Below, piece by piece: positions 1-39,153 of a stretch of 39,153 bases of DNA. Under the pieces are notes generated by a model. That model made no database searches, was not told where the DNA came from, and saw only the letters and a list, made by a program, of their open reading frames with translations. How positions within the stretch are numbered: position 1 is the first letter of the stretch; every line of letters starts with the position of its first letter. The DNA lies in the IMG/VR virus record IMGVR_UViG_3300037340_000168, positions 1-39,153 of that record; one strand, given 5' to 3'. A program made the translations under genes and the position numbers. This stretch comes from a virus.

Positions 1-21
1 CGTCACTCCCGGGAAACGCTC

Positions 22-1206
22 ATGGCCGAGGCCAGCGCCACGCTCGATCTTGCCGACCGCAGGCGCGAAGCGGACGCACCGCATTCGCCGGTGGTGCAGT
101 TTGCCGCGAGCAATCCGTTGCGGCTGGATGCCGGCGTCGATTTCGCCCCGTGGCAGATCGCCTACCAGACTTACGGCACGCTCAATGCCGGGCGCACCAA
201 CGCGGTGCTGGTCTGCCACGCGCTCACCGGCGACCAGCACGTGCTCAATACCCATCCGGTGACCGGCAAGCCGGGCTGGTGGGAAACCATGATCGGCCCC
301 GGCCTGCCGATCGACACCGAGCGCTTTTTCGTCATCTGCCCCAACGTCGTCGGCGGCTGCATGGGCTCGTCCGGTCCGGCCTCGATCAATCCGGCGACCG
401 GCATGCCGTGGGGCCTCGATTTTCCCGTCATCACCGTGCGCGACATGGTGCGCGCGCAGGCGATGCTGCTCGATCATCTCGGCATCGATTCGCTGTTCGC
501 GGTGGCCGGCGGCTCGATGGGCGGCATGCAGGTGCTGCAATGGGCGGCGAGCTATCCGCACCGCGTGTTCGCGGCGCTGCCGATCGCGGCTTCGACCCGG
601 CATTCGGCGCAGAATATCGCCTTCCACGAGGTCGGCCGCCAGGCGGTGATGGCCGATCCGGACTGGCGCGGCGGCCGCTATTTCGCCGAAGGCATCAATC
701 CGCGGCGCGGGCTCGCGGTGGCGCGCATGGGCGCGCACATTACCTACCTCTCCGACGCGGCGCTGCACCGCAAATTCGGCCGCCGCTTCCAGGACCGCGA
801 CAATCCGACGTTCTCGTTCGATGCCGACTTTCAAGTCGAGTCCTATCTGCGGCACCAGGGCATTACTTTCGTCGAGCGGTTCGACGCCAATTCCTATCTC
901 TATCTGACCCGGGCGATGGACTATTTCGATCTTGCCGCCGACTACGACGGCGTCGTTGCCAATGCGTTTCGCGGCGCCCCGACGCGGTTTTGCGTCATCT
1001 CGTTCACCAGCGACTGGCTATTCCCGACCTCGGAATCGCGCGCCATCGTGCACGCGCTCAATGCCGCGGGCGCGCGGGTGTCGTTTGCCGAGATCACCAC
1101 CGACAAGGGCCACGACGCCTTCCTGCTCGACGAGCCGGAATTGTTCACTATCGTGCGCGGCTTCCTCAAAGGCGCCGCCAAGGCACGCGGCTTGAGTACG
1201 GAGTAA
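22..1206 (+). CDS. metX: Homoserine O-acyltransferase (MetX family)
   Basis: This cytoplasmic enzyme acylates the hydroxyl of L-homoserine (acetyl-CoA or succinyl-CoA as donor), the first committed step of methionine synthesis. The 394-aa protein has the full length of the family and an alpha/beta-hydrolase fold. The nucleophile elbow AGGSMGGMQ puts the catalytic Ser at residue 165, Asp331 lies in SFTSDWLFP and His364 in KGHDAF, completing the triad. The early motif HALTGDQHV is also typical. The ATG at 22 is the first start in frame and gives a normal N-terminus. The gene ends 2 bp before metW, a pairing common in alpha- and betaproteobacteria, so the two are presumably co-transcribed. The acyl donor cannot be decided by eye, because members of this family include both acetyl- and succinyltransferases. 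Confidence 0.96.
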
Positions 1207-1208
1207 CG

Positions 1209-1868
1209 ATGCTGTCGCGCCTCAATCACGATTTGACTATGGCCGAGGCGGCACGCGGGCCGGGCGGCTCGCGCGTCGACTTGCTCGCGGTCGCCGACAT
1301 GGTGGAGCGCGGCGCGCGGGTGCTCGACGTCGGCTGCGGCGACGGCGAGCTGCTGCGTTTGCTGGAAACGCGCGGGGTCGACGGCCGCGGCATCGAACTG
1401 TCGCGCGAGGGCGTCAACGAATGCGTCGCCAAGGGTCTTGCGGTGGTGCAGGGCGACGCCGACACCGACCTCGCCAATTATCCCGACGACGCCTTCGACT
1501 TCGTCATCCTGTCGCAGACGCTGCAAGCCACCCGCCAGCCGCGCGTCGTGCTCGAGCACATGCTGCGCATCGGCCGCCACGGCATTGTGTCGTTCCCGAA
1601 TTTCGGCCACTGGAAGATACGGCTGCAGGTCGCGCTCGGCGGCCACATGCCGCAGACCGACAATCTGCCCTATGCGTGGTGGGAGACGCCGAATATCCAC
1701 TTCTGCAGCATCAAGGATTTCCGCGCGCTCTGCCGCGTCGCCGGCGCCAAGATGGAACAGGCGGTGGCGCTCAATGCCTGGGGCCGGCGGATGCGGCTGA
1801 AAATGCCGTGGTGGTTCTGGAATCTGTTCGGCGAACAGGCGGTGTTCTTGCTCAGCCGGCGGGGATAG
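1209..1868 (+). CDS. metW: Methionine biosynthesis protein MetW
   Basis: A 219-aa SAM-dependent-methyltransferase-like protein that normally partners MetX and is needed for full homoserine acyltransferase activity. Motif I is VLDVGCGDGELL (residues about 38-49), and a downstream acidic strand, DAFDFVILSQTLQ, follows as in the MetW family. The ATG starts 2 bp after the metX stop, so translation is probably coupled. It is the last chromosomal protein gene before the tRNA. No disruption is visible. A methyl-transfer activity is not established for this family, so the role here is taken from the conserved metX-metW pairing. Confidence 0.95.
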   Translation: MLSRLNHDLTMAEAARGPGGSRVDLLAVADMVERGARVLDVGCGDGELLRLLETRGVDGRGIELSREGVNECVAKGLAVVQGDADTDLANYPDDAFDFVILSQTLQATRQPRVVLEHMLRIGRHGIVSFPNFGHWKIRLQVALGGHMPQTDNLPYAWWETPNIHFCSIKDFRALCRVAGAKMEQAVALNAWGRRMRLKMPWWFWNLFGEQAVFLLSRRG

Positions 1869-1930
1869 GGCGCTTCTGCTACTATAATGTCATCGTCGCC
1901 ACGTTCCGCCACGCCGAGCGTGGCCGGTAC

Positions 1931-2006
1931 GGGCCCGTAGCTCAATGGTCAGAGCTAGCGGCTCATAACCGCTTGGTTGGAGGTTCGAGTCCTCCCGGGC
2001 CCACCA
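1931..2006 (+). tRNA. tRNA with anticodon CAT (tRNA-Ile2 or elongator tRNA-Met)
   Basis: A complete 76-nt cloverleaf is readable. Acceptor stem GGGCCCG pairs with CGGGCCC, D stem GCTC/GAGC, anticodon stem AGCGG/CCGCT with loop CTCATAA (anticodon 1964-1966), five-base variable region, T stem GGAGG/CCTCC with loop TTCGAGT, discriminator A and encoded CCA. The CGCTTGGT segment after the anticodon loop resembles lysidine-modified tRNA-Ile2, but elongator tRNA-Met is possible. Its 3' end is the insertion site of the adjoining element, whose attL copy regenerates an intact tRNA. Confidence 0.95.
1992..2006 (+). repeat. attL core (15 bp, tRNA 3' end)
   Basis: CTCCCGGGCCCACCA forms the 3' part of the T stem, the acceptor strand and CCA of the tRNA. 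The same 15 bases recur in direct orientation at 21544-21558, and the flanking bases differ on both sides. The integrase stop codon is 22 bp away, the usual arrangement for tyrosine-integrase elements in tRNA genes. Confidence 0.88.
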
Positions 2007-2028
2007 AACCAAAAATAAGTTGCTGGAT

Positions 2029-3117
2029 TCATGACGCTTTCTCCTTTGCGGCCCTCACCGGACTTGAGGTGAGGGCATAAACGTTCACGTCGCGTTCCGA
2101 CATCAATTTGCTCGCCGCGCCGAGCGCAAGCTTAGCGCGGTTTGCCTTGCGCGTGTAGAGCGACGCCATGTGACCACCGCGCCATCCAAAGAGCGCCTCG
2201 AGCTCCGCCTCAGTCGCCCCGTTGTCGGCCGCGCGCGTGGCGCCGGCCTTACGCAGCCCATGTGCGGAGCCCGGAACGCCGGCTGCCCGGCACGCTTCGC
2301 GGAACCAATTGCCGAAAGCTTCCTTCGTCATCGGGCGCCCGCCAACGCCCGCAATGAAAGTTAGCTGCCCGATCGGCGACGCCTCGATCGAGGCCTGAAG
2401 CGGCGGCAGAATGGGAATGGTCACCGTCTCGCCGGTCTTTTCCGTCCGGATGGTCGCCACGCCGTTCTTGACGTGCGGGCGGCCAAGCCGCACCGCGTCG
2501 CCGCGGCGCAAGCCGGTATAGAGCAACACGTCGTAAGCCAAACGCTCGCGCGTACCGATCGGCCACCGCGCTTCGTAGGCGGCGCACCACTCGTCCGGCC
2601 ACGGCGTATGGCCTTCGGTCGCCGGCCGGATCGTCTTAAGCTCTCGCGTGGGATCCTTTTCGACGTGTTCCGCCTTGACCGCCCATTGAAACAGCCCGCG
2701 CATGGTTTGTAGAAAATGCCGCGCCGCGTGGGCGCGATCGGCGCGGCGCGCGATGCCCTTTTCGATCGCCGCATGGTCAACGCGCGATAGCAATTCAGCG
2801 CCGGCCGTTTTCAAGATGGATCGCAAGATGCCCTCGCGCTGGCGACGCGTCGCATTCGACAACTTCGCCCAGGCCGCGCATTCGCGATACCGCTCGATCA
2901 GCCAGCCGAGCGTCCGGGCATTGAACTTTGCCTCGCCCGAAACCGGCGTGCCGGCAACGGCGGCCTTATAGGCAGCGAGAAATTCCGGGCTGCCGTAATC
3001 GCCGAGGATGCGGGTGCGCGGCCCCTTGCCGACGCGCACATACCAGACGGCTCTCCCGTGCTGGGTCACTTGCCGTTGCAAATGGGGAGGCCGCGGCCGT
3101 GGCATGGCGTCTATCAC
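2029..3117 (-). CDS. Tyrosine-type site-specific integrase
   Basis: A 362-aa phage-type integrase expected to recombine attP with the tRNA 3' end. The C-terminal catalytic domain shows the expected residues: first Arg in YTGLRRGD (about 204), HGLR (His286, Arg289), a second His in GWRGGH (316) and the nucleophile Tyr321 in SLYTRK. The N-terminal part (about 60-160) fits a SAM-like core-binding domain. I chose the GTG at 3117 because AAGGAG lies 8 bases upstream (3126-3131) and it overlaps the preceding stop; an internal ATG at 3105 is the alternative. It is the last gene of the terminase operon, so it may be transcribed with late genes as well as from a local promoter. Confidence 0.93.
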   Translation of the reverse strand: MIDAMPRPRPPHLQRQVTQHGRAVWYVRVGKGPRTRILGDYGSPEFLAAYKAAVAGTPVSGEAKFNARTLGWLIERYRECAAWAKLSNATRRQREGILRSILKTAGAELLSRVDHAAIEKGIARRADRAHAARHFLQTMRGLFQWAVKAEHVEKDPTRELKTIRPATEGHTPWPDEWCAAYEARWPIGTRERLAYDVLLYTGLRRGDAVRLGRPHVKNGVATIRTEKTGETVTIPILPPLQASIEASPIGQLTFIAGVGGRPMTKEAFGNWFREACRAAGVPGSAHGLRKAGATRAADNGATEAELEALFGWRGGHMASLYTRKANRAKLALGAASKLMSERDVNVYALTSSPVRAAKEKAS

Positions 3118-3293
3118 AAGACGATCTCCTTGCCCGATTCAAGAGGTTTTTCGGCGACCCCCGACGGCGCAATGCGAATTATGATCGAAGTCCCGCCCAC
3201 CCGCAGCTCGACCTCTGCGGCTCCCGCCTGCTTCGCCGCGCGTATGACGCGGGCGACGTCGGCCTGAGTGACAGTGGCGGGGCGGCGCGGCAT
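3114..3293 (-). CDS. Small phage protein of unknown function (59 aa)
   Basis: A 59-aa protein starting MPRRPATVTQADVARVIRAA. It has a predicted helix (QADVARVIRAAKQAGA) followed by strands in AEVELRVGGTSIIIRI. It lies between the deoxyribosyltransferase-like gene, whose stop is at 3295, and the integrase, with which it overlaps by four bases (GTGA). I recall similar short proteins beside integrases in rhizobial prophages, but I know no function. Its position directly before int would suit a recombination accessory protein; that is inference only. Confidence 0.75.
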   Translation of the reverse strand: MPRRPATVTQADVARVIRAAKQAGAAEVELRVGGTSIIIRIAPSGVAEKPLESGKEIVL

Positions 3294-3294
3294 C

Positions 3295-4026
3295 CTAGTC
3301 TCGTTTTGCGGCTGCCGGCGCGGGCTCGACCGCGCGGCACTTGAAATGCGCGGCGCAGCTCGCGATTGCCTGCTCGACCGATACCGACAACGAAGAGAAA
3401 TTTCCGGCGATGACGGCATATTCGACCATGTCGAAATTCTCGACGAGGTCGCAGCAGAATCGCTCGTCGTACCAGTGACCGTCCACGTCGGCCGCGTCGC
3501 CGCACCAAACACGGTCCTGCAGGAGCTGCGGGCGCCGGCCGACTTTTGCTCCCGGATAGGCCGGATAGGTCGCCGTCGTCCAAGCAAAGATCGGCAAGTC
3601 GAGCATCGCCGCAATGCCCATTTCAAAGGCGACCATCGGATTGAGGTGCGGCCCCCGGAAAGGCGATATTTCGGCGACCATGGCGATCGAGGACGGGATT
3701 TTCACGAACGGGCTTTTCGCCAGCATTTTGCGAACCTCTTCGGGATCGTATTTGCCGCCCACCTTGCGAAACGATTTGAGGTTGGGAAAAAGGAAATGCT
3801 CGCTCGGCCATTCCGGCTCGAGTCCATAGCGGGCACACGCGCGGCCAACGCTCCCGCGCCATTGCTCCGCACCATCGCAGGGCACATAGCGCTGGTTGTC
3901 TGCAAAGAAGACCGTCTTGCGCGGCGCCGGTTTCTCGCGCCGAACGGGCGGCAACCTGGGATCGATGGCCCGCGCCAATGTGCCCGCGACAATCGCCAGC
4001 GCTGAAGGTGTGGATGATTGCTTCAT
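3295..4026 (-). CDS. Nucleoside 2-deoxyribosyltransferase-like protein
   Basis: A 243-aa protein whose centre (about 105-155) resembles the nucleoside 2-deoxyribosyltransferase fold: a SSIAMVAEISPF strand, then HLNPMVAFEMGIA with candidate nucleophile Glu135, then LDLPIFAWT. Enzymes of this family cleave or exchange bases on deoxynucleosides and occur in phages, perhaps for nucleotide salvage or base modification; substrate unknown here. ATG 4026 is preferred because AAAGGAG lies 8 bases upstream and it overlaps the terminase stop (ATGA). The first 22 residues (MK-S, L-IVAG-LA, acidic-P) closely match the N-terminus of the adjoining large terminase, which is not a feature of either family. 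Confidence 0.72.
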   Translation of the reverse strand: MKQSSTPSALAIVAGTLARAIDPRLPPVRREKPAPRKTVFFADNQRYVPCDGAEQWRGSVGRACARYGLEPEWPSEHFLFPNLKSFRKVGGKYDPEEVRKMLAKSPFVKIPSSIAMVAEISPFRGPHLNPMVAFEMGIAAMLDLPIFAWTTATYPAYPGAKVGRRPQLLQDRVWCGDAADVDGHWYDERFCCDLVENFDMVEYAVIAGNFSSLSVSVEQAIASCAAHFKCRAVEPAPAAAKRD

Positions 4027-6074
4027 CCCCAAACTCCTTTGTTAAGTTTCACGAGATCGTCTCCATAAAGACCGCGCGATGAAGACGGCAACGGTTCGCT
4101 TGCTCGCGGCGTTGCCGCTTCCTCGATCGGCGCGCCGCCCGCGGCTGCCGCCGGCGCCTGGAATTGTTTCGGCGTGAACAGGTCGGGCGCCTGCATGTCC
4201 GCCGGCAGGCCGCGCTCGCGGGCGCGCATCGCCCAGTCGTCCGCGGTGAAGCTGGTGAAGTAGGCATGGGCGCCGGCGAGATTGAGGACGCGGCAATCGA
4301 GAAAGTGATTGTCGCGATGCGAGCGGTTCTTCCAGATCTTGCGCGGCCGGCCGCGGAACGGTTCCTCGTCGAGATATTCGGCCGTGATCTGCTTGAAGTA
4401 ATTCTCGTCGAGGAACAGGCCGAAGTGACAGAAGCCGGGAGGATAGAGCAGCGCCGAGCCCTGCACGATCGGCGTGAGCGCGGCATAGGTGTAGAACTTC
4501 GATTTCAGCGGCCAGGTGCCGACGCCGCGCAATTTTGCGCCGCCTTTGATCTTCTTGCCGCGATAATCGACGTCCTGATCGGTCGCTATGCCCAATGGCA
4601 CCTTGGCCCAGCCGTCGCGGCCTTGCGTCGCCTTGGTGCCGGGATGCCGGCGCGTCCATTCGTAGACGACGTCGGTGCGATAATTGGCGTCGACCAGGAA
4701 TTCGTCGAGCCTGAACCGATGCCCATATTGGTCCGGCCATTCGCGGGCGTAGAACTTGGTCAGTTCGGCGAAGGCGCCGTCGTCCACCATCGTGGTGTCG
4801 CCGTCGAGATAGTCGGCGAAGATGGTCCAGCTTTGCTGATCCGGACCCCAGGCGACGACTTCGACATAGATGCCGCGCATCTGCACGTCGCAGCCGCAGG
4901 TGAGTAACAGCGCGCCGGGCGGGACATGTGCTTGCGCGTAACCCTCGCGGCGCTGGAACAGCATCTCGTGGTCGGGCGCATCGCCGGACATATCGAACGG
5001 CAGGCCAAGGGTGAGATTCCAGAATGCCTTGAGCTTGGTCGGATCGTCGGCGGCAGCGACGAAGTCTTTCGCGATGGCATCCCATGTTGAGAACGGCGCC
5101 GAGATTTCGTCGAAGTGATAGCTCGGATATTTGCCTGGCCCCTCCGCAGTGGCACGCCATTCGCCGGTGCGATAGACGGCGATTTTCTGGTGACCCTCGA
5201 TGATGCCGCCGCAGCATTGCGTGACGTAGTGTGCGTTGTGCGGATAGGTCTTGTTGAACTTGAGACCCCAGGTCTTGGTATCGTAGGGAGCATTCCAGGC
5301 GAGCACGATGCGCGACTGACAGTGCGGACACTCTACGTGCCAGCGGCGCTGATCGCCGGCCTGGAATTTCTCGTCGATCTTTGAGGCGCCCTCAACGGTC
5401 GGCGTCGAGATGTAGGCGCGGCACCATGTGCCCGACACGACAAAGCTCTTTTGGCCGCGCGCAATCAAAGTCAGCGGGTCGCCCTGGCCTTCGAGATCGT
5501 CTTCGTATTCGTCGACCTCATCGCAAAAAACTTTCTTAAGCGTGAGCATACGCAACTGCGAGGGCGACGATGCCAGCAGCAACGACAGCGAGCCGCGCCA
5601 GAACTTTTTCTCGTAAGTGGTTGAGCCGTGGGCCGAGCGCGACGTCTGCGGATAAACCTTGCCGCCGCGGCCGTTTTTGCCGCCGAGAGGCTCGGTCATC
5701 TCAATCATACGGCCGAGCTTGATCGAGTTGAACTTGGTGAGTGCCGACTCGGTCGGCTGCACCACAGCCATGTCGCAGGGGTCGTGGTCGATCGAGTAAG
5801 CGACAGCGCAGAGCAACATGGTGGTGAAGGCGGTTTGACCTGACTTCATCACGGCGAGCTCATTGCATGGCACATCGGGGCCGAGCAGATCGAGCGGCTC
5901 GACGATATGCGGCGTGCGCGTGAGATCGATTTTTTGTCCTGCATATTCGCCGTCCGGCAACACGATGTTTTCCGCCGCCCATGCCGAAGGCGCCATCGGC
6001 GTGGACGGTTCCAGCATCGTCGCCAGCGCGCCGGCGACGATCGTGAGCAACGAATGCGGCAGCGAGATTTTCAC
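4023..6074 (-). CDS. Phage terminase large subunit, GpA (lambda) type
   Basis: A 683-aa packaging motor and nuclease, close in size to lambda gpA. The ATPase domain has a GpA-style variant Walker A, MKSGQTAFTT (76-85), and Walker B VFCDEVDEY (Asp185, Glu186). A CPHC pair at 249-252 and CC near 288 suggest the zinc-binding segment seen in GpA relatives. The nuclease part begins around GCDVQMRGIYVEVVAWG (about 401) with its first metal-binding Asp. It starts at GTG 6074, overlapping the small-terminase stop by four bases. The reading frame is intact with all key motifs, so the enzyme may be functional even though the element lacks capsid genes. The type implies cos-site cutting. Confidence 0.93.
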   Translation of the reverse strand: MKISLPHSLLTIVAGALATMLEPSTPMAPSAWAAENIVLPDGEYAGQKIDLTRTPHIVEPLDLLGPDVPCNELAVMKSGQTAFTTMLLCAVAYSIDHDPCDMAVVQPTESALTKFNSIKLGRMIEMTEPLGGKNGRGGKVYPQTSRSAHGSTTYEKKFWRGSLSLLLASSPSQLRMLTLKKVFCDEVDEYEDDLEGQGDPLTLIARGQKSFVVSGTWCRAYISTPTVEGASKIDEKFQAGDQRRWHVECPHCQSRIVLAWNAPYDTKTWGLKFNKTYPHNAHYVTQCCGGIIEGHQKIAVYRTGEWRATAEGPGKYPSYHFDEISAPFSTWDAIAKDFVAAADDPTKLKAFWNLTLGLPFDMSGDAPDHEMLFQRREGYAQAHVPPGALLLTCGCDVQMRGIYVEVVAWGPDQQSWTIFADYLDGDTTMVDDGAFAELTKFYAREWPDQYGHRFRLDEFLVDANYRTDVVYEWTRRHPGTKATQGRDGWAKVPLGIATDQDVDYRGKKIKGGAKLRGVGTWPLKSKFYTYAALTPIVQGSALLYPPGFCHFGLFLDENYFKQITAEYLDEEPFRGRPRKIWKNRSHRDNHFLDCRVLNLAGAHAYFTSFTADDWAMRARERGLPADMQAPDLFTPKQFQAPAAAAGGAPIEEAATPRASEPLPSSSRGLYGDDLVKLNKGVWG

Positions 6075-6727
6075 GGCTGCTCCTCGCCCGGCGTTCCTAT
6101 GTCGACGTCTACTCCACTCGCGTCGCTTTCCTTGCCGATAGTTTCGAGATTGCGCAGCGCTTGCGAGATCGCCGTCAAAAGCTTGAACGTTGCGTCTTTC
6201 AGGACCGTGCGGACGCCAGGCGTGCCGTCCTTCGCGGCAGCGGCTGCGATCTCGTCGGCGCGCAGCACGAGCACGTCGACCGCGCCGCGGCAGGCGCCTG
6301 CGATTTTCTCGATGACGGTTTTCACGTCGCCGACGGCCACGAGCTGCTTGGTGCGCTCGCCATAGTCGAGCTGCTTGATCGCCGCCTCGTATTGCAGCTT
6401 GCGCCGCTGCGCTTCCGAGTAGCCAGGCGGTGCGGACGGCACGCCGCTTTCCTCACCGGCAGCATTTTGCGCGCGGGTCGCAGCGGCTTGCTGCCGGGAA
6501 AAATCCGTGGTCTCGCCGATCGCCAGATCGTACTCGACCAGATTGACCAGCCGCGTCTTGCCGGGACCTGGCCGCGTTCGCAGCAAGCCGTCGCCTTCGA
6601 GCTTGTTGACCTTTTCCCAGATTGTCGTCCGCTCAACGCCCTTGAGCCGCGCAATCTCCGCGATCGAATACCACGACCCGGCATCGGCGGCGGCTTCCTC
6701 TTCGGTCTCGTGGTCGGGTGTGTTCAT
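6071..6727 (-). CDS. Phage terminase small subunit, Nu1-like
   Basis: A 218-aa protein with an N-terminal winged helix-turn-helix (about 19-70: YSIAEIARLKGVERTTIWEKV, then a wing with RPGPGKTR) and a helical segment YSEAQRRKLQYEAAIKQ (about 104-120), typical of Nu1-like DNA-packaging proteins. It should bind the cos region and assemble with the large subunit. ATG 6727 is the first start. The repeats at 6741-6768, immediately upstream, are candidate binding sites. It is the first gene of a five-gene overlapping operon: terS, terL, deoxyribosyltransferase-like, 59-aa protein, int. Confidence 0.85.
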   Translation of the reverse strand: MNTPDHETEEEAAADAGSWYSIAEIARLKGVERTTIWEKVNKLEGDGLLRTRPGPGKTRLVNLVEYDLAIGETTDFSRQQAAATRAQNAAGEESGVPSAPPGYSEAQRRKLQYEAAIKQLDYGERTKQLVAVGDVKTVIEKIAGACRGAVDVLVLRADEIAAAAAKDGTPGVRTVLKDATFKLLTAISQALRNLETIGKESDASGVDVDIGTPGEEQP

Positions 6728-6734
6728 TGGGTCC

Positions 6735-6901
6735 GCGTGAGTCAGGTCGAGTCAGGCTGTCAGGTCAATTTTTGCATGATGCAACTGGCGTTTTTTCGGG
6801 CTGCTGCGCTGCCGCGAGGTAGGGGGGCGGGGGGAAGGACCCGTGACCCCTGGGGGAGGGGGTCCCTCCCCAGGGGGTCGACCTCTGGGGGTATAGCGAT
6901 C
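6735..6901 (-). promoter_or_regulatory. cos-like packaging module, copy 1
   Basis: The module lies just upstream of the small-terminase gene, where lambda-type phages carry cos. It holds GTCAGG repeats at 6741, 6751 and 6759, an AT-rich run, GGGCTGCTGCGC, AGGACCC at 6836-6842 (GGGTCCT on the minus strand, identical to lambda cosQ as I remember it), a perfect GC-rich inverted repeat around 6844-6880 (arms GACCCCTGGGG and complement), and ATAGCGATC at 6893-6901. The same parts at nearly the same spacings recur at 20787-20962 and 38966-39127. A cos function is inferred from terminase type, position and the cosQ match; a conserved promoter module is the alternative. Confidence 0.6.
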
Positions 6902-7111
6902 GGCGAGCGCGGCGAGCGGTCGGCTCGCGGCTGCGGCGCGGCGGCAGCCGAGCAGGGCGGGGCATTGCCCGCTCGGCATTGACTGTCTCGCGGGAGGATT
7001 GCTGGCCAGCACCGTCGAGGCATCGGCAGCGGCGCGACACGGCCGACACAGGACAGTTCCCTTACGAAAACATCGGGGACCATGGTGCGGACCGGCGGAC
7101 CGTCCGGCGCC

Positions 7112-7264
7112 GATCATTTTCCCAATTTGGCAAAACGTTCCGCTGTCGAGTTTGCATCGGCGCAGCGACCGTTTTGGCAATTTGCCAAAATGATCGCTGG
7201 TCCCGTGCGGGAAATTTGCCCGCACGGCAGCCCATGAACGTTTTCCCAAATTGGGAAAACGTTC
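7112..7264. promoter_or_regulatory. Three 29-bp palindromic operator-like sites
   Basis: Three related palindromes lie at 7112-7140, 7167-7195 and 7236-7264. The last is perfect, with 14-bp arms GAACGTTTTCCCAA around one central base; the others keep the core TTTTSCCAA-N-TTGGSAAAA with a few changes. A different perfect hairpin, CGTGCGGG with loop AAATTTG (7204-7226), sits between sites 2 and 3. Centre spacings are about 55 and 69 bp. They resemble operators or initiator binding sites for a dimeric protein. No gene overlaps them. Confidence 0.7.
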
Positions 7265-7310
7265 GCTGGGTCGCATCGCCATTTCGTCGCACATCGCCTA
7301 TTCCTATTGC

Positions 7311-7610
7311 TGCCCCAAGTGCCCCAACTCTCTCTCAATAAAAAATAGAGTTAGGGCGCATGGTTATGCCCGTGGTTATTGACGTTGCCCCATGTGCCCC
7401 AAGTGCCCCAACTCTTTCCGAGAATGTTGCCGATGTTTTTTCGGTTGCGCGAACCGCGCGAGACAGTCCGGCGCGCATATTTTCGCCTCGCGCGCGCGCG
7501 TGCGCGCGAGGGCACAAGTTGGGGCACATAGGGCACGTGGGGCGAACCATTGATTTTCCTCATCCGTTTAGCGCCCCAACTCAAAACGCAGTTGGGGCAC
7601 GTGGGGCGCG
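7311..7610. other. GCCCCAA iteron region, probable replication origin
   Basis: Repeats of the unit TGCCCCAAsTG occur in tandem and inverted clusters. There are two units at 7311-7330, three at 7384-7414, three on the opposite strand at 7517-7544, and an inverted pair at 7571-7582/7591-7610. A decayed inverted copy is near 7348-7366. AT-rich stretches lie between clusters (7334-7347, 7550-7560). A GC-rich palindrome (arms CCTCGCGCGC) lies at 7486-7511. The region directly follows the primase-helicase gene, as origins do in P4-type satellites. No credible coding sequence is seen between 6902 and 7631. Confidence 0.6.
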
Positions 7611-7631
7611 TTTTTTCTCAAAAGGGGAATT

Positions 7632-10418
7632 TCATGCTGCTATCTCGTCATTCATGGGACTATTTTCGCCATCGTCATCCGATGGCCATTCGACGTTTTG
7701 GCCCACAGCGTCCGCGAAATTCTCTCTCGCATCGGCGAGCGGCGGCAGCAGATAGCACCATGTGCGCCTCGTGACGGTGCCGTTCTCGTCTTGCATTGAC
7801 GCCACTCGCTTGACGCGGTCGAGATCGGGAACAAGCTTTTTCAGCGCCAAGGCAAAAACCATCATTTCGCTTTTGCGTTTAATACCGATCTTCTCCGCGA
7901 CCGCGACGTAATCGTTAAACAGCGACTCGCATGGCACGGCGCGTTCCCATTCGGCGCCATGCCGCGACGTCGAGCCGGACATGAGCCGTTCAAACCACCA
8001 GGAATCGACGGACTTAAGCGACCTGATTTTTTGCTCCAGCAGCGCGGCCGTGCGCGGCGCGTTGCGCAGATCGACGCTGCCGAGATCGAAGGCGAGCAGG
8101 TCGCCGAGCAGGTGCGCGAGACCGCCGGCTTTCAGCTCGGCGTCCATCTCGCGAAAGTAATCGTGGTTTTGAGCGCAGCGCGGATCGACGTCGAGCACGA
8201 AAAAGCGGCGCTCGTCCTTGCCGGCCGGCACCACCCATTCCTCGTTCGACGTCATGATGAGGCGCACGTAATTGGCGAGCCGCACCGGATCGATGCCCTT
8301 GGCCTCGATTTGCTGCATCGGCGCGGTGATGAGGCCCTTAAGGCGCCCTTCGGCGGCTTTGTCTCCCGCCCACACCGCCTCGTCGGCCTGGAGCAAGAGA
8401 CAGCTCGCCATGTGGGCGTTGAATTGGCCGGTGACGTAGCGAGGATCGTCGACCAGAAAATAATGGCGCGGGATGAGCGAACCGATGATCTCGCCGACCT
8501 TGGTTTTGCCAGTGCCCATTTTGCCGCGCAGCACAAGCGCAATGCCGTATCGCTCGCGCGGTCTCTGCATCATGTGCGCAAAAAATCCGAAGACCTGGCC
8601 GAACTTCGCCTCGTCGCCGCTGCACACGTTTTGCAAAAGATGGTCGCGGAAGGTCTTGTATTTGCGCCAGTCCGGCCGCGGCGCCGGCTCGACCGCAAAG
8701 CCGCTCCACAGGTTCAGATAATCCGGCGTGCCTGGCGCGTTCGCGGCATCGGGAAAAAACTCGATACCCTGAAATTGCCGCCGATCGCGCGAATTGAGCC
8801 ACGCCGTCGCCCAGGTCGCGGACTTGATCTTGCCGTCGCGCCCGCGGAATTCGGTGAACCTGTTGCGGAACCAAATCTTGAAACCCTCGACGCCGAGCAT
8901 CCGCACCTGGTGCTCGACCGGAGCTGCCGGGTTTTCCTGAAAAATCACAGCCTGGCTGCCGACCTTCACCAGCGCATACTCCCGATTGAGTTTTTCGACG
9001 CTGTAGCCGAGCGTCCGCGGGCCATCAGGCGGCTCGCCGTCTTCGGTTTCGGGATCTCCAGCATCGCCCGGCTCCGCGGCGCCGTTGCCGCGATCGGCGT
9101 CCGCTGCCGCGGCATCGGATTTTTTTTTTGCGCCGGCCGGCGCGAGAGGGGCCGCCGCGGCGATAATGCCCGCAATGCGTTCCAGCGCCGCGCGGGTGGC
9201 CGCTTCGTCGCCCTTGGCCACGCGCAGCGGGTCGTCGAAATCCTCGCCCTGCGGCGCCCAGGCGACGCGCACGGTGCGGCCCGGCCGGGCATACCGCGCC
9301 GATGCCCGCGCCAGCGCCAGGCGCGTCGTGAAGGGGTCCGACGTCGTATCGCCGAGCAACACAAGGTCGGTGACGCTGTCGGGCACCACGATCGCGGGCG
9401 CTTCAAGATCGGGCACCGGGCCGGCGACTTTTTGCGGCCGGCCGGATTTTGCGTGCTTGAGCGTCGGGTGCGCGACGCTGCCAATCGCCTTGCCGGCGAG
9501 ATTGCCGAGATCGGCCGCCGACCAGAATGCGGTGCGCTCGAGCACCATGGTGGTCGACGAGCTGGCGGTCGCCTCGATCGCCATGTGGACCGCGATCAGC
9601 TTTTCGTTGCCTTCGCCGAGCACGAGCCGCTCCGGGTCGGGCGGACCGATCAGCGCGACATAATTGCCTTGCTTTGAGCCGCGCGATTTTTTCGCGTCCA
9701 GCAGCACGCCGGCGCGCTCGCGAGGATCCTGCAGCGCGATCTTGCCCTTGGGCTGCACCGGGTCGAGATAGGTGAGATGCAGCCCGCGGAATATGCGCGC
9801 CGCATCGATGATCGGCGCCAGCAGCGCCGGCCCGCGGTGCGCGATGGTGTCCTTGTCGAGCCAATAGGGCATAGACTCGACGCATTTGAGCCGCTCGGAG
9901 CGGCCCGGCAGCGTCGAGGGAAAACTTAAGCCGCGCAGCGCCAGATATTCGGCGCCCGAAGAGCCTTCGAGCGGATGCGCGTTGTCCCAGATATCGAAGA
10001 CGGTTTTGCGCTCGCGCTCGCGGTAGAGATTTTCGTCAAGATCGCGGCGGCGCTGTTTTTCGACGGCCTTCGCTTTGAGCTCCTCGGCCTTGCGCCGCGT
10101 CTCTTCGGTGATCGCGCTGTCGCCCTTCGGCGGCGGCTCGCCGGTGATGATTTCGCAGGCCGCCATGAAGTCGACCCTGCAGGCGTGCATCACCATCGAG
10201 ATGACGTTGCCGCCGCTGGCGCCGCGGCAATTGAAGACCTGTTTCGACGGCCGCACCGCGAAGCGGTCCTTGCCGGCGCAAGTCGGACACGGCCCGATCC
10301 ATTCGGCACCGCGCTTGCGCAGCTTGGCGCCGACCTTGTTTGATTGTGCTACTTCCAAAATGTCGGAGTCCGCCGCCCGCGCGCGCCAGGCCTCAAAGGC
10401 TTCGTCGGCGGCGCTCAT
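7632..10418 (-). CDS. Phage primase-helicase (zinc-finger primase fused to D5/VapE-like helicase)
   Basis: A 928-aa replication protein. An N-terminal CHC2-like zinc-finger region has Cys44, Cys47 and Cys64, but the expected fourth Cys is replaced (CRGASGG). A Toprim-like domain follows (about 180-310; LVLGEGNEKLIAVHMA fits the conserved Glu strand). A low-complexity linker rich in Ala, Asp and Gly lies at about 440-485. The C-terminal SF3/VapE-like helicase has Walker A RGKMGTGKTK (about 631-640), a Walker B-like LLLQADEAVW and an arginine-rich sensor region KDERRFFVLDVD. It probably starts replication of the excised element. It ends 20 bp from the iteron region, supporting an adjacent origin. 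ATG 10418 is the first start after the preceding gene. Confidence 0.88.
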   Translation of the reverse strand: MSAADEAFEAWRARAADSDILEVAQSNKVGAKLRKRGAEWIGPCPTCAGKDRFAVRPSKQVFNCRGASGGNVISMVMHACRVDFMAACEIITGEPPPKGDSAITEETRRKAEELKAKAVEKQRRRDLDENLYRERERKTVFDIWDNAHPLEGSSGAEYLALRGLSFPSTLPGRSERLKCVESMPYWLDKDTIAHRGPALLAPIIDAARIFRGLHLTYLDPVQPKGKIALQDPRERAGVLLDAKKSRGSKQGNYVALIGPPDPERLVLGEGNEKLIAVHMAIEATASSSTTMVLERTAFWSAADLGNLAGKAIGSVAHPTLKHAKSGRPQKVAGPVPDLEAPAIVVPDSVTDLVLLGDTTSDPFTTRLALARASARYARPGRTVRVAWAPQGEDFDDPLRVAKGDEAATRAALERIAGIIAAAAPLAPAGAKKKSDAAAADADRGNGAAEPGDAGDPETEDGEPPDGPRTLGYSVEKLNREYALVKVGSQAVIFQENPAAPVEHQVRMLGVEGFKIWFRNRFTEFRGRDGKIKSATWATAWLNSRDRRQFQGIEFFPDAANAPGTPDYLNLWSGFAVEPAPRPDWRKYKTFRDHLLQNVCSGDEAKFGQVFGFFAHMMQRPRERYGIALVLRGKMGTGKTKVGEIIGSLIPRHYFLVDDPRYVTGQFNAHMASCLLLQADEAVWAGDKAAEGRLKGLITAPMQQIEAKGIDPVRLANYVRLIMTSNEEWVVPAGKDERRFFVLDVDPRCAQNHDYFREMDAELKAGGLAHLLGDLLAFDLGSVDLRNAPRTAALLEQKIRSLKSVDSWWFERLMSGSTSRHGAEWERAVPCESLFNDYVAVAEKIGIKRKSEMMVFALALKKLVPDLDRVKRVASMQDENGTVTRRTWCYLLPPLADARENFADAVGQNVEWPSDDDGENSPMNDEIAA

Positions 10419-10463
10419 TCAACGGCTCGTCTCGATCGCGGCTTCGGAAAGCATTCGTCCCGC

Positions 10464-12332
10464 CTAAAGCCCCGGCACAGGGCCGATATCGTCCCAGGCG
10501 TTGCCGACGCTACCGGTTGTGCCTTGTCCTTGTCCCTTGATATCGATTCCATGGGTATCGTTCTGCACGTCGTCGATATGCGCCTTGAGCTGGTCGCCGG
10601 CCTCAACGCGAACTGTCACCGTGGCGTTGCCCCCGACTTTCGGCGAGTCGGAGAGCAAGGCGCGCTCACGAGCAAATGCTGGCCCCTCATCGGAGAGCAG
10701 GGCGCGCATGTGCACCTCCTGCGGCGACATGCCGCCAAAGAGCGCAGAGCTGGTCGCCCAATGGTCTTTCGTCGCGTCCCATATCTTTGATGCGGCATAT
10801 TTGCCCAATTCTCCCGCGCCGAACGAAAACGCAGACGGCAGGGAAATCATGCTCATGGGAATTCTTGCGAGCGAAGCGCCGCGACCGAAAATATCGGCAT
10901 ACCATGCCGTTTTTTCCAAAGCCGACGCATCCTTCGGTGGCCCGATTTGCAGCATCTGGGTGAAATCGCCGATGCTGTGCGCAAGCGCATCGAGATTGGC
11001 CGCCGCGGGGAGTGCCAACGGCGAACCGGCGACCTGCATCAGATTGGTGAGCTGTTCTTCCAGCCCGGTCCATGCCGTGCCCACGTCCTTGTGCATGAAC
11101 GTGTCGGCCGCCTCCAAGCCTGGTGCACCGCGCCAGAGGCCAAGATCCTTTTCGATCCGCGATTGCTGCGTAGCCAAAATGCCGAGCGCCTGGCCTGTTG
11201 TTTGCTTGGAGGCGAGAACCGCCCCCACGTCTTCGAACTGGTCCTTGGTCGTTATGCCGTGAGCTCTAAGAGCAGGAAGAAAAATCTGTTTCATCCAGTT
11301 ATAGGGATGCGCCTTGAACAACGCCTGATCCTTCAGCGCTCCAGGCTCGACGCGCTTGATGATGCCGGACTTGTTGAATTCGATTTTCTTCGGATCGAGC
11401 AGTCCGTATTTTTGCATCATTTTGGCGGCAGACTGCGTCATGTGACCGCCGGCAAACTGCTGGAATAACGCCGACATCGCCACGCCGGCGGAGGCGCCGC
11501 CCATGCTCTGCATAAGTGTGGGCCCGACACCGAACAAAAATTCGTCGTTGAAGCCCTGGCCGGCCGCGCGCGAGCGCTGCGCAAATTCGAAAAAATCATA
11601 TGGCCGCAAAGTGTCGCCGAAGACGTTCATCGCCTTGCCGATCATCTGCATGCTCTTGGCATAGCGCACCGGGTCTTGCGTGATGCCGAGTATTTCCTGC
11701 GCCTTTTGCAGCTTGTCGAAGTCCTCCTCCAATTCCCCTGCGCGCTCGGGATGGCCGCCCTGTACGAGGACGCGCAGCTTTGCCAGCGGCTCAATGATTT
11801 TTGCGGCTTCATCGAACGATCCGACAATCGATCGGGCATTGAGCAGCATGTGCATGAGCGTTGTCTGCGACAGGGCGGGTAGTTTGCGCGACAACTTCGC
11901 CGACGTCGCCTCAGCCTCGGCGATCTCGGCAGGCTCCATGCCGGCGGCTTCCATGCGCACGCGCTGGTGCTGGCCGGCGACGGTCGCCTTGACGGTTTTT
12001 TCCACGGCCTCGGCGGCGGCGGTATAGGCCGACATTTGCGCCAGGCCAAACCCTATGCCGCGTGTGAAGCCGGCCGCACCGCCCGCCGCTGCGATATTCT
12101 TGCTGAAGAGGCGGTCGAGACGCCGGAGCTTTCCCTCCATCTTGTCGATCTCGCGCCCGGCTTTATCGACCGCGGTCCCGACGTGAAGAAAATTGCGGCC
12201 GACACCGTCGACGCGCTTGCCAGCGGCGGCCAGGCGATCGAGCTGCGCTCCGACCCTATCGAAAGCCGCGCCGGTTTGATCCTTGGCGCTGATGATGAGA
12301 TCGGTCCGGAGAGCCTTGGGCGAGGAGGCCAT
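10464..12332 (-). CDS. Probable phage tail tape-measure protein
   Basis: A 622-aa protein with a charged helical N-terminus (SAKDQTGAAFDRVGAQLDRL, then repeated helices to about 80), an Ala/Gly-rich hydrophobic stretch (about 85-125) and long helical middle parts. This is the usual architecture of tape-measure proteins, and the N-terminal 25 residues fit the TP901-type core. ATG 12332 lies 6 bp after a short open frame. Tape-measure proteins set tail length and are normally followed by tail-tip genes, but here the primase follows, so the tail module appears cut off. It is short for the class. Another elongated structural protein remains possible. Confidence 0.65.
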   Translation of the reverse strand: MASSPKALRTDLIISAKDQTGAAFDRVGAQLDRLAAAGKRVDGVGRNFLHVGTAVDKAGREIDKMEGKLRRLDRLFSKNIAAAGGAAGFTRGIGFGLAQMSAYTAAAEAVEKTVKATVAGQHQRVRMEAAGMEPAEIAEAEATSAKLSRKLPALSQTTLMHMLLNARSIVGSFDEAAKIIEPLAKLRVLVQGGHPERAGELEEDFDKLQKAQEILGITQDPVRYAKSMQMIGKAMNVFGDTLRPYDFFEFAQRSRAAGQGFNDEFLFGVGPTLMQSMGGASAGVAMSALFQQFAGGHMTQSAAKMMQKYGLLDPKKIEFNKSGIIKRVEPGALKDQALFKAHPYNWMKQIFLPALRAHGITTKDQFEDVGAVLASKQTTGQALGILATQQSRIEKDLGLWRGAPGLEAADTFMHKDVGTAWTGLEEQLTNLMQVAGSPLALPAAANLDALAHSIGDFTQMLQIGPPKDASALEKTAWYADIFGRGASLARIPMSMISLPSAFSFGAGELGKYAASKIWDATKDHWATSSALFGGMSPQEVHMRALLSDEGPAFARERALLSDSPKVGGNATVTVRVEAGDQLKAHIDDVQNDTHGIDIKGQGQGTTGSVGNAWDDIGPVPGL

Positions 12333-12338
12333 GTTATT

Positions 12339-12509
12339 TCATCCTTGCGATTTTAACGGCGGCAGCGGCGCCGGGAACGGAGCTGAACCCGGCGCCGCGC
12401 CGTCAACAGCCGACGCGGGATCGTCGAAACCGCGCAGCCGCGAGAGGATTTGTTCGGCGCCGTCACCGCGGCACCGGATGGAAAACCGGCGCGCGCCAGC
12501 TCGACGCGC
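12339..12509 (-). other. Start-less +1-frame open segment before the tape-measure gene
   Basis: After the 12463-12858 gene ends, a protein-like sequence (DGAEQILSRLRGFDDPAS, then Ala/Pro-rich) is open in the +1 frame and stops at 12339, 6 bp before the tape-measure start. It has no ATG, GTG or TTG. It overlaps the upstream gene from 12463 to 12509, where the upstream frame could slip into it. In many tailed phages the tail chaperone gene directly before the tape-measure gene is extended by programmed frameshifting. No obvious slippery heptamer is visible, so chance or a decayed gene is possible. Confidence 0.3.
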
Positions 12510-12858
12510 CTAGATCTTCGACGGGCGCCGGTTCGGCCTGGAAGCGCGGCAGCGCGTGCATGACCGGCGCGCGCCATGGCCCCGTATCGGCGGCTATCGA
12601 AGATGGCCCGGTCGGTGTTGGATCCTCGTGGCTGGCGTGGCGAGGCAAATAATGCTTGCCAGCGGAATATGAGATTGTCTCGATCGCGCCGGGGTCTAGG
12701 GGCGGCCTGCGCGCGTTCTCAATGCCGAGAAGATACTGGCCCTCATTCGTGCCGCGACCAATCCCGGATTGCGGCAGCGGGCTCGACATCGGCACATGCA
12801 ATGGCCGATCGGAGATTGCCGAGTGGAGCGTGGGAATGTCTGCGAGGCTCACCTTCAT
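12463..12858 (-). CDS. Unknown phage protein (131 aa), tail-chaperone position
   Basis: I do not recognise this protein. It starts MKVSLADIPTLHSAI at ATG 12858, overlapping the upstream stop by four bases, and ends just before the tape-measure gene. The C-terminal third holds a repeated motif, WRAPVMHALPRF and WRAPVFHPVPR, separated by an acidic linker. Pro and His are frequent and there is no signal peptide or membrane segment. The place between a tail-like protein and the tape-measure gene is where tail assembly chaperones are found, but the sequence alone does not show this. Confidence 0.6.
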   Translation of the reverse strand: MKVSLADIPTLHSAISDRPLHVPMSSPLPQSGIGRGTNEGQYLLGIENARRPPLDPGAIETISYSAGKHYLPRHASHEDPTPTGPSSIAADTGPWRAPVMHALPRFQAEPAPVEDLGASSWRAPVFHPVPR

Positions 12859-13607
12859 GAGCCGACCTGGGCGACGCCGGCCGCGGTCAAAGTCCAAGAG
12901 TTCTGAAAATTCAGCCCAAACGGCCGCAGCCATCCTTGAGCGACCGCATAGTAGGCGCCCGGCAATAAATCTTCGGGAACAAAGGTGTTGCCGCCGACGG
13001 TGCCGACAAAGGTCCCGACGATGCCAACCGCGGTGATCACGCTGCTATTTGCGGTCACTGGCGCGGGCCAAATATTCAAAAGATGCTGGGCGCTCTGTGC
13101 CATCGTAGGAGCCGTGCCGCCGCCCTGCGTCCATCCCGGCTGCTCCAGCGTATAGGTCTGATAGTCGTCGCCGGCGGCCGAGTTCATCGACAGCCAGCCC
13201 TGACCGACGGCGTATGCCAGGCCGTTGACCAGGTCGCTGATCGCATAGCCCGCCGCCAAGAACGCTTTCTGCAGCGCGCCCACAAAATTCGTCGGCGACA
13301 GCGTGGCTAACCTGAAAGTAATGTTCACCTTCGTCAGAGCGTCGTCGACGCTGAACTGATACACGCCGCCTACAACCGAATATTGCAAATGAGACGGCGC
13401 GCCGGACACCAATGTCAGAGCCACGCCGATGATCGCATAGGTTACGCCGCCATCCCAGGTACTGTTAACGGCCACCTTGCCGTCGGTCGGGACGGTGTGC
13501 AGTTCGGTGACCAGCTTGCCGACGCAGACCGGAAATGTGCGGCCTGGCCTCGCGCCGGGAGCAAAGAGGTTGAGAATTTCCTGGGCCGATTGCAGAGATG
13601 TCGCCAT
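12855..13607 (-). CDS. Unknown phage structural-type protein with internal duplication (250 aa)
   Basis: Unrecognised. ATG 13607 follows GAAAGGAAA. The N-terminal half contains QSAQEILNLF, GARPGRTFPV, a mid-section absent from its small paralogue, and QGWLS followed by TYTLEQPGWTQGGG. The second half repeats the theme in weaker form: AQSAQHLLNIW and AVAQGWL, followed by SWTLTAAGVAQVG. The neighbouring 13626-13928 gene encodes one unit of the same family. Position next to the tape-measure gene suggests a tail or virion protein. No membrane segment or signal peptide is seen. Confidence 0.65.
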   Translation of the reverse strand: MATSLQSAQEILNLFAPGARPGRTFPVCVGKLVTELHTVPTDGKVAVNSTWDGGVTYAIIGVALTLVSGAPSHLQYSVVGGVYQFSVDDALTKVNITFRLATLSPTNFVGALQKAFLAAGYAISDLVNGLAYAVGQGWLSMNSAAGDDYQTYTLEQPGWTQGGGTAPTMAQSAQHLLNIWPAPVTANSSVITAVGIVGTFVGTVGGNTFVPEDLLPGAYYAVAQGWLRPFGLNFQNSWTLTAAGVAQVGS

Positions 13608-13625
13608 GATTTTTCCTTTCGGTTT

Positions 13626-13928
13626 TTAGTTGCCACCGCCCTGAACGAATCCTCCTTGTTCAAGGACGTAGGTTTGCATCGCGCTCGATGAGCCTTCACC
13701 GAATGTCCGTCCAACAGAAAGCCAACCTTGCGCCAAGCAACGCGCCAAGCCTTCGGAGAGATCGCTTAGCGTAGCGGACCTCCGAAGGAATTCTTTTTGT
13801 ACCGCGCCGGGAAACCGCGCGGCTTCGAAACTATTCCCGATCGAGATCGGAAACGTGCCGCCGGGCCGCGCGCCGCTTGCGACAAAGATCATGAGAATTT
13901 GCTGGGCCGAATGCTCAGGGGTCGCCAC
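13626..13928 (-). CDS. Small paralogue of the 250-aa neighbour (100 aa)
   Basis: The protein matches the N-terminal half of its downstream neighbour: HSAQQILMIF, SGARPGGTFPI, a GAVQKEF helix, QGWLS and TYVLEQGGFVQGGG align in order. I place the start at GTG 13928, not further upstream, because GTGGCGAC with AAGGGAAA before it aligns exactly with the ATGGCGAC start and ribosome site of the neighbour. It lacks about 45 residues present in the larger copy. Tandem duplication within the element is the simplest origin. Function unknown. Confidence 0.6.
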   Translation of the reverse strand: MATPEHSAQQILMIFVASGARPGGTFPISIGNSFEAARFPGAVQKEFLRRSATLSDLSEGLARCLAQGWLSVGRTFGEGSSSAMQTYVLEQGGFVQGGGN

Positions 13929-13938
13929 GTTTTTCCCT

Positions 13939-14072
13939 TCAGTTTTTGTCGTCAAAAATATTCGGCTTGTCCCAGATGTTCGGAATGTCTTTCGACGGCG
14001 GCGGCACTATCGGTGCGGGCATATCGCGGCGCGGCGTTTGATCGGTTTGTCGGCTTGGTGATTGTTGCTCAT
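13939..14072 (-). CDS. Two very short overlapping open frames (21 and 27 aa), doubtful
   Basis: Between the 100-aa gene and the secreted-protein gene, one frame runs from ATG 14072 to TAG 14007 (MSNNHQADKPIKRR start). A second runs from ATG 14022 to TGA 13939 (MPAPIVPPPSKDIPNIWDKP start). They overlap as if translationally coupled, and the second ends 10 bp before the next start. The proline-rich second peptide looks protein-like, but both are too short to assign. They may be remnants. Confidence 0.25.
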
Positions 14073-14095
14073 TTCGGGCTCTCGCTATCGAGTGA

Positions 14096-14617
14096 TTAGC
14101 TCCGCCGCGCAGCCGCAAGCACGCGCGCCTGCGCAGCCGGCCGATAATCCGCACGGGTGAAAGCGGCGCCGGATGCGACGGCGCGCGCGAGCTGGATTGC
14201 AGGCGCCCCTTTTTGCTCGCCGTGCTGTTGGATAATCTGGCGCGCGCAGACCTTGGCGAGTCTCAGTTGGGGGCCGTCTCCAGGCGCCACGCCCAACTCG
14301 AACAATCTGAACGGCAATTCCAGACCTCGTGGCTCGTCGGTCGCCGCCGCCGGCAGAACCTTTGCCAGATGCCGTTGCATCGATGCAGCGAGCCCAGCGC
14401 GCGCCGCGGTGCCGCGCTCCTTCGCCGCCGCAGCCTGCGCCGCATCGACGAACGCTATTGCGCGCTCCGCCGTTACCGGCGCCGCCGCCGCCGGCACGCG
14501 CGGCGGCGCCAGGCCAGCATTCCATTGCCCAGCATCGAGGGCAGCGCGATCGCTGACACTGAGGCCGGCGAGAAAAACGGCGGCTAAAGATGACCTCATG
14601 ATTGCGTTCTTTCTCAT
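14096..14617 (-). CDS. Unknown exported phage protein (173 aa)
   Basis: Starting at ATG 14617 the protein opens MRKNAIMRSSLAAVFLAG, a short basic then hydrophobic segment resembling a signal peptide, with possible processing near Ala20-Ala30. The rest is Ala-rich and helical (RAIAFVDAAQAAAAKERG and similar) with a basic C-terminus. I find no catalytic motif. Location in the late-type operon would fit a virion or lysis-accessory protein, but nothing in the sequence proves it. An upstream start at 14728 would overlap the previous gene and hide the signal peptide. Confidence 0.5.
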   Translation of the reverse strand: MRKNAIMRSSLAAVFLAGLSVSDRAALDAGQWNAGLAPPRVPAAAAPVTAERAIAFVDAAQAAAAKERGTAARAGLAASMQRHLAKVLPAAATDEPRGLELPFRLFELGVAPGDGPQLRLAKVCARQIIQQHGEQKGAPAIQLARAVASGAAFTRADYRPAAQARVLAAARRS

Positions 14618-14666
14618 TTTCCATGACGCGGAAGGCTGACAAACTTCGGCACACTGAGAACTTTGC

Positions 14667-15407
14667 TCAAACAAAATTGCCCCAGAACTCCGATCGCATT
14701 CCGCGAAACGACATTCCGTCAACGACAAAATCCGCGTCCGAGTAATAGAAACCGGCCGCCTGAAATGTCTCCCAGAGAGGCGTAAGCCGAATAGCGCGGC
14801 AGCCCTTGACGATCCGCTTTTCTTTCACTTTTTTGGTCGGCGGAATGTCTCCGACGTTAAGATGAACATCTCCGCGCGACTCGATGACTTTGTCGACCTC
14901 GATTTCTTCCTCGTGATCGGGCTCGGCATCGATCCAGCGGGGCGCATCGATATGAGGAAGCGGCGCAAAGCCATTCGGCAGATTCCCGTTAACCGCCTGC
15001 GCGGCATCGTGCCGAGCCTTTCTATTCTCCAAAAAGCGCAGCGCTGCGCCGCAGATGGAGTCCCATTCTTCCTTGTCGTTCTCTGCAGCTTTTAGCCCTG
15101 CCGCTGCGGCGTGATAGTTTTCAATCAGCTTGGCCTGCTTTTCGCTCTCTAAGGCCGCATCGCCGTTGGCTTTTGCATCAAGAGCTTTTCGCTCCGCGAC
15201 ACTGCGGGCCGCAGCAACGCGTGTCGTCTTCTCCCAATGTTTTAGAAGAGCCTCCTCGCCCGCGCGTTCTGCAGCGGGCACGCCGATCGTCAATCGATCG
15301 TGTTCCGCCGCAAGTTCGCTGTACTTCGCGCGGTACCCCGCCTCGTCGGCATAGAATTCGGCCGACGATTTCAAGATTGCCAAGGGAGGAGAGGTAGCGG
15401 CTTTCAT
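14667..15407 (-). CDS. Unknown coiled-coil phage protein (246 aa)
   Basis: The first 135 residues are charged and helical (EHDRLTIGVPAAERAGEEAL, EKTTRVAAARSVAERKALDA), consistent with a coiled coil. The C-terminal 100 residues are mixed, with an acidic stretch DHEEEIEVDKVIESRGD and an end rich in aromatics (YYSDADFVVDGMSFRGM). No enzyme motif, signal or membrane segment is visible. It lies in the same leftward run as its neighbours. Scaffold-like or structural roles are possible but unproven. Confidence 0.6.
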   Translation of the reverse strand: MKAATSPPLAILKSSAEFYADEAGYRAKYSELAAEHDRLTIGVPAAERAGEEALLKHWEKTTRVAAARSVAERKALDAKANGDAALESEKQAKLIENYHAAAAGLKAAENDKEEWDSICGAALRFLENRKARHDAAQAVNGNLPNGFAPLPHIDAPRWIDAEPDHEEEIEVDKVIESRGDVHLNVGDIPPTKKVKEKRIVKGCRAIRLTPLWETFQAAGFYYSDADFVVDGMSFRGMRSEFWGNFV

Positions 15408-15516
15408 CGGGGCGACTCCATCTGCCGAATGCCAACGCGTTGATGGCTATTCGTGCCGAAGGACGCCGATTCCAGCTAGGAACAAATCCCACAAAAAGAA
15501 CAAGAAGAAAAATCAA

Positions 15517-16380
15517 TTACTTAGAAAGGGAGAATTCGGTCGGATCGAATTTCTTAACAGCGCGGTTGATCGACGCGAGGATGGCCTTGTCGCTATGCCA
15601 AGGCCAACCGCGCTTATCATATTCAACGTGCATCGGGTTGATATAGTAGCTTGGTCCAAACAGGCTAAGTCTCGCTTTTACCGCGACCAAACTTATAGCA
15701 GTCCTCATATCTCCGGGTGGCAAGCCACGGTCTTTGAGCAGCTTTTCTAGCGAAACCTCATCAAGCGCGACAATCTTTTTGTCGTCGGCATCTGGCTTCA
15801 CTTCCGCGCGGGCGACAAAAAGGGCAGACGATTGCAGCGCCAAAAAATAAAATGAGCCGAGCTTGCCCGATGCCGTCGCTTTGTGGGGGTCTAGGACGGT
15901 GATGTACTTCCAAGTGTCCGCCGTAAAAATAGTTTCGGAGACATCAATCGACCCGCCGCGCGCCGAAAACAGCCAGTCGCGTTCAAGCTCCAGCCATAGC
16001 GGCCGGTATACTTCGATCTCTTCGTCCACTTCCTTTTCGGAATCGGAAATCGGCGGCGTGCATTCAGGCTCTACCTCTGCCCAGAGCGAAGAATATTCGC
16101 CCGACTGACACGCCTCATTAACCGAGACGCCGCGAGAGCGGATTATTTCCGAAACCCTCTTTTTGGCGATCCGCGATCGATCGACTTCGCGCCAGAGGGA
16201 TTTCAATTGCTGCAGCTCGCCGACCGGGCGCTCCCAGTAATCAGGATTCCGTCGCAAGGGAAGCAGTGCCGCAATTTTTTTCTGCACCCGGTCCACCGTC
16301 TCAGACGGCGGAAGCCGGCGCAGGAAGCCATCGATAAATTCCAGCGGCGACATTCCAGTGAGTGAAAAGGGCATTTGCAT
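15517..16380 (-). CDS. Unknown phage protein (287 aa)
   Basis: I do not recognise it. ATG 16380 is preferred because it overlaps the stop of the preceding HTH gene (TGATG), giving a start MQMPFSLTGMSPLEFIDGFL; an earlier in-frame start at 16539 would lie inside that gene. The protein has acidic middle segments (SDSEKEVDEEIEVY), then a possibly alpha/beta C-terminal half (SGKLGSFYFLALQSSALFVA, VKARLSLFGPSYYI). No signal peptide or catalytic motif is evident. Base composition is a little less GC-rich than in the flanking genes. Confidence 0.6.
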   Translation of the reverse strand: MQMPFSLTGMSPLEFIDGFLRRLPPSETVDRVQKKIAALLPLRRNPDYWERPVGELQQLKSLWREVDRSRIAKKRVSEIIRSRGVSVNEACQSGEYSSLWAEVEPECTPPISDSEKEVDEEIEVYRPLWLELERDWLFSARGGSIDVSETIFTADTWKYITVLDPHKATASGKLGSFYFLALQSSALFVARAEVKPDADDKKIVALDEVSLEKLLKDRGLPPGDMRTAISLVAVKARLSLFGPSYYINPMHVEYDKRGWPWHSDKAILASINRAVKKFDPTEFSLSK

Positions 16381-16721
16381 CAGCGCCTCGATCTCGTCTT
16401 CCCGGCGCCGCGCGATCCGCGCCGCGAGCCACGCTCCAGCAATTCGCGAACTTCGGTTAACTGCGACGTCGAGGCGCCAGCCGCGGATATGGCTGCGCGG
16501 CGCGCGGCCGGCGTTCGGCGAGACGATTCTGACGGGCACGGATAGGCCATGCGGATGCGCTCGATGTCGCCGACGGTGAATAGCTTATTGCGACCAAAGC
16601 CGCCGTAAAAGGCAACGCCCTGCACATCGCGCGGATTTTTCTTGAGCCAATCGCGCAGCGACCGCTCGCCGGTGCGCAGGTCGGCGGCGGCTTCGCGGAT
16701 CAGCTTATAGGGCGTTTGCAT
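16380..16721 (-). CDS. Small helix-turn-helix-like DNA-binding protein (113 aa)
   Basis: The first 65 residues fit an excisionase/MerR-like winged helix: RSLRDWLKKNPRD, a turn, YGGFGRNKLFTVGDIERIRMAYPCP. The same pattern is found in the rightward gene at 19138 (RRWLVEFLQ, YRLAGRDKLVYFDRMIEAFPC), so the element carries two related proteins. The C-terminal tail is basic and Ser/Arg-rich. It starts 13 bp after the protease-like gene and overlaps the next gene by TGATG. A role in excision or gene control is inferred. Confidence 0.6.
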   Translation of the reverse strand: MQTPYKLIREAAADLRTGERSLRDWLKKNPRDVQGVAFYGGFGRNKLFTVGDIERIRMAYPCPSESSRRTPAARRAAISAAGASTSQLTEVRELLERGSRRGSRGAGKTRSRR

Positions 16722-16733
16722 TGGTTGCCCGGA

Positions 16734-17429
16734 TTATTGATCCATCGAGAACGCGGCGCGGATGATCGCCACGGCAGGTTTGCCATCCAGCCGGCCGGCG
16801 CACGCAAGGCTGTCCGCCAACGCTTCCACGGCGCGCCACGCTTTCGGCTCATCGAAGATCTCCGAAGCTTGGCTAAGCCCATGGTCTATAATTTCGGCGG
16901 CTTCCTCGTCAGTCAATCCGGCAAGCTTGCAGGCCCCAACAGCATATGCCTTATCGTCTTCGCATTCGTAGCCTTTCAGTACCTCGCTGGGCATTTTTCC
17001 TAAAAACTTAGCTTCTGCTGCCGGACCGGCGAGATAAGCAAGAACCTTGAGCGAAGCCCATCTCGCCACGTCGATGCCGGCGGCTTTGCATGCCGTGACT
17101 TGCGCAAGAGCGACGGCAGGATCGGGCGGATCGAGAGACTGTGGAACCGGATTTGCTTTTAGATAGTCCATCATCGGGCGCGAATAGTTCGGCCCGAATG
17201 TGACCCCCGATGCCGACACCATGGCTTTGCCGTCGAGGGTCGGCCGCGGGTGCGGATCGAGATCAATTTCCATATAAAAGATTGCTTCTTCGGCTTCGAA
17301 ACCAAGTTCGCGAGCTGTAACGAACCGCGCAACCGCATGCCCGGCTTCATGTATGGCTGTTGCCTTCGCGAGGCTGCCACTTGATGAGCGTACCTGTTTC
17401 GCCCGGCCGCGCCGCTCACGTCGATTCAT
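16734..17429 (-). CDS. Stand-alone M41 (FtsH-like) zinc protease
   Basis: A 231-aa protein with HEAGH at 27-31 (zinc ligands His27, His31; catalytic Glu28), then LAGPAAEAKFLG and ECEDDKAYA, which match the region of FtsH-type M41 peptidases that supplies the third zinc ligand. FtsH's AAA ATPase and membrane anchors are missing, so the domain is free-standing and probably cytoplasmic. Its targets are unknown; cleavage of a repressor or host factor, or virion maturation, are possible. It follows the Tat-like-signal gene by 62 bp and precedes an HTH gene by 13 bp. Confidence 0.7.
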   Translation of the reverse strand: MNRRERRGRAKQVRSSSGSLAKATAIHEAGHAVARFVTARELGFEAEEAIFYMEIDLDPHPRPTLDGKAMVSASGVTFGPNYSRPMMDYLKANPVPQSLDPPDPAVALAQVTACKAAGIDVARWASLKVLAYLAGPAAEAKFLGKMPSEVLKGYECEDDKAYAVGACKLAGLTDEEAAEIIDHGLSQASEIFDEPKAWRAVEALADSLACAGRLDGKPAVAIIRAAFSMDQ

Positions 17430-17491
17430 GTCTCACCAAATTGATAATGGGGCGATCGAAGGCGAAGCCCGCGAGCGCCCCGCTGCTGATC

Positions 17492-18721
17492 CTACGCGAC
17501 GGTCTCAGGCCCGGCAAAATGCGGTGCTGCCTTTTCCACCGCCGTCAACTCCACGAGATCGTCGCAAATATTGCAGCCAATCTCGTGGTCGTCACCGGCA
17601 AATTCCAAGGGCGCCAAGCCACGGCCGCGGTTCAGATGGAATTGCGCCAGGCGAGCCTTGACCGCCAAGCCCTCGATCGTGGTCGCGCGGATATTGGCGA
17701 TGCTTTGCCAAAGCCGGTCGAGATCGTCGAGCCTCGCGTCGTATTGCGTATCGAGGCGGGCCAAGCCGAGCGATGTGGCCTGCTCCCGGCGCGCGGCCGT
17801 GTACGCGTCCGCAGCGCCGATGATCTCGTCGGCGCGCTCGCGAGCGCGCCGCATCCAATCTTCGGCGTTAAACATGCCCCTCATCCGGCGCGGCACCGCG
17901 TCGAAAAAGTTTTCCCAGCCCTTGGCCTGCCGCCGCCGCAGCTTGCCGATATCGGCCGACGTATAGAAGCCGTCGACGAGATCAAACTGAATCGGGAAGA
18001 TTTCGTCACCATCGCGGCGGCGCATCGCGTCGCTCGGCAGCGGCTTGTGCGCCTCGTGTTTGGCCTCCGCCGCGTTGAGATCGCGGCGCGCGATCTCGGC
18101 CGCGCCAATCGCCAGGTCGAGCGAAGCGCCGAGCTGCAGCAACTCCGCGTCGCCGTCCGCCGTGAAGTCGGCCGCCGCGCGCTGCAGGCCGGCAAGCGAA
18201 CGATTCAGGCTGGCGAAGAAAGCATGCTGCTCGGCGCGCCCGTTCAACTCCTCGTCAAAAAAACCCTCGCCAAAAACCACGCTGGATTGATGATCGAGAA
18301 AGCGCGCATAGGCCGCAAGACCTAATAGCGTGGTCGGCGCGGTCGACGCGAGATTGAGACGCGAAGCCAAAATTTCTTCCGTGCTGGCCTCACAGTCGAC
18401 GACTTCGCCCGCATCCGCTAAATCGCAGAGCCGATCGGACCCGGCGGACGCTCTCTGGTAGCGCTCGATCGCCGCGAAGATCGGATCGGGCGCGGACGCG
18501 GCCGGCTCCGCAACGGAAGCGGAGACGATCGAAGGCGCTAAGATGGAAACTGACGCGACAGACGCAACAGACGCACGCATGAACGCTCTCCTCGTTTTTG
18601 CTGGTGACCCGGTCGAAGCCGCCTCGGCAACCGCCAGGCGTGGCATGGCAGCGCCGTCGACTGGCGCGGCAACGGCGCTGGCGCTATGCGCCGGCACAAT
18701 GAGCGAACGATTGTGGGACAT
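17492..18721 (-). CDS. Unknown protein with Tat-like signal (409 aa)
   Basis: Residues 43-70 contain TRRAFMRA followed by a small-residue hydrophobic stretch ending SIVSASVAEP, resembling a twin-arginine export signal after an unusually long leader. The rest is helical (many Ala, Arg, Asp) with a C-terminal CNICDDLVEL pair of cysteines. Similar long hypothetical proteins occur in rhizobial prophages, with no function known to me. It is the first gene of the long leftward run, so the hairpin array at 18855-18955 would lie in its leader. A shorter start at Met26 or Met48 is possible; Met48 would remove the signal. Confidence 0.6.
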   Translation of the reverse strand: MSHNRSLIVPAHSASAVAAPVDGAAMPRLAVAEAASTGSPAKTRRAFMRASVASVASVSILAPSIVSASVAEPAASAPDPIFAAIERYQRASAGSDRLCDLADAGEVVDCEASTEEILASRLNLASTAPTTLLGLAAYARFLDHQSSVVFGEGFFDEELNGRAEQHAFFASLNRSLAGLQRAAADFTADGDAELLQLGASLDLAIGAAEIARRDLNAAEAKHEAHKPLPSDAMRRRDGDEIFPIQFDLVDGFYTSADIGKLRRRQAKGWENFFDAVPRRMRGMFNAEDWMRRARERADEIIGAADAYTAARREQATSLGLARLDTQYDARLDDLDRLWQSIANIRATTIEGLAVKARLAQFHLNRGRGLAPLEFAGDDHEIGCNICDDLVELTAVEKAAPHFAGPETVA

Positions 18722-18854
18722 GGGATGCTCTTGAGGTTCGGCTTTCCAAGGCCGTCGCCGGTGTCAGACCGGCAGCCGGGAGTTGGAAACCTGCTCAAGA
18801 GACAGGTCGGCACGCTTTTAAGGGTTTCCCCTCTGGACATGGCGCACCGCTCCC

Positions 18855-18955
18855 GGCCATGATGGCCAGGTCGGCGCGCCCGCCAAGGCGCGTCAGTGCG
18901 CATAGAGCCCGCCAAGGCTCGCCGCGCGCAGCCCGCGAACCCCGCCAAGGGTCGC
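18855..18955 (-). promoter_or_regulatory. Array of hairpins with identical CGCCAA loops
   Basis: Three hairpins share the ten-base core CCCGCCAAGG but have different outer stems that still pair. They are 18873-18894 (GGCGCGCC/GGCGCGTC, one G-T), 18905-18920 (GAGCC/GGCTC) and 18935-18955 (GCG-A-ACCC/GGGTCGC, one bulged A). Loop spacings are 29 and 33 bases. A fourth palindrome, GGCCAT-G-ATGGCC, lies at 18855-18867. On the minus strand, in the leader of the 18721 gene, the loop is TTGGCG. Covarying stems suggest a structured RNA or a protein-binding array; no gene covers them. Confidence 0.6.
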
Positions 18956-19000
18956 CGGCCGATCTTGAGTCAGGGCTTCCAAACCCATCCGAATCATACA

Positions 19001-19039
19001 CGGGAAACCGGCGATTGTGAATCGCCGGCAGATCTCCCG
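19001..19039. promoter_or_regulatory. Nested inverted repeat in the divergent intergenic region
   Basis: CCGGCGATT and AATCGCCGG (19008-19028) are perfect 9-bp arms around GTG. An outer pair CGGGA/TCCCG (19001-19005, 19035-19039) encloses them and is followed by TTTT. Because the genes on both sides point away from it, an operator for the divergent promoters is more likely than a terminator, although the shape would also suit one on the plus strand. Confidence 0.45.
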
Positions 19040-19137
19040 TTTTGCCTGTGCATTTCCGGGCGCCCAGCCACTGCCATTGAGCCGCAGCACGCCTTGGTGT
19101 GGTAGCTTGCTCCTTGTGCAAGACGGACCTTTCCGCG

Positions 19138-19485
19138 ATGCCTGACGAAACAATCCTTTCGGTCGAGAGCGCGCTAGCGGCGCTGAATTCTTTGATAAAG
19201 CCGCAGCGCAAAAGCCGCCGCTGGCTGGTCGAATTTTTGCAGGCGACAAAGGCCGATCCCGCGGGGCGCCCGCTTTACCGCCTCGCCGGCCGAGACAAGC
19301 TGGTCTACTTCGACCGCATGATCGAAGCATTCCCTTGCCACGCCGCCCCGACGCCGTCCAAAAAAAGACAGCGGCGCGGAGCTTCAAAATCGGCCGCGCT
19401 GAGCACGGAGTCACTATGGGCGCGAGCTGCAAAACTCACAGGCGATTCTTCGCTGTTGCGGTTCGCGCAAAAGCCCCGATCATGA
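19138..19485 (+). CDS. Putative excisionase/regulator, HTH-like (115 aa)
   Basis: Starting at ATG 19138, residues 20-70 (SLIKPQRKSRRWLVEFLQ, then YRLAGRDKLVYFDRMIEAFPC) match the pattern of the HTH protein at 16380-16721, including the terminal PC. A basic tail KKRQRRGASK follows. It begins a rightward operon facing away from the long leftward run, the usual place for an early regulator. The stop overlaps the next gene's ATG (ATGA). Role as repressor or excisionase is inferred. Confidence 0.6.
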   Translation: MPDETILSVESALAALNSLIKPQRKSRRWLVEFLQATKADPAGRPLYRLAGRDKLVYFDRMIEAFPCHAAPTPSKKRQRRGASKSAALSTESLWARAAKLTGDSSLLRFAQKPRS

Positions 19486-19967
19486 CTTTTGCGGCATTCA
19501 AAGACGTCGTGATTTTCCTTCTGGCGTTATATGGCGCGGCGCTTTCGACATTGAATTTTTGGACCTCGACGCGAAAAGACAAGCGCACGGTGCGCGTCTC
19601 GCTCTCGACCGTAATGCCGACCTTTGGCGCCGAGCTCGGCGGGTGCTTCGCGAAAATCGAGGCGGTGAATATCGGGCATCGACCCGTAACGATCGAGTCT
19701 CTCACTTTGGAGTTGCCCAACGGGGCGCGGCTCTGGCCGGCAAGCCGCGATCTCTTTCCTGGAGTCCCCGATACAAGGCTGCCTGCGACGCTTGCCGACG
19801 GACAAAGCGCGCACTTGGCTATTCCATATGCCGACATAGCCGATGGGCTGCGGCGCGGCGGCTACAAGGGCAGGATCAAAGTCAAGGCGATTTGTCTGGA
19901 CAGCGTCGGAAAGGTGCATGAAGGCGATCGATGGGAAGTCGATCCCGAAGAATTCGCGCGCATGTGA
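19482..19967 (+). CDS. Unknown single-pass membrane protein (161 aa)
   Basis: ATG 19482 overlaps the upstream stop by four bases and gives MTFAAFKDVVIFLLALYGAA, an N-terminal membrane segment; the rest would be outside or at the membrane face. The remaining part reads as a beta-rich domain (RTVRVSLSTVMPTFGAEL, AVNIGHRPVTIESLTLELPN), resembling immunoglobulin-like domains of small phage and accessory membrane proteins. No function assigned. As the middle gene of an operon between two DNA-binding proteins, superinfection exclusion or host modification is possible; that is speculation. Confidence 0.6.
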   Translation: MTFAAFKDVVIFLLALYGAALSTLNFWTSTRKDKRTVRVSLSTVMPTFGAELGGCFAKIEAVNIGHRPVTIESLTLELPNGARLWPASRDLFPGVPDTRLPATLADGQSAHLAIPYADIADGLRRGGYKGRIKVKAICLDSVGKVHEGDRWEVDPEEFARM

Positions 19968-19984
19968 AAACGGCGAGAATATCG

Positions 19985-20302
19985 ATGGATGAGTCCGCCA
20001 TACCCGAAACCGTCCGCGCAGCCCTGGCCGCACGCCCGCACTTGACGATGCCGGAACTTTCCCGCGTCGCGCGGATGGACCCGAAGACGATCATGAGGCA
20101 CATCGACGCCGGCAATCTAAACTGGCGCCATATCGGGCTCGGCGCACAACGCGTCCGGCGCGGCTTCACCGCGGCCGACATCGAAGGCTTATATCGCCGC
20201 ATCGCGCGCGGCGGCGCGCCTTCGCCAACGATTACGCCGCAACGTTTCGGCAAGGGCAGGCTAACTGTTCGTCACCGTCCCGCGCCTGCTACTCGCCTAT
20301 AA
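19985..20302 (+). CDS. Putative DNA-binding protein, AlpA/excisionase-like (105 aa)
   Basis: The ATG at 19985 follows GGCGAGAA. The protein contains MPELSRVARMDPKTIMRHIDAGNLNW, a helix-turn-helix typical of excisionase-type proteins, then a wing RRGFTAADIEGLYRRI. The C-terminus is basic and probably disordered. It closes the rightward operon and its end overlaps the converging zinc-ribbon gene by 14 bp. Control of integrase or excision is the likely role by analogy with AlpA and Xis proteins. Confidence 0.65.
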   Translation: MDESAIPETVRAALAARPHLTMPELSRVARMDPKTIMRHIDAGNLNWRHIGLGAQRVRRGFTAADIEGLYRRIARGGAPSPTITPQRFGKGRLTVRHRPAPATRL

Positions 20303-20705
20303 CCGTTCGCGTGCGCGACACGTTGAGCTCGTCCGCAACGCTGAGCGGCGACAAGCGGAGCAACTCCGCAAACGGCGCGTGCGGCCGGCACGATCGACAC
20401 GACAGCGCCGGAATGAGGCTGGTCACTGTGGCGTCGGGGTGCCGGTCGATCGCGCGCAGGTCGACCGATTGCGTGGTGCGGCAGGCCGGACAGCGCACCC
20501 AGAGAAACCAACAGCGAGCGGCCACGGCCGCGCCGATCGTCGGCGAGAACAGCATCGGCATGTGCGCTTCCTGCCGCGCGTTCCATGTCGTGACCAGGCG
20601 CTCGGCATCCTCGAGGATCTGCGGGCCAAGCGAGCGACGCGCAGCCGCTTCCTTCGCCGCCGCCGCGGCGCGCTCGCTTTCCATCCGGCGCTTGTTGAAT
20701 CCCAT
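20289..20705 (-). CDS. Zinc-ribbon protein of unknown function (138 aa)
   Basis: A basic helical N-terminus (MGFNKRRMESERAAAAAK) is followed by a four-cysteine zinc ribbon, CPAC at 72-75 and CRSC at 103-106, then LLRLSPLSVADELNVSRT. Such ribbons bind nucleic acid or act as scaffolds. Proteins of this pattern are common in Bradyrhizobium-type prophages, to my knowledge uncharacterised. It lies downstream of cos-like copy 2, in the position the small terminase has for copy 1. The start at ATG 20705 is the first in frame. Confidence 0.65.
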   Translation of the reverse strand: MGFNKRRMESERAAAAAKEAAARRSLGPQILEDAERLVTTWNARQEAHMPMLFSPTIGAAVAARCWFLWVRCPACRTTQSVDLRAIDRHPDATVTSLIPALSCRSCRPHAPFAELLRLSPLSVADELNVSRTRTVIGE

Positions 20706-20786
20706 AGCGACAGGAATTCGGCCACGCCACGGGGAGGGGAGTCAATCGGGGCGAACTGAGCGGCGCCCCGCACCGATCCGACGCGC

Positions 20787-20962
20787 GTCAACCTCAGTCA
20801 TCTCGGCGGTCAACATCGTCAACCGTGATTTTCAAGCAGTTTTACTGCCCCTTTTCCGGGCTGCTGCGCGCTCGCGTTGAGGGGGTGGTGGGGGGAAGGA
20901 CCCGTCGCCCTTGGCGGAGGGGCGCCCTCCACTGATCCGCGCCCTCTGGGGGCATAGCGATC
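20787..20962 (-). promoter_or_regulatory. cos-like packaging module, copy 2
   Basis: GTCAACC or GTCAAC repeats lie at 20787, 20809 and 20818. CAGTTTTACTG and CGGGCTGCTGCGCG follow, then AGGACCC at 20897-20903, a GGAGGGGCGCCCTCC inverted repeat (20916-20930) and ATAGCGATC at 20954-20962. Repeat-to-AGGACCC distance is 79 bp (77 in the other copies) and AGGACCC to ATAGC is 57 bp. The far end overlaps the stop codon of the 20961 gene. The facing gene encodes a zinc-ribbon protein, not a terminase. Confidence 0.55.
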
Positions 20963-21269
20963 AACCATCGGCCGCGGCGCGCAACCGATGAAGAGCGACT
21001 GCTTTTCTCAAGCGAACGACGGCGGCGTAGCAGGCAACCTTTGCCTTCGCCGGATCGGCCTTCGCTTTCCCATACGATTTTGACGCTTCAATTATGCTCG
21101 CTAGCTGACCGGCCACGTCGCTGAATTCCATCCCCACCATCTGATCGCGAAGGCGCCGGCAGAGCTTCCGTAATTGGCAGGCGAGTTCGGCGGTCGGTCC
21201 ATCCATAAGCGACTGCGCCAACGTCTCGACGCCGGCGCAAGCCTGCTCGACCTCTTCGATCGTTTCCAT
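20961..21269 (-). CDS. Unknown small helical protein (102 aa)
   Basis: ATG 21269 follows GGAGAA at a good distance; longer in-frame starts lack this. The protein is all-helical by appearance (METIEEVEQACAGVETLAQS, ELACQLRKLCRRLRDQMVGM, then KVACYAAVVRLRKAVALHRL) with no catalytic motif. It may form an operon with the 38-aa membrane peptide upstream. Function unknown. Confidence 0.55.
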   Translation of the reverse strand: METIEEVEQACAGVETLAQSLMDGPTAELACQLRKLCRRLRDQMVGMEFSDVAGQLASIIEASKSYGKAKADPAKAKVACYAAVVRLRKAVALHRLRAAADG

Positions 21270-21318
21270 CGTTAAAGTTCTCCATGCCGGGGAGACGACT
21301 CTAGCGAAGCGACGCGAT

Positions 21319-21435
21319 TCACCATCCAAAATCAAGGTGACTGACAATCTCAAAAAGCGCCACGGCGCCTAGAGCCAGCGCGAGCAACACGATCAGCACC
21401 ACGGCAGCGATGGCGAGGAGGCGGCGCGGTTTCAT
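21319..21435 (-). CDS. Short single-TM peptide (38 aa)
   Basis: The frame from ATG 21435 to TGA 21319 encodes MKPRRLLAIAAVVLIVLLAL and continues hydrophobic to about residue 29, ending in VSHLDFGW. The charge pattern (KPRR before one membrane helix) suggests an inner-membrane peptide with its N-terminus in the cytoplasm. It is the outermost gene next to attR. Small phage membrane peptides can be holin-like, toxic or involved in exclusion; none of these is shown. Confidence 0.45.
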   Translation of the reverse strand: MKPRRLLAIAAVVLIVLLALALGAVALFEIVSHLDFGW

Positions 21436-21543
21436 CGCACACCGCCAGGTGAGGGCGTCTCCCAAAATAAGTGTTCAGCTTCAATCGCACCGGAAGGCCC
21501 ACACTTTCGCGCAAGCCTTTGACAGATCAAAAGACTGCCGCTT

Positions 21544-21558
21544 CTCCCGGGCCCACCA
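21544..21558 (+). repeat. attR core (15 bp)
   Basis: CTCCCGGGCCCACCA is an exact direct repeat of the tRNA 3' end at 1992-2006. Bases before it do not continue the tRNA (no T arm), so this is a bare att copy marking the right end of the integrated element. Confidence 0.85.
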
Positions 21559-21756
21559 CACAGTCCTACGCAAACAGAGATTTCCCGGTTCATTGCGAAA
21601 TGCCCCGAACTGGCGGGGATTCGTGCGCGTATTTTGTCTCTGCGAACCGTCGATTGGATAACACCGGCCGTTTCGGCGCCTTTGTCTCTGCCCGGTAAAA
21701 TCGCGTTTCCCGACAGCGGAGACCAGTGTTGGTGGAGACTCGGTTCGAATGGTGGA

Positions 21757-23352
21757 TCAGTGCGAGGGAAGACGGAGCAATTCGTGCTGTCGGGACCATT
21801 CGGGTGGCAAGTCGGTGAGGCGAGCGACGCCCATGCCATGCGGTAGTCGGCCATCGATGGCTGCTTTGACGAGATCGGGTGCGAGGAAGGCAAGCGAGAT
21901 CGTCATGTTTACTTTGCGGATGCTGCAATCCTCACGGTTCGCGATGCTTTCCGTGGTTGCTGATGGATCAATTGTAAGTTCATCAAGCCAACGGCGTCCT
22001 CGGGCAATGGCGGCGACCAATGTCGCCCGTGATTCCGAACGGATCGGTCGAGCATGTTGCGGCGGCATCCCCTCGGGCAGAAGAATCTCACGGCGTCGCG
22101 TTGATGGCGTCCTTTGCCACGGGACATGAAGAGCGCCATTGGCTCTGGTCTTCTTGCGATTGCCTGTCCCATTCGGCTCTTCGGTAAGGCGGATGACCAA
22201 TTGCTTCGGTTGAATCTCAACGCGTGCGACCCGGGTATTAATGAGGTTTCGGTCGTCAATAGGCTGGGACAGTTTGAGGTGCTCTCGAACCGATTTGATG
22301 ACTAGCGCCTCGACATCAGTCGCCGGCACTCGGCGCACCGATCCGGCGCGTTCGGCTGTGCCTTGGAGGAGGGCCGAAGACAGATAGTATCGGTATTTCA
22401 CGTTGCCCCTGCGGGCATGGCTCGGGGTCATGCGGTTGCCGCGATCGTCGAAGATACGGCCGGCCAGGAGAGCCTCGGATTTCATCCATTTGGCATTATG
22501 GTTGGTGACCTGCTGATTTAGCCTCGCTTGGACAGCATCGAACAGAGCCCTGTCCAGAATGGCAGTTTGCTCGCCCTTGAGGACTTCGCCTTTGAAAGCG
22601 ACTTCGCCGATGTAGAAGCGATTACGGAGAAGTTGTGCGAGCGAGCCCCGCGCAAACGGTATGCCGCCGAGGCGCTTACCTGTCTTAAGTTTACGGAGCT
22701 TGGTAACAATGCCCCGCTTGCGCAGATCGGCCATCAGGAGGTTGAGGCTGCCAAGCTTGACATAGCTGCGGAAGATGGTTCGGACCCGGTCGGCCTCGGC
22801 TGCATTGACTGTGATCTTTCGATCTTTGGCGTCATAACCAAGGGGCGTCATGCCTCCGACCCAGAGCCCCTTGCGTTTGGATGCCGAAATCTTGTCGCGG
22901 ATGCGCTCGGAAGTGACCTCACGTTCGAATTGGGCAAAGGACAGCAGCACATTGAGCGTCAGCCGGCCCATGGATGTGGTGGTGTTGAACTGCTGGGTGA
23001 CCGAGACAAACGATACATTGTGCGCGTCGAACAGCTCGACGAGCTTGGCAAAATCGGCCAAGGAGCGGGTCAAGCGGTCCACCTTGTACACGACGATGAC
23101 GTCGATTTTTCCCGCTCCTACGTCCACTAGGAGCCGCTGCAGGGCCGGCCGGTCGGTGGTGCCACCCGAGAAGCCGCCGTCGTCATATTTGGCTCTTAGC
23201 AGGGTCCAACCGGCATGGGCTTGGCTGCGGATATAGGCTTGCGAGGCGTCATACTGGGCGTCTAGCGAGTTAAAATCCTGCTCCAGCCCCTGGTCGGTCG
23301 AAACGCGGGTATAGATTGCGCAGCGCACCGCCTTCGCCGATCCGGCCTTCAT
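21757..23352 (-). CDS. Large serine recombinase with C-terminal HTH extension
   Basis: A 531-aa recombinase. The N-terminal resolvase domain has AIYTRVSTDQG with nucleophile Ser18, DDGGFSGGTTDRPALQRLL, and VYKVDRLTRSLADFAKLVE, followed by QFEREVTSERIRDKI. A recombinase domain and a zinc-ribbon-like region occupy the middle, though its cysteines are mostly missing. The last 90 residues (ATLVAAIARGRRWLDELTI, IANREDCSIRKVNMTISLAFLAPDLVKAAI) form a ParB/KorB-like HTH, which the second module (36570) encodes as a separate gene. It overlaps the DUF2924 stop by ATGA. Confidence 0.9.
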   Translation of the reverse strand: MKAGSAKAVRCAIYTRVSTDQGLEQDFNSLDAQYDASQAYIRSQAHAGWTLLRAKYDDGGFSGGTTDRPALQRLLVDVGAGKIDVIVVYKVDRLTRSLADFAKLVELFDAHNVSFVSVTQQFNTTTSMGRLTLNVLLSFAQFEREVTSERIRDKISASKRKGLWVGGMTPLGYDAKDRKITVNAAEADRVRTIFRSYVKLGSLNLLMADLRKRGIVTKLRKLKTGKRLGGIPFARGSLAQLLRNRFYIGEVAFKGEVLKGEQTAILDRALFDAVQARLNQQVTNHNAKWMKSEALLAGRIFDDRGNRMTPSHARRGNVKYRYYLSSALLQGTAERAGSVRRVPATDVEALVIKSVREHLKLSQPIDDRNLINTRVARVEIQPKQLVIRLTEEPNGTGNRKKTRANGALHVPWQRTPSTRRREILLPEGMPPQHARPIRSESRATLVAAIARGRRWLDELTIDPSATTESIANREDCSIRKVNMTISLAFLAPDLVKAAIDGRLPHGMGVARLTDLPPEWSRQHELLRLPSH

Positions 23353-23840
23353 GCCGAAGCCCCTTTTGCCGGCTTATCTCGCAGGCCGAAGAACCTCGGC
23401 CCATTCCAACGGGTGCCGGTGATCGCAAAGGCAGCCTGCGACAGGCTCGGATAGGTCTTGCCGTTCCAGGCAAATCCGTTGGCGAGCACGGACACCCGTT
23501 GCATGCGCCCATTCCATTCACGGCCCAGGACGGTGCCCGGCCGCACATCCGCGATACGCCGAACCAAGCGCACGGCTTTCTGTCCTGCCTTCTCAGGAGA
23601 CTCGGAACGATCAAGCAGATTCTTGCTCTCGCCATCCAGGTCACCGAACCGGTCGGCCTGCAGCCGATAAGCCAGGATGCGAAACAGAAGATGCCGGGGC
23701 AGGTGATGGGGCGGCTGCCGCCCTATAATGCTTTGCCAACGGCCGCGAAGTTCTTTGACGCCGAGATCGCGTAAGCACGCGATCTCGGCCTCGAGTTTTT
23801 TATGGTCCGGCAGCGCAGGACCGATCCTTACGCGCGGCAT
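23349..23840 (-). CDS. DUF2924 protein (recombinase partner)
   Basis: A 163-aa member of DUF2924, whose hallmark is seen at the end: FAWNGKTYPSLSQAAFAITGTRWNGPRFFGL. The N-terminal half includes LGVKELRGRWQSIIG and HLLFRILAYRLQADRFGDLD. Members are nearly always encoded just upstream of a serine recombinase in Rhizobiales and related groups, as here with a four-base overlap, so the two probably act together; the biochemical role is unknown. Confidence 0.9.
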   Translation of the reverse strand: MPRVRIGPALPDHKKLEAEIACLRDLGVKELRGRWQSIIGRQPPHHLPRHLLFRILAYRLQADRFGDLDGESKNLLDRSESPEKAGQKAVRLVRRIADVRPGTVLGREWNGRMQRVSVLANGFAWNGKTYPSLSQAAFAITGTRWNGPRFFGLRDKPAKGASA

Positions 23841-23845
23841 CGAAT

Positions 23846-24187
23846 TTAGGCCGGCCGGCGCCTAGATTGGCGAGATGAAGGTCCGCCCCCAACCGCGCTC
23901 GTTATCTGATAGACTCGATTGTCATCGACCATCTTCGAGCCAAGCTTCAGCTTGAGGCGCTTGCGCACCACGCCGGCAAAAAAGCCGCGCACCGAATGCT
24001 GCCGCCATCCCGTGGCTTTCATGATGGCCGCGATCGTTGTGCCTTTAGGCTGTCTCAGCATACCAAGGACGGTTTCTTGTTTGGTGCCGCTACGGGTTGG
24101 GCCCGCAACGCGCTGAAGCTTTGCAGGTCCCTTGGCGCGAGTTTGGCCGCGTGCCGGCTCGGGTTTACTTCGTTTTTTGCGGTGCAA
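23846..24187 (-). CDS. DUF3489 protein (HTH-like)
   Basis: The DUF3489 core is clear: TKQETVLGMLRQPKGTTIAA, then IMKATGWRQHSVRGFFAGVVRK and DNRVYQI, a winged-helix-like domain after a basic Lys/Arg/Ala tail. I chose ATG 24187 because GAAGGGA precedes it; GTG 24229 and ATG 24217 are further options but overlap an inverted repeat. It leads the DUF3489-DUF2924-recombinase trio and may bind DNA as a regulator or recombination accessory factor. Confidence 0.82.
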   Translation of the reverse strand: MHRKKRSKPEPARGQTRAKGPAKLQRVAGPTRSGTKQETVLGMLRQPKGTTIAAIMKATGWRQHSVRGFFAGVVRKRLKLKLGSKMVDDNRVYQITSAVGGGPSSRQSRRRPA

Positions 24188-24207
24188 CATTTGAGATCCC
24201 TTCGGTT

Positions 24208-24229
24208 GTGACGGCATAAGCGCCGTCAC
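24208..24229. promoter_or_regulatory. Inverted repeat before the recombinase trio
   Basis: GTGACGGC and GCCGTCAC are perfect 8-bp arms around ATAAGC, just upstream of the DUF3489 start. It could be an operator or leader hairpin for the recombinase operon. No other strong signal is seen from 24230 to 24786, and I find no credible gene in that stretch. Confidence 0.4.
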
Positions 24230-24786
24230 CGCCGAAGCCCCGCGATGGCAACAGGGCCGGCGGGGCGGGATCCAGATAGAGCCGAAGGTCCTATTTGGCT
24301 TGCGGACACTGACGCTCTATTGCCAGCGACAGTCCAGTCCTTTCTGGGGGCGAGATCTCTGCTGTGGGGGGTGATTTCCGAATGGGGGACATAACCGTAT
24401 TCTCAGTTTGAATCTCACTCGCTCCGCCAATCCCTGTTCCGAAACCGCTCTCCGATGCCGCGAGCTGCGAGCGAGAGCATGCTTTTGGGGGCCATTCGCC
24501 GCGGCGACCTCTGTACTTCCACGCTCGTCACTACGGCCAAAAGTCTTCTCCGCGGGCTCATTTTCTCCAGAGCTCTGTACTTTTGGCCAAGGATACGGTT
24601 CGTCCAAAACCATAAACACCGGCATTTTCGCACACGATTCTCAGGCTAGAGTTTGAAGGGGCATTCGCCTGGTCGAGCGAAGTCGCGAACGGCCTTAGTT
24701 CGTCTCTGGCTTCGAATACCGCCAAATTAGTCAACCAACATCGGCCTTATTGATTTTCTCGATCGCGCTTGCGATCTGTTGGGAAA

Positions 24787-25023
24787 TCACAATTTCATTA
24801 CAAGTTTGATCTGGGCATCGATCCACGAGACTTGTGAGGAATTAGCTATTTCCTTGCAAGTGAGAGTCTGCCCATTCCCGAGTTCTTGGTAGCCCTTGTT
24901 TGGGAAGCACTGTCGATTGGTGGTAACCGGCGACCGTCCGCCCAAGTTAGGCCAAAAGCCTGTGGTATCGATTCGCCAGCCGTCAAAGGTTTGCCGGGCG
25001 TTGGCCCGGGCGAAAGCAGCCAT
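24787..25023 (-). CDS. Possible small divergent protein (78 aa)
   Basis: This frame runs from ATG 25023 to TGA 24787, divergent from the caspase-helicase gene, whose start is 46 bp away. It reads plausibly (FDGWRIDTTGFWPNLGGRSP, QELGNGQTLTCKEIANSSQV) with normal codon use and two Cys, but I do not recognise it and see no clear ribosome site. If real, it could be a partner or inhibitor of the neighbouring protein. Chance is a fair alternative. Confidence 0.3.
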   Translation of the reverse strand: MAAFARANARQTFDGWRIDTTGFWPNLGGRSPVTTNRQCFPNKGYQELGNGQTLTCKEIANSSQVSWIDAQIKLVMKL

Positions 25024-25068
25024 TGCCTCGCTGCTTGGGAATGGCGCCGAATAAAAAAGGAGTGGGTC

Positions 25069-28000
25069 GTGGCGTTCAAAGGGCTGTTCATTGGGGTCGA
25101 CCGCTATGCGTCGCCCGACGTCAATTGGCTAAGCTGCGCTACGCGGGACGCGAGGGCGCTGCACGCTATGTTTACCGACAATCTTGGTGGTAGCGCCAAG
25201 CTGCTCGCTGATGAGCAAGCGACACGGGCATCGATTCAGCAGGAATTTGAGGCTCTCGCGAATTGTGACGTCGAGGACGTTGTAGTGATCGGTTTTTCTG
25301 GGCACGGCACCGATACCCACCAGCTTGTGACCTATGACACAGGCTTGGAGGACCTCACCGACACAACCATCCCGCTGGAAGAACTGAGAGTTTGGTTTGA
25401 ACGCATACCGTCGCGTCGCCTTGTGCTCTTTTTGGATTGTTGTTTCTCTGGTGGCATGGGCGCCAAAGTGCTTCATGCCGATGGAGTTCCGCGCGATCCG
25501 ACCTCTGTTGAGGCGCGTTTGGCGAATCTGTCAGGCGACGGTCGACTCATCGTCACTGCATCGGGGCCGACCGAGGCCGCCTATGAAAGCCCGCGATTGC
25601 GGCACGGGTTTCTTACCTATTACCTGCTTGAAGCCCTACAAGGCGCCGAGGAAGTTCAGGATGCAGGACGAATCCCCGTTTATCGCTTGCTCGAATACAT
25701 TACGCGCCGAGTGGTCGATGCGGCCGATAAGGTCGGTCACCCACAACACCCGACGGTGCGCGGGCAGATCGATCGCGAACTCGTTTGGCCGCTATTCAAG
25801 CCGGGTATGCTGTATGAGGCCGCCTTTCCAGAGCGAGCTCGTTCTGTCGCCGCAGCCGATGTGGTCAGCCTGGCAGTCTTTGGGTTTCCCGCACATCTGC
25901 TCGCGGCTTGGAGCGGCGCAATTCGAGAGATAAATCCGCTTCAATTGGCGGCAATCAATGAATACGGCGTTCTTAATGGAGAGAATGTTTTAGTGTCGGC
26001 CCCGACATCGTCCGGTAAGACTATGATCGGAGAGCTTGCGGCATTGCGCAGCATCCTTGATCGCCGACGCGCACTATTTCTCTTGCCGCTAAAGGCCCTT
26101 GTTAACGACAAGCTGCGTCAGTTTCAGCGGCTCTATGCCTCCTTTGGAGTGAGAACGATCGAAGCAACCGGCGAGACCGATGACATTTCGCCGCTATTAC
26201 GCGGGCAGTATGATATTGCGCTCCTGACCTACGAAAAATTTGCAGCTATTGCGCTGGCTTATCCGCATGTCATCGAGCACGTTGGTACCATTGTGGTTGA
26301 TGAAGTGCAGATGATCGCGGACGCCTCGCGCGGCGCTAATCTGGAGTTTTTGCTGACGCTGATCCGTATGTTGGCCCGCAGTGGCATTGCCCCACAACTC
26401 GTTGCGCTGTCGGCGGTGATCGGCGACACCAACGGCTTCGAGCGGTGGCTTGGCGCAAGATTGCTTCGGCGCACCGAGCGGCCCGTTCCACTGGATGAAG
26501 GCTTGTTGCTTGCCGACGGCCGTTTCCGGTATCTCGACGGAAAGAGCGGCGTAGAAGGAGTGACTGAGCCTTTATTTAGGCCGATTTATCGGAAGGGCAG
26601 CAGCCAAGATTGGGTAATACCGCTAACCCAAAAACTCGTCGCCGAAGGCAAACAGGTTATCGTTTTTCGGGAGAGGAAGGGCGACACCCGTGGCTGCGCC
26701 AACTATCTGGCAGAGAATTTGAGATTGCCTCCGGCAGCGGAGGCGCTGCGCATGCTTCCGACCGGCGACCCTTCCCTTGCGTCATCCGCGCTACGCTCGG
26801 CCTTGCAGCGAGGCGTCGCTTTCCACAATGCCGACCTGAATCCGGGTGAACGGCGGGCCGTTGAGGAAGCCTTTCGGCAGGAGGACTCCACTCTACGCGT
26901 AATCGCCGCTACGACGACGCTTGCGATGGGTATTAATACACCTGCGGCGGCTGTTATTGTCGTAGGCTTAGAGCACCCTGGCCAAGTTCCATACAGCGTC
27001 GCAGAGTATAAAAATATTGTCGGTCGCGCGGGGCGTCTGGGTCATGCCGAGCGCGGAACCTCATATTTGCTCGCAGTCGATGGCCTTCACGAGCACGATT
27101 TCTGGAACCGCTATGTCCGGGGAACGCCGGAAGACCTGCAATCCCGGTTTCTTGGATCTACCACCGATCCGCGCACGCTCATCATCCGCGTCCTGAATGC
27201 GGCACGCCGGTCGGTTGACGGCGTCACCGCCGAGGAAGTAATCGAGTTTCTAGAAGCCAGCTTTGGAGCTTTCCAGGAGATCCAACGCAACGGACACTGG
27301 AAATGGAGTCGCGACGATTTGGCAGCCTCACTGAGGGACCTCGCACAACATGGTCTAATCGAAATCAAGCCGGATGGGAGCCATCGCCTGACGCCGCTGG
27401 GTCAACTTGCTGGTCAGGGCTTATGCGAAGTCGGCTCTGTGGTGCGATTAGTTGACTGTCTGCGTCCACTTGGGGATCGCGAGATTTCCGACCCGGCCCT
27501 TATCACAGCCGTGCAAGCTACCATTGAGCTGGATCAGGTACTCTTTCCTATTAATAAGAAAAGCACGCAAAAGGAGCCTCAGGCCTGGGCGCAGGAACTG
27601 CGGAACCAGGGAGTTTCGCACCTCATTCTTCGGAATCTCCAACGCGACGTAAGCTCTCAACATGAGGCGACGCTGAGGGCCAAGAAAGCCGTCGCTTGTT
27701 TGCTGTATATATCCGGTCGCCCCATAGAGGAAATCGAGCGTATTCTAACTCAATTCGGCGGGGCGTCTGATGGAGCTGCTGGCCCGATACGTGCGGTCGC
27801 TTCCAGAACCTGTGATATGCTTCGCACAGCGGCCGACATCGCTGAAATTCTGCATCCCGGTCTTGATCTTGCGGAACGCGTCAGCCGCCTGTTGGTTCGG
27901 CTGGACTTGGGCATTGCGGGAGCGGTAGTTGAAGTGGGCCGCATAGCACGATCGCAGTTCTCGCGTAGTGATTATCGACGTCTGGCAGCGGCAGGCTTTA

Positions 28001-28170
28001 CGACCGCACAGCAGATTCGTGGTGCCGATCTAGCGCGGCTCGGTGAATGTCTCGGTGGCGACTCGGCCAAGCTCAAGCTTCTAAAAGACGCATCCGAACA
28101 GATGGCGGCTCAAGAGGAGCGACGTTCTGCTCAGAAGCCTCCACCTGTGTTAGAGCCCTACGTAGCTTAG
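25069..28170 (+). CDS. Caspase-like protease fused to Ski2/Hel308-type SF2 helicase
   Basis: A 1033-aa two-enzyme protein starting at GTG 25069, with AAGGAG 6 bases upstream. Residues 1-240 form a caspase/metacaspase-like (C14) domain: GLFIGVDRYA opening, catalytic His79 in GFSGHG and Cys125 in LDCCFSGG. Residues 280-700 form a Ski2-like helicase: SAPTSSGKT (310-318), DEVQ box (411-414), LSAVIGD motif III, and motif VI IVGRAGRLGHAERG. Winged-helix-like (GHWKWSRDDLAASLRDLAQH) and C-terminal helix-hairpin-helix-like parts (LAAAGFTTAQQIRGADLARL) follow. I infer that nucleic-acid sensing by the helicase controls a protease effector, as in abortive-infection systems. No classical CARF, TIR or STAND module is visible. 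Function is unproven. Confidence 0.9.
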   Translation: MAFKGLFIGVDRYASPDVNWLSCATRDARALHAMFTDNLGGSAKLLADEQATRASIQQEFEALANCDVEDVVVIGFSGHGTDTHQLVTYDTGLEDLTDTTIPLEELRVWFERIPSRRLVLFLDCCFSGGMGAKVLHADGVPRDPTSVEARLANLSGDGRLIVTASGPTEAAYESPRLRHGFLTYYLLEALQGAEEVQDAGRIPVYRLLEYITRRVVDAADKVGHPQHPTVRGQIDRELVWPLFKPGMLYEAAFPERARSVAAADVVSLAVFGFPAHLLAAWSGAIREINPLQLAAINEYGVLNGENVLVSAPTSSGKTMIGELAALRSILDRRRALFLLPLKALVNDKLRQFQRLYASFGVRTIEATGETDDISPLLRGQYDIALLTYEKFAAIALAYPHVIEHVGTIVVDEVQMIADASRGANLEFLLTLIRMLARSGIAPQLVALSAVIGDTNGFERWLGARLLRRTERPVPLDEGLLLADGRFRYLDGKSGVEGVTEPLFRPIYRKGSSQDWVIPLTQKLVAEGKQVIVFRERKGDTRGCANYLAENLRLPPAAEALRMLPTGDPSLASSALRSALQRGVAFHNADLNPGERRAVEEAFRQEDSTLRVIAATTTLAMGINTPAAAVIVVGLEHPGQVPYSVAEYKNIVGRAGRLGHAERGTSYLLAVDGLHEHDFWNRYVRGTPEDLQSRFLGSTTDPRTLIIRVLNAARRSVDGVTAEEVIEFLEASFGAFQEIQRNGHWKWSRDDLAASLRDLAQHGLIEIKPDGSHRLTPLGQLAGQGLCEVGSVVRLVDCLRPLGDREISDPALITAVQATIELDQVLFPINKKSTQKEPQAWAQELRNQGVSHLILRNLQRDVSSQHEATLRAKKAVACLLYISGRPIEEIERILTQFGGASDGAAGPIRAVASRTCDMLRTAADIAEILHPGLDLAERVSRLLVRLDLGIAGAVVEVGRIARSQFSRSDYRRLAAAGFTTAQQIRGADLARLGECLGGDSAKLKLLKDASEQMAAQEERRSAQKPPPVLEPYVA

Positions 28171-28472
28171 ACGCCTCATTTCCTCTCAGGCATTGTGGTC
28201 GGCGTTAATGCGCTTTGGCTTGGCTTTACGTTCTTTACCGAACATTCCCAATGGGTGAAAAAAGTACGAGGATTGCCTTATCGAAGCGCTGGCCAGAAAC
28301 CCCAATTGTAAGCCGCCGCCCATAGCGCCGAAGAAGGCAGCGAATCGAATTTCTCAGCTTTTGCCGGGTCGCGCTAAGTCGCGACAATAGGCTGCCGCGA
28401 AGGGAGGAGTTGTTGGGATTGTTTAATGTGGAAACGCCTCCTCGACTTGCACCCGTCCGTCCTGGCCATTGT
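28171..28472. other. Gene-free stretch between convergent genes
   Basis: About 300 bp separate the 3' ends of the caspase-helicase gene and the vWA-like gene. I see no credible coding sequence, tRNA or strong terminator. GGTCGCGCTAAGTCGCGACA near 28366 is a weak hairpin, and an AT-rich run TTAAAAATTTTAA is found near 28482. Confidence 0.4.
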
Positions 28473-29651
28473 TCATTGCGTTAAAAATTTTAATGTGTAA
28501 CTGACGCTTTGGCTTCCTTCCTTAAATACTTCCTGATTAGGAGCCTGCAAAGCACCCCCCAAAGCGCCACCGTTCTTTCCTGTAAGGCTGATCTGATCCC
28601 CGCGACGGAAATATGGGTTTGGCGAGTCCGGTGGCACCGTTTCACTGGAGGTAGCATTCAAGGTGCAGCCATCACTCGAGCACCGGTAGGTCCCATCGAA
28701 GGGCACGTATAACGCGCCCACGCCGACGTTGAACGCCAGCCATCCAGTAGCTTCTTCGCCTTGTTTGCCGGCGAATAGGGCAAGCTTGACGCTCCCCTGC
28801 GTTCCGCCGCCTTGAAACGTGCCAGATATACGCACTGCCGGCGGGAATAGACTGCTCTCCTGCTGAGGAAGTGATGGCGCAAAGGATTTCAAATGAGCCC
28901 AGTTCTTTAGGAAGAAAGCTGAAAACGTCTCCTTGCGTTGGTCCAACGCAGTTGAGCTTAGAACGCCATTAATCCCAAAGACTTGTACTTCTGATCCGGC
29001 AAAACTCGCAGAGTACTGTTTGATGAGCGCCTCAAAAGAAGCCGCCGTGGCTTTTGTATCTAGCGAAGCGTCTTTAAGCGACCCATCTGTGTAAATGATC
29101 AAGCGGTAAAACGCTTTGGGGTCAGAGAAGCGATCCTTGTCAAACGCGATCGCCCCAAGAATGTTCTGCCGATCGCCAGCCTGGTATTTATTAGATTGGG
29201 CTATCACTTGATCGAGCGAGTTTCGTAGACGAGCGTCAAAGGTCTGCAAGTTCTCACGCTGTTGGTCAGCAGGATCAAGAGTGGTCAATCTATCCACGAT
29301 CCCGCGGTTGGTTCGGGACGCCTGAATTTCCGAAGCAGAAAGGACGGGATAGCAAGAATCGAACACCTCTTTGATCTCAAAAGTATTAGGGTTCACTCCA
29401 ATTATCGCCAAATTCTCTCGCGGAGCGAGTTCCAGACGGTTTAAGATGGCTAGCCCCCAATCTTGCTTGTTGCTCTGGATGGCCGCCAAATCAACATAGA
29501 CTACAGTCTTTCGGTACGTCAGAACGGGCGCGGTTTTGCAAAGATGGTCGATATTCGGCGTGGCAATCAATTGCGCGTTTGCCGGCGCGCACAACGCCAT
29601 AACAGCAACGATCGGCACCAAAAGCTTACAAAGATTCAGCGAGTCCTGCAT
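28473..29651 (-). CDS. Periplasmic vWA-like protein
   Basis: A 392-aa protein with a signal peptide (LLVPIVAVMALCAPANAQ, cleavage near residue 26). The body looks like a von Willebrand A fold: KTVVYVDLAAI (about 49-58), a degenerate first MIDAS motif, and FYRLIIYTDGSL (about 181-192) carrying the TDG motif. The C-terminal 130 residues are Gly-rich and beta (ISGTFQGGGTQGSVKLALFA). ATG 29651 is chosen with GGGGGAAAG just upstream. It is last in a three-gene operon with an OmpA-family and a four-TM protein, suggesting an envelope complex. Partner and ligand unknown. Confidence 0.7.
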   Translation of the reverse strand: MQDSLNLCKLLVPIVAVMALCAPANAQLIATPNIDHLCKTAPVLTYRKTVVYVDLAAIQSNKQDWGLAILNRLELAPRENLAIIGVNPNTFEIKEVFDSCYPVLSASEIQASRTNRGIVDRLTTLDPADQQRENLQTFDARLRNSLDQVIAQSNKYQAGDRQNILGAIAFDKDRFSDPKAFYRLIIYTDGSLKDASLDTKATAASFEALIKQYSASFAGSEVQVFGINGVLSSTALDQRKETFSAFFLKNWAHLKSFAPSLPQQESSLFPPAVRISGTFQGGGTQGSVKLALFAGKQGEEATGWLAFNVGVGALYVPFDGTYRCSSDGCTLNATSSETVPPDSPNPYFRRGDQISLTGKNGGALGGALQAPNQEVFKEGSQSVSYTLKFLTQ

Positions 29652-29669
29652 AACTTTCCCCCACAACGC

Positions 29670-30677
29670 CTAGCTAATTCCTTCGCTTTCTTTAACTTCC
29701 TTAAGGCGTTCAATTAGACTTCTGATGTCGTCCCGCAAGGTGGTATATTCGTTTAACGCAACTTTATTTTTATCCCTCAACCGTTCGTAGTAAGCGTTCA
29801 AACGCTTTTCTTCGGCGACGAAGGGCTTGAGCTTCTTATCCACGACGGCGCTTGCTCGCAAATAATCGCGATATTTCTCCCTTAGCTCGGGCACTTTTTC
29901 GTGCATCGCCCAGGAATATAATGTGCCCAATACCCAAATCAGAATGTTGACGATTATCGTCGGCCCGAGCCGAGACCAGATCATGGAGCTGCTGGCCCCA
30001 CCGAATGTAGAAGCTCCGGCGCCTGTGTTGAGCCCTAGCTCGTCCGAGATGACGATCCAACGCAACCAAACAACCGTGATAAATGCGCAAATCAAAGCCA
30101 CGGTCGCAATCGTTAGGGCTAGTTTTCTGCCTAAGATGTTTCGATATTCAACCGACGGATGGATGATTTCCGAGATTTGTTTGAGGTAGGCACCGTGAAG
30201 ATCGCTCGCAATGGCAAAAATGGCGGCGACGATGATTGTTGCCGCGATTGCAAAAACGGGTATGAAAATCGCGGAAAACGTCGCGAAGTTCACATACCAT
30301 TCGGCTACACCGACCAAAATCAACGGAATGGAGTACAAAACTGGTGAGATATTCCTGGGATAGCCGCCACCATTAACTTGCCGGCGTTCCTGGAAATCTT
30401 GATCCGCAGCCTTTTGCGCTTGAAGGGCTCGTTGATAGGTCGGGTCTTTGTCGACCTGCTCGCGCTTCGCTTGGATCGCCGCAACCTCTTCTGCGTCCAA
30501 CTCCGCGAGGTGGTGAGTACTTCTTTCGTCGATCTCGCTCGTAAGTCGCTTCTCAGCGTTCGTTAAATTTCTGAGATGCGCTCGACGTTGGTTAGTGTCA
30601 TTGCGGTTCGACGCGAGATAAGCAAGCGCCCCACGCCGGATCGGTTCAATTTCCTCGCGAAGTGAATCGTTTGGCAT
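29670..30677 (-). CDS. Four-TM coiled-coil membrane protein (335 aa)
   Basis: An N-terminal charged helical region (about 30-100: AHLRNLTNAEKRLTSEIDER and on) is followed by membrane segments at about 112-132, 135-157, 185-210 and 237-256, then a long C-terminal coiled coil (260-330: REKYRDYLRASAVVDKKLKP and on). Both charged parts should lie in the cytoplasm. I do not recognise a family. Its place between an OmpA-family and a vWA-like periplasmic protein, 18 and 11 bp apart, argues for an inner-membrane part of an envelope-spanning assembly. Confidence 0.72.
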   Translation of the reverse strand: MPNDSLREEIEPIRRGALAYLASNRNDTNQRRAHLRNLTNAEKRLTSEIDERSTHHLAELDAEEVAAIQAKREQVDKDPTYQRALQAQKAADQDFQERRQVNGGGYPRNISPVLYSIPLILVGVAEWYVNFATFSAIFIPVFAIAATIIVAAIFAIASDLHGAYLKQISEIIHPSVEYRNILGRKLALTIATVALICAFITVVWLRWIVISDELGLNTGAGASTFGGASSSMIWSRLGPTIIVNILIWVLGTLYSWAMHEKVPELREKYRDYLRASAVVDKKLKPFVAEEKRLNAYYERLRDKNKVALNEYTTLRDDIRSLIERLKEVKESEGIS

Positions 30678-30688
30678 CTTCTGTTCGC

Positions 30689-32311
30689 CTATTGTGTCTG
30701 AAGTTCTTTTAGGGATGGCCTTTGAAGGGTTTCGGCCGGCAAGGGGTCCCTCGTTGGATGAGGATTGACTGGAAGGGCGCTCCTTGCCAGGTCAACTGTG
30801 GCTAACGGTTGGCCGTCGCCGGACGCGGGAAGAACCGGAACGGTCTTTGGGCCTGCGGCGCAGTCGGTTACGGCAGGATTTTTTAGGTCGTTGTCGTAGC
30901 GGAAGCAGGGGTTGTATTTAATTTGCTCAATTGCGGCTTTCGTTGCTCCGGGAACATCCGAAATGAAAAATTCTACCCTTCTGTTTCTTGCGCGGCCGTC
31001 GGCGGTGCTATTGCTAGCGACGGGCTGTTGTTTTCCCATCGGCACAATTCCCAAGAATCTATCCTGGACGCCGGCGCTCCTGAGCGCCAAAGCAACTGTT
31101 GAAGCTCTGTTCTTAGAGAGTGTGTCATTGTAGTCGTCGGAACCGACGGCGTCGGTGTGGCCGACCACAAGGATAGATCTATAGGAGCTATCTTTTTTCA
31201 GGGTATTGGCGAAATCAAGGACGGCAGATTGTGCCGCTCGTTCGAGCGAAAAGCTGTCGAAGGCGAAGAAGACTGTATCGCTGTAGCGTATGTGCGACAC
31301 CGGAACGGATACCTTTACATTTGGTAGGGTTCCCGGAGGCAAAGTGATCACCAGATAGTCAAAGGTATATTGTGTGGCGGTCGCTTGCAGCGTCTTAAAG
31401 AGCGAATCTCGGATTGCTTGGTTCTTAAGCAGACTGGCTTCGTTCACGGCCCCGTACAGCGCCCCAGCGTTTCGGTCACTGGAAGAATCGGTTTGCTGCG
31501 CCGCTGCCGGCTTTTGCGCTGTCGAGTCCGATGTTTGGAGCGGAGTTTTTGGTTTGTCAGAATACGATGACGCGTTGACCGCTAAGAATCTAAGCGTGCC
31601 TTGTCCTTCGTCATCGTGGCTCGCAATCCACACGAACCCTGGCCCACCGCCAACGCGGTACACGGGAAGTCCGGCTCGTGCTGAGCGCGAGAAGTCTCCG
31701 ATAAAGTCAACGAGAAAACCTTTCTGAATTGCCTTGTTGCTCGCCAGGTCGCGAAGACTACCGTCATCAAGTGGTTCGAGAGTTGCCTGTCCCCACACCG
31801 CGAGAGTCCCCGCAGGGAAACCGGGGCGGGAGGGTAGTTCCGTGATACGAGGCGCTGAATTCACTTTTTTGGAATAGCGTTCGATGTCGTCTCGAACCTC
31901 TGACGGCCCCCAATATGCTGGAGACTGAAAGCGATTGACGTAAACGACGGTACCGCCAGCGGCGTGTAAAATGGAGAATGTTGTTTGGAAAGCTCCCCGA
32001 GCCTCGCTCCCCGTTACCTGCTTGGTGCAAAAAGTGTACCCCGAAAATTGCGTGCTTTTTTGACATTTAAAGTCGTCCTGGGTGGCCTGATTTTTTGGAA
32101 AATGGTCACCGAGTGCAATTCCATCAACAGAGTATAGAAGACCGGAGTTATCGCCGGTGTTGTTACCAGTTGGAAGCATCGACGGAGAACTGGCTGCTTG
32201 GACTACCGACGAGGCCGCGGCGGCAGCCAAAGACAACGCTGCCGCGGCGAGGAGCACGCAGATTGATCCCGGCCAGAGGCAGTGCAAGCGTCTCTCAGGA
32301 TACGCAGCCAA
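30689..32311 (-). CDS. OmpA-family peptidoglycan-binding periplasmic protein (540 aa)
   Basis: An export signal (about 14-39, SICVLLAAAALSLAAAAASS) starts the protein. The OmpA-like domain lies at about 345-465: FFAFDSFSLERAAQSAVLDF, VVGHTDAVGSDDYNDTLSKNRA and NRRVEFFIS are the peptidoglycan-binding signatures. The first 300 residues are a less conserved domain. The start is TTG 32311, preceded by AGGGGA. It heads the operon OmpA-4TM-vWA, and its domain probably anchors the complex to the cell wall. The layout faintly recalls Zorya ZorA/ZorB, but no MotA-like channel or Asp-bearing TM helix was seen. Confidence 0.85.
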   Translation of the reverse strand: MAAYPERRLHCLWPGSICVLLAAAALSLAAAAASSVVQAASSPSMLPTGNNTGDNSGLLYSVDGIALGDHFPKNQATQDDFKCQKSTQFSGYTFCTKQVTGSEARGAFQTTFSILHAAGGTVVYVNRFQSPAYWGPSEVRDDIERYSKKVNSAPRITELPSRPGFPAGTLAVWGQATLEPLDDGSLRDLASNKAIQKGFLVDFIGDFSRSARAGLPVYRVGGGPGFVWIASHDDEGQGTLRFLAVNASSYSDKPKTPLQTSDSTAQKPAAAQQTDSSSDRNAGALYGAVNEASLLKNQAIRDSLFKTLQATATQYTFDYLVITLPPGTLPNVKVSVPVSHIRYSDTVFFAFDSFSLERAAQSAVLDFANTLKKDSSYRSILVVGHTDAVGSDDYNDTLSKNRASTVALALRSAGVQDRFLGIVPMGKQQPVASNSTADGRARNRRVEFFISDVPGATKAAIEQIKYNPCFRYDNDLKNPAVTDCAAGPKTVPVLPASGDGQPLATVDLARSALPVNPHPTRDPLPAETLQRPSLKELQTQ

Positions 32312-32469
32312 CTTCAGTCCCCTATAAGCACTGAAGTTAAGCTTCCGCGCGCAATGCGTGCAATAGGTCGTTATCTACACCAAGGCCACATCTCGTTGTG
32401 GGTGTTTATAACACCTACAATATGTTGATATGTTCTTGCCGGCAGATAAAGGCGGCGTATTCAGGCACC

Positions 32470-33399
32470 TCATTGAGAGGGGAGACAGGCTGTCCAATCC
32501 GCCGCTTCGGCGCCCAGGCTCCTATTAAGCACCGAAGCCAAGCGAACCCCTGCGCGGCTTAGCTGAAGGCGCACATCTACTTCGGCGGTGTCTACATAAT
32601 TTGTATCGAGATGCCGTATTGACTCGTTTGACGGTGGAAGACCGCCATAGGCGTCAACCTTGCCGACTTTGAATGTCTCCAGGGCCCAATCGTCCGGCGA
32701 GCCTGCCGCCCATTCAATGGCATCGGCGGGTGCTATTTGCGCAAGCAATTGTTTTGCTAGGGCCGATGGCGGTTTGGCGATGTCGTCAACAAATTGCGTA
32801 TCCCAAAAGCCGTGCAATTCGTCCCTTGGAGTATGGGGAAACCCATCTACGATCACCTTGACGCTGTTGCCTCCTCTGTCGTGGTTATCCGACGAGTGGA
32901 GGGGTTGATGGAGGTCCCCAATGAGATGCAGGAGGAATTTCAGTGCAATCAAACTTTCTTCGGGGTCAATATTTTGTGCGGCCAATTCGGCTTGAAATTG
33001 CAGGACCTTGTCTACCGCACATGCACGCGCCGGGCCATTCGACGCGAGCGTGTTCGCCGCCAGTGGTTTGCGACCAAAACAGGCGGCATCTAGGTCTGGA
33101 TTTTGATTTCCTATCTCGATATCTGTGAAATGCCAATTTTGCGTCTGCACGTAGTGCACTGTTCGATTATCCATGTCGCGATACTTGTCTGCCCAGGTAG
33201 CCTCGTTTGCAATGTCGTGCGCCGTGAGTGGATCAGCGTCTGCCGCTAACATTGCGGTCACCTGATTTTTAGCAGACCGGGTCAGACACTGCTGTGCAAT
33301 TAGCGCTATAGCCTTGTGACCGTCATCGCCCCATGAAAAGGCAGTTTGGGAAGCTCCAAGTACCAGGAATAGACTGACGGTTGCTATTTTCGTATTCAT
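32470..33399 (-). CDS. Secreted S1/P1-type nuclease
   Basis: A 309-aa zinc-dependent nuclease for single-stranded DNA/RNA. The signal peptide (VSLFLVLGASQTAFS) should be cut directly before Trp23, giving the N-terminal Trp that binds zinc in P1 nuclease. WGDDGHKA, NWHFTDIEI, LHLIGDLHQPLHSSDNHDRGGNSV and LHGFWDTQ hold the other conserved Asp and His ligands. ATG 33399 follows GGGAGG. It lies 159 bp from the OmpA operon in the same direction. It could degrade DNA in the periplasm; defence or nutrient use are both possible. Confidence 0.92.
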   Translation of the reverse strand: MNTKIATVSLFLVLGASQTAFSWGDDGHKAIALIAQQCLTRSAKNQVTAMLAADADPLTAHDIANEATWADKYRDMDNRTVHYVQTQNWHFTDIEIGNQNPDLDAACFGRKPLAANTLASNGPARACAVDKVLQFQAELAAQNIDPEESLIALKFLLHLIGDLHQPLHSSDNHDRGGNSVKVIVDGFPHTPRDELHGFWDTQFVDDIAKPPSALAKQLLAQIAPADAIEWAAGSPDDWALETFKVGKVDAYGGLPPSNESIRHLDTNYVDTAEVDVRLQLSRAGVRLASVLNRSLGAEAADWTACLPSQ

Positions 33400-33496
33400 A
33401 AAACGACCCTCCCAAAGTTTTACTCCGTCATCTCACCAACATGACGCGCGTTGATTGGACTAGGACGGGCGAATACTCAAGCGGCATCCAGGATGA

Positions 33497-33673
33497 GCAT
33501 GGAAGGGCGTGTGGTCGATCGCGGACTATATTGAGGCTACGGAAACCGGCGACGAAGCCCCGCGTCAGAAGTTCATGGGCGACATCCTCAAATATAATAA
33601 GGAGGACCTAGCAGCGACGTGGAACGTTTTAGGCTGGGTGAAATCCTTCGGCACCGGAATGACTGCGGCGTAG
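33497..33673 (+). pseudogene. Remnant of an RNase H-like/DEDD exonuclease-type gene
   Basis: An open stretch of 58 codons has the C-terminal signature of the RNase H-like nuclease family found in TM0106-type RecB-like proteins: KFMGDILKYNKEDLAATWNV, with the YN-ED helix that supplies the last metal-binding Asp, and GWVKSF after it. An in-frame stop at 33494-33496 comes just before it and no start follows, so only a 3' piece remains. The rest of 33400-34041 shows no intact gene. Confidence 0.5.
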
Positions 33674-34041
33674 CGAGCCGAGCGGGGTGTCGGAGCATAG
33701 TCCCTATGGCGAACGAATTTCGGCTGCTTCCGCCGTAGTATCTGATCACGAACGGAGCCCTCTTGTCCTTCGACGCAGAAAGCGCATCTTTGAGCGCCGC
33801 GGCGACCGGATATAGAGGCCGCGGCCCAGTTGCGCGACCGCCGTCAGATTGGCGACTTGGTATGAAATCACAATGTACTAACAAGTCGCTTCGTCGCAAG
33901 TTGCCGCGGGCGAGACCGTGAGCTGCATGCACATAACTTCAGATTACGAACTAGCCAAAGCAAGACCCTATGTGAGGTCTTTTGCCGGCTAGTGTCGACT
34001 AACCGATGGCCCACCGAGTGTTTCCGGACTAACCTGTTCTC

Positions 34042-34968
34042 ATGAATGCAATCAATGCAGACACGCGCTTTCGGCTTGCTGCTGTCGAGCACCTCGAGCG
34101 CGTGAGTGTCGCCGATGTCGTCACCGCCGACGATCTCCGCGCCGGCTTCATCGTCGATGGAGAGCGAATTCCATACATCAATCCCCAGCGCGGCATCTTC
34201 AAACCTGCCGCGATGCGGTACCTGCTGAGTGTCCGCACAGTATTTCCAGTATCGGGCCGGAAGGTTTGGTACGACGACCAGCGCCAAGTGCATGAACAGA
34301 TCGCCCGCGGCGACGACCTCATTGACTACGCGTTCATGGGCACCGACCCGGCCGCGGCCGACAATCGTTGGCTTCGAGAGGTGATGGAGGCGCAGATCCC
34401 GGTTATTTATTTTCTTGGCGTGGCGCCGCAGCGGTATTCGCCGATTTGGCCCGTCTACATCGCTCAATGGTCGGCCTCCGAATTGAAAGCACGACTGGCC
34501 TTCGCACCGCCGGCGACTGTTCAAGTCGGTGACGGGGTGCCCTCAGCGCCTGAGCGCCGTTACGGCTTACGCCTGGTCAGGCAACGCTTACACCAAGCGA
34601 CATTCCGCGAGGCCGTGCTTGCGGCCTATGGGGGTCGCTGCGCCGTCAGCGGATTGCCGGAGCCCAGGCTACTGGATGCTGCGCACATCATCGTCGATCG
34701 AGATGAACAATTCGGGCAGCCGATTGTCGCGAACGGCCTACCCCTGTCGAAAATTCATCATGCGGCGTTCGACGCTAACCTGATCGGCGTCGATGCTGAC
34801 TTTCGCATTCACGTGGCTGACCAACTGCTGGCGATCACTGACGGACCTATGCTAGAGGGCCTCAAAGCTCTGTCCGGATGTGTGATCCGAATGCCACATC
34901 GCCCGTCAGATTATCCCGACCGCGAACGGCTAGCTCAACGTTTTAGCCATTTCGTGGCTGCTCGATGA
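34042..34968 (+). CDS. HNH endonuclease, restriction-type (308 aa)
   Basis: The C-terminal HNH domain (about 185-265) has Cys200 in GGRCAVSGLPEP, DAAHIIVD (His215), NGLPLSKIHHAAFD and LIGVDADFRIHV, the pattern of McrA-like putative restriction enzymes (COG3440 type). The N-terminal 165 residues read as an alpha/beta DNA-reading domain: GIFKPAAMRYLLSVRT, KVWYDDQRQVHEQI, IPVIYFLGVAPQRYSPIWPV. No methyltransferase gene is nearby, so it may be a type IV (modification-dependent) enzyme. The ATG at 34042 is the first start in frame. Confidence 0.88.
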   Translation: MNAINADTRFRLAAVEHLERVSVADVVTADDLRAGFIVDGERIPYINPQRGIFKPAAMRYLLSVRTVFPVSGRKVWYDDQRQVHEQIARGDDLIDYAFMGTDPAAADNRWLREVMEAQIPVIYFLGVAPQRYSPIWPVYIAQWSASELKARLAFAPPATVQVGDGVPSAPERRYGLRLVRQRLHQATFREAVLAAYGGRCAVSGLPEPRLLDAAHIIVDRDEQFGQPIVANGLPLSKIHHAAFDANLIGVDADFRIHVADQLLAITDGPMLEGLKALSGCVIRMPHRPSDYPDRERLAQRFSHFVAAR

Positions 34969-35116
34969 TAACACAATCACTGATTGTCGGGCTCTTTTGC
35001 TGGCATCCCGCGATGTTGGGTTTAGCCGGGTTGGCGGACGCTATTGCTGATCACTGCGTGTCAAAGACTCAGGGTCGCGGCGTAAACCGGGCCCTGATGT
35101 TGAAAGCGAGGGTGAC

Positions 35117-36535
35117 ATGCCAAGGAACATCCTGATCTTTTCCGATGGCACTGGCCAGGCCGGCGGCCTAACCCCGGACCAGAACATCAGCAATATCTAC
35201 AAGCTGTATCGGGCGACCAGGTGCGGTCCCGATACCGTGATCAATCCGAGCCAGCAGCTGACCTTTTATGACCCGGGACTGGGATCCCAGCCCGACAGTG
35301 GAATGCTCTTTATCACCCGCGCGTATCGCTGGCTGCGCGATACGGTCAGCCAAGCAACCGGAATGGGCATCACGAACAACATCGTTGATTGCTATGCGGC
35401 ACTGCTGCGGATGTGGCAGCCGGGGGATCACGTATTTCTCTTTGGATTCAGTCGCGGCGCTTACACCGTTCGCTGCCTGGGGTCGGTCCTTTCGTTGTGT
35501 GGCATTCCCACGACTATGGCGAACGGAACACCGCTCTTTCGCGACAAGGCATCCACGCGCAAGATCGCTAAGGAGGCGGTGAAAAAAGTTTACGCCCACG
35601 TCAGCTCTCCCAAGGACGCTGCCTATTTCGAGCAGCGGAAGGCGCTCGCGTTTCGGTTTCGCAAGAAATATGGCTCCGACGTAAATGGCACATCTAACTG
35701 TAATCCGTTCTTTATTGGAGTGTTTGATACGGTTGCATCGCTAGGCAGTTACCGCGTTGGGGCGTTGGCGATTGTCGGCTTGCTCATATTTCTGTGGCTG
35801 TTGAGCCTGGTCTTCTGGTTCTTTTCCTATCCGCTCTGGCTCACCTTCGGAGTGCTTGTTGCGATCACATGCGTCTTCGCCGCCGTCTGGTACGCGATTG
35901 CCCACGTGCAATACGCGGTGGGGCTCGAAGGCTTCTCTTTCTGGCAGACCTTCCACTTCACGGCGTGGAAGATGCAGTTCTATGACAAGCATCTCGACAA
36001 CGCCGTTTGGTACGCGCGGCACGCCATGTCGATCGACGAGGACCGGGCGGACTTTCCCCGAGTGCAGTGGGCCAGTGTTCATAACAGCGGACCGGCCCGC
36101 CCCGACGCCTACCCCGACTGGCTGGACCAGGTCTGGTTTGCGGGTAATCACTCCGACATTGGCGGCAGCTACGCCGAGAATGAGGCTCGGCTGTCTGACA
36201 TTTCGCTCGATTGGATGGTCCACGCAGCAGAGAACCTGCCGGATGATAAGTCCCCCAATGGCAACGGCATTAAAGTCGACAAACGCTGGCTGCAGCTAAA
36301 CCCGGACCCGCTCGGACCGCAGCATGACGAGCGTGAGCCAGGGTATCTGTGGGGAAAATTGAAATGGCCGAAGGGAGTGCGGGAGATTGACCACAACGCG
36401 ATTTTACATCGATCGGTCAAAGATCGGTTTGCCGCTGACAAGGTCCAACATTTTTACGAGATGAAGCCCTACCGCCCGGAGAACTTGGTGGGGCACGATG
36501 ACCTTAGGCAATACTATCCGAATAACGCTGGGTGA
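35117..36535 (+). CDS. DUF2235 alpha/beta-hydrolase (phospholipase-like) with membrane segments
   Basis: A 472-aa member of DUF2235: it starts with ILIFSDGTGQ, has Asn-Ile-x-x-Ile-Tyr, DPGLG, and the nucleophile elbow FGFSRGAYTVR (Ser112). DQVWFAGNHSDIGGSY later supplies the Asp and His region (His in GNHSDIGG). Between, residues about 212-265 hold two membrane helices. Relatives include type VI secretion phospholipase effectors (Tle1) and many uncharacterised hydrolases. GAGGGTG precedes ATG 35117. It could act on membrane lipids, possibly as a membrane-damaging effector; no immunity gene or VgrG is seen next to it. Confidence 0.85.
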   Translation: MPRNILIFSDGTGQAGGLTPDQNISNIYKLYRATRCGPDTVINPSQQLTFYDPGLGSQPDSGMLFITRAYRWLRDTVSQATGMGITNNIVDCYAALLRMWQPGDHVFLFGFSRGAYTVRCLGSVLSLCGIPTTMANGTPLFRDKASTRKIAKEAVKKVYAHVSSPKDAAYFEQRKALAFRFRKKYGSDVNGTSNCNPFFIGVFDTVASLGSYRVGALAIVGLLIFLWLLSLVFWFFSYPLWLTFGVLVAITCVFAAVWYAIAHVQYAVGLEGFSFWQTFHFTAWKMQFYDKHLDNAVWYARHAMSIDEDRADFPRVQWASVHNSGPARPDAYPDWLDQVWFAGNHSDIGGSYAENEARLSDISLDWMVHAAENLPDDKSPNGNGIKVDKRWLQLNPDPLGPQHDEREPGYLWGKLKWPKGVREIDHNAILHRSVKDRFAADKVQHFYEMKPYRPENLVGHDDLRQYYPNNAG

Positions 36536-36569
36536 GCTCCTAGGCACATATCTTCAGATTTATACGGCC

Positions 36570-37040
36570 TTAATGAGTGGCCTGCTGGGGTACTGCTTTC
36601 AGGATTGCTCTCTGCTCATCCCACCGAACAGGAAGGGGCCTCATAACTCGTTTGAGCATGAGATCGGCTGGGTATTGCCCGTCGAGGATTTCGGTGACGA
36701 TATTCGGCGCCAAAAGGGTCAGTCGCAGAATGCGGCACGCATAGGATTGATTGACGCTTTCTGCCTTTGCCAGTTCTGTGATTGACGTAAATGTGCCGCT
36801 CTCGATCATCCGGCGCCATCGATAAGCCTTTGCAAGTGCCTTTAGCATCGCATTATTCGTTCTTTGCGATGCAGCTTGCCGAGGCAGCTTGAGCGTGGTC
36901 CAGGCGCCTTCAACCGATTGATGAAGTCGTTCGCCCGGATTATGAGGAATGTCAGAGATGATCATTTTGCGGCCACCACGAACTGCGAAGGCCATCGGAA
37001 CATGGACTGTGAGGGTGGCAGGTGCGTGCCGGCTTTTCAT
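36570..37040 (-). CDS. ParB/KorB-like HTH protein of the second recombinase module (156 aa)
   Basis: Residues about 55-150 carry AMLKALAKAYRWRRMIESGT, ITELAKAESVNQSYACRILRLTLLAPNIVTEILDGQ and PLPVRWDEQRAIL. The same arrangement forms the last 90 residues of the recombinase at 21757. Its start overlaps the recombinase stop by ATGA. It probably binds the recombination site or controls expression; the stand-alone form here against the fused form there supports a joint function. Confidence 0.7.
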   Translation of the reverse strand: MKSRHAPATLTVHVPMAFAVRGGRKMIISDIPHNPGERLHQSVEGAWTTLKLPRQAASQRTNNAMLKALAKAYRWRRMIESGTFTSITELAKAESVNQSYACRILRLTLLAPNIVTEILDGQYPADLMLKRVMRPLPVRWDEQRAILKAVPQQATH

Positions 37041-38359
37041 GCGGCAGTCCTTTGTCCGCCAGCTGGTGTATGTAGTTCCTGCATAAGGCTAGTGAGACCC
37101 TCGACCCGCAGCGTGATTTCGACACCCTTTCCTGAGATATCGACGCGGTCGACGAGCAGCTGAACCAACCGCGACTGTTCGGCCGGGAACAGCTCGGACC
37201 ACAGCGCATCGAAACGGCTCAGTTCATCGCGGACTTGCCGCTCGGTCAGACCCTTGTGGGACTTCCTGGCGGCGCGCCATGTGGCGACAATGATTTCCGG
37301 GGTCTGAACCATCGTACGGATCTGGGAGATCACCGCGTCCTCGATCTGTGCCGCCGGCACGCGCCGGATAGGTGAGGGGGAAGACCCCTGTCGGTTGACG
37401 TCGGTGGAGACGTAATAGCGATATAGCCTGCCGCTCTTGCGGGTATGCGTTGGCGTCATCGCAGCGCCTGTTGGCCCGAATATCAGACCCTTCAGCAGGG
37501 CAGGCGTCCGCCCCAGGGCGCGGGTGGTACGCTTTCGGGGGCTCGGATCGATGAGGGCGTGAACCTGGTCCCAGAGCCCACGGTCGATGATCGGATCGTG
37601 TTCGCCTGGGTGAGCCGTGCCCTTGTGCACGGCCTCGCCGAGGTAGACCCGGTTATGCAGCACCCGATAGAGGTAACCCTTGTCGATGGGCTTGCCTTGC
37701 TTGTTGAGGGTGCCTTCCGCCGCGAGAGCCTCGATCAATTGCTGCGGCGGAATACCACGAGCAAAGCGCGTAAATATTGAGCGCACCCGCGCGGCTTCGC
37801 GCTCGTTGATGATGAGCTTGCGTTCCTTGATGTCGTAGCCGAGCGGCGTCCAGCCGCCCATCCAGATGCCCTTGCGGCGCGAGGCGGAAAATTTGTCGCG
37901 GATGCGTTCGCCGATGACCTCTCGTTCGAACTGGGCAAAGGACAACAGGATGTTCAGCGTGAGCCGCCCCATGGAGGTGGTCGTATTGAATGCCTGGGTC
38001 ACACTGACGAAGGTGACCTCGTTGCGGTCAAAGACCTCGACCAGCTTCGCAAAATCCATCAGCGCGCGGCTGAGCCGGTCGATCTTGTAGACGACGACCA
38101 CGTCGACCTTGTTGGCCTCGATGTCGGCGAGGAGCCGCTTGAGGGCAGGGCGCTCCAGCGTGGCGCCCGACACGCCGCCGTCGTCATAGCGGTCGGGCAC
38201 CAGCACCCAGCCCTCGGGCCGCTGGCTGACCACGTAGGCTTCGCAAGACTCGCGCTGGGCATCCAGGCTGTTGAACTCCTGTTCGAGGCCCTCCTCGCTG
38301 GATTTTCGGGTATAGACGGCGCAGCGGAGTTTTCGCGTGGCGGGGAGCGGCGCCTTCAT
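37037..38359 (-). CDS. Large serine recombinase, module 2
   Basis: A 440-aa recombinase with AVYTRKSSEEG (Ser20), DDGGVSGATLERPALKRLL, YKIDRLSRALMDFAKLVEVF and QFEREVIGERIRDKFSASRR, plus a recombinase domain ending LVQLLVDRVDISGKGVEI. ATG 38359 overlaps the DUF2924 stop (ATGA). Compared with the other recombinase in the window it lacks the HTH tail, which is a separate gene directly downstream. The two share the same fold and motif order but have clearly different sequences, so they are not a recent duplication. Confidence 0.92.
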   Translation of the reverse strand: MKAPLPATRKLRCAVYTRKSSEEGLEQEFNSLDAQRESCEAYVVSQRPEGWVLVPDRYDDGGVSGATLERPALKRLLADIEANKVDVVVVYKIDRLSRALMDFAKLVEVFDRNEVTFVSVTQAFNTTTSMGRLTLNILLSFAQFEREVIGERIRDKFSASRRKGIWMGGWTPLGYDIKERKLIINEREAARVRSIFTRFARGIPPQQLIEALAAEGTLNKQGKPIDKGYLYRVLHNRVYLGEAVHKGTAHPGEHDPIIDRGLWDQVHALIDPSPRKRTTRALGRTPALLKGLIFGPTGAAMTPTHTRKSGRLYRYYVSTDVNRQGSSPSPIRRVPAAQIEDAVISQIRTMVQTPEIIVATWRAARKSHKGLTERQVRDELSRFDALWSELFPAEQSRLVQLLVDRVDISGKGVEITLRVEGLTSLMQELHTPAGGQRTAA

Positions 38360-38799
38360 GGCCGGCCCCGCGTATTTTTCAGACCAAAGAACACCAGCCC
38401 ATTCCAGCGTGTCCCGGTGATGTGGCGTGCGATTGCCGACAGCGACTTGTAGGGACGACCTTGGTATTCGAAATCTTCGCGCCGAACAGTCACGCAATGT
38501 TCAACGCCCTTCCAATCACGGATCAAACGCGTGCCGGCGATTGGGCGGGTTTCCAGAGCCGTCCGGCGGCGGGGCGCCTTACCCTCAAGTTCGTCGGCAA
38601 GCGCGTCCAGGCGTTCCAGCGTGGCTTCGCTTAGGCCGCCGTAGGCCAGTTCCTGGATCCGGTAGGCAAGTCGATGTTCCAGGAAGCGACGATTGTATGG
38701 CGGTGGCTCGTTGTCTAAGAGTTCGCGCCATTTCCGCTTGAGCTCGGCAATCGGAGCAGCCTGCAGGGCGGCCAACTGCGTAAGAACGGTGTCAGGCAT
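38356..38799 (-). CDS. DUF2924 protein, module 2
   Basis: A 147-aa DUF2924 protein starting MPDTVLTQLAALQAAPIAEL at ATG 38799. APIAELKRKWRELLDNEPPP, FLEHRLAYRIQELAYGGLSE and the C-terminal hallmark YQGRPYKSLSAIARHITGTRWNGLVFFGL are present. It overlaps the upstream 59-aa gene by 8 bp and the recombinase by four, so all are co-translated. Confidence 0.9.
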   Translation of the reverse strand: MPDTVLTQLAALQAAPIAELKRKWRELLDNEPPPYNRRFLEHRLAYRIQELAYGGLSEATLERLDALADELEGKAPRRRTALETRPIAGTRLIRDWKGVEHCVTVRREDFEYQGRPYKSLSAIARHITGTRWNGLVFFGLKNTRGRP

Positions 38800-38971
38800 C
38801 CGACGCTCCAATTGGGGTCGGATGTCCGCTCTCCGTGGCCGAGAAGTCGAGCGAACTTTCTCCGTTTTGGCTGGGTTTTCCCCTGCTGTTCCGAGCCAAT
38901 AGCCGCAGCTGGCCAAGCGCTAGGATCTCGCCCAATTCGGCAATGCGGTCCCCTGCCGGGGACTCGGTCAA
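38792..38971 (-). CDS. Small leader protein of recombinase module 2 (59 aa)
   Basis: Begins at TTG 38971 (MTESPAGDRIAELGEILALG) and ends overlapping the DUF2924 start. Similar short proteins beginning TESPAG-RIAELGEIL precede DUF2924 in rhizobial genomes as I remember them; no function is known. The TTG lies within one of the GTTGACC repeats of cos-like copy 3, so the repeats form the very start of this gene. Confidence 0.65.
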   Translation of the reverse strand: MTESPAGDRIAELGEILALGQLRLLARNSRGKPSQNGESSLDFSATESGHPTPIGASDA

Positions 38972-39127
38972 CCGGTCAACCCGGTCAACCTTATTTTTTG
39001 ACTGTTTTACTGGCGCTTTCTCGGGCGCCGCGCGAACCGCATGACCACCCCCCACCGGAAGGACCCGTGCCCCTCGGCGTTGCGGATGTCCAGCAGCCGG
39101 GGGCGTGGAAGAATTCCGATAGCAATC
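38966..39127 (-). promoter_or_regulatory. cos-like packaging module, copy 3
   Basis: Three GGTCAACC repeats lie at 38966, 38974 and 38983. TGTTTTACTGGCGCTTTCTC and GGGCGCCGCGCG follow, then AGGACCC at 39060-39066, an inverted repeat GCCCCTCGGC ... GCCGGGGGC (39070-39104) and ATAGCAATC at 39119-39127. On the minus strand GGGTCCTTCCGGTG is very close to the sequence I remember at lambda cosQ, GGGTCCTTTCCGGTG. Last repeat to AGGACCC is 77 bp, as in copy 1. It sits before a recombinase operon, not a terminase. Confidence 0.55.
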
Positions 39128-39153
39128 TTGGTCGGCTGACACATCGGGCGGAA

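Follow-up and report, generated by a model that had tools for sequence, protein, structure and literature searches.

The window analyzed here, a viral DNA of 39,153 nucleotides, carries on its minus strand a leftward prophage operon that adjoins tRNA-Met and runs from a first gene with a Tat-like N-terminus to an integrase. The protein of gene 1 has no match in Pfam, PHROGs or NCBIfam, and a search for relatives of the window's gene 1 found none. Capsid, portal and tail genes were not matched among the genes scanned in the element at tRNA-Met (1931-18721), which may for that reason be a satellite or a remnant; no second copy of the attachment-site repeat at its tRNA-Met end was found in the window. 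Elsewhere in the window, positions 24886-28170 of the plus strand encode a protein of 1094 aa that combines a DEAD helicase domain with a caspase-like peptidase domain (Peptidase_C14), possibly a defence protein, near a serine recombinase and a DUF2924 gene (21757-23840).

Ahead of gene 1 the minus strand presents, in order, a predicted promoter, a target segment termed a1/b1, an array of three hairpins, a three-helix core, a second target segment termed a2/b2 and the ATG at 18721, which together make up about 280 bases of putative control RNA. The individual features are as follows.

18993..19021, minus strand: predicted promoter TTCACA-17-TATGAT, with 10/12 consensus matches (shuffle expectation ~0)
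18973..18986, minus strand: a1 hairpin GGG-UUUGGAAG-CCC, whose loop holds a1 (UUGGAA), close to where the transcript is predicted to start
18963..18969, minus strand: b1 (CUCAAGA), complementary to b' of the core
18938..18953, minus strand: array hairpin 1, GACCC-UUGGCG-GGGUU
18905..18920, minus strand: array hairpin 2, GAGCC-UUGGCG-GGCUC
18875..18892, minus strand: array hairpin 3, CGCGCC-UUGGCG-GGCGCG
18771..18857, minus strand: C4-like three-helix RNA core, comprising the P1 stem, P2, the P3 hairpin and a linker
18794..18802, minus strand: b' (UCUCUUGAG), an element-specific segment of the P3 loop with complementarity to b1 and b2
18783..18789, minus strand: a' (UUUCCAA), in the single-stranded linker from P3 to the P1 3' strand, complementary to a1 and a2
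18740..18753, minus strand: a2 hairpin GGC-CUUGGAAA-GCC, with a2 complementary to a'
18728..18735, minus strand: b2 (CUCAAGAG), which holds a Shine-Dalgarno-like GAG 7-9 nt ahead of the AUG
17492..18721, minus strand: operon gene 1, 409 aa
2029..17429, minus strand: rest of the leftward prophage operon, with primase (7632-10418), TerS-like (6071-6727), TerL (4023-6074) and integrase (2029-3117) genes

In the 39-kb window there are exactly three copies of the 10-mer CCCGCCAAGG, at 18879, 18908 and 18941 (spacings of 29 and 33), while near-matches with one mismatch are dispersed through the rest of it. The array lies on the sense strand of the leftward operon, with its UUGGCG loops at 18948, 18915 and 18886, and when both strands of the window were checked for UUGGCG hairpins with at least 4 bp, only the three of the array were found. 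The earlier note had correctly placed these hairpins just before gene 1 of this operon, whose ATG at 18721 is downstream of the array. In single-sequence folding the array taken alone is not better than shuffles (z -0.19); thus the window by itself proves little about the hairpins, and homologs decide.

Plain blastn against phage and plasmid collections gave no match. Among ten relatives of the operon primase only one contig (L007) carries the leader, with the same three-hairpin array, and its alignment with further array-bearing contigs shows that the array makes up the first half of a conserved leader of much greater length; in the window the conserved structure spans ~18719-19021, of which the earlier note had covered the array only. 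A core pattern taken from the second half of the leader matched 23 viral-contig and 48 genome-contig stretches. Five of the matches (L152, L160, L161, L183 and L195) were rejected as chance, having no array and in no case a significant score with R1, the covariance model built from the core alignment, and 64 leaders were analyzed after chance matches and poorly parsed cases had been dropped. True members with named hosts are all alphaproteobacterial (Bradyrhizobium, Methylobacterium, Nitrobacter, Reyranella, Shinella, Paracoccus, Aurantimonas and Phenylobacterium among them), and the homologs are flanked by temperate-phage genes for tail, portal or integrase proteins. An ATG follows the core after 50-55 nt in nearly all homologs, although the encoded proteins differ; a conserved first gene behind the leaders was considered and rejected in view of this diversity. 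Two kinds of protein do recur after leaders, an acidic kind with an IERLIxFLDxxDxDPDLEPSLG-like motif and a kind with Tat-like signal sequences, to which gene 1 of the window belongs. One viral contig (L141) has two array-type leaders (773-856 and 4397-4483) that lie within 3.6 kb and differ in their a/b sequences, and in the first of them the a2/b2 site is apparently lost.

Hairpins with the UUGGCG loop are found at -45, -75 and -108 in 61, 45 and 49 related leaders, respectively, and within 125 nt upstream of the CAUGUCCAG motif there are three UUGGCG copies in 36 leaders and two in 22. The innermost three to four stem pairs are essentially always paired while switching among CG, GC, AT and TA, and the closing pair likewise is CG, GC, AT or TA. 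In hairpin 1 (49 leaders) pairs 1-4 are paired in 97-100% of 42 distinct sequences, compared to 39-87% when the two sides are shuffled; in hairpin 2 (45 leaders) pairs 1-3 are paired in 36/36 distinct sequences, with a z of 12.7 for complementarity to the hairpin's own arm; and in hairpin 3, which is present in 61 of 62 leaders, pairs 1-4 are always paired across 31 distinct sequences. The description of three hairpins with an identical loop and compensated stems is therefore borne out, since homologous leaders keep the loop while the stems covary, and the homologous arrays with stem covariation that were to be sought in prophages of Rhizobiales do exist. The argument that the repeats do not encode a protein also holds, in that the hairpin spacings in homologs are spread evenly over all three frames. 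Within 407 kb of related DNA, 71 UUGGCG-loop hairpins fall inside leaders and one outside, and the latter adjoins a further leader (in L158), which indicates that these hairpins are restricted to such leaders; that UUGGCG is simply a generic stable loop of these genomes was rejected on finding only the background rate outside leaders.

Comparison of leaders places the array at the position that a terminator holds in sister leaders, and its loop has two versions. TTTTT is found in the spacer of 1/60 array leaders, as against 9/9 array-less leaders of the sRNA-Xcc1 type, and no terminator-like site was found when the window leader was inspected for an intrinsic attenuator (a G+C-rich hairpin plus a U-run). 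The second version of the array, with the loop UUGCCG and two or more hairpins per leader, is present in L217/L230, L218, L223, L226 and the viral contigs L271 and L303; L227 has one UUGCCG hairpin plus a variant. Hairpin 3 and P2 of the core show cross-complementarity (z 4.3-4.6) that is no more than suggestive of strand exchange between the two, a reading that was set aside. A separate group of core relatives without the array (L201-L216) has a1/b1 together with a different spacer hairpin; these often precede small membrane-protein-like ORFs, and one genome (G059) has three copies that are 47-49 kb apart. Some members of this group (among L202-L216) have a clear a1/b1 and no obvious a2/b2 at the first gene, which counts against the antisense switch proposed below.

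The core, for which R1 gives the window 97.8 bits, is supported by an alignment of 58 distinct sequences in which 98.2% of positions assigned to stems are paired and 112 cells are double-changed, compared to 29 expected from shuffles; 0/500 shuffles reach as high, and the signal collapses when partners are slid by 1-3 columns. The predicted minimum-energy fold of the core has the same topology as the alignment structure, with a conserved CAUGUCC/UAAAA internal loop in P2. The segments a and b vary between elements yet match inside each, with z values of 12-18 against permuted partners, in a test where relatedness makes partners alike and so opposes the signal, and where the dependence among sequences is not wholly removed. 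Complementarity to the element's own partner has a z of 14.3 for a1:a' (62 leaders), 12.3 for b1:b' across homologs, 17.6 for a2:a', and 15.9 for b2:b' (63 leaders), which in the window is an 8-nt complement. In the window b2, with its GAG, ends 6 nt upstream of the ATG, and most homologs have a similar arrangement. At the other end of the leader, the homologs conserve a promoter-like sequence (-35 TTG, A/T in the -10, 17-nt spacer) directly upstream of the a1 hairpin, and the site of this hairpin in the window gives a weak match to Rfam c4-a1b1 (10.4 bits, under gathering). The suggestion in the earlier note of a leader-RNA array is upheld; what that suggestion had missed is that the array is only the spacer of a larger C4/CI-like leader with target sites at both ends.

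An antisense switch as such is strongly supported by the covarying structure and the pairing code, and it is very probable that the hairpins form the spacer array within an antisense-RNA switch of the C4/CI type by which the leftward prophage operon is silenced. The predicted promoter would produce a leader consisting of a1/b1, the UUGGCG array, a core that exposes a' and b', and then a2/b2 over the Shine-Dalgarno-like sequence. By analogy with C4 of P1/P7 and CI of P4, the core would be excised from the leader, probably by RNase P, and would then accumulate; once freed it could pair, in cis or in trans, with both a1/b1 and a2/b2. Such pairing would block translation of gene 1 and favour premature termination, leaving the operon off. 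A lysogen would thereby be immune to phages that share its a/b sequences, with the element-specific a/b pairs constituting the specificity of immunity.

The same elements might instead form a translational riboswitch or attenuator that acts in cis only, where b'a' pairs either with a1b1, leaving the Shine-Dalgarno sequence free, or with a2b2, hiding it, and a ligand or protein on the array and core shifts the balance with no free antisense RNA being made. It is true that b'a' can pair with only one of a1b1 and a2b2 at a time, all of them covarying, and that constant array loops and core residues would be expected of a part that binds a ligand or protein; however, the core matches the antisense fold of C4/CI, in which all known members are set free and work in trans, and sRNA-Xcc1, a relative, occurs as a free 88-nt RNA giving a single Northern band (PMC2996969), so that we consider a cis-only switch quite improbable. 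Repeated double-stranded DNA sites, whether operators or iterons, were another option in the earlier note and could be imagined from imperfect palindromes lying close to a promoter. This option is hardly credible, as the stems are free to change if pairing is kept (G-U included) and the loop alone is constant, whereas DNA sites would call for conserved stems; moreover, the array is downstream of the conserved promoter and invariably between a1b1 and the RNA core.

To return to the C4/CI-type switch, the role of its array is read entirely from position and conservation. The array loops, which stay constant across elements of differing specificity, most likely bind a constant factor, probably host-encoded, that would help the leader to be processed or would aid termination or antitermination. 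That a protein or antiterminator binds there, as envisaged in the earlier note, is possible. A more specific version, in which the array is a nut/put-like site whose bound factor enables read-through of the long operon, with the antisense core in a secondary role, would account for three copies with a constant loop near the transcript start, with the long operon behind and no intrinsic terminator in the spacer, but it is rather unlikely given that the array is seen only together with the antisense core and that the first gene shows no protein family common to all the elements. It is less likely still that the loops engage in kissing with a complementary CGCCAA, be it a loop or a strand, located in another RNA or in the P2 strand of the core. 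UUGG obeys the YUNR U-turn rule of antisense recognition loops (PMC4485353), and most cores have CGCCA, CGUCA or UGCCA immediately upstream of UGUCC; nevertheless, UUGCCG arrays violate the rule, one leader (L180) combines UUGCCG loops with a CAUGUCCAG core bearing CGCCA, and two others (L155 and L138) combine UUGGCG loops with non-matching cores. These three leaders contradict pairing of the array loops with the core P2 strand, which was rejected. Our own broader proposal is a tentative one that may well prove wrong: the constant-loop array (UUGGCG/UUGCCG) would be a new phage leader element. In alphaproteobacterial phages of many immunity types it would serve as a multi-copy docking site for a factor, probably encoded by the host, and would stand in for the intrinsic attenuator found in C4-type immunity leaders, so that termination under antisense control would depend on that factor.

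Most descriptions of P1/P4-type RNA-based immunity concern phages of gamma- and betaproteobacteria. The leader family of the window is common in alphaproteobacterial temperate phages and apparently undescribed, an unlisted yet widespread family with many element-specific pairing codes that heads the early operons of temperate phages of Bradyrhizobium, Methylobacterium, Paracoccus, Reyranella and others; if the proposed mechanism is true, superinfection immunity of these phages should be predictable from short a/b sequences. RNase P releases the C4 RNA of P1/P7, in which a' confers specificity and b' covers ribosome-binding sites (PMC5320573); the CI RNA of P4 causes premature termination when it pairs with seqA on its upstream side and seqC on its downstream side (PMC4825925). 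A control scan of P4 shows a c4-a1b1 target whose a1 occupies the loop of a GGG..CCC hairpin and is followed by b1, and a C4 core that places b' in the loop of a hairpin and a' in a linker. The window leader shares with C4 and CI (RF01695, target RF03163) the 5' a1/b1 target with a1 in a GGG..CCC hairpin loop; a three-helix RNA with P1 as closing stem, P2, a P3 whose loop holds b', and a linker that holds a'; another target where the downstream gene begins, with the b site overlapping the ribosome-binding site of gene 1; the element-specific a/b sequences; and the position at the head of a prophage operon. It differs from both in a longer P2 containing the conserved internal loop, and from P4 in its spacer, which is a UUGGCG hairpin array instead of an isrK-like element ending in a U-run. 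The RF01695 covariance model has no match in the window at E up to 10 and R1 does not find P4 C4; because the models fail in both directions the family is not filed under Rfam C4, and common descent of its core with C4 proper is unproven. Judged by structure and pairing code, the window leader has all the parts of the C4/CI plan that can be read from sequence and belongs to a distinct family that would work like C4/CI. The Gifsy-1 isrK / STnc1160 leader is likewise a prophage leader in which paired antisense segments control first-ORF translation (PMC4825925), but it is gammaproteobacterial and without a hairpin array; a search for isrK in the window gave no match.

The integron- and island-borne sRNA-Xcc1 (RF02221) of Xanthomonas and Xylella, currently discussed as a virulence regulator, has the same fold, detectable common sequence and reciprocal weak-to-moderate covariance-model matches: RF02221 gives the core of the window 25.6 bits and that of L007 36.5 bits, both below gathering (53 bits), and R1 gives RF02221 loci 20-35 bits, including members above the RF02221 gathering score. 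On these matches sRNA-Xcc1 is a sister family of the window core, from which it differs by an AUACAA-type P2 internal loop and by a spacer with either an intrinsic terminator/U-run (in the 9/9 array-less loci, mostly after a clear hairpin) or a UUGCCG-loop array. By inspection, sRNA-Xcc1-type loci (L217, L218, L219-L235) have a1b1, a'b' and a2b2 ahead of the start codon, and sRNA-Xcc1 is thus probably itself a C4-type antisense silencer of its downstream gene. In the Xanthomonas integron cassette with the widest spread it is located ahead of symE (PMC12444791), which is consistent with this reading, and C4-type silencing of the downstream gene offers a testable explanation for sRNA-Xcc1.
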